NCBI GenBank assembly: GCA_016841525.1
Contig: JAENYZ010000002.1
Coordinates: forward strand, 82,078-146,077
DNA: 64,000 nucleotides
DNA from: Anaerolineaceae bacterium
GTDB taxonomy: Bacteria > Chloroflexota > Anaerolineae > Anaerolineales > Anaerolineaceae
Reading direction: 5' to 3'
Within the stretch, counting starts at the first letter, position 1; every line of letters begins with the position of its first letter. Of this stretch, positions 1 to 64,000 are shown piece by piece. Made by a program: the position numbers and the translations under genes. The notes beneath the pieces are model-generated. The model was not told the origin of the DNA. It was given only the letters and a program-made list of their open reading frames with translations, and did not search any database.

Positions 1-690
1 TGAATGATATTTGGGATAGTGACACCGAGAGCACAAATCTCTTCCAGCCAGGTGTGAGCCTGACCAAGGAATGTGATGATCTTTCAAAGGCGACGGACGA
101 CATCCACTGTGTTGTGACGATCACGAACGACTCATCGTCAGATGCACCGGACTTGATCCTGGACAGTTTCAGCGATGATCTGTTCAGTGGTGATGTTCCT
201 GAAGCCTGCGAGACATTAGCTTACGGCGGCAGCTGCACGATTGAATATGACTACACAGTGCTTGAGACCGATCCCGATCCGCTGGTGAACACGGCGACTG
301 TGCACTACCATCCGTATGGTTTCCTGAATGATATTTGGGATAGTGACACCGAGAGCACAAATCTCTTCCAGCCAGGTGTTGAACTGGTCAAAGAAGGACC
401 ACTTTACTCCAAAGCTACTGACTATGTGGATTACACCATCACCATCACCAACACCTCGTCAGAAGATGCACCGGACTTGATCCTGGATAGCTTTATTGAT
501 ACCCTGGTGACTGGAATTACTATTCCTGAGGCATGCAACACCTTAGCCTCTGGTGATTACTGCACGATAACCTACAGTCACCTGGTGACAACCGAAGATC
601 CTGACCCGCTGGTCAACACAGCAACAGTGCATTACCATCCCGATGGCTTTGGTAATGATATTTGGGATGACGATGTTTGGGAAGTTGAAC
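1..690 (+). repeat. In-frame tandem DNA repeats inside the first gene
   Basis: Bases 1-55 recur without change at 325-379, a period of 324 bp (108 codons). A third, diverged unit starts near 653. The exact identity at the unit ends suggests recent duplication or gene conversion within the coding repeats. Confidence 0.85.
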
Positions 691-1859
691 TGATTTACCC
701 CTCCTTCACGATAGAAAAAGAAGGTGATGACTACTCTAAGTATGACTACTTGGCAGATGTCCCCTTTGGCGATGTGATTGATTACACATTGACGCTTGTA
801 AATACTGGCGATGTGGAACTGGTTAATGGTGTCCTGACAGACACTTTAGAACCGGCTGTTGTATTACCAGTGGAATGTGAGACACTATCCGTTGGTGAGA
901 CTTGCTATGTTTACTACTCACATACTGTGACAGAGGCGGAAGGCTTAGAAGCTGACCTGAGTAACACAGCTACAGTCTCTTATGCACTGCCTACGTTGTA
1001 TGCTCTCTCAAACATCATCACAGAAAACGACAGTTGGACCACCACCTTACTGCACCCAGATTTCTCGGTGACCAAAGAATGTATTTCTGAGGACCTGATG
1101 ACGGGTGACGATGCAGTGTTCGGGGTTACTTTCAGTAACACGGGTGATGCGGACTTGGTCTTTGTTGCCAATGAAGATCTCTATGATGAAGTTGCAATGG
1201 CGATCATACCTGCCGGAACGCCGATTGACGTGCTAGTAGGGGAGACCCTTATCTTTACAGTTACAATGCCATACGATCCAGAACCTGAGGAACCGTTAGC
1301 AATGGTTTCCAACACAGTTGAAGTAACGGTAACCCTGGCGGATGAATATGGCCTGACCAACAGCTGGACGGCTGAGGCGACTGGCGTTTGCCAGTATCAA
1401 TACTGGGCATTCACACCCGGCTTCTGGAAGAATCACACTTCGTCGTCACCTGCTGGCCATGATGCCTGGCAGTATACAGCTTATGACCCAGGCGAACTGC
1501 TGGTTGATGTGGGCTTTATCCTGGGTGAACTTGGCAGTCAATATCCGAAGGGCAGCGAGGGCAGCTTCTCAACCTTAACCTTGCTGCAAGCCTTACGGTT
1601 AAAAGGTGGTGCTGGTATCGTGGGTGCTGGGGAGATCCTGCTCAGGGCGGGCGTGGCTTCACTCTTAAACGCATCTTTCCATGAGACAATGTGGGGTACG
1701 GTTGTTCCTTACTTCCCGATGACCTCAGCAGAGGTAATTGAAGCGGTCAACACAGCCATCGCGACAGTCGATCCTGTGGTGATGCTGGAATTGGCTGCGG
1801 AGTTGGACGGCTATAACAATGGATACGAGTACTTTGACTGGACCTGGCAAGTACCTTAA
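3..1859 (+). CDS. Repeat-containing surface protein, 5' end missing
   Basis: The reading frame is already open at base 3 and ends at TAA 1857-1859, so the window shows only the C-terminal 618 residues; the GTG at 54 is internal. The protein starts with near-identical units of about 108 residues (words NDIWD, DAPDLILDSF, DPDPLVNTATVHYHP), followed by more divergent units carrying NTGDVEL-type strands. These look like DUF11-type Ig-like surface repeats. The last 150 or so residues are a different domain that begins with GFWKNH, a word found in several bacterial surface proteins. There is no C-terminal [YF]LPL tail and no membrane anchor. An extracellular, possibly adhesive role is inferred; no enzyme motif is visible. 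A strong terminator follows. Confidence 0.8.
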   Translation, partial: NDIWDSDTESTNLFQPGVSLTKECDDLSKATDDIHCVVTITNDSSSDAPDLILDSFSDDLFSGDVPEACETLAYGGSCTIEYDYTVLETDPDPLVNTATVHYHPYGFLNDIWDSDTESTNLFQPGVELVKEGPLYSKATDYVDYTITITNTSSEDAPDLILDSFIDTLVTGITIPEACNTLASGDYCTITYSHLVTTEDPDPLVNTATVHYHPDGFGNDIWDDDVWEVELIYPSFTIEKEGDDYSKYDYLADVPFGDVIDYTLTLVNTGDVELVNGVLTDTLEPAVVLPVECETLSVGETCYVYYSHTVTEAEGLEADLSNTATVSYALPTLYALSNIITENDSWTTTLLHPDFSVTKECISEDLMTGDDAVFGVTFSNTGDADLVFVANEDLYDEVAMAIIPAGTPIDVLVGETLIFTVTMPYDPEPEEPLAMVSNTVEVTVTLADEYGLTNSWTAEATGVCQYQYWAFTPGFWKNHTSSSPAGHDAWQYTAYDPGELLVDVGFILGELGSQYPKGSEGSFSTLTLLQALRLKGGAGIVGAGEILLRAGVASLLNASFHETMWGTVVPYFPMTSAEVIEAVNTAIATVDPVVMLELAAELDGYNNGYEYFDWTWQVP

Positions 1860-1919
1860 CCAAAGGAGAAAAATCAATTAAACGATCAGGTTGACCCCTC
1901 ACTCTGATCAACCTAGTAT

Positions 1920-1958
1920 GGGGGCGATGGGTGCAAGCCCTTCGCCCCCTGTGTTTTT
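1920..1958 (+). terminator. Rho-independent terminator
   Basis: The 8-bp stem GGGGGCGA (1920-1927) pairs with TCGCCCCC (1942-1949), and an inner GGG/CCC pair surrounds the loop TGCAAG. It is followed by TGTGTTTTT. It ends transcription of the upstream repeat-protein gene. Confidence 0.9.
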
Positions 1959-2005
1959 CAAGATTTACATGATTTTTTATAATTGTTACGTTGAGGGAGC
2001 GATTC

Positions 2006-3445
2006 GTGCGTATTCTAAAAATTTTCACAATAATTTTTACTGTTCTTTCCATTTTGTTTTTGATTAATACATCCTCTGCTGCTGCTGATGGCGTGATTGT
2101 TCCCTTACAGGAGACCAGTCTCTACAGTGGAGGGAATGCTGCAGGTATTTATGTCGGAATCGATGGCGACCTGTTTATTGTTGATCGTCAGGATGAGCTG
2201 TGGATGATTGACCCTGAAACGGGAAACTATCGTGATTGGTGGGGTATTGGCGGTGTTGAATTAATGGATATCATCCAGACACAGTCAAACATGGTATGGT
2301 GGACAATCTCAGATACTGTATTTGGTAATTTAAATCTGGAGACTAACGCTGTCCAATCCTGGGATCTTGCTTATTATTTTGATAATCCACTTAACCTTGG
2401 CTCCCTCAGCTATCAGGATGGATACCTCTGGTTGGCGCCTTATTATGCGCCTTACGATGGGATTTTACGTTTTAATTTATCCACATATGATTTATGTTTA
2501 TATCAAAGTCCAATATATGCCAGTGATCTCATTATTTTTGATGGGATGCTGTGGATGACAAATTGGCAAAATGACAGTTTAATGCGCATGGACCCTGAAA
2601 CCGGGAGATTGGCAAAATTTGCTACAGGGGGAGATATTCATACGATTGATTCAAATTTAAAGACAGATGGCACCCAATTATTATGGACTGAGGATGTATT
2701 AAATGGGCAGATTGTCAGCTTAGACCCCGATTCACACACAATGACAGCCTTTGACCTACCAGATGGTGAACAGCCCCGTAATTTAGCCTTGCGAGGAGGA
2801 AAAGTCTGGTATACAAATGCCAATGGCAGTTTTGGGCGATTGGACCCAAACACAGCCGGAAAAGAATCAAGCATCGTGGCTGAACAGGTTGTTAAGACAA
2901 GTATGACTCCTGAGTGCATCACTTTAGACGGTCCATTTACTAGCATAGCGAGTAGAGAACCGGACGGCACATTCTCCTGGTTGGACATTAACAGTACAAA
3001 GACAGGTCGCCTGACAGGCATTTTATCCTACAATCTTCCTGAAGGTTCTGCGCCTTTTGGGATTACAGGCACTTTGGATCATATTTGGCTGACCGACCCG
3101 GGACGTCAAAAGCTGATTCGCATGCCGATGTCTGAACAGGAAGCCTTTATAATAGTTATCAAAGAGGTGATTAACGATGACGGCGGGATTGCTTTGCCGG
3201 ATGATTTCAACCTGTTATTAAATGGTCAACCTGTTACCAGCGGCGAGACGATCGCTGTTGATCCTGGTACATATACAGTGACTGAGACTTTATTGCCCGG
3301 CTATACTTTTGAGGGTTTCTCAGGTGATTGTGACGAAAAAGGTGAATTGACTGTAGCTGCTGCCGAAAGTAAAACCTGCACGATCACCAATGACGATCAG
3401 TCGGCAGGAGACTATGCCATCTATTTACCTTTAATTCTCAAATAG
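2006..3445 (+). CDS. Secreted Vgb-like beta-propeller protein with LPL tail
   Basis: I chose GTG 2006 because GAGGGAG at 1993-1999 sits 6 bases upstream; a TTG at 1991 would give five more residues but lies under this ribosome site. Residues 1-30 form a signal peptide (basic start, then a long hydrophobic stretch to SSAAADG). Residues of roughly 40-370 contain repeated strands such as LWMIDPETG, GYLWLAPY and GMLWMTNW, resembling the streptogramin B lyase (Vgb) propeller fold; lyase activity is not implied. Residues after about 380 form a prealbumin-like domain with GTYTVTETLLPGYTF and CTITNDD. The protein ends in YLPLILK, a tail shared with two other exported proteins here. It probably acts outside the cell. 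Confidence 0.82.
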   Translation: MRILKIFTIIFTVLSILFLINTSSAAADGVIVPLQETSLYSGGNAAGIYVGIDGDLFIVDRQDELWMIDPETGNYRDWWGIGGVELMDIIQTQSNMVWWTISDTVFGNLNLETNAVQSWDLAYYFDNPLNLGSLSYQDGYLWLAPYYAPYDGILRFNLSTYDLCLYQSPIYASDLIIFDGMLWMTNWQNDSLMRMDPETGRLAKFATGGDIHTIDSNLKTDGTQLLWTEDVLNGQIVSLDPDSHTMTAFDLPDGEQPRNLALRGGKVWYTNANGSFGRLDPNTAGKESSIVAEQVVKTSMTPECITLDGPFTSIASREPDGTFSWLDINSTKTGRLTGILSYNLPEGSAPFGITGTLDHIWLTDPGRQKLIRMPMSEQEAFIIVIKEVINDDGGIALPDDFNLLLNGQPVTSGETIAVDPGTYTVTETLLPGYTFEGFSGDCDEKGELTVAAAESKTCTITNDDQSAGDYAIYLPLILK

Positions 3446-3463
3446 AAATTTTATGGAGGTTTT

Positions 3464-5212
3464 ATGACCTTGGCCTGCCAAAGACGACGATGCTTAATCA
3501 TCCTGGTTTTTCTGGGGATTTTCAGCCTTCCACACATGGCTCACGCTGATACTGGTTTTGTCCAGGAAAGCTTTCGAACGGCTGCCTTTGGGTTGGCGGT
3601 TGAAGGTGAGTATGTATACATCCTGGGAGAGGCTGTCAATTATCAGGGTGAACTGCTAGAAAATGACCTGGATCTGAGCGGCGGAATGAAGGATATCTTG
3701 TTGGTTAAGCTGAGGCTTGACGGCACCCCGGTCTTCACTGCCCTGATGGGTGGTGCGGATGATGACGCCGCTTACAGCCTGGCCGTCAGGCAGGGTGTGG
3801 TGTATATCCTGGGTGAAACCTGGTCAAGCGACTTCCCAGGGGCACCTGGGAATGCCGGCGAGAACGATGCCCTGCTGATGGCACTGGCCGCAGACGGGAG
3901 CGGGATTTTGTGGGCGCGCCGCTTTGGCGGAAGCGACCAGGATGCGGGTAGAGCATTAGCCCTGGATGACGATGCACTTTACCTGGCCGGCATCACCTGG
4001 TCCGGGGACTTTTTACCCGGGGAGGATTTAGGGGATGCCGATGGCTTCTTGGGGCGGCTTGGGTTAGATGGTGGATTGGATTGGTTGAAAATCTTCGGTG
4101 GTGGTGCTTTGGATGCGCCTTTTGACCTGGCTGTTGTCACAGATCAAATTTGGGTTGTCGGGCAAAGTTTCTCTAGGGATTTTGGCGGAACGCACCAGGG
4201 TGAGGGAGATGCTTTTGCCGCCCGTTTCAGTCTGGGGGGCGAGCAGCAATTTGTTGGAATGTATGGCGGCCGGGAAGCAGACATTGCTTTTGCCATTTCT
4301 CCAAACCAGGACGGTGGGATTTTCCTGGCAGGTGGCACACGCACAGGAAACTTGCCTGGGGCAGCAGGGGAGTACAGTGGAAATTATGATGGATTTTTAA
4401 TGGCTATCGATATCGATGGGGAACTGCAGCGGACAACTTACTTTGGTGGGACTGGCGTTGATTATGCTTACGATATTGCACGGACAACAGACGGTGATCT
4501 GTTTCTGGTAGGTGAGACTTATTCTTCGGTTTTCCCCCTGGGAATTGAGCAGACCTGGGACACCTTTGGGAATGGAGATGCTTTTATCGTCCAAATCAAC
4601 CCTGAAGGTGCAGTGATCAACAGCTTGTTGAAAGGCGGGGCGGATGCTGATCGTGCCAGGGCAGGGGTGTTAACCAGCGAGGGTCTCTGGCTGGCTGGGG
4701 GGTTTAGCACCGGAAACCTGCCATATGGCATGCTGGTCCCCTCATCTGAATTAGGGACCATCAGTCTGCCAACCCTTGAACCACCTATCCCTACAGCCAC
4801 CCTGGCGCCAACAGCGACACAACAGCCCACAGAAACACCCATCCCCAGCACCCCCACGCCCCAGCCGACGACACCGCAAACAGCAACGGCGGCTGCGATG
4901 AATACAGCCACAGCTGAGGTTGAACGCACTGCGGTAAGTGAGTTGCTGGATAGTACGCCGACCTCAACCTTTGAAGCCGGGGATGTACCATCGGTGGATG
5001 AAACCCAAACCTCTGGGCTGATGCCCGGTGAGTCTGCGAACCTATCACCGACACCTACGTCAACAGGGGCGATTGAACCGGGGGTTGACGATGGGGTTCA
5101 AGAGAATAACGTACCAGCAGGGACAATCGTTGGCATTGGCTTGATCCTGGCAGCGGGGTTGGGAGGTGCCTATTTCTGGTTTCGACGTAATAAAGCGAAA
5201 GACATATCATAA
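3464..5212 (+). CDS. Surface-anchored seven-bladed propeller protein (SBBP type)
   Basis: ATG 3464 has GGAGG upstream (TATGGAGGTTTT). A signal peptide ends near MAHADTG. About seven units follow, each with a GG-x3-D start and a GETWSSDFPG-like end, which matches the SBBP propeller repeat. A Thr/Pro-rich linker (around residues 435-485, PTATLAPTATQ and similar) leads to a transmembrane helix near the C-terminus (GTIVGIGLILAAGLGGAYF) and a basic tail RRNKAKDIS. The propeller is therefore held outside the membrane on a stalk. Unlike its neighbours it has a membrane anchor instead of an LPL tail. The gap from the preceding gene is 18 bp, so the two are probably co-transcribed. The ligand is unknown. 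Confidence 0.82.
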   Translation: MTLACQRRRCLIILVFLGIFSLPHMAHADTGFVQESFRTAAFGLAVEGEYVYILGEAVNYQGELLENDLDLSGGMKDILLVKLRLDGTPVFTALMGGADDDAAYSLAVRQGVVYILGETWSSDFPGAPGNAGENDALLMALAADGSGILWARRFGGSDQDAGRALALDDDALYLAGITWSGDFLPGEDLGDADGFLGRLGLDGGLDWLKIFGGGALDAPFDLAVVTDQIWVVGQSFSRDFGGTHQGEGDAFAARFSLGGEQQFVGMYGGREADIAFAISPNQDGGIFLAGGTRTGNLPGAAGEYSGNYDGFLMAIDIDGELQRTTYFGGTGVDYAYDIARTTDGDLFLVGETYSSVFPLGIEQTWDTFGNGDAFIVQINPEGAVINSLLKGGADADRARAGVLTSEGLWLAGGFSTGNLPYGMLVPSSELGTISLPTLEPPIPTATLAPTATQQPTETPIPSTPTPQPTTPQTATAAAMNTATAEVERTAVSELLDSTPTSTFEAGDVPSVDETQTSGLMPGESANLSPTPTSTGAIEPGVDDGVQENNVPAGTIVGIGLILAAGLGGAYFWFRRNKAKDIS

Positions 5213-5252
5213 ATTTACGGGGTGAAGGTTTCTGAGGATTTGGGAGGTTAAA

Positions 5253-8200
5253 ATGTTTAGGAAAATGCTCTCATTATTGATTACGTTAATGTTTATCTTT
5301 AGCCAACCCTTAGCAGTTCTTGCCCAGGGGGATTTTTTTGATGTCTATCAGAATCCGCCAGCTGGGGGATTGGGTTTTTTCAAAATTCTGTCAGAAGAAA
5401 TTCCCGGGCATAAGGAGGCTTATTTTCTTCGGGGTGCAGGCGGTGGATTGTGGGTCACTGAGGATGCCATCTGGCTCACCCAGGTTGAAGATGCCCCATC
5501 GCGCCAAAAAGGGGAATATCTACCTGCAGAAGGGGCGTTGAAAGCGGTGAACCTCAAGGTCAGCTTCCCTGGTGCCAATCCGGATGCGGTGCTGGAAGCA
5601 GAGGGGAGGATGCCCGGTCATGTATCCATTCTGAAGGGTGAGAACCCGGAAGAATGGGCCAGGGAACTACCCTTGTGGGGGTTGCTGCGTTACCGGCATT
5701 TATACCCCGGGGTGGACCTTGTGATCCGTTCCACGGATTCTGGCTTTGATTGGGAATATGAAGTCCAGGCAGGGGCTGACCTGGATCAACTGCGCTTATG
5801 GATTCAGGGAGCTCATGCTGTCACACAGGATAAATTTGGGACGATATTGGAAACCTCTCTGGGTGACCTGCGCTTGCCAGCCCTGGGCTTGGAAGGCCCC
5901 GAAGGTGCGCTGAGCGCTGATGGGACAACCCGGTTGGTTTACGGCGATTGGGTCGAGGTTTATCCTCAGGACGTTCAGCTTGAAATTCGCTCGATAGATC
6001 CAGTAGATCGGTTGACCTACAGCACATACCTGGGGGGATCAGCCCGTGAATATGGTAATGATGTCGCTCTGGATGCTCAAAACAATGCCTATGTGGTTGG
6101 AGAAACACTCTCTCCAGATTTTCCGGTAAATACAGGTGACACCACAATAGATCACACTGACGCCTTTATATCAAAACTTAATATGAATGTTTCCCCGCCT
6201 TCGCTTGCTTATGCTACTTACCTGGGGGGCAATGGAATTGATCGCGCCAGCGGCGTGGGGGTGCAGAACGGCATCGCTTATCTAATTGGCGACACTGATT
6301 CCTCTAATTTTCCCCTGGCAGGGGATGCGGCTGATGTGGATGTCTTTGCCGTGGCTCTTAATGAAACGGGAAGCGGTTTAAATTATGCGAAATTGATTGG
6401 TGGTTCGGAACCCATTGGTGATGCTGAGGATTATGGTTACGCGATTGTTGTTGAAAATAGTAATGCTTACCTGACAGGGTTATCTTATTCAGATAATTTT
6501 CCTGTAACCAACGGCGATGGGGATTCTACAGGCGGTGATGTTTTTATTGTTAAGTTAAACAGTGAGGGTTCGACAATTTATTCAACCCTGTTGGGGGGAA
6601 AATATGTTGACGCGGGTTATGGCATTGATGTGAGCAATGGGATTGCCTGGGTCACGGGGGAAACAGATTCGGATGATTTTATTGGAAGAGTGTCTGATTC
6701 GGCAGTATTCGTTATCAGTCTCACCGGAATTGGTCTACTGGACACCGCGCGAGTTTTTGATGGCACCTTGTATGAGCGCGGTTTCGACCTGGTTTTGGAC
6801 AGTGCCGGTGATGTATATATAACCGGTTTTACTAATTCCACTGATTTTCCTGTAACAAATGGGTCCATATACGCTGGTGGATTAAGCGATGCCTTTTTGA
6901 TTAAACTAAATCATGTTTCAACAATTTATTCAACCTATCTTGGTGGAAGCAGTTCTGATCACGGTCTTGGGATCGATGTTGATGCCATTGGCGGTGTGGT
7001 GGTGGTTGGGGACACCTTCTCAACGGACTTCCCGGTCACCAGTGATGCCTTCCAGGATATCTATGCGGGTGGTGGGGATATATTCATCACGCGATACTTT
7101 TTAGCTGGCGATGATCCTGGTTTCCGCAGTTATTCGTCCTACCTTGGTGGGACGAGCACGGAAACGCCAAAGGCGATTGATATGGATAATTTGGTGTCCG
7201 CATACATTTCTGGTGATACCTATTCCACCGATTTTCCTGTCACACTCGATGCTTTTGATCAATCCGCAAATGGAAATTTAGATGTCTTTTTATCTGTGAT
7301 GGCCGTCGCGCCTCTGCCGGCGGTTCAAATTGAGAAATTTACCAACGGTTTGGATTCGGACGAAGCACCTGGAGAATATTTTTTACCTGATACCCCCATA
7401 ACCTGGACCTATCAGGTGACAAACAACGGGGAGGTGCCGCTCATCAATGTGGAGGTTACGGACAGCAAAGGTATTGTGGTTGATTGTGGTGGGATTGCTA
7501 GTTTGAATCCTGATCAATCCATTGTGTGTACTGCGTCAGGCTTTGCTGAACCGGATCAATACGGCAACCTGGGTATTGTGACAGCCGAGGATTCGCTACT
7601 TGGAACAGTCGTTAGCGATGTGGATGCCAGCCATTATTTTGGTGCAGTCCCTGACACTGAATTGGTCAAGCTTACCAATGACCAGGATGTGGACCTGGTG
7701 AGTGAGGTCTATGTCGAGACGGATGGGACCGTCACCTGGAGCTATGTGGTGACGAATACAGGCAATGTACAATTAACAGGTGTAAATGTTACTGATGACA
7801 AAGGAGTCACGGTCACCTGCCCGAAGAGCATCCTCGAACCAGGTGAATCGATGACATGCACAGCGAGTGGGACCGCGGTTGCCGGTCAGTATGAGAACAC
7901 TGGTACTGTTATCGGTGTACCGCCTGTTGGACCGAATGTCAGTGATTTTGATCTGAGCCATTATTTTGGGAGTGCGCCAGGAATCGAAATAGTTAAAAAG
8001 GCTAATGGTGACATTTACACTGAAACAGATCCCCTTTATATCCTTGACGGTGACCCTATCACCTGGACCTATGAACTGCATAATTCAGGCAATGTGGACC
8101 TGACCAACGTGACGGTGATGGACGACCCCGGCACAATGGGGGATACCAGCGATGATACCATGGTCTGTACCGGGATAACTCTCAAGTCTGAACCTGATCC

Positions 8201-10796
8201 AGGGGCTTATCACACCTGTACTATGGAGGGTGAGGCTTTGTTAGGTGCCTATCACAACACCGCCACGGTGACTGGCAACCCACCGGTGGGTTCGGATGTC
8301 ACCGCCAGTGCCTATAGTTATTATTTTGGTTCGGACCCTGCTGTAGCGCTGGAATATTCTGTGAACGCTGACCCTGCGGATACGTCCCCGGGTTTATATG
8401 TGCTGCTGCCCGCGACATTGACTTTGGAATACAAGGTCACCAATACCGGGAATGTACCTTTATCCAACCTGGTTGTAACCGATGGGTCGTATGCTTGTAA
8501 TATTGACAGTCTGCCTGTGGGTGAATTTGATACGACCTGTACCCAAACAATGACGGCTTTGAGCGGTCAGCAAAGCGCCACGGCATCGGTCACCGGTGCA
8601 GCGCCCGCTCCCCTGGATGCTGTAAATGCAACAGATCCCATGTATTATTTTGGGGCGGAGCCTGTATTAATCCTGGACAAACAGACCAATGGACAGGATC
8701 CAGACTCGACACCCGGGGTATATGTGGAGACCGGTTCTACCGTCAATTGGACCTACGATCTTCTAAATGACGGTAACGTGAAATTAGAAAATGTGCGGGT
8801 TGTGGATGATAACGGCACGCCTGACAATTCAGATGATGACTATGAAGTTTGCAAGGGGATCACTCTTTATCCACCCGGGGATCCGGGGGGTGATAGCACC
8901 CACACATGCAACTGGTCGAAAGAAGCCGTGGAGGGGCAGTACTCCAATGTTGCTGTGGCTTATGGCGACCCGCCTTCGCCCTTATCGAGGATCGATGCTG
9001 AGGACACAAGCTATTACTTTGGGGCAACCCTGGTCGTCACCCTGGAGAAATCAACCAACGGTGAAGATGCCGATACCGGGACGGGGCCATTGATTGGGGT
9101 GGGAGGGCTTGTCGAATGGGAGTATGTTGTTACCAATAACAGCAACATCTCAATCGTTTTTACAATTGAGGATAATCCAACGGCCGACATTTTCTGTCCG
9201 ACCACATCCCTTGGTAGTGGCATGAGCACTTACTGTGAGGCCTCCGGTGAGGCAATAGCCGGGCAGTATGAAAACACTGCCACGATCACGGTCACACCGC
9301 CTGGGAGCTTGTCAACATTTGATGTCCAGGATACCAGCCACTACTTCGGGGTCACGACCGGGATTGATATCGAAAAGCACACCCAGGGGCAGGATGCGGA
9401 TGCCCCCACCGGGCCATTGATCAAAATAGATACCCCAGTCCAATGGGATTATTTCATTACCAATATGAGCAATGTAATCCTAACCAATGTCACCGTTGTG
9501 GATGATAATGGCACGCCTGGTGATACGAGTGATGATTTTGTGGTGTGTGACAAAATAACCCTGCAGCCGTATTTGGAAGAGGGGTATACCCACACCTGCA
9601 GTGACTCGAGTGTATTGGCAGTGGCAGGCCAGTATGTCAATGTGGCAACGGTTACCGGTGACTCGCCGACAGGGTTTGACCAGGTGACCGATACAGATTC
9701 CAGCCATTACTTCGGCAGCGATGCCGGCGTTGAACTGACAAAGCTTACCAACGGGGTGGATACCGGACTTGATGACCCTCCCTATGTCCTGGTAGGTGAT
9801 CCAGTAGAGTGGACCTACCTGGTTAAGAATATCGGCAACCTGAATATAAGTAACATTGTGGTAACGGATACTGACGAGAGCCTTACCATCCTCTGTAATG
9901 AAACGGTGCTTGTCGATGGTCAGCTATTGCCAGGCGTCACAATGACATGCACCGCAAGCGGTACTGCGATCGAAGGTCGATATGACAACACGGCTTATGT
10001 TGAGGGGACACCTTATGGATTTGAAACTGAAAAGGTACAGGATTCGGATGCAAGCGCTTATTTTGGTGCGAACCCGTCGATTGATATTGAGAAATCAACG
10101 GAAGGCTATGACGCGGACGATCCGCCCGGACCATATATCCCGGTTGGGGAGCCAATCACATTGCAATATGAAGTCAGCAACCCTGAAACGGATTATCGTT
10201 TTATTGATATCCAGGTAACCGATGATGAGGGGGTGATGGTCAACTGTCCATCAACAAGGCTTGATCCTGGCGATGAGCCAATGATTTGTACGGCTGAAAG
10301 CACAGCAGATTCTGGCCAGCAAGCCCTATCCGGGCATGTGTCAGCCAGGGTGGTTGTGGTCGCTAGCAGTCAGGAATTAGGAAGTGTGGAAGACAGTGAT
10401 CCCGGCCACTACTTTGGCTATACGGCTCCGGGATTAACGCTGACGAAGTACACCAATGGAATTGCTGTGGAAGGTCCGCCAGGCCCTGAACTGATTGTGG
10501 GCAGCAGCGTGACATGGACTTATGAAGTAATAAATGAAAGCAACGCGCCTGTTGCAGACCTCAGTGTCAGCGATAACCCGGTGGGGGTGGTGGCTTGCGA
10601 AAAGGATGGCCTTGAAGGGAATGAAACCATCACCTGTTCTGCCAGCGGTGAAGTTGAGGAGGGTCAATACAGCAATACCGCACAGGCAACCGGTGTCTTT
10701 ATACCGACTGAAGAGGAAATCTCATCCCTGGTGGCTTCCAGTTATTATTACGGCGTGAGAGGTTCTAAGTTATTCCTGCCGCTGCTCTTGCGCTGA
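5253..10796 (+). CDS. Giant secreted propeller plus ten Ig-like repeats, LPL tail
   Basis: ATG 5253 follows GGGAGG at 5242-5247. The order of parts is: signal peptide (1-25), a DUF7948-like N-terminal domain with YRHLYPGVDLVIR (about 40-240), seven SBBP propeller units with YSTYLGG starts and GDTFSTDFPV-type ends (about 250-685), then ten repeats of 105-125 residues. Each repeat opens with a K-x-TNG-x-DAD-type word, contains WTYxVTN strands and paired cysteines, and closes with SHYFG. The tail is LFLPLLLR. The repeats are DUF11-like adhesin or stalk domains. No catalytic motif is visible; a structural or adhesive surface role is inferred. At 1847 residues it is the longest protein of the window and ends the surface-protein cluster. 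Confidence 0.85.
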   Translation: MFRKMLSLLITLMFIFSQPLAVLAQGDFFDVYQNPPAGGLGFFKILSEEIPGHKEAYFLRGAGGGLWVTEDAIWLTQVEDAPSRQKGEYLPAEGALKAVNLKVSFPGANPDAVLEAEGRMPGHVSILKGENPEEWARELPLWGLLRYRHLYPGVDLVIRSTDSGFDWEYEVQAGADLDQLRLWIQGAHAVTQDKFGTILETSLGDLRLPALGLEGPEGALSADGTTRLVYGDWVEVYPQDVQLEIRSIDPVDRLTYSTYLGGSAREYGNDVALDAQNNAYVVGETLSPDFPVNTGDTTIDHTDAFISKLNMNVSPPSLAYATYLGGNGIDRASGVGVQNGIAYLIGDTDSSNFPLAGDAADVDVFAVALNETGSGLNYAKLIGGSEPIGDAEDYGYAIVVENSNAYLTGLSYSDNFPVTNGDGDSTGGDVFIVKLNSEGSTIYSTLLGGKYVDAGYGIDVSNGIAWVTGETDSDDFIGRVSDSAVFVISLTGIGLLDTARVFDGTLYERGFDLVLDSAGDVYITGFTNSTDFPVTNGSIYAGGLSDAFLIKLNHVSTIYSTYLGGSSSDHGLGIDVDAIGGVVVVGDTFSTDFPVTSDAFQDIYAGGGDIFITRYFLAGDDPGFRSYSSYLGGTSTETPKAIDMDNLVSAYISGDTYSTDFPVTLDAFDQSANGNLDVFLSVMAVAPLPAVQIEKFTNGLDSDEAPGEYFLPDTPITWTYQVTNNGEVPLINVEVTDSKGIVVDCGGIASLNPDQSIVCTASGFAEPDQYGNLGIVTAEDSLLGTVVSDVDASHYFGAVPDTELVKLTNDQDVDLVSEVYVETDGTVTWSYVVTNTGNVQLTGVNVTDDKGVTVTCPKSILEPGESMTCTASGTAVAGQYENTGTVIGVPPVGPNVSDFDLSHYFGSAPGIEIVKKANGDIYTETDPLYILDGDPITWTYELHNSGNVDLTNVTVMDDPGTMGDTSDDTMVCTGITLKSEPDPGAYHTCTMEGEALLGAYHNTATVTGNPPVGSDVTASAYSYYFGSDPAVALEYSVNADPADTSPGLYVLLPATLTLEYKVTNTGNVPLSNLVVTDGSYACNIDSLPVGEFDTTCTQTMTALSGQQSATASVTGAAPAPLDAVNATDPMYYFGAEPVLILDKQTNGQDPDSTPGVYVETGSTVNWTYDLLNDGNVKLENVRVVDDNGTPDNSDDDYEVCKGITLYPPGDPGGDSTHTCNWSKEAVEGQYSNVAVAYGDPPSPLSRIDAEDTSYYFGATLVVTLEKSTNGEDADTGTGPLIGVGGLVEWEYVVTNNSNISIVFTIEDNPTADIFCPTTSLGSGMSTYCEASGEAIAGQYENTATITVTPPGSLSTFDVQDTSHYFGVTTGIDIEKHTQGQDADAPTGPLIKIDTPVQWDYFITNMSNVILTNVTVVDDNGTPGDTSDDFVVCDKITLQPYLEEGYTHTCSDSSVLAVAGQYVNVATVTGDSPTGFDQVTDTDSSHYFGSDAGVELTKLTNGVDTGLDDPPYVLVGDPVEWTYLVKNIGNLNISNIVVTDTDESLTILCNETVLVDGQLLPGVTMTCTASGTAIEGRYDNTAYVEGTPYGFETEKVQDSDASAYFGANPSIDIEKSTEGYDADDPPGPYIPVGEPITLQYEVSNPETDYRFIDIQVTDDEGVMVNCPSTRLDPGDEPMICTAESTADSGQQALSGHVSARVVVVASSQELGSVEDSDPGHYFGYTAPGLTLTKYTNGIAVEGPPGPELIVGSSVTWTYEVINESNAPVADLSVSDNPVGVVACEKDGLEGNETITCSASGEVEEGQYSNTAQATGVFIPTEEEISSLVASSYYYGVRGSKLFLPLLLR

Positions 10797-10844
10797 TAAA
10801 GCAAAACGAATTACCAAATAGGGAGCGTTATCCAAAAAAAGTAT

Positions 10845-10878
10845 CAGGCTGGGCATTCGCCCAGCCTGGTGTGTTTTT
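10845..10878 (+). terminator. Rho-independent terminator
   Basis: A perfect 10-bp stem CAGGCTGGGC (10845-10854) / GCCCAGCCTG (10859-10868) with loop ATTC is followed by GTGTGTTTTT. It closes the surface-protein transcription unit. Confidence 0.93.
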
Positions 10879-11016
10879 GTCGAACGGAATGTTGGAGGAA
10901 AATACGGAGGTATTAACAAAGCTGCAAGACCGTTTTAATTGTTCTGGAATTCCCACGGAGTCTTCAGGTGAAAACTCTGGAATTGTTTGTCGACAATTGC
11001 ATGTGTTAACTGCAGC

Positions 11017-11208
11017 TCAAGGGGTTTTGAGGGTGTTTTCAAGGTCTTTTTTTAATTGCTGAAAGAATATAGACAGATCTTCAAAACAGTTAAAATGCGT
11101 TTGTTCACCGGTATGGGGGTCCTCTAAGGAAGCTAACCAGGATAATTTTCCGTTTTGTTTTACAAGCCACAGTTTGAGAAGAAATGAGTGATAGGTAATT
11201 TTTTCCAT
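11017..11208 (-). CDS. Small conserved-looking protein of unknown function
   Basis: I chose ATG 11208 because GAGGAG lies 6 bases upstream on the minus strand; this gives 63 residues. The core pattern is SWLASLEDPHTGE followed by F-x-C-F-E-D-L and an amphipathic end. The same pattern (W, then LE or IE, then GE, then F and a [SC][LF]E[ED][LM] helix) appears in the small protein at 57242-57439. Both lie close to a BTAD regulator gene. I know no function for the family; similar short proteins are common in Chloroflexota as far as I recall. No signal peptide or metal site is visible. Confidence 0.6.
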   Translation of the reverse strand: MEKITYHSFLLKLWLVKQNGKLSWLASLEDPHTGEQTHFNCFEDLSIFFQQLKKDLENTLKTP

Positions 11209-11297
11209 AAGGATCTCCTCAAATTTATGTTCCTGAATTCCACAAATACACAATTGGCTTAATTGATATTTTAGGAAGCTGATCCCTTTTAGGGCTG

Positions 11298-11393
11298 TTT
11301 ATGAAATTTGTTTCATAAAAGCAAGGGGATTGCTTTTATCTGGCAATTTTATTGATCAGGAAGCCTGAGGCTGTGCTTCCTGATCAATTTTTT
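11298..11393 (+). other. Three consecutive hairpins ending in a T-tract; possible small RNA
   Basis: Hairpin 1 is TTTATGAAA/TTTCATAAA (11298-11319, loop TTTG). Hairpin 2 is AAAAGCAA/TTGCTTTT (11317-11337, loop GGGGA), overlapping the first by three bases, so the two are partly exclusive. Hairpin 3 has a 12-bp stem TTGATCAGGAAG/CTTCCTGATCAA (11352-11387), then T residues to 11390. The terminator form is only valid on the plus strand, where no upstream gene is visible, so a small transcript ending here is possible. It may instead be a terminator inherited from a lost gene. Confidence 0.4.
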
Positions 11394-11466
11394 CTTGTCT
11401 CGAGGGGTCAACAATTTGAGCATTTCTGTCATATCGTTCTTCAATTTAGCTGGAGGTAGATGAAGA

Positions 11467-11961
11467 TTAATGCACTTTTAGTGATCCTATAACGTCAATG
11501 ATTTTATGTTCATCCCCTCCCTGAACCATACAGGTGAAGTAAAGTTCACCCTCATCAATGTTGATAGATCCACCCAAGAAGGTGGTGCTCCCCGGGTCGA
11601 AGACATCATACCTTTTGAGATGGGCAAAACTCGGAGCGACACTTGGGCTCGTATGTGCTTTTAAATCTTCGATTGTGTAACCTTCATCCAATGTGTCAAT
11701 GGCGATCATATAATTATCATAGGTGTCATCCTTTACAAGAACTTTGTAAGCGAAGGAGCCTCTGGAGGCATCTTTATAGATAGTCAATGAACATTTGTCA
11801 CCAGGCTCAAAGACAATTTCAGCATTGGTTTCCCATTGTTTACCTTTTCCGGAGTGAGCAAGCCGCCATTCGTTTTCCACGCCGAGTGCTTCTGCTGTTG
11901 TGCAACCTGGCATCATTGTCAAGATCCCTAAAACAAGAAAAATCAAATATTTTATCTTCAT
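11467..11961 (-). CDS. Putative lipoprotein of unknown function
   Basis: ATG 11961 is preceded by AAAGGAG. The N-terminus MKIKYLIFLVLGILTMMPGC is a lipoprotein signal with the modifiable Cys at residue 20, so the mature protein is expected to be attached to the outer face of the membrane. The rest, about 144 residues, has mixed strands (CSLTIYKDASRGSFAYKVLV, TTFLGGSINIDEGELYFTCM) and looks like a compact beta domain. I do not recognise the family. It is a monocistronic gene, divergent from the BTAD regulator that starts 197 bp away, and shared regulation is possible but not shown. Confidence 0.65.
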   Translation of the reverse strand: MKIKYLIFLVLGILTMMPGCTTAEALGVENEWRLAHSGKGKQWETNAEIVFEPGDKCSLTIYKDASRGSFAYKVLVKDDTYDNYMIAIDTLDEGYTIEDLKAHTSPSVAPSFAHLKRYDVFDPGSTTFLGGSINIDEGELYFTCMVQGGDEHKIIDVIGSLKVH

Positions 11962-12081
11962 TTTTTCTCCTTTATGCTACTGGGTTGATTTAATTTGGCT
12001 GAGAAGTCTTGCTGACTTCAACCTGATTAGAGCTTACATTATTAGCGTGAGGAAAACGTGATAAATTCTGCCAAAATAATT

Positions 12082-12109
12082 TTGTTTTAACAATAGATTT
12101 TTGTATAAT
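12082..12109 (+). promoter_or_regulatory. Likely sigma-70 promoter of the BTAD regulator
   Basis: TTGTTT (12082-12087) and TATAAT (12104-12109) are separated by 16 bp. The start codon ATG 12158 lies about 40 bp past the expected transcription start. The -10 is perfect; the -35 matches only TTG. Confidence 0.5.
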
Positions 12110-12157
12110 GTAATTGTTAGTGCGGAAATTTTTTTTTGCGCAACCAGCGAGGTAGGG

Positions 12158-15100
12158 ATGAACCAGCTTAATGTATGTTTGCTTGGTTCAATGCAGCTCA
12201 TGCGGGGTGACCAACCACTGACGAATTTTGGATCGAACAAGGTGCGCGCCTTATTTGCCTACCTGGTTTTAGAGTCAAGCCGTCCACATCAGCGCAGAAA
12301 ATTAGCAGCCTTCTTATGGCCTGAAATTCCGGAAACCAATGCCCTTTCAAACCTGCGTTATTGCTTATCCAATCTCAGGAAAGTACTGTGGGATCGGTCC
12401 ACTCAACCGCCTTACCTGCTGATCACACCCCAAACTGTTCAATTCAATCCTCACAGCCATTATCATCTTGATGTGGCCGAATTTGAAGTGCAATCCACTC
12501 TTTCACAGCAGAATCCTCTTGATTTTGTGAGTCTGATGAATGCGGCAGATTTATATCAAGGGCGGTTCATGGAAGGCTTTTCAATTCCTGACAGCATCCC
12601 ATTTGAAGAATGGATGGTCTTGAATCGTGAGCGTTTTGATCGTCTGGCATACGAGGTACTTAATCGCCTGGCGAGTTATTATGAATTGATTGGGGAATTT
12701 GGGCAGGCTATTGGATGTGCACAGCGGCAAATCGCATTGGACCCGTGGCGCGAAGAGGTACATCGCCTGATCATGCGATGCCTGAACTTTTCAGGTCAGC
12801 GAAGCGCAGCAATCGCCCAGTATAAAAGCTGTAGTAAAGCCCTGAAAGATGATCTGGATATTCCGCCCAGCCCTGATACGGTAAAACTTTATCAAGCAAT
12901 TTGTGAAGAACAACTCCCCGCGCCGCCCACCCCACCTGCTTTTTTCCTTCGATCGCCCAATTTGCCCGTTGAACGCCCACAATTCGTCAGTCGTCAGGAA
13001 CCCTTAAACCAAATGTCCCAGGCTTTGAACCAGGCTTTGGAAGGTCAGGGGGAGCTTTTGTTAGTCACCGGCAGCCCTGGTCAGGGGAAAACTGCTCTTG
13101 TGCAGGAATTTATCCGTGGTGCGTTGGAAATCTATCCACAAGTGGCAGCCGCCTGGGGCAACAGCCAGGCCTACTTTGGCTCTGGCGATCCTTATTTACC
13201 ATTCAGAGAAATCCTGGAAATGTTATCCGGTCAGGTGGAACATCGCTGGGAGGCTGGCGCCATCTCTCATGACCATGCTCGCCGTATGTGGCACTTGACT
13301 GCACCCTGTGCCCGGGCATTGGTTCAACAAGGACCCGAACTGATTGGGACATTTGTATCCGGGTCTTCTCTTTTGCAGCGAGTTTCTTTTGTCCTTCGGG
13401 AGGAACCTGCCTGGTTGTCCCAATTGACAGACTTGGTCGATCCGAAGTCTGAAAGACATCCTATTACCGGGGAAGACCTCATCCAACAGTATAGTCACGT
13501 TTTGAATGAGATTTCTCATCATGTGCCCCTGCTAATATTTGTGGATGACCTCCAATGGGCGGATCAATCCTCTCTGGATTTATTCTTTCATCTCTCACGC
13601 CAATTATCCAATACACACATCCTGCTGGTTGGTGCATTCCGACCTGTTAAAAGCACATTGGGTGTTGATGCTGCGTCCCTGTCACTGGCAGATATGGTCA
13701 ACGAACTCAGACTTCAATGTGGTGATATCTTGATTGATCTGGATGAAATCACAGATCGAGGTTTCATTGATGCCTATCTTGACCAGGAGCCAAATCAATT
13801 AGGGGATGATTTTCGGGACGATTTATACTATTACACGCACAGTCATCCGCTTTATACGGTTGAGATGTTGTTTGATATGAAGCAAAGGGGGCACCTGATC
13901 AAAAATGAGGCTGGGGTATGGATGGTTTCGAAATCCCTGGATTGGGACCACCTGCCATCCCGGATTGAAGCTGCAATTGAAGAACGCCTTTGCCATCTTT
14001 CTGATGACTTATTGCATCTTCTAAAAACAGCCAGTGTTGAAGGCGAACGATTTACTGCAGAGGTCCTTGCAGATATTCTTAAGATCGACGAGGAAGACAT
14101 GTTAACCAGGATTCGCGAGGAACTCGATCATCAATTTAGGTTGGTCCAGGCGAACAGCAGTCAGCGGATTGATGGAGGACGCCTGTCTCGCTATCGTTTC
14201 CGCCATATTCTTTTTCAGAAATATCTGTACGATCATTTGGATACAGTTGAGCGCGTTGAATTGCATGAGGTTGTTGGCAAGGCGATCGAAGAACGCTATG
14301 CTGGGGGGCTGGAAGAGCTGTCTGTGCCCCTGGCGATCCATTTTGAATTGGCAGGACTGAATGGTAAAGCCATTGATTATTACGAACTTGCGGGCAGAAG
14401 GGCGATTGAATTCTCATCTTATGAGGACGCCATCAGCCATTTTAAGAAAGCCCTCTCACTGCTTGAAGAAGAACCGCGGTCAATGGACAGGGATAAACGA
14501 GAATTTGATCTCTTGCTGCGCTTAAGTACCCCATTGATGTTTGCTTGTGGTTTTGCTTCAGAGGAGATGCGATTGATTAATGACAGGATGGCGTCGCTTC
14601 TCAAACGCATTCCCTTGAACGTAGACATGTTCCCCATTTTCCACGCAATTGGCGCTTATTACCAAATGCGGGGGCAGTACGAAAAAGCCCTGGCTATGCT
14701 TCAAGAAGGCGAACTTTTAGCCAGGAGAAACGAAGATGAGCTGCTTATCCGGCTTGTCAATTGGGGGTACGGTTTTAACTTTTTGTGGTTGGGAAAGTTT
14801 GAAGAAGCCTTGTTCCATCTGGAAATGATGGTTAATTTCTACGATCCACAGGTGCATGGTGAATTTCGAAAATCTTACGGGATTGATGCAGGTGTCGCAT
14901 GCCGCCTTTGGTCATCCTGGACATTGTGGATGCTGGGTTTCCCTGAACAAGCGTTGAATCGCGGCCAAGAAGCTATTGATTTGGGCTATTTCCTGGATGA
15001 CCCGGGTAACCTGATGTTTGCCCTGGATATTATCGGGTTTTTACGCCTGCTGATCGGTGAAACAGACGAAATTGATGACCTTTTTGAGTCTTTCAGAAAG

Positions 15101-15658
15101 CTGATGGAAAAAACACCGATGGCGCTTCATAATGCAGATTTTGAATTCTTATCAGGCTTGTATGATGTCCAAAAAGGTGCGCTAAAAACTGGGATTTGTT
15201 GTATGTGTCAGGGTATTGAAGCCTACCAGGCTTGCGGGACCATATCACAGCTTTCTATGCGGTTAATTATCCTGGCAGAAGCGTACGTTGATGATGGACA
15301 ATGGGATCAGGCAGCACAAACCATCCAGGAGGCAGAGGCATTAATCGAAGATTTAGAAGAGTGTTTTTACCAGGCTGAAATGCTGCGGGTCAAGGGCAAG
15401 CTGTTGCAAAACACCGGTGACATGAAAGCAGCTGAAATAAGCTATTTGGAAGCAATGCGGATAGCGGGTGAGCAAAAGGCGAAAACCTTTGAACTACGGG
15501 TAGCAACCGATTTGGCACGCTTGTGGGAAATGCAAGGCCAGTTTGCAGAAGCCCATCAGACCCTGGGCGAGGTTTACAGCTGGTTTTCAGAGGGGTTTGA
15601 TACGGCAGATTTACTGGATGCAGAGGCGCTGCTGAAGGCGTTGGGGGAATATTTGTGA
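12158..15658 (+). CDS. BTAD-type transcriptional regulator with AAA ATPase and TPR
   Basis: I chose ATG 12158, preceded by GAGGTAGGG, over the upstream TTG 12101, which overlaps the -10 box. Residues 1-95 form an OmpR/SARP-like winged helix (KVRALFAYLVLESSRPHQRR). Residues 100-245 form the BTAD helical domain (EEWMVLNRERFDRLAYEVL). An AAA ATPase follows with Walker A GSPGQGKT near residue 304 and Walker B LLIFVDDLQWAD near 457. The C-terminal half, from about residue 700, is TPR-like helices. The class acts as an ATP-dependent, multidomain transcription activator; the signal and targets are unknown. A second regulator of the same architecture is at 57511-61152. Confidence 0.87.
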   Translation: MNQLNVCLLGSMQLMRGDQPLTNFGSNKVRALFAYLVLESSRPHQRRKLAAFLWPEIPETNALSNLRYCLSNLRKVLWDRSTQPPYLLITPQTVQFNPHSHYHLDVAEFEVQSTLSQQNPLDFVSLMNAADLYQGRFMEGFSIPDSIPFEEWMVLNRERFDRLAYEVLNRLASYYELIGEFGQAIGCAQRQIALDPWREEVHRLIMRCLNFSGQRSAAIAQYKSCSKALKDDLDIPPSPDTVKLYQAICEEQLPAPPTPPAFFLRSPNLPVERPQFVSRQEPLNQMSQALNQALEGQGELLLVTGSPGQGKTALVQEFIRGALEIYPQVAAAWGNSQAYFGSGDPYLPFREILEMLSGQVEHRWEAGAISHDHARRMWHLTAPCARALVQQGPELIGTFVSGSSLLQRVSFVLREEPAWLSQLTDLVDPKSERHPITGEDLIQQYSHVLNEISHHVPLLIFVDDLQWADQSSLDLFFHLSRQLSNTHILLVGAFRPVKSTLGVDAASLSLADMVNELRLQCGDILIDLDEITDRGFIDAYLDQEPNQLGDDFRDDLYYYTHSHPLYTVEMLFDMKQRGHLIKNEAGVWMVSKSLDWDHLPSRIEAAIEERLCHLSDDLLHLLKTASVEGERFTAEVLADILKIDEEDMLTRIREELDHQFRLVQANSSQRIDGGRLSRYRFRHILFQKYLYDHLDTVERVELHEVVGKAIEERYAGGLEELSVPLAIHFELAGLNGKAIDYYELAGRRAIEFSSYEDAISHFKKALSLLEEEPRSMDRDKREFDLLLRLSTPLMFACGFASEEMRLINDRMASLLKRIPLNVDMFPIFHAIGAYYQMRGQYEKALAMLQEGELLARRNEDELLIRLVNWGYGFNFLWLGKFEEALFHLEMMVNFYDPQVHGEFRKSYGIDAGVACRLWSSWTLWMLGFPEQALNRGQEAIDLGYFLDDPGNLMFALDIIGFLRLLIGETDEIDDLFESFRKLMEKTPMALHNADFEFLSGLYDVQKGALKTGICCMCQGIEAYQACGTISQLSMRLIILAEAYVDDGQWDQAAQTIQEAEALIEDLEECFYQAEMLRVKGKLLQNTGDMKAAEISYLEAMRIAGEQKAKTFELRVATDLARLWEMQGQFAEAHQTLGEVYSWFSEGFDTADLLDAEALLKALGEYL

Positions 15659-15834
15659 AGATAATAAAATTCGTGAACCAGTTTTCTTATTGAATAAATT
15701 TGAGTTCATGAAAGGGTAAGAAAAAGAATCCGGGTATTTCAGACACGCTACCGCCATTTAGGGTGAGTTTAAGGTATCATATATCTTTAGAATGATGATG
15801 AAGACCACGTCTATTTGAATGGAAGAAAACACTC

Positions 15835-16155
15835 ATGACCGACGAAATCACCCCTGAATTATTTGAGCACCTGGTTGACCTGGCAGCTTTTGCCTTTGAT
15901 CCTAAAGAAGCCAAGTACCTGCGCCGGGAACTGAATAACCAGTTAAAGGCGATCCACCAGCTTGCAGCAGTGCCACTGGAAGAGGATGTGCCCCCTGCAT
16001 CACATGGTGTACCTTATACCGATCAAAACAGCCCTTCTCTTAGGGAAGACCTTTGGGTACCCTGCGATAATCCGGATGAGATCCTGGCTCAGGCTCCCCA
16101 GGTTGAGGATCGCTATTTTATTGTCCCTGATATTCCCCACACAGAATTGGAATAA
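15835..16155 (+). CDS. gatC: Asp/Glu-tRNA amidotransferase subunit C
   Basis: This 106-residue protein has the GatC signature: an N-terminal helix pair (FEHLVDLAAFAFDPKEAKYL) and the C-terminal stretch DEILAQAPQVEDRYFIVPDI. GatC stabilises the GatA-GatB complex, which converts Glu-tRNA(Gln) or Asp-tRNA(Asn) to the amidated form in the cytoplasm. It is the first gene of a cluster with gatA (5 bp gap), a DUF4870 gene and gatB, all on the plus strand. The 176-bp upstream region probably holds the operon promoter, but I could not fix clear boxes. Confidence 0.92.
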   Translation: MTDEITPELFEHLVDLAAFAFDPKEAKYLRRELNNQLKAIHQLAAVPLEEDVPPASHGVPYTDQNSPSLREDLWVPCDNPDEILAQAPQVEDRYFIVPDIPHTELE

Positions 16156-16160
16156 ACACC

Positions 16161-17756
16161 ATGTCACTTATGGATAAAACTGCACGAAACGTCGCTGAAA
16201 AGGTCAGGCGAGGTGAACTCTCGGCTGTGACGGTTTTGGAGGATGCTTTTGAACGGATCAGCGCGGTTGACGGCCGCCCTGGTGCGCTGGATTATGGCGA
16301 AATCAGTGATGAAGATAAAAGCAAGGTGCATGCCTTTATCACACTGACAAAGGACCGTGCCTATCAGCAAGCTCAGGATGTGGACAGAAGCGTTAGCGAG
16401 GGCGAAGACCCGGGGCCTCTGGCAGGTGTTCCGATTACTGTTAAGGACATCTTTTGTATCAAAGGTACGCCATCAACAGCTGCATCACGGATATTAGCCA
16501 ACTTCGTTGCTCCGTACACTGCCACGCCTGTGGAAAGGCTGGAAGCGGCAGGGGCGATCACACTTGGCAAAGTTAACCTGGATGAATTTACCTACGGCTC
16601 ATCCTCGGAATCATCGGCTTTTCAACCCGCAACCCGCAATCCCTGGCATACAGATTATGTTCCAGGGGGTTCTTCGGGCGGATCGGCAGCTGCTGTTGCA
16701 GCAGGGGAGGGGCTGCTTTCTATCGGCACGGATACCGGCGGCTCAATCCGCCAACCGGCAGCTTTTTGCGGCGTGGTGGGACTAAAGCCAACCTATGGGC
16801 GTGTGTCCCGTTACGGCTTGATCGCCTTCGGCTCCTCTTTGGATTGCCCGGGTCCAGTTGCCCGAAATGTGGGCGATGCAGCCTTGATGCTGTCGGTTAT
16901 GGCTGGTGAAGACCGACGTGACAGTACAGCCGCAACCTTGCCAGTACCGGATTATCTTTCCAGTTTGGATAAGGATGTCAGGGGTTTGCGCATCGGTATT
17001 TCTCCGGATTATATGCGCATCCCCTATCCCGATCTGCAAACCGGGGAGGTCGTGGTGGCGGATTTACCGAAAGAGATTCGCGACGCGATCCTGAACGCGG
17101 CACAGGCTTTGGCTGACCAGGGTGCGGAGATCGTCGAAAACGTCCCCATGCCCAACATGTCCTATGGAATCCCGACTTATTTTGTCATTAGCCGCGTGGA
17201 AGCTGCTTCCAACCTGCATCGTTTTGATGGTGTTAAATACGGCTATCGAACACAAAGCGAGTTCTCGGATTTGCGCGAGATGTACCGCAAGACAAGGGCG
17301 GAAGGTTTTGGTTTACAGCCGAAATTGCGAATTTTGATGGGCATGTACGTCAGTGCCGCCCAATACAGCGAGCAGTATTACCAGCGAGCATTAAAGGTGC
17401 GCAGTAAAATCCGTTCTGATTTTGAAGCTGCATTTGATCCACAAGGGGCTTATCGTCTGGATGCCCTGCTGACCCCTACCACTCCCACCACAGCCTTTAA
17501 GCTGGGAGATGTCTACGGCGATACGGTGTTGATGCAGTATGCCGACCAGCTAACCGTCCCTGCCAATCATGCCGGCATCCCGGCTATTTCAATCCCCGGT
17601 GGGATTTCATCTGAGGGATTGCCGATTGGGATCCAGTTCCAGGCACCCGATTACAGGGAAGATACCCTGTTCCAGGTTGGGAATGCCTTCGAACAGGCGA
17701 CAGATGATGCTGATTGGCGCAAGATCAAACCCCAGGTCATGAAATTCGTGGAATGA
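16161..17756 (+). CDS. gatA: Asp/Glu-tRNA amidotransferase subunit A
   Basis: This is the glutaminase subunit, an amidase-signature enzyme that releases ammonia from glutamine and channels it to GatB. The Ser-cisSer-Lys triad is visible: Lys95 in PITVKDIF, Ser171 in PGGSSGGSAAAV and nucleophile Ser195 in DTGGSIRQPA. The distance between the two serines equals that in characterised GatA. At 531 residues it is longer than the usual 480-490, with extra material near residues 38-55 and in the C-terminal half. ATG 16161 lies 5 bp after gatC. The protein is soluble and part of the GatCAB complex. Confidence 0.95.
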   Translation: MSLMDKTARNVAEKVRRGELSAVTVLEDAFERISAVDGRPGALDYGEISDEDKSKVHAFITLTKDRAYQQAQDVDRSVSEGEDPGPLAGVPITVKDIFCIKGTPSTAASRILANFVAPYTATPVERLEAAGAITLGKVNLDEFTYGSSSESSAFQPATRNPWHTDYVPGGSSGGSAAAVAAGEGLLSIGTDTGGSIRQPAAFCGVVGLKPTYGRVSRYGLIAFGSSLDCPGPVARNVGDAALMLSVMAGEDRRDSTAATLPVPDYLSSLDKDVRGLRIGISPDYMRIPYPDLQTGEVVVADLPKEIRDAILNAAQALADQGAEIVENVPMPNMSYGIPTYFVISRVEAASNLHRFDGVKYGYRTQSEFSDLREMYRKTRAEGFGLQPKLRILMGMYVSAAQYSEQYYQRALKVRSKIRSDFEAAFDPQGAYRLDALLTPTTPTTAFKLGDVYGDTVLMQYADQLTVPANHAGIPAISIPGGISSEGLPIGIQFQAPDYREDTLFQVGNAFEQATDDADWRKIKPQVMKFVE

Positions 17757-17760
17757 TTTG

Positions 17761-18243
17761 ATGGAAAAAAGCAGCCAGGAGCGATCATCAGATGAGAAAT
17801 TACTTGCAGGCTTTGCCTATTTATTGGGCTTCATTCCTGCTGTTATTATCTGGCTGTTGAAGAAGGATGAATCACCCTATGTAAAATTTCATGCGCTGCA
17901 AGCAGCAATTTATTCTGGAATAATCAGCTTTGTAACAGCATTATTACTGGCATCCCAAATAGCTCTGATGATAGTAATGGGAGCAGGGGCATTTATTGGA
18001 ACAAACGTGATTGCTGATACGCTTGAACCAGACTCCCCAACAATCTACTTCTTCCTTACTATTTTTATGATCATGATCATACTGGTAGGATTGAGCATTA
18101 TAGCGCTGATTGTGATCAGCCTTCATCTGGTCAACTTCATTCCAGCAGTTTATGCCTTTACTGGCAAAGCATGGCGTTACCCCCTTCTGGGGAATTGGGT
18201 TGAGAGAGTTCTGCAAAAAGATTCGGCACTTTCTAAAGGATAA
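17761..18243 (+). CDS. DUF4870 family small membrane protein
   Basis: ATG 17761 follows the gatA stop by 4 bp; a TTG at 17758 would add one residue. This 160-residue protein has the DUF4870/Tic20-like pattern KLLAGFAYLLGFIPAVIIWL then DESPYVKFHALQAA, followed by two further hydrophobic segments and GKAWRYPLLGNW. It should have three to four transmembrane helices. The family has no established reaction. It is inserted between gatA and gatB with gaps of only 4 and 6 bp, so it is surely co-transcribed with them, but no functional link to tRNA amidation is known to me. Confidence 0.85.
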   Translation: MEKSSQERSSDEKLLAGFAYLLGFIPAVIIWLLKKDESPYVKFHALQAAIYSGIISFVTALLLASQIALMIVMGAGAFIGTNVIADTLEPDSPTIYFFLTIFMIMIILVGLSIIALIVISLHLVNFIPAVYAFTGKAWRYPLLGNWVERVLQKDSALSKG

Positions 18244-18249
18244 AAAAAT

Positions 18250-19689
18250 ATGACAGACTACGAAACTGTGATTGGGCTTGAAACCCACATCCAACTTAAC
18301 ACGACCACCAAAATTTTTTGCAGCTGCAAAGCGGATTCCTGGGAGCAGCCCCCGAATACCAATATTTGCCCGGTGTGTTCTGGCTTACCCGGTGTGCTGC
18401 CGGTTTTGAACGAGGCGGCTGTGCACAAAGGTGCGCTCCTGGCTGCTGCCATGCATTCGGAAATTCGCCTGACATCGCATTTTGATCGCAAGAATTATTT
18501 TTATCCTGATTTGCCCAAGGGTTACCAGATTTCGCAGTATGACATGGCACTGGGAAATGGCGGCTATATGGACCTGCCAATGCCCGATGGATCAGTGCGT
18601 CGCGTGCACATCGAAAAACTGCACCTGGAAGAGGATGCCGGCAAGACCAAATATGAGGATGGACGGCGCTTTGTGGACTTCAACCGCTGCGGCGTGCCCC
18701 TGGTGGAAATGGTCACCGGACCGGACTTGCGCTCTGCGGATGAAGCCGCGCAATACCTGATCCGATTAAGGCAGTTATTACGCTGGCTGGGCGTTTCCGA
18801 AGCGGATATGGAAAAGGGTCACTTGCGCTGTGATGCCAACGTTTCCATTCGTCCGGTTGGTTATACCGGCTTGAATCCCAAAAGCGAGATCAAAAATGTG
18901 AACTCGATTGAAGCGGTGCGTGCTGCCATCAACAAAGAGGTCGAACGCCAGATTGAGCTGGTTGAATCGGGCGGCAGTGTGGAATCATGGACCCTGGATT
19001 GGGATGATGCCCAGCAGCGCCTGACCAAGATGCGCTCTAAGGAAACCATTGCGGATTACCGTTACTTCCGTGAGCCGGACCTGCTTCCATTGGAACTGAG
19101 CGAAGATTGGCGAGATGGCGTCCTGGCTGAACTGCCTGAACTCCCCCTTGAACGGCGTGCCCGTTTTAAGCGTGATTATGAACTGCCTGAATATGATGCG
19201 GATATCCTTACCGGGGATCGACCGCTTTCAGATTATTATGAGTCTGCTGTTGAAGCTTACGGCGGCGACCCGAAGATTGTTTCTAACTGGATCATGAATG
19301 AAATCCTCAGGATGCTGAACGAGCTGGGCGTCAGCGCGGACAAACTGGTACTGCTGCCGGAGCATTTAGCTGAAGTGATCAAAATGGTGGATAAGGGGAC
19401 GATCAACAATGCGACGGGCAAGTCCGTGCTGGCTAAGGTGCAGGAAAGCGGCAAGGCACCCGGGGACATTGTGGCGGAAGAAGGATTAGCACAGGTCAGC
19501 GATGATTCTGCTCTGCAGGCGGCGATCGATAAGGTGCTGGCTGCGAGCCCGGAGGAGCTGGCCAGTTACCGGGGCGGCAAGGAAGGCTTGTTTGGCTGGT
19601 TCATGGGGCAGGTCATGCGCGAAACCAAAGGCAAAGCCGACCCAGGAGTGACCCGGGAACTGCTGGGGAAAGCACTGAAAGGTGAATAA
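18250..19689 (+). CDS. gatB: Asp/Glu-tRNA amidotransferase subunit B
   Basis: GatB carries the kinase-like site that activates the misacylated tRNA and transfers ammonia. Family marks are VIGLETHIQLNT at the start, CxC-x-CPVCSGLPGVLP (zinc-site cysteines), FYPDLPKGYQISQYD, HLEEDAGK and DFNRCGVPLVEMVT. The C-terminal YqeY-like tRNA-binding tail (about residues 330-479) is complete, ending FMGQVMRETKGKADP. The length of 479 is normal. ATG 18250 has AAGGA upstream. It is the last gene of the gatC-gatA-DUF4870-gatB unit, and no clear terminator follows before the convergent CPBP gene. Confidence 0.95.
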   Translation: MTDYETVIGLETHIQLNTTTKIFCSCKADSWEQPPNTNICPVCSGLPGVLPVLNEAAVHKGALLAAAMHSEIRLTSHFDRKNYFYPDLPKGYQISQYDMALGNGGYMDLPMPDGSVRRVHIEKLHLEEDAGKTKYEDGRRFVDFNRCGVPLVEMVTGPDLRSADEAAQYLIRLRQLLRWLGVSEADMEKGHLRCDANVSIRPVGYTGLNPKSEIKNVNSIEAVRAAINKEVERQIELVESGGSVESWTLDWDDAQQRLTKMRSKETIADYRYFREPDLLPLELSEDWRDGVLAELPELPLERRARFKRDYELPEYDADILTGDRPLSDYYESAVEAYGGDPKIVSNWIMNEILRMLNELGVSADKLVLLPEHLAEVIKMVDKGTINNATGKSVLAKVQESGKAPGDIVAEEGLAQVSDDSALQAAIDKVLAASPEELASYRGGKEGLFGWFMGQVMRETKGKADPGVTRELLGKALKGE

Positions 19690-19719
19690 TTTCCAAGGTT
19701 TTAGGAGATCAAACTTTTC

Positions 19720-20544
19720 TTAATTGAATGTTTGTCTGGGCTTATGCTTTGCCAATGTGCCAGATCCGTTCAGGATGATCACCAGGCTGGCGGCGATAAC
19801 AAGCAGGATATTGAGTATCCAAGCAGGGCGTAAAGAGCCGCTTGCGGCCTCAGGCAGCATTGGCAAAACACCAAAAGCGGTATTACTGGCGGTGTGCAGC
19901 AAGAGGATGATCAGCAAGCTCCCTTTTGTAGCGTTAAATATCCACGTATAAAGAATAGTGATGGACACTGTTTGGATCAGGAACCACATTAGGGGTAATT
20001 GTTGGTGAAAATCCCCCGGGATCCAGAACAGAGGCAGGTGCCACACAGACCATATCAGGCCCAGGATCAGGCTGCTTTGAAGGGCTGTGAATCTTTTTTG
20101 GAGCCAGGGAAGGGCGAAACCTCGCCATCCGATTTCTTCACCCAAAACACTGAAAATTAGAACAAGGAAAAATATTGGGATCACTCTGTAAATTTCTGCA
20201 GGGTCATTAAATGAAAGCCCACTGCCCCCCATTGCAATGTGGATGCCCAGGGCTGCCAGCATGATGGCTGGAGGGATGATCAAGCTGACCAGGTACCAGT
20301 GCCACCGAATCCCCCTCAAATTTATCAGGCTATGCCAAATTTTTATCAAGCTTGTCTTTCCGGAATGAAGGGCAATCACGATCAAACCAGCGATGCTGGG
20401 GCCAAAGGCAGCAAGTAACTTCCAGGGATTAAAAAAGGACGACTCAGTGTCTGAAAGAATCAGAATGAACCAGCCAACCCATGAAATGCCAAAGGCGATC
20501 ATAATGTAAACAATAAAAATGTGTTTGTTGATCCACTTTTTCAT
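19720..20544 (-). CDS. CPBP-family intramembrane metalloprotease
   Basis: I chose ATG 20544 because GGGAG lies just upstream; an alternative TTG 20568 would add eight residues over the ribosome site. The 274-residue protein has about eight hydrophobic segments. It shows the CPBP (CAAX protease/bacteriocin processing) motifs: EEIGWRG near residue 136 and WHLPLFWIPGD near 165, which supply the catalytic Glu and His residues. Members cleave or process membrane-bound substrates, or confer immunity; the substrate here is unknown. The gene is monocistronic and convergent with gatB, and its upstream region also contains the tRNA-Gly promoter on the opposite strand. Confidence 0.85.
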   Translation of the reverse strand: MKKWINKHIFIVYIMIAFGISWVGWFILILSDTESSFFNPWKLLAAFGPSIAGLIVIALHSGKTSLIKIWHSLINLRGIRWHWYLVSLIIPPAIMLAALGIHIAMGGSGLSFNDPAEIYRVIPIFFLVLIFSVLGEEIGWRGFALPWLQKRFTALQSSLILGLIWSVWHLPLFWIPGDFHQQLPLMWFLIQTVSITILYTWIFNATKGSLLIILLLHTASNTAFGVLPMLPEAASGSLRPAWILNILLVIAASLVIILNGSGTLAKHKPRQTFN

Positions 20545-20615
20545 AAAGTTCTCCCGGATTTGTTTCAATAATCATAACGCATTTTCTCACAGGGTAATCG
20601 GATATAAAAATCTTA

Positions 20616-20644
20616 TTGACCAAAGGCACTGATTAACGTAAAAT
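20616..20644 (+). promoter_or_regulatory. Promoter of tRNA-Gly
   Basis: TTGACC (20616-20621), a 17-bp spacer and TAAAAT (20639-20644) form a good sigma-70 promoter. The expected start site, near 20651, is a few bases before the mature tRNA. Confidence 0.7.
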
Positions 20645-20653
20645 AAGTTCTGT

Positions 20654-20725
20654 GCGGGCGTCGCCAAGTGGTAAGGCATCAGCCTTCCAAGCTGACATTC
20701 GCCGGTTCGAATCCGGTCGCCCGCT
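20654..20725 (+). tRNA. tRNA-Gly (anticodon TCC)
   Basis: A full cloverleaf can be drawn: acceptor stem GCGGGCG/CGCCCGC, anticodon arm TCAGC-CTTCCAA-GCTGA with anticodon TCC, and T arm GCCGG-TTCGAAT-CCGGT. The discriminator base is T and CCA is not encoded. A run of nine T residues from 20725 on can end transcription. Confidence 0.95.
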
Positions 20726-20840
20726 TTTTTTTTATTTAAATATGCCGGTACGAATACCCCATTGCCCACCTCCGCTTCGCTTTGGGGGTTCCGCTGTACT
20801 TCAGGTAGCACCTCCGGTCGCCCGCTTTTTTTATTTAAAT
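20712..20840 (+). repeat. Direct repeat of the tRNA-Gly 3' end
   Basis: The last 13 bases of the tRNA (TCCGGTCGCCCGC), its T-tract and ATTTAAAT (20712-20741) recur at 20813-20840, differing only by two fewer T residues. The copies are 101 bp apart. A duplicated tRNA 3' end is what site-specific integration leaves behind, but the interval holds no gene, so this may be a scar or a local duplication. Confidence 0.75.
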
Positions 20841-21289
20841 TTTGTCATTGCGATCGAAGAGAAGCAATCTCCCAGGTGCTTTCTCTGATGTTCACCCTCC
20901 GTCTCAAACGCTGGTGGTGCCGTTGTGCTCCAGGTAGGACTTCCGGTTGGAGGCTTATAATAATGACACCTTCGTGAATGTGAAGGTTTTTTTGTCGGTT
21001 ACGTTTGCAACGTGACAAGCTGCCGACAGGCAGCTCATGCTTTGTTTTTCGTCGTTGGAGGGAGGTCGTCAGGCTGACATGGCAATCTAGATGAAATGTT
21101 TTGAGTAGGTTAGCCCTGTTACTTGGCATAACCCCCCTAACCCCACTAACCCCCCGCCTGCGGGGGGAAAGTTGCTGTTAAGACGGACCTTGTTTGGTTC
21201 TTTTGTGATTATATTAAATTTGCCTGATTTGGGGTTAGTGAAGCGTGTATTAATTTTGAAAACTCTTTGTTTTAACCATTCCAATTATC
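20841..21289. other. Gene-free, repeat-rich intergenic stretch
   Basis: No credible gene is seen. It holds a dispersed-repeat fragment (TGTCATTGCGATCGAAG then GAAGCAATCTC, 20842-20872; a related word ends near 55115), two degenerate copies of a GGTxxCGxTGTxCTxCAGGTAG word (near 20788 and 20915), a stem AGCTGCC/GGCAGCT near 21019-21036, and a C/G-rich run at 21130-21168. Confidence 0.6.
20968..20993 (+). terminator. Possible terminator hairpin
   Basis: ACCTTC (20968-20973) pairs with GAAGGT (20982-20987), followed by seven T residues. The stem is short, and which transcript it serves is unclear. Confidence 0.4.
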
Positions 21290-22027
21290 TCACAAATAGA
21301 ATATCACAATGGTACCCAAAATCAAAAAGGGTACGAAGGGCTGTGCGCTGGCAAAGGCGCGGTATTTCTTTGAGAGGATCAAACCCAGCAGCAGCACGAT
21401 TGAAAAGGCAGCAAAGATCAGGATCGCCAGGATGATCGCGCCGATGATGCCCGGCCAGCCGGTCAACAAGCCCAGGAAGGTGCCAGCAGCCACATCGCCG
21501 AAACCGAAGGCGACCTCTTTGATGTTCTTTCCCCGCAGTTTCCCGATGATCTTTGAAAACAACATGCCCGTGAAGAAGAAAGCGAGCATGATCAGCAGTC
21601 CGCCCAGACCGCCCAGCAGGGTCTTGCCCAAACCCCGCAGGATGACTCCGTAGACCAGGCACAAAACCAGCCCAAACAGGCTGGTCTCCGTCAGCACCAG
21701 GCGGTGTTCCATGTCGATCACAACAAGCGTCCCCAGGAAGACCATCAGCGGTAGGGTTGCCCAGAAGTTGAGATTGGCGAAGGGGAAAAATTGAAGCGCT
21801 AAGCTGCACAGGATTGCCAGGACCAGGACGACGAAGGTCCGGGCACCGCGCGTTCGACCGCATCCAGCACAGCTTTGCAGGAGCAAGTAATCTTTGATCG
21901 TGTATGCCCGCTCACATTCAGGGCATGTGGGGCGCGTCAGGCGGCGGGTTTGGGGCAGCACGTCAGCGAGGTAGTTGATCAGCATCCCGCATACAAATCC
22001 AGCAATTACAGCAAGTAAAAAGTTCAT
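21290..22027 (-). CDS. Prepilin peptidase-like protein (A24 family)
   Basis: This 245-residue polytopic membrane protein has the layout of type IV prepilin peptidases: an N-terminal helix, a cytoplasmic zinc-ribbon-like loop with four cysteines (Cys35, 38, 53, 56), then repeated helices. The two catalytic aspartates are probably Asp105 (VVIDMEHR) and Asp178 (FGFGDVAAG). The usual Ile-Pro-Asp after the first aspartate is absent. It would cleave the leader peptides of Flp and TadE-type prepilins at the membrane; the Tad locus of this window (43.6-54.4 kb) lacks its own peptidase gene, so this is a likely partner. It is monocistronic, with repeats upstream. Confidence 0.75.
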   Translation of the reverse strand: MNFLLAVIAGFVCGMLINYLADVLPQTRRLTRPTCPECERAYTIKDYLLLQSCAGCGRTRGARTFVVLVLAILCSLALQFFPFANLNFWATLPLMVFLGTLVVIDMEHRLVLTETSLFGLVLCLVYGVILRGLGKTLLGGLGGLLIMLAFFFTGMLFSKIIGKLRGKNIKEVAFGFGDVAAGTFLGLLTGWPGIIGAIILAILIFAAFSIVLLLGLILSKKYRAFASAQPFVPFLILGTIVIFYL

Positions 22028-22331
22028 GGGTAGAAGTATATCATGGAGATGGTAGCTGGTGGTTGGTAGTTGGTAGCGAACGAGCTGAAAGTTGATCCCA
22101 CTCGCTTCGCTCGGGGACTTTGAAGTTGAAAGCCAAGATTCCCGTGCAAAGAACTCTTCGAGCGCTCACGGGGGGCTAGGGGGGGGGTGTAGATGGTAGT
22201 TGGTAGATGGTAGCTGGTATCATGTAGGCTATGATGCGCATTTTACCCCGCTGTTGTTTTAGATGTTTGTTATTTAACATTTGCTCAACTAGTCAGATCA
22301 GATAAGTTTCGGATAAATTCGCTATAAATAG
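22028..22331. other. Gene-free stretch with GGTAG-rich repeats
   Basis: No gene is seen. Low-complexity words of the type GGTAGTTGGTAG and GGTAGCTGGT occur at 22050-22077 and again at 22193-22220, separated by a palindromic segment (CACTCGCTTCGCTCGGGGA) and a G-rich run. It looks like degraded repeat DNA. Confidence 0.55.
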
Positions 22332-22469
22332 CCCTCATCCCTCATTCGTCACGCCTTAGGCGTGCCACCTTCCCCCAAGGGAAGGCTTGTATTAAGGCTA
22401 CTCCTAGCACCTAAAGGTGTTCCGCTGCGTTCCAGGAGAAGCTGTCAGCTGCAAGCTAACTGATGAGGG
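22332..22469 (+). mobile_element. MITE-like repeat, copy 1
   Basis: This 138-bp unit has inverted ends CCCTCATC (22332-22339) and GATGAGGG (22462-22469) and encodes nothing. Inside are hairpins: ACGCCTTAGGCGT, CCTTCCCCCAAGGGAAGG, AGCACCTAAAGGTGTT and a TCAGCTGCAAGCT stem. A near-identical second half occurs in copy 2. It is a non-autonomous repeat; no transposase is nearby. Confidence 0.75.
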
Positions 22470-22587
22470 TCTTTTAATCTACAATTCCTAAATCAACAAC
22501 GCCATTAAGAAAACATTGTTGGATTAAATATTATTATTAAAAAAGTAAAATTTTGCACTTAATCAATTTAAGTCCAATATGCTATTT

Positions 22588-22746
22588 CCCTCATCCCTCA
22601 CTTCGTACCTCCTCAGGGCAGGCCGTCATACCTTTGGTTTGCCACCTTCCCCCAAGTGAAGGCTTGTTTTAAGGCTTCTCCTAGCACCTAAAGGTGTTCC
22701 GCTGCGTTCCAGGAGAAGCTGTCAGCTGCAAGCTGACTGATGAGGG
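22588..22746 (+). mobile_element. MITE-like repeat, copy 2
   Basis: This 159-bp copy has ends CCCTCATC (22588-22595) and GATGAGGG (22739-22746). Its right half, from CTCCTAGCACC to the end, is almost identical to copy 1, while the left half carries an insertion (near 22607-22635) and substitutions. The 118 bp between the copies is AT-rich and without a gene. Confidence 0.75.
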
Positions 22747-22879
22747 AAAATGTTGAGTCTATTTCCAATATTGTGGAATGGGATCATCCTCCTGCCATTT
22801 TAAATTATGGCCAATAATGGACCCCCATTTCGCGTTATAATTGACCCATGCCAATCACCGACATGAAAGATATTGAAGA

Positions 22880-23845
22880 ATGCGCCTGGTGATCCTGATC
22901 CCCGCCTATAACGAGGCGAGCACCATCGCTGGTGTGCTAAACGCCATCCCCCAATCCTTCCCCGGGATTGACGTGGTGGACGTGCTCGTGGTGGATGATG
23001 GCTCCACCGACCAGACCGCTGCCATTGCAGAAACGGCTGGGGCAATCGTGGTTTCACATGCCCACAACCGTGGTGTTGGCCGCGCCTTCACAACCGGCCT
23101 GGAAAAAGCCCTGGAGCTGGGTGCGGACATCATGGTCAACATTGATGCCGACGGCCAGTTCTCACCGGCGGAGATCCCCCTGCTGATCGATCCCATTTTG
23201 GCAGGCAAAGCGGATTTTGTGGTCGGTGACCGATTCAGCGACGAAGTGGGGAACCCGCAAAAACCACAGCATATGTCCAAAATAAAATTCTGGGGTAATA
23301 AGGGCATGTCCCGCTTTATCAGCATGCTCACCGGGCAGCGCTTCCAGGACGTCAGCTGCGGCTTCCGCGCCTACTCCCGTGAGGCTATGCTGCAGCTCAA
23401 CCTGGCCGGCCAGTTCACCTACACCCAGGAGACCTTCATCGACCTGGCAGACAAGGGACTGACCATCAAAAACGTCCCTGTGGCTGTGACGTACTTCCCC
23501 GATCGGGAATCCCGCGTCGCCGATAACCTGCTGAAATACTTCGTCCGTACCAGCAAGATCATCTTTCGCGCCTACCGCGATTACAAACCCCTGCGCTTTT
23601 TTGGCTGGCTTGGCCTGATCAGCTTTATCCTCGGGATTATATTCGGCCTTGTGATGCTGGCGATCTATATCCGGATTGGCAAATTCACGCCTTATAAATT
23701 CGTCGGTTTCACCGGCATCTATTTTGTCTCATTGGGGATTTTGTTCTGGGTGGTGGGGCTTCTGGCGGATATGTTTGTCAAGGTGCGCCAAACCCAGGAG
23801 AAGATCCTTTATCTTGAGAAAAAGCGCCGCTTCGACAAAAGTTAA
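22880..23845 (+). CDS. Family 2 glycosyltransferase with C-terminal membrane helices
   Basis: This is a GT-A fold transferase of the dolichyl-phosphate-glucose/undecaprenyl-phosphate type. It has the start LVILIPAYNEAST, VVDDGSTD (38-44) and the metal-binding NIDADGQ with Asp89 and Asp91. Two hydrophobic segments (about 238-262 and 275-305) anchor it in the membrane. It probably loads a sugar onto polyprenyl phosphate at the cytoplasmic face. A TATAAT lies about 40 bp upstream at 22836-22841, after the MITE-like repeats. The gene opens a block of surface-polysaccharide genes on the plus strand. Confidence 0.85.
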   Translation: MRLVILIPAYNEASTIAGVLNAIPQSFPGIDVVDVLVVDDGSTDQTAAIAETAGAIVVSHAHNRGVGRAFTTGLEKALELGADIMVNIDADGQFSPAEIPLLIDPILAGKADFVVGDRFSDEVGNPQKPQHMSKIKFWGNKGMSRFISMLTGQRFQDVSCGFRAYSREAMLQLNLAGQFTYTQETFIDLADKGLTIKNVPVAVTYFPDRESRVADNLLKYFVRTSKIIFRAYRDYKPLRFFGWLGLISFILGIIFGLVMLAIYIRIGKFTPYKFVGFTGIYFVSLGILFWVVGLLADMFVKVRQTQEKILYLEKKRRFDKS

Positions 23846-23879
23846 AGATCGAAATCCTGACCTCTCTTTGGAATAAACA

Positions 23880-24989
23880 GTGACCCTGAATAAATTTGTC
23901 GACAAGCTCCTTAAAGAAAATTGGGATGATGCGCAGATAAAGAAATTTATCGGCACTTATCACAGCGCTTATTTTGCCTATGCCCGTGATGAAGCATTGC
24001 GTGACCGCGCGGCATCCGGCGGTGTGGTGACAGCCCTGCTCTGGCATCTTCTCAAAACAGGTGCTGTTGAAGGCGCACTGGTCTGCAGGTCAAAGCTTGT
24101 TGATGGAAGCGTGCAGTCTGAATTCTATATTGCCAAAAGTTTGCAAGACCTCAAAGCTTCCCAGGGAAGCAAATACATCACAACCCGCTTTAGCTTTGAA
24201 GCTCTACCCCTGATCAATGCCTCTGACGGCAGTCTGGCGGTGGTCTGCCTGCCCTGTGATGCCAGGCTGCTTCATTTATTCTTTCAAAAACACCCGGCGG
24301 TGAGAGACAAAGTCAAATGCGTGATCACTTTGTTCTGCGGGCACCTCTCCACGCCGGATCTGACCACTTACATCGTTGATAAACTGCGCCCGGAACCAGG
24401 GGCTGAGTTAACAGACTTCCGATACCGCGCTGGTCATTGGCGGGGGCAGTTGACGGCAACCTACCAGGGGCATGAGCCGGTGGTGCGTCCCTTTTCCGTC
24501 TTCAGCGATTACCAGAATTTGCACTTTTTTTCCGCCCGCAAATGCCTACACTGCTGCGACCATACCGGTTATTTCAGTGACATTGCCGTTGGGGATGTGT
24601 GGCTGCAGCGAATGAAGAATGAGCCCATCAAACATTCAGGTGTGATCACAAAAACAGCGCGCGGCCAGGCAATCATCGAGTCTGCAGTGGTTGGCGATGC
24701 CCTCGTCACAGAGGGGCAGGCTATCAATGAAATTGTCGAGAGTCAATCCCGTTCATTGAAAATCCATTACAATATCTCTGCCCGGGCAAAAGCTGGAAAA
24801 TTGCTTGGGGAAAAGATCAAAGACGAGGTTGGGGAGAAGGTGCGCCTGGTGGACTTCCTGGTGGCGTTCCTTCTCATGTTCAACCATAAGCTCACGGAAA
24901 AATATTGGGGCAAAAAGCTGGTCATGTGGATGCCCAAACCCCTGGTCAGGCTGTATTTATACTTTATTAAAGGATTGGAAGTTCTCTGA
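23880..24989 (+). CDS. FrhB-like (F420 hydrogenase beta subunit family) protein
   Basis: The start is GTG 23880. This 369-residue protein has the FrhB_FdhB pattern: DRAASGGVVTALLWHLL near the N-terminus, VCLPCDARLLH and LFCGHL in the middle, and KCLHCCDHTGYFSDIAVGD with clustered cysteines that can bind an Fe-S cluster. In F420 enzymes this family binds flavin and Fe-S and transfers electrons; copies in polysaccharide clusters, next to pyruvyl transferases as here, form a distinct branch without a proven role. It lies 1 bp before the pyruvyl transferase gene, so the two are co-transcribed. Confidence 0.82.
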   Translation: MTLNKFVDKLLKENWDDAQIKKFIGTYHSAYFAYARDEALRDRAASGGVVTALLWHLLKTGAVEGALVCRSKLVDGSVQSEFYIAKSLQDLKASQGSKYITTRFSFEALPLINASDGSLAVVCLPCDARLLHLFFQKHPAVRDKVKCVITLFCGHLSTPDLTTYIVDKLRPEPGAELTDFRYRAGHWRGQLTATYQGHEPVVRPFSVFSDYQNLHFFSARKCLHCCDHTGYFSDIAVGDVWLQRMKNEPIKHSGVITKTARGQAIIESAVVGDALVTEGQAINEIVESQSRSLKIHYNISARAKAGKLLGEKIKDEVGEKVRLVDFLVAFLLMFNHKLTEKYWGKKLVMWMPKPLVRLYLYFIKGLEVL

Positions 24990-24990
24990 G

Positions 24991-26280
24991 ATGGAAAAAC
25001 ATCGAGAAGTAGCCATTGTTGGCGGGTCGATTTGGGGTAATCGCGGCGCAGAAGCCATGCTGGTGACAACCATCGCCCAAATCCGGAAAGTCGGGCCCGA
25101 TACGGTTTTCAACGTCTACACCATCTACCCCGAGCGAGATCCTCTGCTGGTTTCGAATGAGAACATCCGCTTCCTGAGCGGCAAGCCCCTTGCCTTCGGG
25201 CTGATCTATTTTCCCCTGGCAGTGCTGCACAAATTGCTTTCCCTGCTTGGGGTCAAGCTCCCGCTGCCGGAAAGCCTGGCGCGCATGAAGGCGTCCTGCT
25301 GCCTGCTCGACATGGGTGGGATCACCTTCTCAGACGGGCGGACGCTTCAGCTGCTGTACAATGTCTTTTCGATCTGGCCTGCTATGCTTTTAGACGTACC
25401 GGTGGTCAAACTCTCCCAGGCAATGGGGCCCTTTGAGCAGCCGGTCAACCGCATTCTGGCACGGCATTTCCTGCCAAAATGCGATCGAGTCTTTGCACGA
25501 GGTGAGATCACCGCTGAGCATTTGAGAACGCTCAATTTGCATCGGGAAAAATTTGAGCGTGCCGCAGACATCGCCTTCTTATTCCAGCCTGAGGACAGCC
25601 TTTCCGAGGAGAACGAGTATAAACTTTCTGAACTGACGGTAAAGCTGGATGAGCGCCGTGATGACGATGCAGGCATCCTCAGTATCATCCCCAGCTCGCT
25701 GGTCTTCAACCGCTCAGCGGGGGAGGCGGGTGATTACGCAGCTAAGCTGCTGGCAATCATCGCCGCTGCCTGCCGGGAGGAGAGCCATGTGGTGGTGCTG
25801 CCCAACGCATCCCGTGCCAGCTCGAGCAAGGTGATGAACAACGACCTGGTCGTGATTGTAGCCCTGCGTGATCGGGCAGCTCGCGACCTGCCTCCCGAAA
25901 TCATGAAGAAGCTCCTCTGGGTGGACTTTGACATCAACGCCCGCGGCGTCCGCAGCCTGGTTGGAAAGACGGACGCCCTGGTGACCTCGCGCTTCCACGG
26001 CATGGTGGCGGGTTTATCCCTGTGCGTGCCCACCATGGTGATCGGCTGGTCCCACAAATACCGTGAGACCCTGGCTGATTTTGGCATGGACGGCTACGCC
26101 ATCAATTACGAAGCCGGACTGGATCAAACCCTTTCCTTATTTCGGGGATTCTGGCAAGATCGGGAGCAGATCAAAAGCCAGCTTGAAAAGTCGATTGCGG
26201 TTGTCAGGGATTCAGCCTCGATCCAATTTGAGGATCTGTGCGAGAGGCGCATTGATGGGGGATCAACTGGCAAAATATGA
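24991..26280 (+). CDS. Polysaccharide pyruvyl transferase family protein
   Basis: I chose ATG 24991, 1 bp after the previous stop; the frame is open upstream to 24805 but that part is out-of-frame overlap with the FrhB-like gene. The 429-residue protein starts VAIVGGSIWGNRGAEAML, the glycine-rich N-terminal motif of the family, and has DMGGITFSDG, KLSQAMGPFE and the C-terminal VTSRFHGMVAGLSLCVPT. Members transfer pyruvate from phosphoenolpyruvate to a sugar of a surface polymer, giving it negative charge. The stop overlaps the next gene by 4 bp (ATGA). Confidence 0.85.
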   Translation: MEKHREVAIVGGSIWGNRGAEAMLVTTIAQIRKVGPDTVFNVYTIYPERDPLLVSNENIRFLSGKPLAFGLIYFPLAVLHKLLSLLGVKLPLPESLARMKASCCLLDMGGITFSDGRTLQLLYNVFSIWPAMLLDVPVVKLSQAMGPFEQPVNRILARHFLPKCDRVFARGEITAEHLRTLNLHREKFERAADIAFLFQPEDSLSEENEYKLSELTVKLDERRDDDAGILSIIPSSLVFNRSAGEAGDYAAKLLAIIAAACREESHVVVLPNASRASSSKVMNNDLVVIVALRDRAARDLPPEIMKKLLWVDFDINARGVRSLVGKTDALVTSRFHGMVAGLSLCVPTMVIGWSHKYRETLADFGMDGYAINYEAGLDQTLSLFRGFWQDREQIKSQLEKSIAVVRDSASIQFEDLCERRIDGGSTGKI

Positions 26281-27227
26281 AATTTCTTAAGGGTTCCTGG
26301 AATCTCATCAAAATCCTACTGACGATACTGGTCATCTTGTTTTTTGTTTTTTACTTCATCAACAACCGGTCGGATTTTTCAGCCGTATTCAGTACCCCCC
26401 TGCACATCGTTTTGGCTTTATTCGCCCTTAACAGCCTTCATTTTTTCCTGAACGGCTTATTTATTTTGAACATTCTCAAAAGCTTTGGTCACCAAATAAA
26501 AACGCTTGAATCCTTCTACATTTCAACCATCTCATCCTTCGGGAACAATTTCATCCCCATGCAGGGCGGCGCAGTGATTCGCTCGGTTTACCTGAAGAAA
26601 ACCCTGAACTTCCCTTATGCGCACTTCGTCTCTTCACTGTACGGCAATTACATCATCATTTTTGGTGTGAATGCCTTCTTTGCATTGATAACACTGTTCT
26701 TGATCCACCGCAGCATGGCATCTGTCCCCCTTTTGCTGTTTTTGTTTTTCGGGCTGCTTTTCACTGCAATGCTGGTATTAGCCCTGGTGAGGATAAGGAT
26801 TGATCCAGATAAACTGTCGAGATTTACGCTGATGAACAAAGCGCGCCAGGTGCTTCACCGAATTCTTGAGGGGTGGGCGAGGATTTCGGGGGATAAGGGG
26901 CTGCTGCTGAATTTAGTCTTGATCACAGTGATCAATCTTGGGGTAATGGCTGCCCTATTTGGATTGCAATTTTCCGCATTGGGGCTTGGCGGAAATCCCC
27001 TGGCGGTGCTGCTTTATAATTGCCTCTCAGGGGTGTCACTGCTGGTCAGCCTGACGCCTGGGGCGCTGGGGGTGCGGGAGGGGATTTTTTTCCTCACCTC
27101 GGACGTACTGGGCTTGACAGAAGGGGGGATCATGCAGCTGGCGCTGCTCGATCGGGGCGTCACCATGCTGACGCTGTTTTTCTGGTTCATCGTTCTTTCC
27201 GGGTGGAAATCCTTTACGAAAGATTAA
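26277..27227 (+). CDS. Flippase-like integral membrane protein (UPF0104/LPG synthase TM family)
   Basis: The start overlaps the previous stop (ATGA at 26277-26280), showing translational coupling. This 316-residue protein has about eight hydrophobic segments and family words SSFGNNFIPMQGGAVIR, LSGVSLLVSLTPGALGVREG and LLDRGVTMLTLFFWF. The family comprises the membrane part of lysylphosphatidylglycerol synthases and AglD-like proteins, and is often found in glycan clusters where a lipid-carrier or flippase role is suspected. A decayed copy of its C-terminal end is present at 34580-34703. It ends the FrhB/pyruvyl transferase operon. Confidence 0.8.
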   Translation: MKFLKGSWNLIKILLTILVILFFVFYFINNRSDFSAVFSTPLHIVLALFALNSLHFFLNGLFILNILKSFGHQIKTLESFYISTISSFGNNFIPMQGGAVIRSVYLKKTLNFPYAHFVSSLYGNYIIIFGVNAFFALITLFLIHRSMASVPLLLFLFFGLLFTAMLVLALVRIRIDPDKLSRFTLMNKARQVLHRILEGWARISGDKGLLLNLVLITVINLGVMAALFGLQFSALGLGGNPLAVLLYNCLSGVSLLVSLTPGALGVREGIFFLTSDVLGLTEGGIMQLALLDRGVTMLTLFFWFIVLSGWKSFTKD

Positions 27228-27250
27228 CCGCGAAACCCGACAAAGATTTG

Positions 27251-28645
27251 CTAAGGTTTAAACCAGTCTAAAAAGATGGCCTTATAACGCAGGATGAAGG
27301 TCAATGGACCGGTGACAAAATAAAGGCCTAAGATGACAAACAAAATGGGGATGCGGATGCGTTTTATGGGGATTGACAGCAGGACCTTTGTGAGAGCGAT
27401 ATAAGCGATGGTAATCACCGGGAAGATATAGCGCCCCTGCAGGGCAATGGTTCTGAACCCGAAGGTCAGCTCAAAATCGTAATTTTTCAAGAACAGGGTC
27501 AAACCATAAAAAACCAGGATGCCCAAAAAGCTGAGGATTTTGAGGTTGAAATCCCGATAAAAAAGGATGGCAATCAGCAGGACGCTGTAGAACAGGACCA
27601 TGTGTGCGATTTGCACCGTTTGAGGATAGTAGGTGCGAAAACCCAAAATGCCGTAAATGCGCATGATCAGGGTTGGCAGCCACAATGTGAAGAAATAGCG
27701 GATTGGGTCTGGATAACCCTGCCGGATGCTTTCAATGAGTGTCAATTTCTGTTCCAGGCCAATGCTTTCCAAACGCACCTCAAACACGCTCAGGGCACAT
27801 TGTTCTTGCGTCAGGATCGATTCGCAGGGCGGCAGGATGGCTTGATGTTTGACCAGGTTGACGCCGTAGATCGCCAGGTTGCCGGCAGCCAGCAGGGTAA
27901 ACAGGGTGAGCAGTGCCCATTGCGCCCATCCCTGGATTTTGATCGGGAGGATCGACTCCCGATTCTTGACCAGGAAAATGAGCCAGGCAATACCCATCGC
28001 TAATGCCAGGGGCAGGACGGTGTACTTGGTTAAGGTGCCCAGGGCGATGCTGATCATCCACGCCAGGCTGTTGGGCAGAAATGCTTTATGGTTTAATACG
28101 CGCGCCAGGAAGTACAGACCTGCCGTGCACAACAGGTTCACCAGGTTGTCGTAATTGATTCCGCCCGATATAAACACGAACATCAGCGTATTCGTCAGCA
28201 GGAAGACGGGCAGTAAGCGCCACCATTTTTGGGTGATGAATTCCTTTGAAAGGAGATAAGCAAAGCAGACCGTACCCGCCGCATACAGCACGCTGAGCAT
28301 GCGCAGGGCGTACCAGATGGGGGCTTCGGTTTGGGGCTTGAAGAGGTGCTTGAAGACGTTGATGACACTGCCGTTGATCCAGTAATAGAGGAAGGGGTTT
28401 TGCTTGATGTAAACGCCCTTGACGTAAATCGCCTCAACATTGTCTTCGGGGATGCCCAGGGTGGTGGCAAAGTGCTTGGATAAATTATAGTGGACCGTAC
28501 CGTCGGGGATGATGCCGCCCTTGAGGTTCAGGGCGAGATAGGTGGCGTAGGCGATAAAGATGGTGAGGAGCAGGAGAAAGAGGATTGTTTCGCCGTGAGA
28601 GTGCCAGAGTTTTTTTAGTTTTGTCTTGTTGGTTCCGTTTTCCAT
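27251..28645 (-). CDS. Polytopic membrane glycosyltransferase-like protein (GT-C type)
   Basis: This 464-residue protein has about eleven hydrophobic segments after a short basic N-terminus. The first outer loop contains GGIIPDGTVHYNLSKHF with acidic and histidine residues where GT-C (PMT/ArnT-like) enzymes bind a polyprenyl-phosphate sugar and metal. Another loop has IKQNPFLYYWINGSVINVF. It resembles DUF2142/GT39-like proteins, but I cannot assign a donor or acceptor. It is convergent with the flippase-like gene (23 bp between stops) and has its own upstream region to 28893. Confidence 0.7.
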   Translation of the reverse strand: MENGTNKTKLKKLWHSHGETILFLLLLTIFIAYATYLALNLKGGIIPDGTVHYNLSKHFATTLGIPEDNVEAIYVKGVYIKQNPFLYYWINGSVINVFKHLFKPQTEAPIWYALRMLSVLYAAGTVCFAYLLSKEFITQKWWRLLPVFLLTNTLMFVFISGGINYDNLVNLLCTAGLYFLARVLNHKAFLPNSLAWMISIALGTLTKYTVLPLALAMGIAWLIFLVKNRESILPIKIQGWAQWALLTLFTLLAAGNLAIYGVNLVKHQAILPPCESILTQEQCALSVFEVRLESIGLEQKLTLIESIRQGYPDPIRYFFTLWLPTLIMRIYGILGFRTYYPQTVQIAHMVLFYSVLLIAILFYRDFNLKILSFLGILVFYGLTLFLKNYDFELTFGFRTIALQGRYIFPVITIAYIALTKVLLSIPIKRIRIPILFVILGLYFVTGPLTFILRYKAIFLDWFKP

Positions 28646-28893
28646 TTTAAGGGCCTGATGATCTTGTGCGGGCGGGTTAGGACTTGCTTTATCTGTTAAA
28701 ATATTATCATAACTGCATTTAGGTATTATACAGATTATTTGGCTCAGTTTGATGGATTGGGTATCACCATGCTGATAAGCGCTGATATAGTTTATAATTT
28801 TGTTGATGACTAAGTTTTACTTAAATAAGATGATTTCAAGAACGGACTACCACATCGCAAGGAAATTGTTTAATTATGAAAGAGGTTGATTAA

Positions 28894-30660
28894 TTGTTTG
28901 TCACTTTAAGAAATTATTTGAAGACCGAATACTTTTTTCCAAACGTTCTTGTGCCGTTAATAGCATTAGCTTTATGTGGTGTTTCATTTTTGTTATTTAT
29001 TTCTCGTTACCTTACAACGGGAGTAAGTTATTTTTTTATTCTATTTTTTCTTAAATATTTGATGTACCTCATCTCAGGTTTAGTTATCACTCATTTTTTA
29101 TATTATCTAATTTTTTTGCGAAATAAACAGGATAAAACAAAATTTCCACATACTAACAAAAAATTTTTCTTCAACGATTTTATTCTTTTATTGCTCCCAT
29201 TAATTCCAGTTGTTCAATATATTTTCAATAATCTTGAAATTGTAGGTTTTCAAGAATCATTGAAGGTCTTGATCATTTTTGTTTTATTGTCAATTTTATA
29301 TATTTATATTATCCCACTTATATTTAGTAAATTTGGGTCAATGCGGACAATGATGTCAGTTGGTTTGTCTTTTGCTTTTACAATAACAAGTATGCCGGCG
29401 TTAAGTAAAATCTTTGGTTGGTATCTTCAGGGGAATTTTCTTATTCAATTGGTTTATTTCCTAATAGTTATTTTTATCATCTGGACATTATTTAGTGAAA
29501 AAACTAAAAAGATACTTTACATTGTTATTCTTATAAACTTTGTGATTAGCAGTATTTCGCCTTTTGTTTCACAAAAAGTAGAATTTGTCCCCAGCGATAT
29601 TACAAATTCATATGAAAACCATCCATTAGTATCGTCCATTGATGGAAGAATTCCTTTGGTTTCACCAAATATTTATTTTCTTGTTTATGAATCGTATGTG
29701 CCAAAGGAAACGATGTTAGGTTATGGCATTGACAATAGCATACAAGAAGATTATTTACGGAATCAAAGTTTTAAAATCTATCCAAACATTTATACAGTCG
29801 GCTCTCCAACAGTTGAATCTATGAGTAGAGTATTTAACGCATCAGTCAATTTTTATGGTTATGGGGTAAGAGGGATTTCAGGAGATGGATTACTACACAA
29901 TTTACTAAAGGATTTTGGATATAAAACGATAGGCTTATTTCCTGATTATTATATGTTTCAAGGTGTTGGATCCAATTATAATGTATCTTATCCTGAAACA
30001 AAGGATAATGAACTTAGTTCAAGTGCAAGGTTTTCTCTGGCAATATTATCGGGAGAATTTAGAGATAAATTAGTGATAAAGGGTGAAAATCCTTCACATC
30101 AACAATATTTTGAAGCAAAACAGAAAATATTTAATGAAATTAACGGAGATCAGGTTTTTCTATACACACATTCCGATTTACCTGGTCATGCTAAAGGTTT
30201 ATGGGGTTGTCTCCCGAATGAAAAGGCTTCTTATGAGGAAGATTTAAAAAGTGCAAATCTTGAGATGAGACAAGATGTGAACAGCATTATTGAAAACGAC
30301 CCTGCAGCAATAATAATAATCGCTGGTGATCATGGTCCGTATCTTACAAAAAATTGTTTCAAGACTTCAGAGGATTATAATATTTCAGAAATTGATCGTT
30401 TGGATATCCAGGATCGCTTCTCGAGCTTTCTGGCAATCAGATGGCCTGCAGAAGATTATGAAAAGTTTGATGAGATTTCTATATTGCAAGATCTGTTTCC
30501 GGCAATATTTGCATATATGTTCAAAGATGAAACGATATTGGAAGCAAAAATCAAACCTGAGATATTGACTACAGAAGTAATTTGCGGAGCAACTGTCAAG
30601 AATGGCATCATTAATGGTGGTATTAACGATGGAGAGCCTCTTTTCCTGTTTGAAAATTAA
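28894..30660 (+). CDS. Membrane sulfatase / phosphotransferase-like protein, paralogue 1
   Basis: The start is TTG 28894, with AGAGG about 10 bases upstream. Roughly seven transmembrane helices (to about residue 230) precede an outer catalytic domain of the alkaline phosphatase superfamily. Expected metal ligands are Glu266 (FLVYESYVP) and Asp479-His480 (IIAGDHGPYL). The likely nucleophile is Thr306 in GSPTVESMSRVFN, at the place of Thr in LtaS/EptA-like enzymes. Further marks are YTHSDLPGHA and RLDIQDRFSSFLAIRWP. Such enzymes move phosphoglycerol, phosphoethanolamine or sulfate groups on surface polymers; the substrate is unknown. The gene is very AT-rich. A paralogue lies at 32390. Confidence 0.78.
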   Translation: MFVTLRNYLKTEYFFPNVLVPLIALALCGVSFLLFISRYLTTGVSYFFILFFLKYLMYLISGLVITHFLYYLIFLRNKQDKTKFPHTNKKFFFNDFILLLLPLIPVVQYIFNNLEIVGFQESLKVLIIFVLLSILYIYIIPLIFSKFGSMRTMMSVGLSFAFTITSMPALSKIFGWYLQGNFLIQLVYFLIVIFIIWTLFSEKTKKILYIVILINFVISSISPFVSQKVEFVPSDITNSYENHPLVSSIDGRIPLVSPNIYFLVYESYVPKETMLGYGIDNSIQEDYLRNQSFKIYPNIYTVGSPTVESMSRVFNASVNFYGYGVRGISGDGLLHNLLKDFGYKTIGLFPDYYMFQGVGSNYNVSYPETKDNELSSSARFSLAILSGEFRDKLVIKGENPSHQQYFEAKQKIFNEINGDQVFLYTHSDLPGHAKGLWGCLPNEKASYEEDLKSANLEMRQDVNSIIENDPAAIIIIAGDHGPYLTKNCFKTSEDYNISEIDRLDIQDRFSSFLAIRWPAEDYEKFDEISILQDLFPAIFAYMFKDETILEAKIKPEILTTEVICGATVKNGIINGGINDGEPLFLFEN

Positions 30661-30734
30661 TTAATTATTATTACAAATATTTTTTGAATTAGACTTTATG
30701 TAGAACAAAGCAATTTTTAAGGGAGAATAATTAA

Positions 30735-32120
30735 ATGAATCAAGATGTTTCAGAGTTTTCATCTTTTCGTGATCCAAGCGGATTTTTATTTAAATCTGAA
30801 GGCATTCTCTTTCGACAAATCAATAATTCTTATAAAGACGATTATGAACATTTGATGTCTTCGGGGCTTTATGATGATTTAATTAAACAGGGCTTAATGG
30901 TGCTCCATGAAGAGGTTTTGTATATTTCAGCACCTCAGCCATCAACGGCTTATAAAATTATCAAACCACAGGAAGTTGATTTTATTTCTTATCCTTATGA
31001 GTGGTGTCTTCTTCAATTTAGGGGAGCTGCGCTGACGACCTTAAGAATTGCTAAGCTAGCGCTTGACCACGGTATGATATTGAAGGATGCCAGCGCTTAT
31101 AATATCCAGTTTCATAGAGGGCGGTGGTGTTTGATTGATACTCTTTCCTTTGAGAGATATGAAGAAGGCAAACCCTGGGTCGCCTATAAACAATTTTGCC
31201 AGCATTTCCTGGCACCAATGGCAATCATGGCGTACAAAGATATTCGATTAGGATTGATGAGCCGTTTATTCATCGATGGCATCCCGCTTGATGTTGCCTC
31301 TAAATTAATGCCTTTCCACTCAAAGTTTCGTTTTGGATTACTTACACACCTCTATCTGCACGCCCGAAGCCAAAAGCGGTATGCGGATAAGGCGGTCAGT
31401 GAAGACATGAAGAGTGGAAAATTTAATCAGCAATCTATGTTAAAGCTCTTTGAAAGCCTTCGTCAAACCGTCAAATCATTGAATACAAAATTGGATGGAA
31501 CCGAGTGGGCGAACTATTATGAAAGTACAAATTATTCCGAAAAAGCCTTCGAAGAAAAGAAGGCGATTGTTGAAAGTTTTATCGACTTGGTGAAACCCAA
31601 TACGGTTTGGGATTTAGGTGCCAATATTGGTGAATTTAGCCGAATTGCAAGCAAAAAGGGCATTTATACCATCGCCTTTGATATTGACCCGGGTGCTGTG
31701 GCGAAAAATTATATTCAGGTGAGGCAAGATCGTGATATGTATCAATTGCCGTTGATCATGGATTTAACCAACCCTTCACCTGCTTTGGGTTGGGCACATC
31801 AAGAGCGGAAAGCATTGGTGGAACGCGGCCCGGTTGACATGGTGCTGGCATTGGCGCTGATTCATCACCTGGCAATCTCAAACAACCTTCCATTTGAGAA
31901 AATCGCAAAGTTTTTGGAGAAAATATGTAAGTATTTAATCATCGAATTTATCCCAAAATCAGATTCACAGGTGGCGAAATTATTAAAATCGAGAGAAGAC
32001 ATATTTAACGACTATAATATTATCAGTTTTGAAAGCGTTTTTGCACAATGTTTTGAGATATTAAAAAAACATGCAATTCCAGGTTCGGGCCGAATAGTTT
32101 ATTTGATGAGAATCAAATAG
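30735..32120 (+). CDS. Kinase-like / SAM methyltransferase fusion protein
   Basis: ATG 30735 follows GGGAG. The N-terminal part (about 1-230) has a kinase-like catalytic loop: LKDASAYNIQF, where D and N are five apart as in D-x4-N, then CLIDTLSFE, where the Asp matches the DFG position; both lie near residues 117-140. The C-terminal part (about 250-461) is a class I methyltransferase with VWDLGANIGEFSRIA (about 290-305), FDIDPGA, and LALIHHLAIS. Cytoplasmic; no membrane segment. Kinase and methyltransferase pairs cap polysaccharide chains in WbdD, though with the opposite domain order; a similar role here is inferred. It is less AT-rich than the flanking sulfatase-like genes. Confidence 0.75.
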   Translation: MNQDVSEFSSFRDPSGFLFKSEGILFRQINNSYKDDYEHLMSSGLYDDLIKQGLMVLHEEVLYISAPQPSTAYKIIKPQEVDFISYPYEWCLLQFRGAALTTLRIAKLALDHGMILKDASAYNIQFHRGRWCLIDTLSFERYEEGKPWVAYKQFCQHFLAPMAIMAYKDIRLGLMSRLFIDGIPLDVASKLMPFHSKFRFGLLTHLYLHARSQKRYADKAVSEDMKSGKFNQQSMLKLFESLRQTVKSLNTKLDGTEWANYYESTNYSEKAFEEKKAIVESFIDLVKPNTVWDLGANIGEFSRIASKKGIYTIAFDIDPGAVAKNYIQVRQDRDMYQLPLIMDLTNPSPALGWAHQERKALVERGPVDMVLALALIHHLAISNNLPFEKIAKFLEKICKYLIIEFIPKSDSQVAKLLKSREDIFNDYNIISFESVFAQCFEILKKHAIPGSGRIVYLMRIK

Positions 32121-32152
32121 TTTTTTTGTTGGAAAGAATAAAAGGAGATTTT

Positions 32153-32383
32153 ATGAACTCAAATATATTTTTTAGACCGCTGCTGTACCTTGACCCGGGA
32201 ACGGGTAGTTTCATCATCCAAATATTGCTGGCTGGTCTATTAGGCATTGGCGTGGCAGTAAAAGTGTATTGGAAGAAGATCGTGTCTTTCTTTAAGGGGA
32301 ATAAAGAAGACAGTAACCTCGATCGTTTGGATGAAATTGACGAATATGGCGGTGATCCAAAAATTTCTAATGTTGATGGTTGA
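32153..32383 (+). CDS. Small membrane protein with YLDPGTGS motif
   Basis: I chose ATG 32153 because AAGGAG lies 6 bases upstream; an upstream TTG 32126 lacks one. The 76-residue protein has LLYLDPGTGSFIIQ before a single hydrophobic helix (LLAGLLGIGVAVKVYW), then a basic patch and an acidic tail (DRLDEIDEYGGDP). Small proteins with this motif are widespread and, as far as I recall, often lie by polysaccharide or methyltransferase genes, but I know no function. It sits between the kinase/methyltransferase gene (32 bp) and the second sulfatase-like gene (6 bp), so all three are probably co-transcribed. Confidence 0.72.
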   Translation: MNSNIFFRPLLYLDPGTGSFIIQILLAGLLGIGVAVKVYWKKIVSFFKGNKEDSNLDRLDEIDEYGGDPKISNVDG

Positions 32384-32389
32384 TAAATC

Positions 32390-34171
32390 ATGTGTGATAA
32401 ATATCTAGAGGAGGGTTATCGTTATGGGAAAAGGATTGAAAAATTCCTAAAACTTGAACATTTTATACCAAATGTACTTATACCTTTATTAATCTTAGCA
32501 GTTTACAGCGGCTCTTTTACTATCATTTACGTTAAATATATTACTGAAGGAATAAATAGCATATTTTCAGGCGCATTATTTATTCTTTTATTACCTTTTA
32601 TAATAAGCTTGCTAATAATTTATTTACTATTTTTTATCAATAAAAAATTAATAAAGGGTGAAAACATTTCGTTTGAACTTTCTTTGAAAAAGTCATGGGA
32701 TGTCAATCTTCTTCTACTAGTATTGCCCCTAACACCTGTTATTCAATATTTATTAAATAATCTTGACATCTTATCTTGGGTGGACAGACTACTAATAGTG
32801 TTTTTCTTTGTAATGTTTTGCGGACTATATATTTACGTGTTCCCGTTTGTGTTTAGAAAAATCAGTCCAATTCGAACTTCAACTGCAATAGGCCTGGCTT
32901 TTGTTACTACTATTACAAGCATGCCATCATTGATTCAAGAATTTAATTGGTATGTAGAATCAAAAATTTACATTCCTTTAGTTTTTTTTGCTGGGATATT
33001 AATATTTACATGGATTCTGTACAACACAAAATTCAAGAAGGTGTGTTATATTTTTATGGTGATTAACTTAATAGTTAACAGTTCTATTCAATTATTTTCT
33101 AAGGACGGCGGCAATAAACTCAATACCCCCACTGCTGACTTTGAGGAAAACAAATTATCGTCATTAACCAATGATAGGTTGCCTCCCAAAACCCCAAACA
33201 TTTATTTTCTTATTTATGAATCTTATGTGCCAAATGAAACGATGCGAGGATATGGTATCGATAACAGCGCACAAGAGGAATACTTGCGAGAACAGGGTTT
33301 CGTTATATATCCAAACGTTTACTCAGTTGGATCACCTTCGATAGAATCTTTGAGCAGGGTATTTAATGTTTCTACAGAGTTTTATGGTAAAAAAAGGAGA
33401 TCTGTTTCAGGTGATGGGGTGGTACAGAACATTCTCAGAAATTTCGGTTATAAAACATTTGGAATTTCTGCAAATGACTGGATATTTTTGGGTACGGGAT
33501 CAAGCTACGATTATTCGTTCCCAGAGACTGAAAATTTGGCTTCCTATGAACTTTTATCCTTAGCGATATTACATGGCGAGTTAAGTTTTGACCTGATATT
33601 TGAAGATGTTTCCCACGAGCAATATATTGAAACAAAACAGAGTTATCTTCGAATGAATTTTACTAATCCGGTTTTATTTTATTCACATTCTGATTTTCCT
33701 GGACACTCAACAATGGCATGTAGCCCAGATGAAATAAATTTATATGAAGAAGATCTTTTAGTCGCTAATCATGAAATGGAACAAGATATCAAAACAATTA
33801 AAGAAATGGACCCGGGTGCAATCATTGTAATTGCCGGTGACCACGGGCCTTACCTGACAAAAAGTTGTTTTAAAACCGGTAGAGATTATGATATCTCTGA
33901 AATATCGCGTTTGGATATTCAGGATCGATTTGCTACATTCTTAGCGATCAGGTGGCCAACGATAGAATATAAAAATTTCGATGATATCGTTGTTTTACAG
34001 GATTTATTTCCAGTAATATTTACTTACATTTTTGATGATGGTAAAATTTTGGAGTCAAAAATTGAGCAAGATATAATAGACACTTATCAGATAAGTGGGG
34101 TTACTGTAAAAAATGGACTCATTTATGGAGGCATTAATGATGGTGAGCCTCTTTTTCTGATTAAAAAATAA
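32390..34171 (+). CDS. Membrane sulfatase / phosphotransferase-like protein, paralogue 2
   Basis: It is a 593-residue paralogue of the protein at 28894, with the same membrane part and the same outer domain order. Glu277 (FLIYESYVP), Asp484-His485 (VIAGDHGPYL), and YSHSDFPGHS are kept. The expected nucleophile position is Ser317 (GSPSIESLSRVFN) instead of Thr. The two proteins match over long stretches, such as RLDIQDRF and FLAIRWP, and over the C-terminal GGINDGEPLFL. The difference suggests either changed chemistry or simple Ser/Thr exchange. Very AT-rich, like its partner. It follows the small YLDPGTGS gene by 6 bp. Confidence 0.78.
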   Translation: MCDKYLEEGYRYGKRIEKFLKLEHFIPNVLIPLLILAVYSGSFTIIYVKYITEGINSIFSGALFILLLPFIISLLIIYLLFFINKKLIKGENISFELSLKKSWDVNLLLLVLPLTPVIQYLLNNLDILSWVDRLLIVFFFVMFCGLYIYVFPFVFRKISPIRTSTAIGLAFVTTITSMPSLIQEFNWYVESKIYIPLVFFAGILIFTWILYNTKFKKVCYIFMVINLIVNSSIQLFSKDGGNKLNTPTADFEENKLSSLTNDRLPPKTPNIYFLIYESYVPNETMRGYGIDNSAQEEYLREQGFVIYPNVYSVGSPSIESLSRVFNVSTEFYGKKRRSVSGDGVVQNILRNFGYKTFGISANDWIFLGTGSSYDYSFPETENLASYELLSLAILHGELSFDLIFEDVSHEQYIETKQSYLRMNFTNPVLFYSHSDFPGHSTMACSPDEINLYEEDLLVANHEMEQDIKTIKEMDPGAIIVIAGDHGPYLTKSCFKTGRDYDISEISRLDIQDRFATFLAIRWPTIEYKNFDDIVVLQDLFPVIFTYIFDDGKILESKIEQDIIDTYQISGVTVKNGLIYGGINDGEPLFLIKK

Positions 34172-34579
34172 AAATCAAAAAATAATTGACCTTAACCATA
34201 ATTAATTCAAGAGAGTATTTTTGATGAAATTAGAAGCATAAATCTTTATAAGGATTTTGATAAATATTCTTCATTGTTAAAATTTGATCTTGAAAGGTAA
34301 GGTACTCATAATAAACATTTTTGCAAATAGTGCATTAGAAGTATTAATCTGTAATATTTTTATAAATCAATTTCGACCCTAATTCATTTTACACAGCTCG
34401 AATAGCTTCTCTTGAGATAAAAAAATACCAGGGTAATTCCATGTTATCTAAAAACGATTTCCAAACCTTGTTGGTAAGTTTATCTTTTTGTGAGTGGGAA
34501 ATTTCACGAACAAGGAGGGGGTTAACAATTAAAAATTTACGGTTTTGGGGGTTGAATGGTATTTACTAAGGTAGAGCTT
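34172..34579. other. AT-rich intergenic stretch, no gene
   Basis: The stretch is AT-rich with no gene above 40 codons. A 32-codon open stretch at 34206-34304 (words FDEIRSINLYKDF) looks protein-like but has no start or ribosome site. No terminator with a clear stem is seen after the sulfatase-like gene. Confidence 0.5.
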
Positions 34580-34703
34580 TACAACAGTCTTTCAAGGCTG
34601 TTCCTGCTGGACCGGAGGTGGGGAAACTGTGCTAACGCTGTTCTCCTGGTTCCTGATGCTGTCGGAGTGGAAATGGGTAGGTTTGAAGTCCAAAAGTATT
34701 TGA
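34580..34703 (+). pseudogene. Remnant of a flippase-like gene (C-terminal end)
   Basis: Frame one (34580-34618) reads LSRLFLLDR; after a frame change, 34626-34703 reads TVLTLFSWFLMLSEWKWVGLK and ends in TGA. The intact protein at 26277-27227 ends QLALLDRGVTMLTLFFWF then IVLSGWK, so this is a shifted, truncated copy of the same family's C-terminus. The rest of the gene is not recognisable. It marks a past deletion or insertion within the AT-rich island. Confidence 0.7.
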
Positions 34704-34880
34704 CATTTTGTCATATGGGTTTATGCAGTTGATCCTTTGTGATACATTTTTAATCTTCAATAATGAAATTGAGATTTGTTGATATAATTAAATTTGTTAT
34801 TTTTATTTCCAGATGGGAAATTTTGAAAAAATTTATTTCTTTATTGAGTTACTAGAAATATATTTCAATTTTAAAATCTT

Positions 34881-36116
34881 ATGAAAAAGAAGACAAAACT
34901 TTTTTTAAAACGCTTAAAATTAGCATTTATTACCTTATTCGAATCTCCATGGAAGGCTTCCTTAACTGCGGGACTTATTTTTATTACTGTTTCATTAGTA
35001 ACAGGGAAAATCTTTCAACAATCTGATTACCCATATTTCAATTATCTAGCGGATGCTTTTCTACACGGACAAACTTGGTTAAGACGGATTCCACCCTTAA
35101 CAAAAGATTTGTCGTTTTTTAATGGCAGGTATTACTTATACTGGGGGCCTTTTCCAGCAATTATGCTAATTCCATTTGTGGCGGTATTTGGTGTCCAATT
35201 CAATGATGTTTTATTTACAATCATGATAGGCATGTTAAATGTTGGACTTGTGGCATATCTATTACGAGTTACTTGCCGAGTTGGATTATTGAGACTTACA
35301 GAAACTCAACGAGCTATTTTATCTTTTTTCTTCGCATTGGGTACTGTTCATTTCACACTTCCACCTTTTGGCAAGGTGTGGATGACAGCGTCATTAATTG
35401 GTTTTACTTGTACACTATTAGCTTATTTAGCGGTGTTCACACTTAAAGGCTACAAAGCCTGGTTTTACACAGGCTTAGCTTTGTCAGGAGCAATGTTAAC
35501 TCGAAGTAATCTGGTATTCACTGGATTATTCCCGTTGATCTACCTTCTTTATCAGCAAAAACCTTTGAATAAGCGGGTAATTTTCAATATTTTTTTAGGG
35601 GGATTACCATTAATCTTGTCTTTGGGTTCTTTTCTTTTTTACAATCACATTCGGTTTGGTAGTCCATTTGATATTGGTGTGAATTATAACGTTATGCATA
35701 ATTTTTATCAAGCTGATTTTAAACGGTATGGTGTTTTTAATTTTCATTATATGCCGGTTAATATATATTATCAATATGTTTTTTATCCATTCCCGATTCG
35801 TCAAGAGAGTCTCATGGGTGGCAGCCTTTTCCTTCTGAGCCCTTTATTTTTTAGCTCATTTTTTGCTTTATGGAAACCACGCAATAAACTATATATTGCG
35901 GGATTATGTATGTCAATCCTTATCACCAATATTCCCATCATTTTGATAATCGGAACTGGATGGACACAATTTGGCCCTCGCTACACGCTTGATTTTACTG
36001 TTCCCCTCCTTCTTTTGACTGGATTAGGTGTTGAAAAATGGAATTCTAGAATATTATTTATTCTTGCAGTTATTTCAATTTTTCATTATTTAATTGGCGT
36101 TATATTATGTATGTGA
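34881..36116 (+). CDS. Polytopic GT-C type membrane protein
   Basis: This 411-residue, very AT-rich gene encodes about ten hydrophobic segments after a basic N-terminus. The first loop has DYPYFNYLADAFLHGQTWL and later FNGRYYLYWGPFPAIM, where GT-C glycosyltransferases carry their acidic and aromatic sugar-lipid site. It is probably a polyprenyl-phosphate-sugar-dependent transferase acting at the outer face of the membrane. Its substrate is unknown. The start, ATG 34881, has no strong ribosome site. It forms a block with the similar gene downstream. Confidence 0.65.
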   Translation: MKKKTKLFLKRLKLAFITLFESPWKASLTAGLIFITVSLVTGKIFQQSDYPYFNYLADAFLHGQTWLRRIPPLTKDLSFFNGRYYLYWGPFPAIMLIPFVAVFGVQFNDVLFTIMIGMLNVGLVAYLLRVTCRVGLLRLTETQRAILSFFFALGTVHFTLPPFGKVWMTASLIGFTCTLLAYLAVFTLKGYKAWFYTGLALSGAMLTRSNLVFTGLFPLIYLLYQQKPLNKRVIFNIFLGGLPLILSLGSFLFYNHIRFGSPFDIGVNYNVMHNFYQADFKRYGVFNFHYMPVNIYYQYVFYPFPIRQESLMGGSLFLLSPLFFSSFFALWKPRNKLYIAGLCMSILITNIPIILIIGTGWTQFGPRYTLDFTVPLLLLTGLGVEKWNSRILFILAVISIFHYLIGVILCM

Positions 36117-36299
36117 TATCTTATATTCAAATAATAAATGGAACAGTATTTTTTTCATAACCGAGGGTTGAATAAATATAAACACTGTTTGATCTATTGT
36201 TCAATGTGGGTTCTTGAAATTAGGAAATTTATTTGCATAATTCTTTTATAAAATTGATATTTTTCCTTACGAATTAATAGAGAGAAAAGGCTAAATAAA

Positions 36300-37847
36300 T
36301 TGAAGCAATTATCTTTTGAAAAAGAAAATTTAAATAAAATTGATTTGCTGGTTATTATTATCTGTTTGTTGATTGCTTTTTTCTTTTTGTTGATTGCTAC
36401 AAAATCATCCCCCTTATATCCCTTTAACGATTGGGCAGATGCAAATATATCCTTCACCATGGGCAAAGGGATGATGAATGGAAAAATCCCATATCGTGAC
36501 CTCTTTGACCATAAGGGGCCTTTATTTTATATCATATTTGGCCTTGCGTATCTAATCTCAAATGAGACATTCCTTTGTGTTTTTATTTTTGAAGTCCTCT
36601 CATTCTCAATTTTCTTATTTTTCTCTTTTAAGTTGATTAATCTTTATCTGAAAACTAAATATGCAATTATTACACTCCCAATATTGGCTGCCTCTATTGT
36701 CAATTTAAGCAATTTCACCCATGGCGGTAGCGTGGAACAATTTTGTCTTCCTTTGCTTACAATAAGCCTTTATCACCTCTTTGATTATTTTGAGAACAGT
36801 TACCCATATCCTATATCAAACAAAATTGTCTTGATCAATGGTGTAATAGCAGGATGTATATTATGGATCAAATTTTCATTATTAGGTTTTTGGTTTGGAT
36901 GGATAGCAGCGATATTCATTGGCATGTTCGCTAAACAAGAGGTTGTTCGGGCAATAAAAGCGATGTTTGTTTTTTTACTTGGCATTCTTATAGCAACTCT
37001 ACCGTGGCTCATTTACTTTGGTTCTAACCATGCAATTTTTGATTTGCTAAATGCTTACTTTATGTTTAATATAAGAAGTTACTCTATGGATTTTTCAATG
37101 ATATCGATATTAAAATCCACCTTCGTCGGTATTTTGGCTTCTCTCCCTGAAAATCCTGTTTCTATAGGCCTTATGTATTTTGGCATGATCATATTCTTGA
37201 CTTATAAAAAATTTACAAACAATATTTTTCTCAAATTAGGTCTATCGTTATGCTTTTTTTCCCTTGCTTTAAGCGTTTACGGCGGTGGGCGGCAATATGT
37301 TTATTATTTTTTGATTTTCTCACCTTTTATTTTTTTGGGATTCATTGCCATCTTTAATATTGTGATTGACGAAATAGGTAAATTAAAATCTAACAGGTTG
37401 TTTTTTATAATTTTATTTATTACTTTGTTCGTGACATTTTCTTATACCCGGTTATTTCATCACAATACATATATGATTGGCGTGAAAAAAGAAGATTTGG
37501 TCCAATATAAGTATGCAGCAATCATCAATCAAATAGAAAGCCCTTCCTTATTAAATTACGGTGGATTGGATCATGGATTCTATACAACGACGGGCATCGT
37601 GCCGAATATCCGATTTTTTCATTATCCGAATATTGCCTACTCAAGATATCCGATCATTTTAGATGAACAAAACAGGTATATCAAAGAGCAGGTTGTGGAT
37701 TATGTCGTTTTCCAGGTGCCAACGGATTATAGTGGTGATTTTAAAATCCCACTTCTTGATGAAAATTATCATTTAATTGGTCGAGAAAAACAAAAAAATG
37801 AAGATAATGAATTCTATTATTTTCTATATAAGAAAAACCCAGATTAA
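36300..37847 (+). CDS. Polytopic GT-C type membrane protein
   Basis: TTG 36300 is the start, with AAGG 9 bases upstream. This 515-residue protein has about eleven hydrophobic segments. Its first outer loop, FNDWADANISFTMGKGMMNG then IPYRDLFDHKGPLFY, is the pattern of acidic and R-D-x-[FL] residues seen in many PMT-like GT-C enzymes. The C-terminal 130 residues form a soluble outer part. Very AT-rich, like its neighbours. It is convergent with the next, minus-strand gene (30 bp between stops). Donor and acceptor are unknown. Confidence 0.68.
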   Translation: MKQLSFEKENLNKIDLLVIIICLLIAFFFLLIATKSSPLYPFNDWADANISFTMGKGMMNGKIPYRDLFDHKGPLFYIIFGLAYLISNETFLCVFIFEVLSFSIFLFFSFKLINLYLKTKYAIITLPILAASIVNLSNFTHGGSVEQFCLPLLTISLYHLFDYFENSYPYPISNKIVLINGVIAGCILWIKFSLLGFWFGWIAAIFIGMFAKQEVVRAIKAMFVFLLGILIATLPWLIYFGSNHAIFDLLNAYFMFNIRSYSMDFSMISILKSTFVGILASLPENPVSIGLMYFGMIIFLTYKKFTNNIFLKLGLSLCFFSLALSVYGGGRQYVYYFLIFSPFIFLGFIAIFNIVIDEIGKLKSNRLFFIILFITLFVTFSYTRLFHHNTYMIGVKKEDLVQYKYAAIINQIESPSLLNYGGLDHGFYTTTGIVPNIRFFHYPNIAYSRYPIILDEQNRYIKEQVVDYVVFQVPTDYSGDFKIPLLDENYHLIGREKQKNEDNEFYYFLYKKNPD

Positions 37848-37877
37848 GGCTTGGCTTCTATATCTAAAATTACTGTG

Positions 37878-39407
37878 CTAGTTTAATCGTAGAATCACCG
37901 CAATATCATCTTCATATTGGGTTTCCCATCCCAATTCCAGCTGGATTGCCTCTGCGGCAAGTTCATTTGATGGCAAAATTGCCCAATCCACGCCGTATTC
38001 TTTGATAATATCTTCCCAGCCTTCTTGAACACTGATGACCCGGGCGTATTTGCGTACAAAATCCTCACCGTAGAAATCACTTTTGCTGTCGATAAATACC
38101 CGCTTTCCAGGCCAAAGCCGATATTCAAGATATCCTCCCCAGGTGAAGAAATTAAACATTTCCCCTTCCTGTGGATTTTTCTCCAGCCAATCAACAGCCT
38201 CCACAGGAAATATATTAGGATCAACCGCATATCCAAGACCTTCAGAATCAAATCGATAGCCCATAGATAATCCCAGTATGGTTACAAAAACAATTAATAC
38301 CGGCCATAAAAATCCTTTAAGCGTTTTATCTGTTGTTTGGATCCGATTTTCTAAGGTTTGAAATTTCTTGATGAACTCAAACCTGTCAGCGAATTGCTCT
38401 ACTAAATCAGCCAAGCCGCATGCGAGGAGGGGAGCAGCCACAATTGCGAACAACGGGATATTTCTTCCACTGTAAAGACCCATCACCAGCCAGGCAGCAC
38501 CATTGAAAAGTAATCCCGAGTCAGGCTTATTCTTTTGTTTTCCCAATAACACGATCAATAAAGCGACATAAATTAAAAAGGGCCAGGTACTGACCATATG
38601 AAAATTCGGTGAATTAAACTCCTGTGTGAAATCTGCTAGATATTGATTCCCAACATGACTGATAATCTTTCGCCATAGACCTATCCCAGAGGGGTTGATT
38701 AGAGAAACCAAGAAAGATATGAGCCCACTTTGGAAGTAATAACGCCAAAAATGGGAATCAAACGCCTGATCCTTTTTATTTTTATTCAACAAGGTGTCCC
38801 AACCAGCACCAAACCCATATATAATCCAGGTGATAAAACCGATTATAAAACCGCCGTGCATATTGACCCAAACCAGCATCAGCACTGGCATCACCCACCA
38901 AAGGCTGTATTTTCTCTGGCTTAATCGATCCAGCAGCAGCATCCACAAAGCAAGGAAAAAGAATGTAAACATATGGGGGCGCGCAATCCAGTGCACAAAG
39001 GAAGTCATTATCACAAACACAACAACGAACAACGAAAGCAGGATCCTTTGTGACTTTTGATACAGGTGATTATATAAGACCCAAAATGCAGTTGCAACCA
39101 CCAATGCAAAAAGAAGGATAATGCCCTTAAAGCCAAAAAGGTTCTTGACAAGTACGAGTATAACGGATGACAACCACTCATGCTGTATGACGGGTTGTCC
39201 TGTCATCGTGTGGGAGAACACATCCCGCAATGGGATTTCCCCATTATTAATGATGAATTTGCCCAGGTTCAGATGGAGGAATAAATCCCCGTCAGCATTG
39301 AGCATCCGTTGTCCACGGGATAAAACAAGGAAGAAGGTAACGATCCAAAGAAGATTGCCAAAGGTGGGCACTAAATAATAGATCAGTTTTGATATTTTTT
39401 TATCCAT
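37878..39407 (-). CDS. Membrane glycosyltransferase-like protein, paralogue A
   Basis: This 509-residue protein has about eleven hydrophobic segments. The N-terminal loop reads NADGDLFLHLNLGKFI then IPLRDVFSHTM, an extended GT-C-like acid/His motif, and continues QPVIQHEWLSSVI. The C-terminal outer domain has FNFFTWGGYLEYRLWPG and RVFIDSKSDFYGEDFV. It is a close paralogue of the protein at 41645-43168; the two flank a DPM synthase-like gene and a GT87-like gene. The family probably uses a polyprenyl-phosphate sugar, but no substrate is known. Confidence 0.72.
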   Translation of the reverse strand: MDKKISKLIYYLVPTFGNLLWIVTFFLVLSRGQRMLNADGDLFLHLNLGKFIINNGEIPLRDVFSHTMTGQPVIQHEWLSSVILVLVKNLFGFKGIILLFALVVATAFWVLYNHLYQKSQRILLSLFVVVFVIMTSFVHWIARPHMFTFFFLALWMLLLDRLSQRKYSLWWVMPVLMLVWVNMHGGFIIGFITWIIYGFGAGWDTLLNKNKKDQAFDSHFWRYYFQSGLISFLVSLINPSGIGLWRKIISHVGNQYLADFTQEFNSPNFHMVSTWPFLIYVALLIVLLGKQKNKPDSGLLFNGAAWLVMGLYSGRNIPLFAIVAAPLLACGLADLVEQFADRFEFIKKFQTLENRIQTTDKTLKGFLWPVLIVFVTILGLSMGYRFDSEGLGYAVDPNIFPVEAVDWLEKNPQEGEMFNFFTWGGYLEYRLWPGKRVFIDSKSDFYGEDFVRKYARVISVQEGWEDIIKEYGVDWAILPSNELAAEAIQLELGWETQYEDDIAVILRLN

Positions 39408-39428
39408 AGAAATTATTGAACTATTTAA

Positions 39429-40154
39429 TTATCTACTTTTTATGTGATTATTTTTATTGCGTAATTGCCAGACGCGATAGGCTGCCTCGAGCTGAATAGT
39501 TATCGACATTTTTGAAGTTCCACGGGTTCGTTCTGCAAAATAGATTGGTACTTCCTTGAATCTTAATCCTGCCAGTTTAGCCAAATAATTCAATTCCACT
39601 TGAAATACATAACCGCTGGAACATGTATTTTCAAAGGGTATGGCTTCAAGGGCTGAGCGACGCCATAATCGAAATCCGCCCGTTACATCTTTGATGGGTA
39701 AATTTAAAATTGTGCGGGCGTAAAGGTTTCCAAACCATGAAAGCGCTTTCCGATAAAATGCCCAATCTTTGTCCACACTGCCACCAGGTGTGTATCTTGA
39801 ACCAATAACCACATCCGCTTGATCCAGCTTTTCAATCATGATTGGCAGTCGATCAGGCGGGTGGCTAAAATCAGCATCCATCATCCCGATCACATCTGCA
39901 CCCTGGTCCAAAGCACATCGAAAGCCATCGATGTATGCTTTTCCTAACCCTTCTTTACCATGCCTATGGATAACCCTTAACTTTCTGTGGTGTTCTTGTG
40001 CCAATCTATCTGCTAATTTCCCGGTCCCGTCCGGGCTGTTATCATCCACAATAAGAATATTAAAGTTGTCCACTGGGAGAGAGAACAACGCAGACACAAG
40101 AATGGGTAGATTCTCAACTTCATTATAGGTAGGGATGATCTGAATTATTTTCAT
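39429..40154 (-). CDS. Polyprenol-phosphate mannose synthase-like GT2
   Basis: This 241-residue protein closely matches dolichol/polyprenol-phosphate mannosyltransferase (DPM1) features: IIPTYNEVENLP at the start, ILIVDDNSPDGTG, MMDADFSHPP with Asp93 and Asp95, VIGSRYTPGGSV, KDVTGGFRLWRR and YFAERTRGTSKM. No C-terminal membrane helix is seen, as in short DPM1 forms. It makes the polyprenyl-phosphate sugar at the cytoplasmic face that the GT-C proteins around it would use. It is 21 bp from paralogue A and probably co-transcribed with it. Confidence 0.9.
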   Translation of the reverse strand: MKIIQIIPTYNEVENLPILVSALFSLPVDNFNILIVDDNSPDGTGKLADRLAQEHHRKLRVIHRHGKEGLGKAYIDGFRCALDQGADVIGMMDADFSHPPDRLPIMIEKLDQADVVIGSRYTPGGSVDKDWAFYRKALSWFGNLYARTILNLPIKDVTGGFRLWRRSALEAIPFENTCSSGYVFQVELNYLAKLAGLRFKEVPIYFAERTRGTSKMSITIQLEAAYRVWQLRNKNNHIKSR

Positions 40155-40248
40155 AAGATCTCTGTAGCTAAAGTCGCTGTTGTCAGGATTGATCCAGCAA
40201 AAATTTTACCATGTTTGCTGATTTTACATTTGTATTGATTGGATGACG

Positions 40249-41568
40249 TCAAATTTTATTTTTATAAGTATCGTTTGACCAAGTATTATTTTTTTGCGTT
40301 TCATTTTCTTCTTTGTCAGTATGTTTTATTGTCCAAATGAGTAATATCAAATTCAATAAAAATGAGGGAAATCCTCTAATAAACCAACTAAGACTGAGAA
40401 TTTCGATTTTCACATTTCCAAAGAAAATGACAGAAATAACAATGTAACCAATCAAGTGGAAGAAAACTGGAAAAAACACCCAGGATGAGAACAGCGACTT
40501 ATTGAAGCGATTTTTTTCTAATAAAAAAACCATCGGCGGAATTAATACGATTGACATATGTACGTGTGCATGCCATGTGACGAGCATTGTCGCTGCAAAT
40601 ACCCCGAGTATTTCAATAATCTTTATTGATGATCCTGATGCAAAACCTTTTCTAAAGAAATAGAATGTGGCGAATATCGTTAATATCGAGCCAATGATGA
40701 TGATGCTCCAACCAATGACGTCGGAGGTTGTTGAAGAGATATGCCAACCCAGCATACGCCAATTCATCATCGCTCCTGGATTGCTGGTTGCACCTCCTCC
40801 GGCAGATTCGAAAATGATGTTGAATAACTTAATTAAGCCTTCCCACTTAATTAAAAAGAAGGAAACTAAAAGGATCGCCAGTGTAGACAGACTGAAGCCC
40901 ATTAAACTTTTTATAGAGCGTTTAAGCAGCAAAAAAGGAAGGATCAAAAGAAGAATTTGAGGTTTCAATAACCAGCCTCCCAACCACAAGCCAGCTTTTA
41001 TGTGTTTATTGGAGAGGATCGCCCTGATGAATTCGCCTGCGCAAATGAGTAACCAGACATTCACCTGGCCTTCTTGAAAATTAATAAACACTGGTAGGGA
41101 CAGCAACAGCATTGTGAAATGTCTGAGATGCAAAGGTTTCTCGCTCACTTTTTCAATAAAGAATTTTAAGTATAGAATCAGCCCAACAAAATTGACCAAC
41201 GTCCACAGCAAAAAACTCGCAGGAAGATTAATAGATGCAACGACTTTAAAGGGGATCAAAAATATGGGCAGATAGGGTACTTCGATAGGTTTAAAAAACT
41301 CTAACAGTTTATCCTCTATGTTATAGGTGTCTTTTTGGAATTGTGCCAGGAGATCCAGGTCATAAGCATCAGTAAAACCAGCCTGGTTCATTAATTTACC
41401 CGCACTCCAATAAGCACAGTAATCAAAGGCGTAATCCTTGCAGATCGTGCCATTTATGGCAAAAAAACCGATTTGAATGATGTAGAAAGTAAGGGCTGCG
41501 GCCAATGCCAGGTTTTGCCAACCTTTGGGTTTCATATTTGTAAATGGTAAACGCAACTTTTTCCTCAT
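40249..41568 (-). CDS. GT87-like mannosyltransferase membrane protein (DUF2029)
   Basis: ATG 41568 follows GGAGGG. This 439-residue protein has about ten hydrophobic segments and the GT87/DUF2029 start pattern: CKDYAFDYCAYWSAGKLMNQ, then DAYDLDLLAQFQ and PYLPIFLIPF. GT87 enzymes use polyprenyl-phosphate mannose to add mannose to surface glycolipids or polymers, with the acidic D-x-x-Y-Y-type loop at the outer face. Here the loop has an extra Cys pair. The DPM synthase-like gene lies 94 bp downstream on the same strand, consistent with supply of the donor. Confidence 0.8.
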   Translation of the reverse strand: MRKKLRLPFTNMKPKGWQNLALAAALTFYIIQIGFFAINGTICKDYAFDYCAYWSAGKLMNQAGFTDAYDLDLLAQFQKDTYNIEDKLLEFFKPIEVPYLPIFLIPFKVVASINLPASFLLWTLVNFVGLILYLKFFIEKVSEKPLHLRHFTMLLLSLPVFINFQEGQVNVWLLICAGEFIRAILSNKHIKAGLWLGGWLLKPQILLLILPFLLLKRSIKSLMGFSLSTLAILLVSFFLIKWEGLIKLFNIIFESAGGGATSNPGAMMNWRMLGWHISSTTSDVIGWSIIIIGSILTIFATFYFFRKGFASGSSIKIIEILGVFAATMLVTWHAHVHMSIVLIPPMVFLLEKNRFNKSLFSSWVFFPVFFHLIGYIVISVIFFGNVKIEILSLSWFIRGFPSFLLNLILLIWTIKHTDKEENETQKNNTWSNDTYKNKI

Positions 41569-41644
41569 CCAACCCTCCGTATGTGATAAAACAAAGATCT
41601 CTAAAACTGAAAACTGAGCTGCTCTTCAATCAATTACAATGCTC

Positions 41645-43168
41645 TCAGCGTTTTCTAAGAATGATGGCTGTTCCATCTTGATAAATAGTTTCCCATTCTA
41701 CTTCCGACTGAATTGCCCGCACAGCAGCTTCGTTTGCTGGCAAAATCGCCCAATTGACATCGTATTGGTCAAGGACATTCTCCCAACCTTCTTGCTGGAG
41801 GATGACCTTACCATATTGGCGTACGAAATCTTCGCCGAAAAAATCACTTTTACTGTCGATGAAAACACGGTATTCAGGCCACAGTCGATATTCGAGATAT
41901 CCACCCCAGGTGAAGTAATTAAACATCTCCCCATCTTGAGGGTGCTCTTCCAACCATTCCACAGCTTCAATTGGAAAAACTTCGGGGTCAAATGCATAGC
42001 CCTGCCCCTCAAGATCAAATCGAAATCCCAGTATGAGCCCAATAATGGCAACCCCAATACTTAATGCCGGCCAGAAATACCCTTTTAGATGCTGATCCAA
42101 AGTTTTCATCCGCAAATCGAGATTATTGAGCGCAGTCAGCAATTTTGCATTTGAATTTGCTAGTAAATTATCCATTCCCCTGGCAAGAAGCGGTGCAGCG
42201 ATTATAACAAACAGGGGGATATTGCGTCTGCTGTAAAGCCCCATCATCAACCAGGCGATGGTATTGAACAGCAATGGGGTGTCTGGTTTTCTTCTGCTAA
42301 AACCTAAAACGAAAATCAATAAAGCAATAAAGATTAAAAAGGGCCAATAGGTGACGTCATGAAAATCTGGCGATAAAAATTCATGGGTGACATTCGCCAG
42401 AAATTTGTTCCCGACGTGACCAACAACTGTTTTCCATAACCCAAAGCCGGAGGGATTAATAAGGGATGTTAGAAACGACGTAACTCCCCCAAGCGCGAAA
42501 TATTTCCAGAAGTGAGAGGGAAGTTTTTCTCCCTCTTGCAATTTATGGTAAACGAGATCCCAAGCGATACCAATACCATAAATGAACCAGGTGATGAATC
42601 CGACAATGAAGCCGCCATGTAAATTAACCCAGAACAGCATCAGAAGGGGCAGAAGCCACCAGCGATGTGATTTTCCCTTATACAATTGGTCCAATACCAT
42701 CATCCATATCGTCAGCAGGAGGAAGGTTATGATATGCGGACGTGCAAGCCAGTGACTCATAGAATTTGCTAATACAAGTAAAGCAACAATCAATACCGGC
42801 AAAAGGGTTGTGCGGCTATTACGTAAACGTCTGTAAATCAGAAAAATTGTCACCCCAATGATCAATGCACATAAGAATATAATCCCGTCCAGGTCAAATA
42901 TTTTATTGATAAATGCAAAGATGACAGTTGTCAGCCACTCATGCTGGGTCACTGGCTGCCCCGGCATGGTATGAGAGAAAACATCTCGCAAGGGTATTTT
43001 TCCGGTGTCAAGAATGTAATGACCCAGGTTGAGGTGAAGGGCTAAATCACCATCGGCGTTGATCATGCGCCGTCCCCGGAGTAAGACCCCAAAGAAGGCA
43101 GACAACCAAAGCATATCCCCGAAGCTAGGGAGAAAATAGGATAACAGTCCTGGTGGCTTATTTTTCAT
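41645..43168 (-). CDS. Membrane glycosyltransferase-like protein, paralogue B
   Basis: This 507-residue protein is a close relative of the one at 37878-39407: NADGDLALHLNLGHYI, IPLRDVFSHTM, QPVTQHEWLTTVIF, then FNYFTWGGYLEYRLWPE and RVFIDSKSDFFGEDFV. It has about eleven hydrophobic segments and a soluble C-terminal outer domain. The shared motifs place it with the GT-C type. It heads the minus-strand block of four glycosylation genes (43168 to 37878). ATG 43168 has AGGGG upstream. The region from 43169 on is gene-free. Confidence 0.74.
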   Translation of the reverse strand: MKNKPPGLLSYFLPSFGDMLWLSAFFGVLLRGRRMINADGDLALHLNLGHYILDTGKIPLRDVFSHTMPGQPVTQHEWLTTVIFAFINKIFDLDGIIFLCALIIGVTIFLIYRRLRNSRTTLLPVLIVALLVLANSMSHWLARPHIITFLLLTIWMMVLDQLYKGKSHRWWLLPLLMLFWVNLHGGFIVGFITWFIYGIGIAWDLVYHKLQEGEKLPSHFWKYFALGGVTSFLTSLINPSGFGLWKTVVGHVGNKFLANVTHEFLSPDFHDVTYWPFLIFIALLIFVLGFSRRKPDTPLLFNTIAWLMMGLYSRRNIPLFVIIAAPLLARGMDNLLANSNAKLLTALNNLDLRMKTLDQHLKGYFWPALSIGVAIIGLILGFRFDLEGQGYAFDPEVFPIEAVEWLEEHPQDGEMFNYFTWGGYLEYRLWPEYRVFIDSKSDFFGEDFVRQYGKVILQQEGWENVLDQYDVNWAILPANEAAVRAIQSEVEWETIYQDGTAIILRKR

Positions 43169-43585
43169 TGTTACATCCCCTGAGTCTCACTTTCACAGAA
43201 ATGAATTGAAAAATTCAAACTTACAGTACCGGTCCTTCTCGATTCATATACTAGTATAAATGATTTTTAGCTTAACTCGATTTTTTCAACATAATAAATG
43301 TATTGTTGAGTGATTGAAGACATAATGTATAGTTTAAGATTTAGAATTCCTATGCAAATGGAGAATTACTAATTTTTGGAGTAACCGAAGTGTTCTCATA
43401 TCAACTCAATGAAGTGGGTAAGGGATAATTACAATTTCTTTGCAGTAAACCTGGACCTATATTTTTCAAAGGAAAAAATCTATATATAAACGCTATTAAA
43501 AAATAATTAATAAAATATATTATAAAACTTAATCTATTATTAAGTATTCCGATAAAAGGATATTAGAATTTCCTAAAATTGGGTC
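43169..43585. other. AT-rich intergenic stretch between divergent units
   Basis: The stretch separates paralogue B (minus strand) from flp (plus strand). It is AT-rich and holds no gene. Its last part leads into the strong flp promoter. Confidence 0.5.
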
Positions 43586-43614
43586 TTGACTCTTTTCACT
43601 AATCCATTTATAAT
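43586..43614 (+). promoter_or_regulatory. Strong sigma-70 promoter of flp
   Basis: TTGACT (43586-43591), a 17-bp spacer and a perfect TATAAT (43609-43614) give an almost consensus promoter. The expected transcription start is near 43621, 35 bp before the flp start. Confidence 0.85.
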
Positions 43615-43655
43615 GTTTATGTCGATAAAAATTATTTTAGAGGAGGATGAATTTC

Positions 43656-43853
43656 ATGTTATCACAATTTATGCTTTGGTTACGAACTTTTGTTACACAA
43701 GAAGAAAAGGGGCAGACGCTCATTGAGTATGGTCTGATCCTGGTTCTGATTGCGATTGTTGTGATTGTTTTGCTGACAGCAGTTGGTGGCAGTCTGAACG
43801 CAATATTCCTAAATATTTCTCAAGTTTTAGGATTTGCAGAACCTGCAGGATAA
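43656..43853 (+). CDS. flp: Flp/Fap-type major pilin
   Basis: I chose ATG 43656: AGGAGG (43641-43646) lies 9 bases away, while the ATG 43647 directly touches it. The 65-residue prepilin has a leader ending in KG (Gly19) followed by QTLIEYGLILVLIAIVV, with Glu24 at position +5 of the mature protein as required for Tad pilins. After cleavage by a prepilin peptidase, it assembles into the thin pilus used for attachment. The gene has its own strong promoter and terminator, so it can be made in excess over the assembly proteins. Confidence 0.93.
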   Translation: MLSQFMLWLRTFVTQEEKGQTLIEYGLILVLIAIVVIVLLTAVGGSLNAIFLNISQVLGFAEPAG

Positions 43854-43878
43854 ACCCTAAAACTGGTATCAATTTTCA

Positions 43879-43914
43879 AACAAAGTCTCTTTATCAGAGA
43901 CTTTGTTGGGTTTT
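43879..43914 (+). terminator. Rho-independent terminator after flp
   Basis: The stem AACAAAGTCTCT (43879-43890) / AGAGACTTTGTT (43896-43907), loop TTATC, is followed by GGGTTTT. It separates flp from the assembly genes. Confidence 0.88.
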
Positions 43915-43944
43915 AAGAAGCTTTTATTGTGTTTTTGAGAGTGT

Positions 43945-44145
43945 TTATACAAACATAATAGCCCCTTCAATTGAATAATTGTTTTTGATGTGGTCATACT
44001 TGATTGTCACACACAAACCTCTATGACTGTTTTCAAAAGATGGCATATAATTGGGATTTACTAATCTGCCTGAATTGTCTCTTTTTAAAATTTGTCCATC
44101 ATCCATTCCTTTCCCAAAAACAATCTGCTTTAGATCATAAAAGTT
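43945..44145 (-). pseudogene. Possible gene remnant between flp and tadE
   Basis: The minus strand is open for 66 codons and reads like real protein: FYDLKQIVFGKGMDDGQILK, NPNYMPSFENSHRG, CVTIKYDHIK. The first ATG inside it (44106) would give 53 residues. A TGA sits just upstream at 44146-44148, and before it the same frame continues with RRRKIKLALMTGRA, so this may be a broken gene cut by a stop. No ribosome site is seen. I do not recognise the family. It is convergent with flp. Confidence 0.4.
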
Positions 44146-44148
44146 TCA

Positions 44149-44716
44149 AGCCCGGCCTGTCATTAATGCCAATTTAATTTTTCGTCTTCTAGAATCAACC
44201 TATTTGATGTATAATGTAGCACACTGTGAATAGTGAGTGAAGATTAGGAATTTAATAATTGGTGCATTATGCTGCTTTCTCGATGATTTCTATGGGGCTC
44301 GATTCGTCATCTTGATTTTTTTGTTGTATAATAATTGCACTTTATAAGTAGAATTATTGCATTCAGTGGGTTTAGAAGGTGAAGGAAGGCTTTATTGATT
44401 AACAAGTAAATCAATCATGCGATAAATTTAAAATAACATGACGATGTTTATAATTTATCTGCATATCCGAGTGATTATGATTCTGGCATAGAAACTGCAC
44501 AATATCGTGAAAATATGGCCAATATTGTACAGAAGAAGTCCGGTTTTTTACAATTGCAGGGGCATCTGATATGATAAGAATAATTAAGGAATTTTGCATT
44601 CTGTGTTCCTTTATCAACATGAAAAAGTTTATGTCGATTCTATTTTCAGCAGGTCTTTTGATAAATTCTTTTTCAGTAAATGAATTGAATTATTCAGTGG
44701 AAATGGTGGCGTTGTG
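44149..44716. other. AT-rich stretch upstream of the Tad assembly genes
   Basis: No gene is seen beyond the remnant noted at its left edge. Two TATAAT words occur (44210-44215 and 44327-44332). The second has TCGTCA (44304-44309) at 17 bp, a possible promoter of the assembly genes, but the match is weak and the leader would be nearly 400 bases. Confidence 0.4.
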
Positions 44717-45160
44717 ATGAGAAATAAAAAAAATCATCTTGGGCAGTCCCTGGTGGAGTTTGCCCTGGTATTGCCCATTCTACTTTTATTGATCATCGGT
44801 GCGATGGATATTGGGCGCATGTTTTACATCAAGGTAGCGTTGACAAACGCCGCCCGCGAAGGCGCGAATTACCTTGCTTATCACGTCTCTGAAGAAATAG
44901 ATGCGGATTTTTCAGGTACCTATGAAGCGATAAAGGCAGAAGCTGAGAGTTTGGGAGTCGAAATTGTAACTGGTGGGGAAAATAGTGAGGTTGAAATTAT
45001 TGGAACATGTATAACTTCAGGTGTTTGTCTGCCAGGCGATGAGGTAGGTGTCCAAATCTTGAAACCCTTTGATCTGATTCTTGGCAACGTTCTTGCAGCC
45101 TTGGGGTTAATGAGTGGTCCGCTCACATTAAATAGTACGATATGGATGGTGATGCAATGA
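44717..45160 (+). CDS. tadE: TadE-like pseudopilin 1
   Basis: ATG 44717 is preferred over GTG 44714, with GGTGG upstream. The N-terminus has a prepilin-type site G9-Q-S-L-V-E14-FALVLPILLLLIIG, with Glu at +5, and the TadE pattern MDIGRMFYIKVALTNAAREGA. The rest, 100 or so residues, is an outer domain with one Cys pair (GTCITSGVCLPG). TadE-type pseudopilins are minor pilus parts that need the same peptidase as Flp. The stop overlaps the next start (ATGA 45157-45160). Confidence 0.88.
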   Translation: MRNKKNHLGQSLVEFALVLPILLLLIIGAMDIGRMFYIKVALTNAAREGANYLAYHVSEEIDADFSGTYEAIKAEAESLGVEIVTGGENSEVEIIGTCITSGVCLPGDEVGVQILKPFDLILGNVLAALGLMSGPLTLNSTIWMVMQ

Positions 45161-45612
45161 ACCATAAAAAACATCTTATCGGCCAAACGATGATTGAGTT
45201 CGCTTTATTATTGCCAGTTTTCCTTTTGCTGATCGTGGGCTTTTTTGATCTTGGTCGCGCAGTTTTTTATTATTCCTCTTTAACCAACGCCGTCAGAGAA
45301 ACCGCTCGTTATGCGATTGTTCATCGAGATGCCGACCGTACCGAAGCAAAACTCAGGGAAATGGTGCTGGATAAATATGCCTTTGCAATCAACCCGAACG
45401 ACATCATTATTGAAATTGGTTATTATCAAGAAGATGATGACCTGAACCAACCGCCACCTGCGCCAGGGGCAGATCCAATATTTACAAGTATCGCCATTAA
45501 AGCAACCTATATCTTTGACCCGGTAACCCCGTTTATTGATAGATTGGGGGTGAGTGGTGGTATTCCACTTGTAGCAAAATCAACCATGCGTATATCTAGT
45601 GTTTACAGATAG
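45157..45612 (+). CDS. TadE/TadF-like pseudopilin 2
   Basis: I chose ATG 45157, overlapping the preceding stop by ATGA; the frame runs upstream to 45142 but inside tadE. The 151-residue protein has the same prepilin site, G9-Q-T-M-I-E14-FALLLPVFLLLIVG, and FFDLGRAVFYYSSLTNAVRETARYA. The outer part carries a Pro-rich loop (NQPPPAPGADP). It is a second TadE-type minor pseudopilin; TadF is the usual name for a second copy but sequence alone does not settle it. It is coupled in translation to tadE. Confidence 0.85.
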   Translation: MNHKKHLIGQTMIEFALLLPVFLLLIVGFFDLGRAVFYYSSLTNAVRETARYAIVHRDADRTEAKLREMVLDKYAFAINPNDIIIEIGYYQEDDDLNQPPPAPGADPIFTSIAIKATYIFDPVTPFIDRLGVSGGIPLVAKSTMRISSVYR

Positions 45613-45636
45613 TAAAAATCTGAAAGGTTGGTCAAA

Positions 45637-47040
45637 ATGAAGAAAAATCATTTTCATAGGTTAGAGCAAGGTCAAATTATCGTGATTGTAGCGCTTGCGA
45701 TGTTTGCGTTAATAGCATTGGCTGCCGTAATTATTGATGGGGGTGCATTACTTGTGAACCGACGTGCTGCGCAAAATGCCGCTGATGCGGGTGCACTGGC
45801 TGGTGCGCAAGTTCTGTGCAAGCAGAACATCTATAATGCCACTGATATTGATGACGCAGTCAAAAAATATACCACTATAAACAACCAGGCTAACGAAGTC
45901 CAGTGGGAATTTACACCTGAAAACCTGGGTGTTATAGACGGACTTAAAAAGGGAGAGATAGAGGTTACTGTTGAGGTTAGCCACGGCTCATTCTTTGCAA
46001 GAATATTTGGTGAAAACACATTGTCAGCTTCGGCAACTGCTGCAGCGGGTTGTTTTTCTTATGGCGCCCAAACTGTTATACCTGTCGCATTTCCATGTAA
46101 TCCACCGGTAAGACCGGACACAGAAGATACATTTTCAAGCGATGATTGTGATTATTCCATGATTAGCTGGGAAAAATTTGAAGAAATTGCCATGGATACA
46201 TGTGGTATGTCAGTAAACCCAATTTACGGCACTGTTACCCCTAATGAAACACAAGCAAATTGTATAAGAGACTACCTGAACGCAAATTATTTAGATATTA
46301 GTTACATTGTAGTCAACAGTGCAAAATATTGTGCTAATGACCCGAATATCCCGGAGAACACCGATCCTACGAATATCATCGTCTGTGATCTTTTTGATGA
46401 TGGTGAGGCGCATTACCAGCTCACGGGTAGTGAACGAGGTTGGCTCAATTTGAGTGACGGCAATGCCGGAACCGCTACATTGAATAATTGGATTGACGGC
46501 ATCAATAATCCATCATTAAAGACACATGTTTGGCTAAGCTTTATTGGCGGCTCAAGAGAAAACCCGGTTTTTACCCACCTTGATGGCCGCGCTTTTGAAA
46601 TCGTCTGGATCCCGGTTTTTAATTGGATTTGTGATGGAAATCCAGATACAAATCCAGAGTTAGATTGCTATAATCTAGCTCATACTCATCCTGAAGTTGG
46701 GGTCCCTTTACCCCCTGATGAGACATGCAATGTTATCGCTGGCAGTCCGGGAAATGATTTTGGGCATGTGGTCGCTTATGCGCCGTTTTTTATTACATGT
46801 GTTCGGATTAACGAAAATATGAACCAGGCGCCGGATCCCTTTGTGCATGAGTGTAAGGGTTTTGAGTTAGCTTTTAATGAGAATATCCCCGAGAATGGTG
46901 AAGTAAAGGATAGCGCATTATATGATGCAAGTTCCTCCGTCGAAGGGTATTTCATTCAGCCTTTGTATCTTGAAAATCCAGAACAAATAAATCCATCAGG
47001 GGCTGATCTTGGGATTTATGGTGCACAATTAACCAGGTAA
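45637..47040 (+). CDS. TadG-like secreted pilus-associated protein
   Basis: I chose ATG 45637; the TTG 45628 lies almost on the AAAGG site. The 467-residue protein starts with the TadG N-terminal domain: GQIIVIVALAMFALIALAAVIIDGG then NRRAAQNAADAGALAGA, a single membrane helix. The remaining 400 or so residues form a Cys-containing outer domain (CNPPVRPDTEDTF, then CGMSVNPIYG) with aromatic and Asp-rich strands, unlike the VWA domain of classic TadG. It probably acts at the cell surface in pilus function. It follows the two pseudopilin genes by 24 bp. Confidence 0.8.
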   Translation: MKKNHFHRLEQGQIIVIVALAMFALIALAAVIIDGGALLVNRRAAQNAADAGALAGAQVLCKQNIYNATDIDDAVKKYTTINNQANEVQWEFTPENLGVIDGLKKGEIEVTVEVSHGSFFARIFGENTLSASATAAAGCFSYGAQTVIPVAFPCNPPVRPDTEDTFSSDDCDYSMISWEKFEEIAMDTCGMSVNPIYGTVTPNETQANCIRDYLNANYLDISYIVVNSAKYCANDPNIPENTDPTNIIVCDLFDDGEAHYQLTGSERGWLNLSDGNAGTATLNNWIDGINNPSLKTHVWLSFIGGSRENPVFTHLDGRAFEIVWIPVFNWICDGNPDTNPELDCYNLAHTHPEVGVPLPPDETCNVIAGSPGNDFGHVVAYAPFFITCVRINENMNQAPDPFVHECKGFELAFNENIPENGEVKDSALYDASSSVEGYFIQPLYLENPEQINPSGADLGIYGAQLTR

Positions 47041-47070
47041 TCATCAGATTTATTATTGAGGAGGTTTTCT

Positions 47071-47925
47071 TTGTCCAATAAAATCAAAGCAATGCTGATC
47101 ATTTTTGCCGGTATCATCCTTGTGGGGATCGGGGTTTTTGCCAGCTATTTGCTGATTCAACGTTTCCAGGCGCAGCAGGGGCCGGAAATTGTACAGGAAG
47201 AGGTTGTTAAAACGGATGTTGTCGCCGTCACCCGCGACCTGTTTCTGGGAGACACCCTTGGGGCTGCTGATCTGGAAGTGATCAGCGTGCCGGTGGAAGT
47301 TGTCCCCCGTAACGCCGTTACAACAGTAGAGGATGCAGTTGGTAAGTTCATCAAAACCGACATGGTTCAGGGAGAAATGCTGCTGACCCATAACCTGGCG
47401 GATCCCACCAATAAGAACGGCGATCTGAGCTTCATCCTGGCGGATGATCATGTGCTGTTTGCCTTTTCCCCGGCGGATTTGATGACCCAGGAGGATATTG
47501 TGCAGCGCGGGGATATTGTCGATATCTTCGCCACCTTCCAGAAGGAAATTGAACAAGAAGATGAAATTGACCCCCAAACGGGCGAACCCGTGGAACCGGA
47601 GACACGCACCTTCACCCTGGATACCTTCCAGCGGATCGATGTGACCGCCCTGGTGGTGGATATCATTGAAGAAGAAGAGGGCGGCGGCGGTGCTGAGCTA
47701 CTGCCGGGTCAGACTGCGGAAGGCGATCCCGTGCAAAACGTGAACATTCGTGCTTATTTGTTGGCGCTGAGCCCGCAGGACGCCCTTATTTTAAAACACA
47801 TGAAGGATACTGGCGCAGTTTTTGATATCGTTTTACGTGCGCCAACCTCGACACTGGAATTTGAGCTGACGCCCGTCACCGAAGAATTCATCATCGAATT
47901 CTATGGTTTAGACATTCTGCCGTAG
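47071..47925 (+). CDS. cpaB: Tad pilus assembly protein CpaB (RcpC)
   Basis: I chose TTG 47071 because GAGGAGG (47058-47064) lies 6 bases upstream; the upstream TTG 47056 begins inside that site. The 284-residue protein has one N-terminal membrane helix (AMLIIFAGIILVGIGVFASY), then a SAF-like domain (VVAVTRDLFLGDTLGAADL, about 50-115) and the CpaB/RcpC C-terminal domain with GDIVDIFATFQ. CpaB acts outside the membrane in pilus assembly; in diderm bacteria it supports the secretin, yet no secretin gene is present here. An acidic linker (EEEEGGGGAELL) lies near residue 200. Confidence 0.88.
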   Translation: MSNKIKAMLIIFAGIILVGIGVFASYLLIQRFQAQQGPEIVQEEVVKTDVVAVTRDLFLGDTLGAADLEVISVPVEVVPRNAVTTVEDAVGKFIKTDMVQGEMLLTHNLADPTNKNGDLSFILADDHVLFAFSPADLMTQEDIVQRGDIVDIFATFQKEIEQEDEIDPQTGEPVEPETRTFTLDTFQRIDVTALVVDIIEEEEGGGGAELLPGQTAEGDPVQNVNIRAYLLALSPQDALILKHMKDTGAVFDIVLRAPTSTLEFELTPVTEEFIIEFYGLDILP

Positions 47926-47937
47926 GGGAGCCAATCT

Positions 47938-49119
47938 ATGACGACGACTGAAAAAGTAAAAGTATTACTGGTATCCACAAATCCTGGGGTCATCCAGGGC
48001 ACCCGCAGGGGGCTTGGGGAGGAAAACTCCCTGGAATTGATTGAAAAAGAGGCGGCACCCGGGAACCTGTTTTCGGTGATTGATGGGGTCGAGCCGGATG
48101 TGATCCTGCTGGATTTTAATTTCCAGTCAAATCCATTTAACCTGGTGGACCAGATTGTGACGGAGTATCCCAAAAGCGTGGTGATCGCCATCCTGCCCGG
48201 TGAAGAAGAAATTAACCTGGACCGTGTGGTCCTCTCTGGCGCACGCGCCTTTGTGCACTATCCCTTTGAAGGGGATAAACTTTCAACGACCGTGAGGCGT
48301 GTGGTGGAATTGATCGAACGCAACGGCCGCTCACGAAGTGCGGGGACTGAACCCGACCGGGCGCGTTTCAAGCACACCTACACCGTGTTCAGTCCCAAGG
48401 GCGGCGCGGGCACCAGCACTATTGCGACCAATTTAGCCATCAGCCTGCACGAAGCCCTGAAGGAGGATGTGCTCTTAATCGACGGCAAGCATTTGTTCGG
48501 GCACCTGGCGCTGTACCTTAACCTGCGCACGGGGAATTCGATCACCGACCTGATCGCCCAAGCGGGGAGCCTGGACGATCGCCTGATCAAGCAGGTGGCT
48601 GTCAGGCACACGTCGGGGATCAACGTGCTGCCCAGCCCGACATCGATCAGCGAAGCCCAGGGCATCCGCCCGGAGAGCCTGTTCACCGTGCTGCAAGCCC
48701 TGCAGGGGACATTTGACCACATTGTGATCGACGGCGGCAACCACCTGGATGAGAACGCGGTCACCTATATGGATGCTTCGGATAAGATTTTGCTGGTGAT
48801 GAACCCCGACCTGGCTTCCATGCGGGATGCGCGCCAATTTTTAGAAGTAGCAGTCACCTTATCTTATCCTAAGGATAAAATTTTGCTGGTTCTTAACCAG
48901 GCGGGCAGGAAGGCGGATGTTAAGGAAAATGAAATTGAGGACATCCTCAAGGTGGATATTTTTGGCACCATCCCTGCTGATGAAAACATGGCCCTCAGCA
49001 GCCTGAACGAGGGGGTACCAATCATCTTGAAGAAGTCTCGCCACCCGATCAGCCGGGCGATTAAAAAAATCGCCAAGGACCTGGTCAAACTGCGGGAAAA
49101 TCCCGAGGATGCAGCATAA
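47938..49119 (+). CDS. cpaE: CpaE/TadZ-type localisation ATPase
   Basis: ATG 47938 follows GGGGAG. The N-terminal 130 residues look like a receiver-fold domain (VILLDF with Asp59). The C-terminal part is a MinD/ParA-like ATPase with the deviant Walker A SPKGGAGTSTIATN (Lys154; the second Lys of the canonical motif is Thr) and VLLIDGKHLFGHL. CpaE/TadZ proteins place the pilus machinery at the cell pole. The domain order and atypical P-loop fit this group. It sits 12 bp after cpaB and is surely co-transcribed. Confidence 0.88.
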   Translation: MTTTEKVKVLLVSTNPGVIQGTRRGLGEENSLELIEKEAAPGNLFSVIDGVEPDVILLDFNFQSNPFNLVDQIVTEYPKSVVIAILPGEEEINLDRVVLSGARAFVHYPFEGDKLSTTVRRVVELIERNGRSRSAGTEPDRARFKHTYTVFSPKGGAGTSTIATNLAISLHEALKEDVLLIDGKHLFGHLALYLNLRTGNSITDLIAQAGSLDDRLIKQVAVRHTSGINVLPSPTSISEAQGIRPESLFTVLQALQGTFDHIVIDGGNHLDENAVTYMDASDKILLVMNPDLASMRDARQFLEVAVTLSYPKDKILLVLNQAGRKADVKENEIEDILKVDIFGTIPADENMALSSLNEGVPIILKKSRHPISRAIKKIAKDLVKLRENPEDAA

Positions 49120-49183
49120 TTTTTGACGGCGATAATTTATTTGCGTGATAAAGCGATTGAAGCATGAATAGGACCTTTGGACA

Positions 49184-50182
49184 ATGTTAAATTTGACGCA
49201 AGACTCCATCACCCTGATCCTTCTGGCGGTCTTCCTGGTGAGCGCGCTTGGATTGGTGCTGATCGGCATGTGGATCTACCGGCGCGGGCCTTCCTCCCAA
49301 AGAAAGCAGCGGGTTTCCCGTTATGTGGCACCCGTCGTTGAGAAGGGTGAAGCTCAAGGTGACCGGCGCTATGTACTGCTTTCAGAAAAGCAGCTCAGTA
49401 AAGTCAGGGCATGGCTTAACAAAACCCTGCGGGCGTTGGCATCGGAAAAACTGCAGATCAAGCTCTCCAGCGCTTACTGGAAGATCACCGATGTGGAATA
49501 CATCCTGATCCGTGTAACAGCAGTACTTTTTTCTTTCTTATTGGGCTGGCTGATTTCAGGGAGTGTGTTGGGTGGTTTTTTCCTTGCGGTGATTGCTTAC
49601 CTGATGCCGCCCATTATTCTTGATCGGGCAATCGCCCGGCGGCAGAATAAATTTCATGAACAATTACTGGATGTGCTGACGCTGATCAAAGGTTCGGTGC
49701 AGGCGGGCTATGGGCTGATGCAAGCTTTGGACCTGGCAGTGAAGGAAGTCCCCCCACCGGCTGCGGAGGAATTTGGGCGGGTGCTGTATGAAGTGCGCTT
49801 GGGATTGAGCCTGGAGGACGCGCTGTTCAACCTGGCGGAGCGCATGGATAACGATGATCTGCAGATCGTGGTGACTGCCATCATCATCAACGACCAGGTG
49901 GGCGGCAACCTGACCACGGTTTTGGAATCCACCATTATCACCATTCGCGACCGTTTGCAACTTCAAGGGGAGATCCGGACTCTGACTTCCTATTCTCGTT
50001 ACGTTGGGAACTTTCTTTCTCTTTTACCGTTTTTTGCCGGGTTAGCTATTTACCTGTTGAACCCTGGCTATTTCGATTCACTTGAAACGTCCTTGTTGAC
50101 ACAGATTCTATTTGTGATGGCCTTATTAGGTATTATCGTTGGCAATATTTGGATGCGACAGATTATAAAGATCAAGGTTTAA
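49184..50182 (+). CDS. tadB: Tad inner-membrane platform protein TadB
   Basis: This 332-residue protein has an N-terminal membrane segment, a middle pair, then a T2SSF domain (about 160-290: LLDVLTLIKGSVQAGYGLMQ, ALDLAVKEVPPPAAEEFGRV, NDDLQIVVTAIIINDQVGG), and a C-terminal pair of helices. TadB and TadC form the membrane platform that the motor ATPase CpaF acts on. ATG 49184 has AGGACC upstream. It lies 64 bp after cpaE and 16 bp before tadC. Confidence 0.9.
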   Translation: MLNLTQDSITLILLAVFLVSALGLVLIGMWIYRRGPSSQRKQRVSRYVAPVVEKGEAQGDRRYVLLSEKQLSKVRAWLNKTLRALASEKLQIKLSSAYWKITDVEYILIRVTAVLFSFLLGWLISGSVLGGFFLAVIAYLMPPIILDRAIARRQNKFHEQLLDVLTLIKGSVQAGYGLMQALDLAVKEVPPPAAEEFGRVLYEVRLGLSLEDALFNLAERMDNDDLQIVVTAIIINDQVGGNLTTVLESTIITIRDRLQLQGEIRTLTSYSRYVGNFLSLLPFFAGLAIYLLNPGYFDSLETSLLTQILFVMALLGIIVGNIWMRQIIKIKV

Positions 50183-50198
50183 TTGAAGGATAATATTA

Positions 50199-51170
50199 AT
50201 GAATTTTGACCTGATAGATACCAACCTGCTTTTCATCCTCCTGGGAGTGATTCTTGCTCTGCTGGGTTTGATCCTGGCCATCTACGGCATCCTCCACTGG
50301 TTGAAAAAAGGAAATAAAGTTGCTGACCGGATGGATATTTATATCGCACCTGAAGCTTCTTCGATAGGTACGCCTGAAGGCAGGCCGATCATCGCACCGG
50401 AAATCCGCGGCTCCCTGTTCAGCCGCACCCTGGGGTCCTGGTTCAATAAGTTCCTGGGTTTCCTGGGGCGCTATACCCCCAAGTCGATGGTTCTGGACCT
50501 GGAACACAAATTGACCGTCGCAGGACGGCCGGGCAATTTAAGCGGCCCTAGCTTCTTTGCCCTGCGCCTTTTAACCCTGCTGGGCGGCTTGTTTTTAGCC
50601 TACCTTTTCAACCGGGACGGGGTCAATATGAACTCAATCTTGTTGGGAGTTTTGGTGATTGTTGCAGGATGGTTCTTGCCCGTCGCCTGGCTGAACAACC
50701 GCATGCGATCGAGGCAGGACGAGATCCAGCGGGGCCTGCCGGACGCCCTGGACATGCTTTCGGTGTGTGCCAGCGCTGGTTTAGGCTTTGACCAGAGCCT
50801 GCAAAAGATCAGCGAATACTGGGATACGGAATTGGGGCAGGAGCTGAAGCGCAGCACTGAGGAGATGGAGATGGGGGTTTCCCGGGCGGTCGCCCTGCGC
50901 AACCTTGCCGGGCGGGTGGATGTGGAAGAGCTGACGCAGTTCGTCGCCATCCTGGTGCAGGCGGAGCGGATTGGGATGAGCTACGCCGATGTCCTTCACA
51001 GCCAGGCAGATCAGATGAGAGTTCTCCGGCAGTTAAGGATGCGAGAAATTGCCAACAAACTTCCTGCGAAAATGATTATCCCTTTGGTGCTTTTTATCTT
51101 TCCGGCGATCATGGTCGTGCTTCTTGGACCAGCGATACCGCTGCTGCTGGGTGCCCTGGGTGGGCTTTAA
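50199..51170 (+). CDS. tadC: Tad inner-membrane platform protein TadC
   Basis: ATG 50199 follows AAGGA. This 323-residue protein has an N-terminal helix, two helices near 115-155 and two at the C-terminus. Its T2SSF domain holds GLPDALDMLSVCASAGLGFDQ and MGVSRAVALRNLAGRVDVEE, then VAILVQAERIGMSYADVLHS, the usual TadC pattern. It forms the platform with TadB. The gap to tadB is 16 bp. No oddities are seen in length or motifs. Confidence 0.9.
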   Translation: MNFDLIDTNLLFILLGVILALLGLILAIYGILHWLKKGNKVADRMDIYIAPEASSIGTPEGRPIIAPEIRGSLFSRTLGSWFNKFLGFLGRYTPKSMVLDLEHKLTVAGRPGNLSGPSFFALRLLTLLGGLFLAYLFNRDGVNMNSILLGVLVIVAGWFLPVAWLNNRMRSRQDEIQRGLPDALDMLSVCASAGLGFDQSLQKISEYWDTELGQELKRSTEEMEMGVSRAVALRNLAGRVDVEELTQFVAILVQAERIGMSYADVLHSQADQMRVLRQLRMREIANKLPAKMIIPLVLFIFPAIMVVLLGPAIPLLLGALGGL

Positions 51171-51208
51171 GGATCAATAATTAATACCAATATTTATAAA
51201 GTGTGCCT

Positions 51209-53011
51209 ATGAAATCTTCATCTGATAATGAAATCACCAAACCTGCTAAGGACTTGCCTAAAGAGAGCCAGGAAATGGATACATCTGAACAAGTTCTGGA
51301 TTTAAAAAGGGACCCGGATTACGAAAAATTGATGGAACATTACCAGAAGGGGGAAAAGGAGCTGTCGCTGATGGTCCTCAATACCCTGGAGAAGCGCTAC
51401 CAGGCGCACCCGGAACTGTTGCGGATCAAGGACGATCTGCAGTTCAAGTCCTCGGTGAAGGACCTGACAACAAAATTTGAAAAGGGAGAAAAGCGCGAGA
51501 GCCGCAAAGCGACCCTCAACCTGGCAATTTTTGCAATTGTTGGCACGATCCTTGTGATGCTTGCCTTTTATTTGACCTCTCGCTTTTTGATCACCAGGAC
51601 GGTTGAAGAGGTGGTGGATCAGAATGTGGGACAGCTGACCTCGCTGCAGGGGCAGGTGGAAAGCTTGTTGAACCGCGGCCGACCAGGACCTGCCGCTGAG
51701 ATCATTGAAACGATGCGCGAGATCAACCCCAACTGGGGCGCGCTGCCAGAATTGACCGAGCGGGTGGAAACCTTGCTGGATTTGGAGGCGCGTTATAATC
51801 AGGCACTGGCACTGGTTGCAGAAGGGAACCGGGCGGAAGCCCTGGCGATCTTCCAATCCATTGAGGCACAGCAGCCCGGCTTGTGGGACGTCAGACGGCA
51901 AATCGACACCCTGGATGACAGCGTGCAGGTCAATGCACTGCTGGAAGAAGGCGCAAACGCCTTTGCTTCTGGCGATTGGGGCACTGTGATCAGCGCTTAT
52001 GAAAGCGCCATGGCACTTGACCCAAGCATTGGCGATCCGAGGGTGACGGAGCAGCTGCTGGGGGCTTATTTGAATGACATTGAGCGCATCCTCCAGGATC
52101 AGAACGCGCCCATCGAAGACATCGAGACGGCTGAAGCCTATTACCGGAAAGCGGCTGGGATGCTCCCGCAGGGGGGTGGTTTTGCCAGTCAGCGTGCGAG
52201 GCTGGAGGAACTGGATGACCTCTTGCAGGAACGTAAATATGCCCGGATGGCGCGGGATATCTATTCGGACCCTAACCAGAACCTCAGCACAGTCGGCAGC
52301 GCGGTGTCTTACCTGAAGCGGGCTGCGGCGATCAACCCGGAGAATGATGCCCTGGCGCTGGCGGTGCAAAACGCAGAAAGCTATCAAACCGGTTTCAGCC
52401 ATTTTGCTGCCTTGGACTGGGCGCCGGCGATCGAGGCTTTCAATGCGATACTGGCTTCGGAATCGGAATTCTTAAAACCCCACGCACGGGTGCTGCTGTA
52501 TGAGGCTTACTTTGGCTATGGCAAGTCCCTCGCTGGGGCGGGCGACCCTGAGGGGGCGCTGACAGCCCTAGAGGGGGCGGAAGACCTGGCGTGGGCGGAG
52601 CGGGGCAACTTGATGAAGCTTTTCCAGGTCCAATTGCTGATCGGCGACATCAATTGGGGTGCGGGCAATTTTGAAGCAGCTTTTGCTGCTTACCAGGACG
52701 CCTTGGAAAATATCGACGGCATGACCCGCCTGGAGGCGGCTCCTGACACCCAACGGAATTATGTTGAAGCACTCAGCTTTGCCGAAAACGCGCTTTATGA
52801 CAATGCTTACGAGAATTTCCAGCAAGTTCGTGATACTATCAATGTCATTTATACTTTCTCAGCGGTGACCGTCGAGAACGGCAGCACCCTGGCTTTCTTC
52901 GCCAACAATAATGGTTCCACCATCCATGCTGTGAACCAGGCGAACGACCTGCCGGAGGATGTGGTGGTCACCTTCAGCGGGACCCTGCAAGTCCCCTCAA
53001 TTGAGAATTAG
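51209..53011 (+). CDS. Membrane-anchored TPR protein of the Tad locus
   Basis: I chose ATG 51209 over GTG 51203. The 600-residue protein has a charged cytoplasmic N-terminus (1-100), one membrane helix (103-123, LAIFAIVGTILVMLAFYLTS), then TPR-like helices (about 150-520; LVAEGNRAEALAIFQSIEAQ, FASGDWGTVISAYESAMALD) on the outer side. The C-terminal 60 residues are beta-rich. It lies between tadC and cpaF, in the position where a TadD-type TPR lipoprotein could occur, but it has a membrane helix instead of a lipobox. It may be a pilus-assembly scaffold. Confidence 0.75.
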   Translation: MKSSSDNEITKPAKDLPKESQEMDTSEQVLDLKRDPDYEKLMEHYQKGEKELSLMVLNTLEKRYQAHPELLRIKDDLQFKSSVKDLTTKFEKGEKRESRKATLNLAIFAIVGTILVMLAFYLTSRFLITRTVEEVVDQNVGQLTSLQGQVESLLNRGRPGPAAEIIETMREINPNWGALPELTERVETLLDLEARYNQALALVAEGNRAEALAIFQSIEAQQPGLWDVRRQIDTLDDSVQVNALLEEGANAFASGDWGTVISAYESAMALDPSIGDPRVTEQLLGAYLNDIERILQDQNAPIEDIETAEAYYRKAAGMLPQGGGFASQRARLEELDDLLQERKYARMARDIYSDPNQNLSTVGSAVSYLKRAAAINPENDALALAVQNAESYQTGFSHFAALDWAPAIEAFNAILASESEFLKPHARVLLYEAYFGYGKSLAGAGDPEGALTALEGAEDLAWAERGNLMKLFQVQLLIGDINWGAGNFEAAFAAYQDALENIDGMTRLEAAPDTQRNYVEALSFAENALYDNAYENFQQVRDTINVIYTFSAVTVENGSTLAFFANNNGSTIHAVNQANDLPEDVVVTFSGTLQVPSIEN

Positions 53012-53054
53012 GTTTATTATTCGTCAGTATTTTGCAAGATAGAAGGAGCACGAC

Positions 53055-54389
53055 ATGTTTACAAATCGACCCGCAATGCGAAAGGACCCTTACCAGGAAG
53101 CCCAGAAGGGGCAGGTTAGAACCGCAGAGCTTGACAGGGATTTCACTTTGATTCGGGATGCTGTTCAGGGGAAATTGCTTTCCAGCGATAACGGCAATAA
53201 CGGGTTGGCGAGAAGCCCCGAAAAATTAAGGGACAAGGTTGAGACGACCTTCAACGAGGTCCTTGAAGAGGAGAATATCCTTTACAACCATGCCACCCGA
53301 ACGCAAATGCTGCAGTGGGTTACAGCGGATATTACCGGTTACGGCCCGATTGAGCCGCTATTAGCGGATGACGATATCACCGAAATCATGGTTAACGGCT
53401 TTGATAAGGTGTATGTTGAGCGATACGGCATGATCGAGCCCACCAATGTTAAATTTGAGGATACGGCGCACCTGATGCGGGTGATTGACCGGATTGTTTC
53501 CCCGATTGGCAGGCGCATTGATGAAAGCTCACCGATGGTGGACGCACGCTTGCCCAGCGGCTACCGTGTGAACGCTACCATCCCGCCGCTTTCGCTGGAC
53601 GGGCCGATCCTCACCATTCGTAAGTTTGCCACACGCCCCTTTACCGTGCAGGACCTGATCTCGAACGGCACCCTGAGCGTCGCCCTGGCAAGCTTTTTGA
53701 AGAGCTGCGTTGAAGCACGGGTGAACGTTGTCAACTCCGGTGGTACAGGCACCGGCAAGACCACCTTTTTGAACGTGCTTTCATCCTTCATCCCCGAAGC
53801 GGAACGGGTGATCACCATTGAGGATACGGCGGAGCTTCAGATGAAGCAGCCCCACGTGGTGCGTTTGGAAAAGCGCCCGCCCAATATTGAGGGCAAGGGC
53901 GAGATCGGCATCCGCCAATTGGTGATCAATGCCTTGCGTATGCGCCCTGACCGTATAATCGTGGGTGAGTGCCGCGGCGGCGAAGCGCTGGACATGCTCC
54001 AGGCGATGAACACCGGCCATGATGGTTCTATGACCACGGTCCACTCCAACGGGCCGCGGGATGCCCTGCGCCGTGTTGAGACCATGGTGTTGATGGCGGG
54101 CATGGAACTGCCCCTCAAGGCGATCCGGGAGCAGGTCTCCTCGGCGATTGAGCTGGTGGTACACCTGGAACGCATGAAGGACGGTTCACGTAAGATTGTG
54201 AACGTTTCCGAGGTCCAGGGCATGGAAGGGGACACGATCGTCATGCAGGATTTATTTGTGTTCCAGTATGGCGGCTTCAAGAACGGACGGGTACAGGGTA
54301 AGCTGGTTCCCACCGGGCTGCGGCCGCGGTTCCTTGAGAAGTTCACCGCCAACGGCATTGATATGCCGGACAGCATTTTTGAGAAATAA
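53055..54389 (+). CDS. cpaF: Tad pilus motor ATPase CpaF (TadA)
   Basis: ATG 53055 follows AAGGAG. This 444-residue secretion ATPase has the N-terminal domain (YGPIEPLLADDDITEIMVNG), Walker A GGTGTGKT (229-236), the Asp box IEDTAEL, Walker B-region RPDRIIVGECRGGEALDML, and the His box MTTVHSNGPRDALRR. It powers Flp pilus assembly at the cytoplasmic face with TadB/TadC. Unusually, it is the last gene of the cluster, after tadC and the TPR gene, instead of preceding tadB. A strong terminator follows at 54408. Confidence 0.95.
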   Translation: MFTNRPAMRKDPYQEAQKGQVRTAELDRDFTLIRDAVQGKLLSSDNGNNGLARSPEKLRDKVETTFNEVLEEENILYNHATRTQMLQWVTADITGYGPIEPLLADDDITEIMVNGFDKVYVERYGMIEPTNVKFEDTAHLMRVIDRIVSPIGRRIDESSPMVDARLPSGYRVNATIPPLSLDGPILTIRKFATRPFTVQDLISNGTLSVALASFLKSCVEARVNVVNSGGTGTGKTTFLNVLSSFIPEAERVITIEDTAELQMKQPHVVRLEKRPPNIEGKGEIGIRQLVINALRMRPDRIIVGECRGGEALDMLQAMNTGHDGSMTTVHSNGPRDALRRVETMVLMAGMELPLKAIREQVSSAIELVVHLERMKDGSRKIVNVSEVQGMEGDTIVMQDLFVFQYGGFKNGRVQGKLVPTGLRPRFLEKFTANGIDMPDSIFEK

Positions 54390-54407
54390 AGACATTTTGT
54401 CTTTGTA

Positions 54408-54437
54408 GGGGCAGGTCACTGTGCCTGCCCTTTTTTT
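54408..54437 (+). terminator. Rho-independent terminator of the Tad operon
   Basis: GGGCAGG (54409-54415) pairs with CCTGCCC (54424-54430) and seven T residues follow. It closes the cluster after cpaF and lies before the DUF192 gene. Confidence 0.88.
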
Positions 54438-54457
54438 GTTAAAATTGATGGAGAAAC

Positions 54458-54817
54458 ATGAAAACGATTCAACTTCGACAATCATCGCCGCCGCATACCC
54501 CCCTCAATCTCAAGGTGTGCGATACCTTCTTCAGCCGCTTTAGAGGCTTGATGCTGACAAAGGAACTCGCGCCGGATGGGGGGATCATGCTCGTGGGCGA
54601 AAAGGAGAGCAAGGTCAACGCCTCGATCCACATGATGTTCATGCGCTACGATATCACCGTGTTGTGGCTGGACAAGGATAGGGTACTTGTGGATAAGGTG
54701 TTGGCGAAGAAGTGGAAGATGTATTATGCCCCCAAGGCACCTGCGCAGTATATATTGGAGATTCATCCCGATCGATTCGATAACTTCGAAATTGGGGACA
54801 AATTTGAGGTTTTGTAG
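54458..54817 (+). CDS. DUF192 family protein
   Basis: ATG 54458 follows GGAG. The 119-residue protein has the DUF192 pattern: a start with CDTFFSRFRGLML, then GGIMLVGEKES, NASIHMMFMRYDITVLWLD and KAPAQYILEIHPDRFD. Most members have a signal peptide; this one has none and is expected in the cytoplasm. No reaction is established for the family. The gene lies 20 bp after the terminator of the Tad operon and may be transcribed by read-through or from its own promoter. Confidence 0.85.
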   Translation: MKTIQLRQSSPPHTPLNLKVCDTFFSRFRGLMLTKELAPDGGIMLVGEKESKVNASIHMMFMRYDITVLWLDKDRVLVDKVLAKKWKMYYAPKAPAQYILEIHPDRFDNFEIGDKFEVL

Positions 54818-54908
54818 GGTGGTTTGGGGGCGATACATTATCATTCAAAGATTTATTCATCCAGATTTATCTCAAATTGTAAGGATATTCCGAGACTAAC
54901 TCATCAAC

Positions 54909-55076
54909 AGCCTTCCCTTGGGGGAAGGTGGCACGCCGAAGGCGTGACGGATGAGGGAGAAGAAATTCGACTACCTACGGAGAGAAGGCAGGAAATAACC
55001 CTCATCAGTCAGCGCAAGCTGACAGCTTTTCCTGAAGCGCAGCGGAACACCTTTAGGTGCTAGGAGAAGCCTTAAA
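54909..55076 (-). mobile_element. MITE-like repeat, rearranged third copy
   Basis: On the minus strand, half 1 (54909-54957, ending at GATGAGGG on the plus strand) and half 2 (54999-55076, starting CCCTCATC on the plus strand) match the two halves of the repeats at 22332 and 22588. Their order is swapped and a 41-bp spacer joins the two element ends. It looks like two abutting partial copies or a circularly permuted one. A dispersed word GCGAAGAAGCAATCTC follows near 55098-55115. Confidence 0.7.
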
Positions 55077-55167
55077 GCAAAGCCTATGCCTTGAGCGCAG
55101 CGAAGAAGCAATCTCGATAAGGAAATGGTGCGCAGAAAAGAACTGCGCACCCTACAAATAATTACAA

Positions 55168-55198
55168 CAAAACACCTCCGTTTTGCGGAGGTGTTTTG
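55168..55198 (-). terminator. Bidirectional-looking terminator hairpin
   Basis: A perfect 13-bp stem CAAAACACCTCCG (55168-55180) / CGGAGGTGTTTTG (55186-55198) with loop TTTTG. On the minus strand it ends in TTTTGTTG, so it can end the RCC1-protein transcript; the plus strand also shows TTTT. Confidence 0.75.
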
Positions 55199-55216
55199 AC
55201 TCTCCTCGAGAAAATG

Positions 55217-57103
55217 CTAATGAATGATCAGGGGCAGGAAGATTGAATATCCTGCATCTTCAAAGGTGATATCGATGTCCGTCTTGCTTTCACCATTGGT
55301 GATAGTTACTTCCGTTGGCTCTCCATACCAGGCATAAGGCTCGCCGTCATCGGGCGGTCCGCCGCCGGATTCATTCAGATCAATCCATGCACCTACGTAA
55401 TAAGTACCATCGGACAAATCATCAAAGCTGTAGCTGTCACCGCAGGCAATTTGGGTTGAATCCTCAGGCGGTGGGTCAGCAACTCCCACGTAGAGGTCCA
55501 CAAAGACAGTGTGCGTGGAATCGCATGTGACCGTTCCCTGAATGGAACCGGCAATTGGGTCGTTAATATAAATCATTGGTGAAAGTTCGAGATACTCACC
55601 CTCTGATATTGTGGCGGCGTTTGGATCCTGATCAGGGTCATCGTCATCATACCATGCGTAGGCTTCTCCATCATCATACGCACCGTTTCCATTCACGTCC
55701 ACAAAGCCGAGGATATAATAGGTCCCTGGTGGGGGAAATAGCTCATTAATATAGAAATTATTATAACCAGTATTAACGTACTCAGGGTCGCTTTCCAGGT
55801 CCGTTGAAGAATAAGCGGCTGAGGCAACAAAACCTGTTGTTTGTGAAGAGCTATTGTAAAAACGAGCATAGATATGACCACGCCCAGTAAGCACATTATC
55901 ACCAGGCTCCAGCCTGTCTTCCCAATCACCTGTGCCTAATTCACCGGAATCATTGTAACCCCAGCATTTTATGCTACCAGTATCCAACAGGGCACATGTG
56001 TGATACCCTCCGGCCGAGATGGAATTGATACCGCTGCTTAAACCATGAACGGCAAGGGGTATGTTGCTGCCAGCATCCTCTGTACCGACACCCAGCTGAC
56101 CACCATAATTATCTCCCCAGCAATAAGCTGCCCCAGTATTGGTAACAGCACAGGTGTGATAGGTTCCTCCTGAAATGCTTATTATGTTTGTCAGTGTTGA
56201 TAGCCCAGTTTCGTCAAGAACGGTGACCGGCACAGGACTGTCAGTATTTTCACCATTGCCTAACTCACCGGAAGAATTATTTCCCCAACACTTAACGCTT
56301 CCATCACTTTCTATCAGCGCACAAGTGAAATAATCGCCGGATGAGATGGCTGCTACACCGCTGGTTAACCCAGAGACATCCACAGGGACTTGGCTGGAAG
56401 TTCCACTCGCGCCGTTATCACCTAATTGCCCATCAGAGTTGTACCCCCAGCATTTAACGCCACCTGATACCAGGGCGCAAGTATGATAAATACCAGATGA
56501 AATGTCAGTCACACCACTACTCAACCCTTCGACAGGCAAAGGAATGAGGCTTGAACCGAGAAGCCCGTTACCAAGATATCCATAACTATCGTCCCCCCAG
56601 CAATATGCTGCACCATCTGTATTCATTCCACAGGTGAAACCCTCCCCAGGGGATATTTTTGACCAAGTTATTCCACCGCTAACAGCAACCGGGTAAAAAG
56701 AATTTTCTGCTAATCCATCTCCGAGTTGTCCATATTCACCATCACCCCAACAATACCCGTCTCCCACTGTAGTGACAGCGCAGGTGGTATTTCCTGAAGC
56801 AGAGATAGATGAAGCAGAAGCACCTTCCAAATCCACAATCAATGGGATAGGGGACTCATCTGGGTATTCACCGACCCCTAATAAGGAACCATAATCAGAA
56901 TAGCTTTCATTATCCCCCCAACACATCAGGTCACCGGAAGCTGTGATGGCACAGGAGTAGTTGTAACCGAGATTGAGTGCAGAAAAAGTCGTTGTTGACC
57001 TTAGAGGTGTATCTTCAGGCATTGAGACAACATTCCCCAATGGGATTACCAGTAGAACCAGCAAGAGCAAGGTTATTACGAATTTTTGAATGTGCATTGT
57101 CAT
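55217..57103 (-). CDS. Secreted seven-bladed RCC1-like propeller protein, LPL tail
   Basis: I chose ATG 57103 with AAAGGA just upstream; a TTG 57154 lies further up without a site. After a signal peptide (to about residue 27) come seven RCC1-type units, each with CA-x-n-CWG and GQLGDG/GELGNG words. Each blade therefore carries a cysteine pair that could form a disulfide outside the cell. Two further domains follow, one with a calcium-loop-like DVNGNGAYDDGE, and one with CDSTHTVFVDLYVG. The tail is FLPLIIH, as in two other exported proteins here. No enzyme motif is visible; binding or adhesion is inferred. Confidence 0.85.
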   Translation of the reverse strand: MTMHIQKFVITLLLLVLLVIPLGNVVSMPEDTPLRSTTTFSALNLGYNYSCAITASGDLMCWGDNESYSDYGSLLGVGEYPDESPIPLIVDLEGASASSISASGNTTCAVTTVGDGYCWGDGEYGQLGDGLAENSFYPVAVSGGITWSKISPGEGFTCGMNTDGAAYCWGDDSYGYLGNGLLGSSLIPLPVEGLSSGVTDISSGIYHTCALVSGGVKCWGYNSDGQLGDNGASGTSSQVPVDVSGLTSGVAAISSGDYFTCALIESDGSVKCWGNNSSGELGNGENTDSPVPVTVLDETGLSTLTNIISISGGTYHTCAVTNTGAAYCWGDNYGGQLGVGTEDAGSNIPLAVHGLSSGINSISAGGYHTCALLDTGSIKCWGYNDSGELGTGDWEDRLEPGDNVLTGRGHIYARFYNSSSQTTGFVASAAYSSTDLESDPEYVNTGYNNFYINELFPPPGTYYILGFVDVNGNGAYDDGEAYAWYDDDDPDQDPNAATISEGEYLELSPMIYINDPIAGSIQGTVTCDSTHTVFVDLYVGVADPPPEDSTQIACGDSYSFDDLSDGTYYVGAWIDLNESGGGPPDDGEPYAWYGEPTEVTITNGESKTDIDITFEDAGYSIFLPLIIH

Positions 57104-57241
57104 TTTTCCTTTCAATTTCAAAAAAGTATCAGGACTTTTGATTAATACTTTCAAGTTTATTATAATTTGATTCCCTTATTACTCTGATAGAACCTCCTCT
57201 TAAAACTTGTGCGAGATTGTGTCTTTATTCCTTGGACTTTT

Positions 57242-57439
57242 TTATTCCTCGATATGAATGACTGACAGCGTTTTCTGCACGATCATGTCCCGCATTTCTT
57301 CAAGGCTGGTGAAGGGTACTTTTTCTCCTGGTTCACTTCCTTCGATTATACCGCGCCAGCAGGGCGGCTGCTCATTGAGATACTCCGCCCAGATGCGCAC
57401 AACATACACACAGGTGCGGCGTTTAATGGGATTATTCAT
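57242..57439 (-). CDS. Small conserved-looking protein next to BTAD regulator
   Basis: I chose ATG 57439 with GGAG 7 bases upstream; a TTG 57451 would overlap it. The 65 residues include VYVVRIWAEYL, then CWRGIIEGSEPGEKVPFTSL and EEMRDMIVQK. The pattern W-x-G-x-IE-x-n-GE-x-n-F-x-SLEEM matches the small protein at 11017-11208. The gene lies 71 bp after the BTAD regulator on the same strand and may be its co-transcribed partner. No function is known to me. Confidence 0.6.
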   Translation of the reverse strand: MNNPIKRRTCVYVVRIWAEYLNEQPPCWRGIIEGSEPGEKVPFTSLEEMRDMIVQKTLSVIHIEE

Positions 57440-57510
57440 GGAATGCTCCAAGGAGAATTACAAAACCACTGGTCATAACCATAATATAACAAAGCCGCCT
57501 TACTATTTTC

Positions 57511-60500
57511 TTAATAGCGCTGGTTTAATCTCATCCAGATTTGTGAAATCTCCTGATTTTCTGGAATTTTTTCTAAATAGGCTTCTTTTAAGCCTGCATT
57601 CGGGATGGATTCAGCGCGAGTCTGCAAAGAGGTGTGTGCTGCCTGGATGATTTCGTTAGCACGCGAGTCCTCAACACGCAATAAGACCCGGTATGCCGCA
57701 AGATAAACCCAAAGCGGCCTGTCGGGACCGCCCAGAGGTTTGTCGTTGAGGATAACCAAAATTCTTTCGGCAGCGGCAAGGCTTTGGTTGCGATTTTTCT
57801 GTGCCAGGGTGGTTGTTGCCACTCCAGCTATGGCTTCTGCAGCAAGGTGTGCCTGTCCGAGGTGTTGGTAAAGGGAGTCCGCTGCTTCAAAATGCGATCT
57901 GGCATCCGGTATGCGGTTCAATGCCATAAGCGCATGCCCGATGTTTTTGTGCGCAGCTGCCTCAAGGGCTGGCAGTTTTGCGCTCAGGGCGAGGGCTTCT
58001 TCACCCAGGTTCAATGCTTTAGCGGGGTTACCTCGCAGAAGGCTCAACAGTGAACCCTCGATGCAGGCTTGTATGTGTCGGGGGGCATTTTTATCATTAT
58101 TACGCGAAAAAGATTTGTTTAGCAAATCCTGGCCATGGTCATAGCCACCGAGTTCGCGGTACAGAACAGAGAGCCCGATGAGGGTCTCGCAGGTTTGTTT
58201 TTCGTGGTCAATTCTTGTATTAATAGCAAGGGCAGTTTCGTAGTGTTCAATGGATTGACGATATTGTCCCAATTGGCGGTAGAGCGTCCCCATCAAGCTT
58301 TCAGCCATTGCCAAGCCCTCTTCGTTGTTGATTTCCGCACGGATCTCAGCAGCTTTTAGCAAGTTGTTTTCGGCGGTTTCAAAATCACCAAGGGCGAGCG
58401 CGAGCCCACCCAGGTTTGTCATGATGACCCCTTCAGCCAGTTTGTCGTTAATCTTCTGACAAATTTCGTGGGCACCCTCATAAAAGCTTGCGGCTTGACT
58501 TAAGTCTCCCAAGGTCTTGTGGATGTGCCCCAGGTTGTTCAGGGCAGAAAGTTCACCGCGCAGGTCACCAACCTCACGGTGGATTGCCAGGGCTTGTGTC
58601 AGGTAATTGATGCTGTCGGCATAGCGATTTTGCCAGAAGGCATTATTTCCTACCCAGCGCAGGATATCACCTTCCAATGCAAGGTCTTGGGCTTCATGCG
58701 CGAGTTTTTGAGCGCGTTTGAGGTGCTGATGGCGTTTATTGAAATCATCGTCAGATTGGCCTAGAAGAAAATATGCCCGAGCTTCCAATTCTTTTGCATC
58801 GCAGGATTGCGCTTTTTGAATAGCACAGGCGATGGCTGCCCGTTCCTGGTCATAGTTTCCCATGATCCATTCATATGCCCCTCGGCGTAAACAAATTTCA
58901 GCCTGAACTTTGGTTGGGAGCTGGGGGCTGAGGGCTTCCAATGCGGTTAGCTCCTTATTTTGTGCCTGGCGCATCCCCTGTAAACTAAAGACTTTTTCAC
59001 GCGATAACCGCAGTTGTGCCTGTTTTGCAATTTCATCGGTTGGAAGAAGCGCCAGTGCCCGATCCAAGTAATTAAGGGCTTCGCTGACGGCGAACTTACC
59101 TGCCGCCTGCTCGCCAGCCAGGGCGGCGTAGTGGCCGGCTTTTTCTGTCATGGCTGCCCTGTCATAATGGTCCGCAAGATCAGCAAAATGATCATTGAGG
59201 GTTCCTTCATGCACTATTTCAATTGCTCGCGCAATATCCCCATGCATAAGTCTTCGCCGAACAGGCGGAATAGTTTCATAGGCTACTTCTGTGTAACGAT
59301 CATGGCTGATCAAAAACTCGGGTTTTGCCAGGCTGCGCGGTTCGATGACAAGGGCAGCATCAATCAAAGCATCCAGGTTTGCCAGCAATTTTTCCTCAGG
59401 TTGCTGGATGGCTGTTTTCAGCAGATTGAAATTGAATTCGCCCCCAATAACAGCAGCGTAATCCATTACCTGGCGCTGGGCACGATTGAGGTGCTGCAAA
59501 CGGATTTCAATGGTTTCCCTTAAAGTCTCCGGGAGTGGAGAAGAAAGCTGACCTGTTGTAGCCCACTTGCCATCAGAATCAACAAACAACTGACCGATTT
59601 CAAACATGTGCTGCAGCAGGGTCACGACAAACAGCGGATTGCCGCCGCTCTGCTCACTAATTTGGGAAGCGATGGGATAATTTTCCTCCCCTGAAAGTTG
59701 GCTGATGATCGACCGTATTGCCTCGATGGATAAGGGCTGTAGAGAAAGATCAGATGCACCAAAGGTGATCCGTATTGGATGCTCAGCAGGGGTATCTTCA
59801 CCACGGAAGCTCAACACGATCTTCATGGATTGCATGAGCAGCTTTATAAGTTCAACAGCATCGGCATCCAGACGGTGGGCATCATCAAGGATAACTAAGT
59901 TTGATGCAATCTCAGGTAATTTTACAAAATCTGATACTGCTTGCTGCAACCGAAGGCGTTCAGCTTCAGGGGGCAGTTGTGGAAGGGGGGGCAAGGAGGG
60001 GTATCGATTGTGGATCTCGTGATAGAGTTCTCCCAGGAGGGATAGATTGGTAGGGCTGAGCTTTGAGAGTGTGCTCTCTGTGAGAAGATTGCCTAAGCTG
60101 TTGATGACAGCCCTGGTAGCCGTATTATCTGTAATTGACAGCCGGATTTGAAGCACTCGGGTACCTTGTGATTTTAAATATTCTGCAAAGGTATCCAGCA
60201 GGCGACTTTTACCGATACCTGCCTCTCCCTCCAGCAGAATCACCTTTTTTTCAGTGTTTTTCCATTGGGATACCAACCAGGCATACTCTCGATCTCGACC
60301 CGCAAAGGGTATTTCATTCAGAACATATGGGACTTCGAAGAGCTTTCCGTCATAGATGGGCGGCGGATAAAGGAGCCTTTCTTCGCTCTTCCACAAGGAG
60401 CCTGTATTGATTTGGTCTCGAATGCGATTTGTTGCTGCCATAGGCGCAACATTCAGTTCTTCAGAAAGTACTTTTTTGCATTGTTCATAAACCCGTAATG

Positions 60501-61152
60501 CCTGTGCTCGCTCTCCTGAATAATAATGGTAAAGCATCAGGCGAACATAGATGGTCTCTCGGAGTGGGTCCTGGATTAATGCCTGTTGGGTTCGTGCAAT
60601 AGCCAGCCGGTAGCGCCCTTGCTGCGCATATGATTCAGAGAGTTCAATCAGCAAAGATAGAAACCTTTCGCGAAATAATTCTCGATGGGTAAAGGTCCAA
60701 TCGGTATATAAGTCTTCAGCTAAAAAATCACCTCGGTAAACCTGGCGTGCCAGCTCATAAGCCTGGATTGCCTTGCGCCCCTGACCGATTTCCTGGAAAT
60801 GTGCTCCCTGTGACACCAGGCTTTGAAATTCTTCAACATCAATCCAGCAGGAGTCATCCGGCTCAAAGATATAGCCGTTATGGACAGTTCGCACAAGCAT
60901 ACTATTGTCCCTTAAGCACTTTCGAAGTTGGTTGATGCGCACGTGTAAGCGACGTCGGGCGGTGTCAACGGGGTCATCATGCCAGAGGCTGTCAATCAGC
61001 TGATCACTTGTGACCACCTTCCCGCGTTGTGATAGAAGGATCTTCGCTATACTTTGTGTTTGTTGTGATTGCCAATCGTGATTGGTCAGGCGTGTTCTAT
61101 CCAGGGTGACTTCAAAGGGGCCAAAGAGATGGATGCGCAGTGAAATGGTCAT
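57511..61152 (-). CDS. BTAD-type transcriptional regulator with AAA ATPase and TPR
   Basis: I chose ATG 61152; a TTG 61161 adds three residues. The 1213-residue protein has a SARP-like winged helix (about 1-95, RLTNHDWQSQQTQSIAKILL), a BTAD domain (to about 250), an AAA ATPase with Walker A GEAGIGKS near 305 and VILDDAHRLD near 416, and a long TPR array from about 690 (for example LGDLSQAASFYEGAHEIC, LGQYRQSIEHYETALAIN). It is the same architecture as the regulator at 12158-15658, but the sequences differ a lot. Targets are unknown; RCC1 and small-protein genes lie downstream. Confidence 0.87.
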   Translation of the reverse strand: MTISLRIHLFGPFEVTLDRTRLTNHDWQSQQTQSIAKILLSQRGKVVTSDQLIDSLWHDDPVDTARRRLHVRINQLRKCLRDNSMLVRTVHNGYIFEPDDSCWIDVEEFQSLVSQGAHFQEIGQGRKAIQAYELARQVYRGDFLAEDLYTDWTFTHRELFRERFLSLLIELSESYAQQGRYRLAIARTQQALIQDPLRETIYVRLMLYHYYSGERAQALRVYEQCKKVLSEELNVAPMAATNRIRDQINTGSLWKSEERLLYPPPIYDGKLFEVPYVLNEIPFAGRDREYAWLVSQWKNTEKKVILLEGEAGIGKSRLLDTFAEYLKSQGTRVLQIRLSITDNTATRAVINSLGNLLTESTLSKLSPTNLSLLGELYHEIHNRYPSLPPLPQLPPEAERLRLQQAVSDFVKLPEIASNLVILDDAHRLDADAVELIKLLMQSMKIVLSFRGEDTPAEHPIRITFGASDLSLQPLSIEAIRSIISQLSGEENYPIASQISEQSGGNPLFVVTLLQHMFEIGQLFVDSDGKWATTGQLSSPLPETLRETIEIRLQHLNRAQRQVMDYAAVIGGEFNFNLLKTAIQQPEEKLLANLDALIDAALVIEPRSLAKPEFLISHDRYTEVAYETIPPVRRRLMHGDIARAIEIVHEGTLNDHFADLADHYDRAAMTEKAGHYAALAGEQAAGKFAVSEALNYLDRALALLPTDEIAKQAQLRLSREKVFSLQGMRQAQNKELTALEALSPQLPTKVQAEICLRRGAYEWIMGNYDQERAAIACAIQKAQSCDAKELEARAYFLLGQSDDDFNKRHQHLKRAQKLAHEAQDLALEGDILRWVGNNAFWQNRYADSINYLTQALAIHREVGDLRGELSALNNLGHIHKTLGDLSQAASFYEGAHEICQKINDKLAEGVIMTNLGGLALALGDFETAENNLLKAAEIRAEINNEEGLAMAESLMGTLYRQLGQYRQSIEHYETALAINTRIDHEKQTCETLIGLSVLYRELGGYDHGQDLLNKSFSRNNDKNAPRHIQACIEGSLLSLLRGNPAKALNLGEEALALSAKLPALEAAAHKNIGHALMALNRIPDARSHFEAADSLYQHLGQAHLAAEAIAGVATTTLAQKNRNQSLAAAERILVILNDKPLGGPDRPLWVYLAAYRVLLRVEDSRANEIIQAAHTSLQTRAESIPNAGLKEAYLEKIPENQEISQIWMRLNQRY

Positions 61153-61553
61153 GGTCTGCAATTCTGGTAATGACTTGCTTGCGGTTCAAAGGTAATAATT
61201 GTAATGGGTCAGTGTTTGCTTAGAAAATTATAAACGATTTTTAACAAGCATCTTTGCCTATTTAATAAAAAAAGAGTATGGAAGAATTAGGCACTGGCAA
61301 AATTATATGAGCGTATTGAACCTTTACGGGCAGATAGTGGATAGTTTTGGGTGTATAAGAGGTTGAAAAAGACAAATCTTAAAGAATTCTGGAGTATAAT
61401 TAATAATAACTCAACAACGGCTAAATAATTTTCAGGGGGCGAATTTATTTATTGAACCACTGCGAGTTAGAAATTATTATCATTTACTGTTCATTTGAAT
61501 ATTTTATTTGCACAATTCTATGTGTGTTTGCACCTGACGAAATAAGGAGAACG
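61153..61553. other. Divergent intergenic region
   Basis: The 401 bp between the BTAD regulator (minus) and the CarD-like gene (plus) are AT-rich. They hold a TATAAT at 61395-61400 about 155 bp before the CarD start, without a convincing -35. The open frame from 61452 lacks a ribosome site and is taken as untranslated leader. Confidence 0.45.
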
Positions 61554-62081
61554 ATGGTAGAAAAACAAGCGCTCAGATTTAAAGTTGGGGATTGGATCGT
61601 TCATACATCTTATGGGGTTGGCAAAGTTGTCGACATCATTGATAAGGATATGGACGGGCAGCAGGAAACATATTTTAAGGTATCCACCGATGATATTGAG
61701 TACTGGCTTCCCGTTGATAAGGCAGATGCAGACCATATTATGCCGATTCGGTCAGAGAAAGAATTCGATAAAGCAATAAAAATTATTTCTCAACCACCCA
61801 CACCCATGACAGAACCTCATAATCAGTATAAAAGATTAATTTATGAACGCTGGTTGGATGGTTCTTTATCAGCAAGGGCTGCATTTATTCGTGATCTGCA
61901 CGGTCGAAACAGCGTCAAAAGCCTCAGCTATGATGAAAAGGCGGCTTATGAAAAAGCTGAAAACCACTTCATCAATGAATGGGTATTGACCAACCCTTCA
62001 CTTTCGAAGTCGGCGGCAAAGAAGAGGTTGAAAGAAGCATTGGCAGTAAGCATCCAGAGAGGAATGCCTGAGGTTCAATAG
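61554..62081 (+). CDS. CarD-like RNA polymerase-interacting protein
   Basis: I chose ATG 61554 with AAGGAG upstream. The 175-residue protein opens with the CarD/TRCF RNA-polymerase-interaction domain (FKVGDWIVHTSYGVGKVVDI at 9-28, then YFKVSTDDIEYWLPVD). The C-terminal half is helical and basic (YKRLIYERWLDGSLSARAAF, LSKSAAKKRLKEALA). CarD proteins bind the polymerase beta subunit and stabilise open promoter complexes. The basic tail might bind DNA as in CarD, but without the usual motif. It is monocistronic. Confidence 0.78.
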   Translation: MVEKQALRFKVGDWIVHTSYGVGKVVDIIDKDMDGQQETYFKVSTDDIEYWLPVDKADADHIMPIRSEKEFDKAIKIISQPPTPMTEPHNQYKRLIYERWLDGSLSARAAFIRDLHGRNSVKSLSYDEKAAYEKAENHFINEWVLTNPSLSKSAAKKRLKEALAVSIQRGMPEVQ

Positions 62082-62206
62082 TATTTTTTAAAGCAGGTTT
62101 CAGATTAATTTATCTGAATTTTTGAAACGCTGAAGATATTTTTAAATGGATGGGATTTTTGCTGCTGGTTTTATGATATCCGCTTGCATTTTCTCCCAGA
62201 AAAAAA

Positions 62207-62869
62207 CTATGATTCACCCCGCCAGGAACTTAGTATTTTTGCAATATCATCGTTAACACGCTGGCGAGCTTCGTATCGCGTTATACCCTGATTAAGAAAG
62301 ACGTCATAATCCGTTTGTGCGTGCCTGATGTGGGCAATCACTGCCAGGTCAATGGCTTCTTTATCGAAACTTTTGGCAGCAGCTGTTCGTCCCACACGAC
62401 CACTGTATTTTTGGCAGGCGTGCTCCGCAATGCTTTCTTCAACACCTTCAGGACAATATGGATAAAGCTTGCGAATGTGTGCAGCAAAGTCATGCATGAA
62501 TTCCTGATCCAATTCTTCACGACGCTGGGCTTCTCTTTCTCGCCGTCGTTCCCGTATTTCAGCATCTACCAGACATTCTTCCTCTGCTCTTTGAATTGCA
62601 GACTCTTCCACCAGTATTCCCTGGCGCTCATATCGTTTTCTTCTGGTGCTCCATTTAAGGACAACAGCCTTAAGGCTTGAGTATTTCCCTGATCTCCGGG
62701 TGAGAGCGGCATCTCCTGAGGGAAGAAAAACAAGATGGTCCAAATCAGCGCAACTCAGGCAAACCACATCTTTATCTTGCGTCAGGGTTATCCAGGCGTG
62801 TCGACCCAAATTCTCGCCGCATTCGCTGCATACCGCTTCCTTAGAAGCAATAAAAACGGTGAAATCCAA
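62207..62869 (-). CDS. DUF2293 protein with N-terminal zinc ribbon
   Basis: The start is TTG 62869, with AAGGAGG 6-7 bases upstream. The 220-residue protein has four cysteines (Cys14, 17, 37, 40) that form a C-x2-C...C-x2-C zinc ribbon, then a charged helix (REREAQRREELDQEFMHDF) and the DUF2293 part, YPYCPEGVEESIAEHACQ to KSFDKEAIDLAVIAHIRH. No activity is proven for the family to my knowledge; DNA or RNA binding is a guess. It is convergent with the CarD-like gene. Confidence 0.8.
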   Translation of the reverse strand: MDFTVFIASKEAVCSECGENLGRHAWITLTQDKDVVCLSCADLDHLVFLPSGDAALTRRSGKYSSLKAVVLKWSTRRKRYERQGILVEESAIQRAEEECLVDAEIRERRREREAQRREELDQEFMHDFAAHIRKLYPYCPEGVEESIAEHACQKYSGRVGRTAAAKSFDKEAIDLAVIAHIRHAQTDYDVFLNQGITRYEARQRVNDDIAKILSSWRGES

Positions 62870-63113
62870 GGCACCTCCTTATGGTCTATATGATAAATTA
62901 TAAGACTAAAAATCTGAGATGCTGTTTGATCAAGAGGAAGAATCTGCAATTTAAATTTGCTTGGTTTGCATTGATAAACAATATACTAAAATATGGTATG
63001 CTCAAAGCTGGTTTTCATGATATATTTTGGACGAAATTTATTAAACTTAATGGTCTAAATAATTTTGAGACATAATAATCTTTGAAAAATTTATTTGTCA
63101 GGGATTGTACGCG

Positions 63114-63677
63114 ATGGAAGGCATAGTGGAATATTTACCCTTATTGATTTACGCAGTGCTATTTGCAGGCTTAAAGATTAGCGAGCATTTTGTTCTATCC
63201 CATTCGGATAGGATGATCCGTAAGGAATGGGGGGATTGGACAGTTTACCTGATCCTTATCCCGATGTGGTTGGTTTTATTCGGGCCTGTTCTGGAATTTA
63301 TCTTCCTGGAGCAGAGACCGGACGTTTGGGAAATGGTTGTTGGTGGTTTATTGTTTGCTACAGCGGGTTATTTATCGATTAAGGGTTACCGGGATTTACA
63401 ATATGGCTTTGCTCAAGCCATTGAGATAGAAGATATTAGCATTGTTGTCACGGGTCTATATCATGTCATCCGCCACCCAATTTCTTTAGCTAACATCCTG
63501 TTTTGCATTGCCTGTCCACTATTTTTATCCGCAGGTCCTTCATGGATACCAGCGCTGGTTGGCGTTTTCGGTGTCATTTTTCGGATTTCTATTGAGGAGA
63601 GTTTTATGGCGCAGCACATCCCGGATTATGCAGACTATAAAAAGCGAACCTGGGCGTTAATTCCTTATATCTATTAG
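63114..63677 (+). CDS. Isoprenylcysteine methyltransferase-like membrane protein
   Basis: I chose ATG 63114 with AGGGA upstream; TTG 63105 would add three residues. The 187-residue protein has about five hydrophobic segments and the ICMT/PEMT pattern VTGLYHVIRHPISLANILF, then EESFMAQHIPDYADYKKRT, where SAM and the substrate bind. Members methylate phospholipids, small amines or thiols in membranes; the substrate here cannot be read. It is monocistronic and lies close to the window end. Confidence 0.82.
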   Translation: MEGIVEYLPLLIYAVLFAGLKISEHFVLSHSDRMIRKEWGDWTVYLILIPMWLVLFGPVLEFIFLEQRPDVWEMVVGGLLFATAGYLSIKGYRDLQYGFAQAIEIEDISIVVTGLYHVIRHPISLANILFCIACPLFLSAGPSWIPALVGVFGVIFRISIEESFMAQHIPDYADYKKRTWALIPYIY

Positions 63678-63748
63678 AGATAAAATTAAATTCCTGTAAG
63701 AATATTTTATTGATCCTGTGTGGGAGAAAATTCAATATTTTGAATCAC

Positions 63749-64000
63749 TCATTTTAATGTTTCCTGGAATGCATTTATAAATTTCAAGCGATGTTCTGTC
63801 GTTTTCATAACCTCTCTAAGAAAATTTTCATCATTTGTGAATCTTGCCATTTCTTGAGGAACTTCCCGGTAATACTTTGCTAATTTATTCAGCTTTTCAT
63901 AAAGATTGGGAGAGGAAGAAGGTTCTCCTGATTCAAAATTGGATAATGTGCGCTGCCAATCCGACAAACTCATTCCCGCTTTATTTTTGAAACCTTGTTT
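63749..64000 (-). CDS. HTH (XRE-like) protein, 5' part cut by window edge
   Basis: The minus-strand frame is open from the window edge (64000) to the stop at 63749, giving at least 83 residues. The start of the gene lies outside. The visible N-terminal part KNKAGMSLSDWQRTLSNFES has the pattern of the recognition helices of XRE-type repressors (SLSDWQRTLSNFESGEPSSS), followed by helices (YEKLNKLAKYYREVP). A repressor or antitoxin-like role is inferred; which gene it controls cannot be seen. Confidence 0.6.
   Translation of the reverse strand, partial: KQGFKNKAGMSLSDWQRTLSNFESGEPSSSPNLYEKLNKLAKYYREVPQEMARFTNDENFLREVMKTTEHRLKFINAFQETLK

Follow-up and report, generated by a model that had tools for sequence, protein, structure and literature searches.

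Four consecutive genes in the window, as we call the whole 64,000-nt stretch of Anaerolineaceae DNA analysed here, constitute a version of a widespread module that combines a NoeA homologue, a small YLDPGTGS membrane protein and a NoeB-type membrane enzyme of the alkaline phosphatase (AlkP) superfamily. The pairing of the small gene with NoeA is near-obligate. All four open frames were found where the earlier note had placed four successive plus-strand genes:

28894..30660, plus strand: AlkP1, 588 aa (open reading frame, no Pfam family, hydropathy, model, fold search, alignment)
30735..32120, plus strand: NoeA homologue, a kinase-like/methyltransferase fusion, 461 aa (open reading frame, tblastn, alignments, model, fold search, hydropathy)
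32153..32383, plus strand: YLDPGTGS small membrane protein, 76 aa (open reading frame, family alignment, co-occurrence, hydropathy)
32390..34171, plus strand: AlkP2, 593 aa (open reading frame, paralogy to AlkP1, no Pfam family, alignment, tree)

The intervals between these genes measure 74, 32 and 6 nt, respectively. The small gene was taken to start at the ATG at 32153; an alternative in-frame TTG at 32126 would yield a protein of 85 aa. Scanning for promoters returned 24 sites, against a mean of 29.1 in shuffled sequence, and scanning for terminators returned 4, against 3.7. Since neither scan was richer than shuffled sequence, the operon is drawn from strand and spacing alone.

Among 201 Chloroflexota genomes, 24 carry NoeA (one copy being broken), and in every one of these the small gene is no more than about 215 nt away from it; of the 177 genomes lacking NoeA, 1 has the small gene. 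Thirteen further genomes were not counted as carrying NoeA, their matches to profile A1 (E 3.9e-5 to 8.5e-4) spanning only part of the methyltransferase half. Among 349 Pseudomonadota genomes, the small gene is on the NoeA contig, within 2 kb, in 7/7 genomes with NoeA and occurs in 3/342 without it. Such an association is far beyond chance, and we rejected the idea that the small gene is an accidental neighbour of NoeA. The copy at 32153..32383 is the only one found in its genome.

Of 80 NoeA loci, 45 have an AlkP gene immediately downstream of NoeA in the same orientation, and 10 others carry one at another position in the locus; 21, each with at least 1500 nt of sequence downstream, yielded no AlkP neighbour at the cutoff applied. 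AlkP is near NoeA in six of the seven Pseudomonadota genomes with NoeA. The particular AlkP subfamily of the window is otherwise located right after NoeA in three lineages (L054, L079 and L099). In a genome of the same genus (G192), both NoeA and the small gene are present, but the 3.4 and 4.7 kb of flanking sequence retrieved contain no AlkP, and a search of that genome for AlkP2 gave no match; likewise, no AlkP lies within 8 kb on either side of NoeA in a near relative (L032). Because these closest relatives lack them, AlkP1 and AlkP2 may be chance neighbours of the NoeA/small gene pair. The earlier note had read the four genes as one module: NoeA, small gene and AlkP do recur as neighbours across phyla, but the same-genus genome speaks against a fixed four-gene unit. 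Locus L032 (NoeA and small gene) and locus L190 (small gene and AlkP) sit among putative nonulosonic-acid genes, which we take to be NeuA/NeuB-like. A viral collection gave no matches with a single protein and three with a profile.

Over its full length, the fusion protein is homologous to NoeA of Sinorhizobium meliloti (tblastn, 32% identity over residues 9-456, E 3e-59), and hydropathy shows no transmembrane segment in it. Its whole-protein model (pLDDT 88.7), which ends in a strand, was used for the fold search, and the rows listed mainly span residues 255-461. This half, from about residue 255 on, is predicted from its fold to be a class I SAM methyltransferase, with matches to ChlM (Z 18.8), MePCE (17.9), NodS (17.8), BCDIN3D (17.1) and WbdD (16.7) that are near-tied with many others; the alignment shows a SAM site, DLGANxG. 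The fold matches do not point to phosphate in particular as the acceptor. In the kinase-like half (residues 1 to about 250), the residues D118, N123 and D135, corresponding to the catalytic Asp, the Asn and the Mg-binding Asp of kinases at the level of motif, are invariant in 47/47 rows of the NoeA family. No kinase match to this half was among the 50 fold matches listed, a result that excludes nothing given the whole-protein query. None of the 43 family members scanned matched a Pfam kinase, and comparing the family profile with known kinases gave matches in register that were not significant (probabilities 3% and 1%). The loop motif makes the N-terminal half a candidate for kinase fold and activity. 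The fusion of kinase loop and SAM site announced by the earlier note was confirmed, the kinase at motif level.

AlkP1 and AlkP2 are sisters in the tree and share 48-49% identity across 577-583 residues. By hydropathy and modelling, AlkP1 has about six transmembrane segments and a predicted extracytoplasmic AlkP-superfamily domain. The alkaline phosphatase fold, on which the earlier note had staked its reading, was recovered: the AlkP1 model (pLDDT 71) matches YejM (Z 22.8, rmsd 3.4, 284 aligned), EptC (Z 20.1, rmsd 4.1, 283 aligned) and LtaS (Z 19.9, rmsd 4.7, 297 aligned) in the PDB. The metal site is complete in AlkP1 (E266, T306, D479 and H480, in ligand roles that we assign by assumption from LtaS) and in AlkP2, where Ser replaces the nucleophile T306; both nucleophiles are followed by V/I-E-S. 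On these points the description of the outer enzymes as paralogues with complete metal ligands was accurate. Their label as sulfatase-like holds for the fold only. The fold matches of AlkP1 include many sulfatases (Z 18.8-20.7), and sulfatases make up most of the best PDB sequence-profile matches; 30 of 40 aligned AlkP enzymes neighbouring NoeA match Pfam Sulfatase, and sulfotransferase-like frames were seen by eye near some orphan small genes. However, neither AlkP1 nor AlkP2 matches any Pfam family, the nucleophile column of the same alignment contains Thr in 37/40 rows, Ser in 3/40 and Cys in none, and the C/S-x-P-x-R signature, which marks the nucleophile of FGly-type sulfatases, is absent from both window enzymes. 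A sulfatase or sulfo-transfer cassette is disfavoured on these motif grounds, and we regard a true FGly-type sulfatase or sulfo transfer as the outside step, the latter having been proposed in the earlier note, as highly improbable.

Judged by sequence, AlkP1 and AlkP2 appear to be a duplicated, divergent NoeB-like subfamily that escapes Pfam, with metal sites predicted to be of the phosphotransferase type carrying Thr or Ser. The two window AlkP seeds alone did not reach NoeB; a profile grown from the window seeds, with L028 left out, did so with E values of 0.008, 5e-10, 3e-12 and 6e-14 in successive rounds, the matches covering mostly residues 340-490 of NoeB, including the DHG motif.

The small protein is a predicted single-pass membrane protein with basic residues after the helix, in agreement with the 76-residue YLDPGTGS membrane protein of the earlier note. 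In many lineages the YLDPGTGS segment directly follows a signal-peptide-like A-x-A. No match to the motif, alternative spellings included, turned up in the literature searched.

Altogether, homology, gene association, predicted methyltransferase and AlkP folds, active-site residues and hydropathy-based topology suggest, with a probability of roughly 55%, that NoeA, the small protein and AlkP form a two-sided machine whose target for decoration is a glycan, either secreted or on the surface, or the lipid that carries it. In the cytoplasm, NoeA would phosphorylate a hydroxyl of a glycan precursor or lipid-linked sugar and then methylate the phosphorylated precursor, the simplest acceptor being the phosphate itself, as in WbdD. 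With their active site outside, the membrane-anchored AlkP enzymes would act on the exported product, transferring or removing a phospho-group by means of metal and the Thr/Ser nucleophile. The YLDPGTGS protein would be the membrane partner linking NoeA and the AlkP enzyme, its motif exposed on the outer side and its basic tail on the inner side. We infer the kinase activity, the substrate, the methyl-phosphate chemistry, the direction of the outer reaction and the small protein's role as a partner; that a glycan end is capped is likewise conjectural.

The small protein and AlkP could instead form the core, AlkP being a transferase of the phosphoglycerol or phosphoethanolamine type held or controlled by the small protein, and NoeA an add-on preparing or modifying the acceptor. 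In five of seven cases a small gene away from NoeA adjoins an AlkP-superfamily gene; additional small gene/AlkP pairs exist in loci L070 and L084, and the AlkP fold is near those of LtaS, EptC and PbgA. On the other hand, no AlkP gene adjoins the other two orphan small genes, the small gene is almost confined to NoeA genomes in Chloroflexota, and 21 of the 80 NoeA loci have no AlkP although their downstream sequence is long enough to show one. We consider this reading unlikely, if still a serious one. It is decidedly less probable that the target is a membrane lipid or polyprenyl carrier, whose (methyl)phospho form NoeA would produce on the inner side while the AlkPs served outside as recycling phosphatases. 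Membrane-embedded enzymes with a site of the phospho-enzyme type would suit such a role, as would loci adjoining non-glycan genes, such as the three Anaerolineae loci (L059, L074 and L097) whose upstream neighbour is a topoisomerase, a finding that also counts against a glycan-decorating machine. Glycosyltransferase family 2 is nevertheless the commonest neighbour family, although with only 5 of 107 scanned neighbours, and the S. meliloti copy adjoins nodL; the operon there is connected with the modification of Nod factors (PMC9758233). A long shot is that the YLDPGTGS peptide outside the membrane is itself the acceptor, AlkP joining a NoeA-prepared phospho-glycan to the conserved Ser/Thr or Asp. 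If true, this tiny protein would be the membrane anchor for a surface glycan, and the attachment would be of a new type common to bacteria and archaea.

Returning to the two-sided machine, one of the nearest known systems is WbdD of E. coli O9a, a kinase plus SAM methyltransferase that adds a phosphate to the terminal mannose and next a methyl group to that phosphate (PMC3482155). The NoeA homologue likewise joins a SAM methyltransferase to a kinase-like half in one chain. However, WbdD has its methyltransferase at the N-terminus and the NoeA homologue at the C-terminus (model residues 252-461 on WbdD 7-211); the model of the NoeA homologue also lacks the C-terminal coiled coil of WbdD. Orthology with WbdD was rejected, the domain order being reversed. 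The outer enzymes share with LtaS, EptA-C and PbgA (YejM) a transmembrane part and an outside AlkP domain (Z about 19-23), with 9-13% identity in the fold-match rows of LtaS, EptC and PbgA; the Asp/Glu, Thr, Asp and His ligands of the LtaS/EptA type correspond to E266, T306, D479 and H480 in AlkP1, with Ser for Thr in AlkP2.

The noeA and noeB genes of alfalfa rhizobia reportedly received their names in 1995, as genes of nodulation host range. The module on S. meliloti pSymA has in common with the window full-length NoeA homology, a YLDPGTGS small gene (unnamed, between nodL and noeA) and an adjacent AlkP-fold membrane enzyme. The order is nodL-small-noeA-noeB there and AlkP1-NoeA-small-AlkP2 here, and NoeB bears only a distant likeness to the window AlkPs. 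The literature searched, as far as its text was available, assigns no chemistry or biochemistry to NoeA or NoeB. A Legionella kinome paper of 2022, to the extent of its accessible text, describes this kinase-methyltransferase family in the Lani_1193/1194/1195 neighbourhood, counting about 2000 homologues, of which 94% contain the methyltransferase; of 816 neighbourhoods, 65% include Lani_1193 and 38% Lani_1195, and an AlkP fold is predicted for NoeB and Lani_1195 (PMC9758233). With family and conserved neighbours thus published, and noeA and noeB named as nodulation genes, the cassette is not undescribed as the earlier note had held. In its accessible sections, that account is without the YLDPGTGS motif, the near-obligate pairing and the window AlkP subfamily. 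What the present comparison adds is this pairing of small gene and NoeA, the occurrence of the small gene beside AlkP away from NoeA, and the duplicated AlkP subfamily. Spanning many bacterial phyla and methanogens with its near-obligate tiny partner, the module is no longer a peculiarity of rhizobia but raises a question about surface chemistry at large.

All four consecutive plus-strand genes claimed by the earlier note were found, as described, to be open frames:

28894-30660, plus strand: AlkP1, an alkaline-phosphatase-superfamily membrane enzyme; open frame, start codon TTG at 28894
30735-32120, plus strand: NoeA homologue, a kinase-like half fused to a C-terminal SAM methyltransferase half; open frame
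32153-32383, plus strand: small YLDPGTGS membrane protein; open frame, 76 aa counted from ATG
32390-34171, plus strand: AlkP2, the second alkaline-phosphatase-superfamily membrane enzyme; open frame

The gaps between them measure 74, 32 and 6 nt in gene order, and a promoter and terminator scan gave no excess over shuffled sequence. Searched against Pfam, the fusion produced weak methyltransferase matches only. A translated search of plasmids gave 65 records with relatives; in 64 the match spans 80% or more of the query, and 57 are from Sinorhizobium. In several S. meliloti records the matching gene is annotated noeA. In S. meliloti strain ml47 nodL is followed, in this order, by a gene for an unnamed protein of 71 residues, by noeA and by noeB; the unnamed protein bears the same motif, AYLDPGTGS. 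Given this order and motif, the cassette is a NoeA-type module.

Scanning genomes yielded at least 588 candidate stretches, at least 581 of which encode a NoeA relative. The best 80, being the most window-like, are a biased sample; among them are Chloroflexota, Zixibacteria, Omnitrophota, Aminicenantes, Planctomycetota classes, Krumholzibacteriota, Nitrospirae, Bacteroidota, Gemmatimonadales, Myxococcota and Proteobacteria and, among archaea, two Methanoculleus. The closest relatives among the matches listed (63% identity) are Anaerolineaceae, which suggests a related Chloroflexota bacterium as host. Three contigs of a viral collection (L111, L112 and L113) carry NoeA homologues with the small gene directly 5'; these may be viral cargo or host contamination.

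The most useful addition of the analysis is the tiny, near-obligate partner of NoeA. Within the best 80 loci, the small gene lies less than 200 nt from NoeA in 71 (68 upstream, 3 downstream) and farther away in 3; it is missing despite adequate flank in 1, and 5 loci with 300 nt or less upstream were not scorable. Because these loci supplied the seeds of the small-protein profile, two genome samples were drawn independently of them. Among 201 Chloroflexota genomes, NoeA is present in 24 (23 intact, 1 broken, G096) and the small gene in 25 (profile, E up to 0.001); both occur in 24, about 215 nt apart at most by match coordinates (Fisher value 3e-30, uncorrected for shared ancestry). G028 has the small gene without NoeA, and G064 and G101 carry a second copy; a single copy was found in the 3.2-Mb window genome. 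The other sample comprised 349 genomes from the phylum of G201, titled Wenzhouxiangella, a genus of the Pseudomonadota. Here NoeA occurs in 7 (E up to 1e-10), the small gene in 10 (E up to 1e-4) and both in 7, on the same contig and less than 2 kb apart; G284, G316 and G321 have the small gene without NoeA.

Seven orphan small genes were read: those of G028, G203, G284, G316 and G321 and the second copies of G064 and G101. G203 (Leptolinea) has NoeA elsewhere in the same genome. An alkaline-phosphatase-superfamily gene adjoins in five of the seven cases. A type I phosphodiesterase frame, of a family within this superfamily, begins directly 3' of the small gene in L178 and L179; an AlkP-profile gene touches it or lies a few bases away in L190 (same strand) and L191 (convergent); and in L180 a superfamily gene is divergent, about 400 nt or less apart. 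No such neighbour was found in L192 and L193, where the small-gene match is weakest. Additional pairs of small and AlkP genes occur in L070 and L084. On the minus strand of L070 (9404-17374), four AlkP frames form a tandem array, two of them each with its own YIDPNTGG small gene. Sulfotransferase-like frames, recognized by eye from a G-L-x-R-x-G-T/S stretch, stand near orphan small genes in L179, L191, L192 and L193.

Recurrence of neighbours across phyla holds for the small gene with NoeA, and the outer enzymes of the window are patchier: in the same-genus genome G192, which has NoeA and the small gene, no AlkP2 match was found. With a profile iterated on the same 80 loci, into which chance superfamily members there could be drawn, an AlkP gene of the same strand directly follows NoeA in 45 loci, and in 10 more one lies elsewhere within the locus; none was found in 21 having at least 1500 nt downstream, and 4 were too short to score. 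Six of the seven loci around G201 have one (L197 is without). A profile seeded with the two window sequences matched strongly (E 1e-64 to 1e-174) in L054, L079 and L099, split in two pieces in the last, and weakly (E 4e-9 to 8e-6) in L084, L093, L043 and L102; in the three strong cases the window-type gene is directly 3' of NoeA. The window pair are members of a divergent subfamily. In the tree they are sisters (support 96/100) inside the clade of this subfamily (100/99), which bears out their description as paralogues and looks like a duplication; S. meliloti NoeB sits on a very long branch, its position unreliable. Searching the 201 Chloroflexota with AlkP2 returned only the window's own genome and one marginal match (G101, E 7.5e-4). 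Profile A2, the AlkP profile, hit three places in the window genome, namely the pair and a much weaker gene on another contig (E 1e-6), the latter also being the sole Pfam Sulfatase match there. Between 28 and 46 kb the window is AT-rich (32-42% GC vs mostly 44-55% nearby), and this segment was possibly acquired by transfer. Several membrane glycosyltransferase-like genes lie with the cassette in 28000-46000. The plain reading is a patchy, possibly transferred AlkP pair, which is evidence against four genes as one fixed unit.

AlkP1 was modelled with moderate confidence (pLDDT 71). Among the fold matches of its outer domain are YejM/PbgA (Z 22.8, rmsd 3.4, 284 aligned), EptC (Z 20.1), LtaS (Z 19.9) and many sulfatases (Z 18.8-20.7), so that fold alone cannot separate phospho- from sulfo-chemistry. 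AlkP sequence profiles lean towards sulfatases, and Pfam Sulfatase, a superfamily-wide model that includes LtaS-type enzymes, is matched by 30 of the 40 AlkP enzymes in the alignment. Over these 40 rows, the nucleophile column holds Thr in 37 and Ser in 3, and the metal ligands are Glu (2) or Asp (38), Asp (40/40) and His (36/40). Of the phospho- or sulfo-transfer proposed to occur outside, these residues favour the former, and the absence of Cys from the nucleophile column (0 of 40) speaks against the latter.

For the window NoeA a good model was obtained (pLDDT 88.7). Fold matches of the methyltransferase half include ChlM (Z 18.8), MePCE (17.9), NodS (17.8), BCDIN3D (17.1) and WbdD (16.7), with scores near-tied with many others. 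MePCE and BCDIN3D are phosphate methylators. With WbdD, which is reported to methylate a phosphate (PMC3482155), such enzymes make up three of these five near-tied matches. In the kinase-like half, D118, N123 and D135 are invariant, and two profile alignments to known kinases (19 and 24 sequences) place them opposite the catalytic Asp, the Asn and the DFG-type Asp; alone, the alignments are non-significant (P 0.014 and 0.043, probability 3% and 1%). Hydropathy found no membrane-crossing segment in NoeA (maximum 1.39 vs cut-off 1.6) and predicted six in AlkP1, six in AlkP2 and one in the small protein. The motif, present in 50 of 51 small-protein rows, contains no Lys/Arg, with a mean of 5.6 after the helix; by the positive-inside rule it is therefore predicted to face outside. 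A signal-like A-x-A/G stands just ahead of the motif Tyr in 34 of the 50 motif rows.

Pfam families around the window cassette include glycosyltransferase family 2 (twice), GT87, polysaccharide pyruvyl transferase and LPG-synthase transmembrane protein, plus a PMT-like match below its cut-off. Genes surrounding L032 and L190 are NeuA- and NeuB-like, judged by reading translations. Over the 107 of 194 listed neighbour frames that were scanned, glycosyltransferase 2 is commonest, with 5 members. A glycan context is present, though not general. In three Anaerolineae loci (L059, L074 and L097) small-NoeA is directly preceded by a gene for topoisomerase I that includes a DUF5679 domain. Past the glycan genes of the window, 45628-54389 holds Tad/type II secretion-like pilus genes (Tad, SAF, AAA_31, T2SSF twice, T2SSE).

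Any function of the cassette is one that we infer. Its description as undescribed does not survive comparison with published work. One study gives Lani_1194 about two thousand homologues, with the kinase active site conserved and a methyltransferase domain in 94%; of 816 neighbourhoods, 65% include Lani_1193 as a neighbour and 38% Lani_1195, and the family is linked to NoeA and also to NoeB, the latter with a predicted alkaline phosphatase fold (PMC9758233). Lani_1193 is probably the YLDPGTGS protein. Another report notes that noeA is truncated in a strain that formed no nodules on 17 of the 27 Medicago genotypes (PMC4053727). The cassette belongs to the known NoeA/NoeB kind; its arrangement and AlkP subfamily are new.
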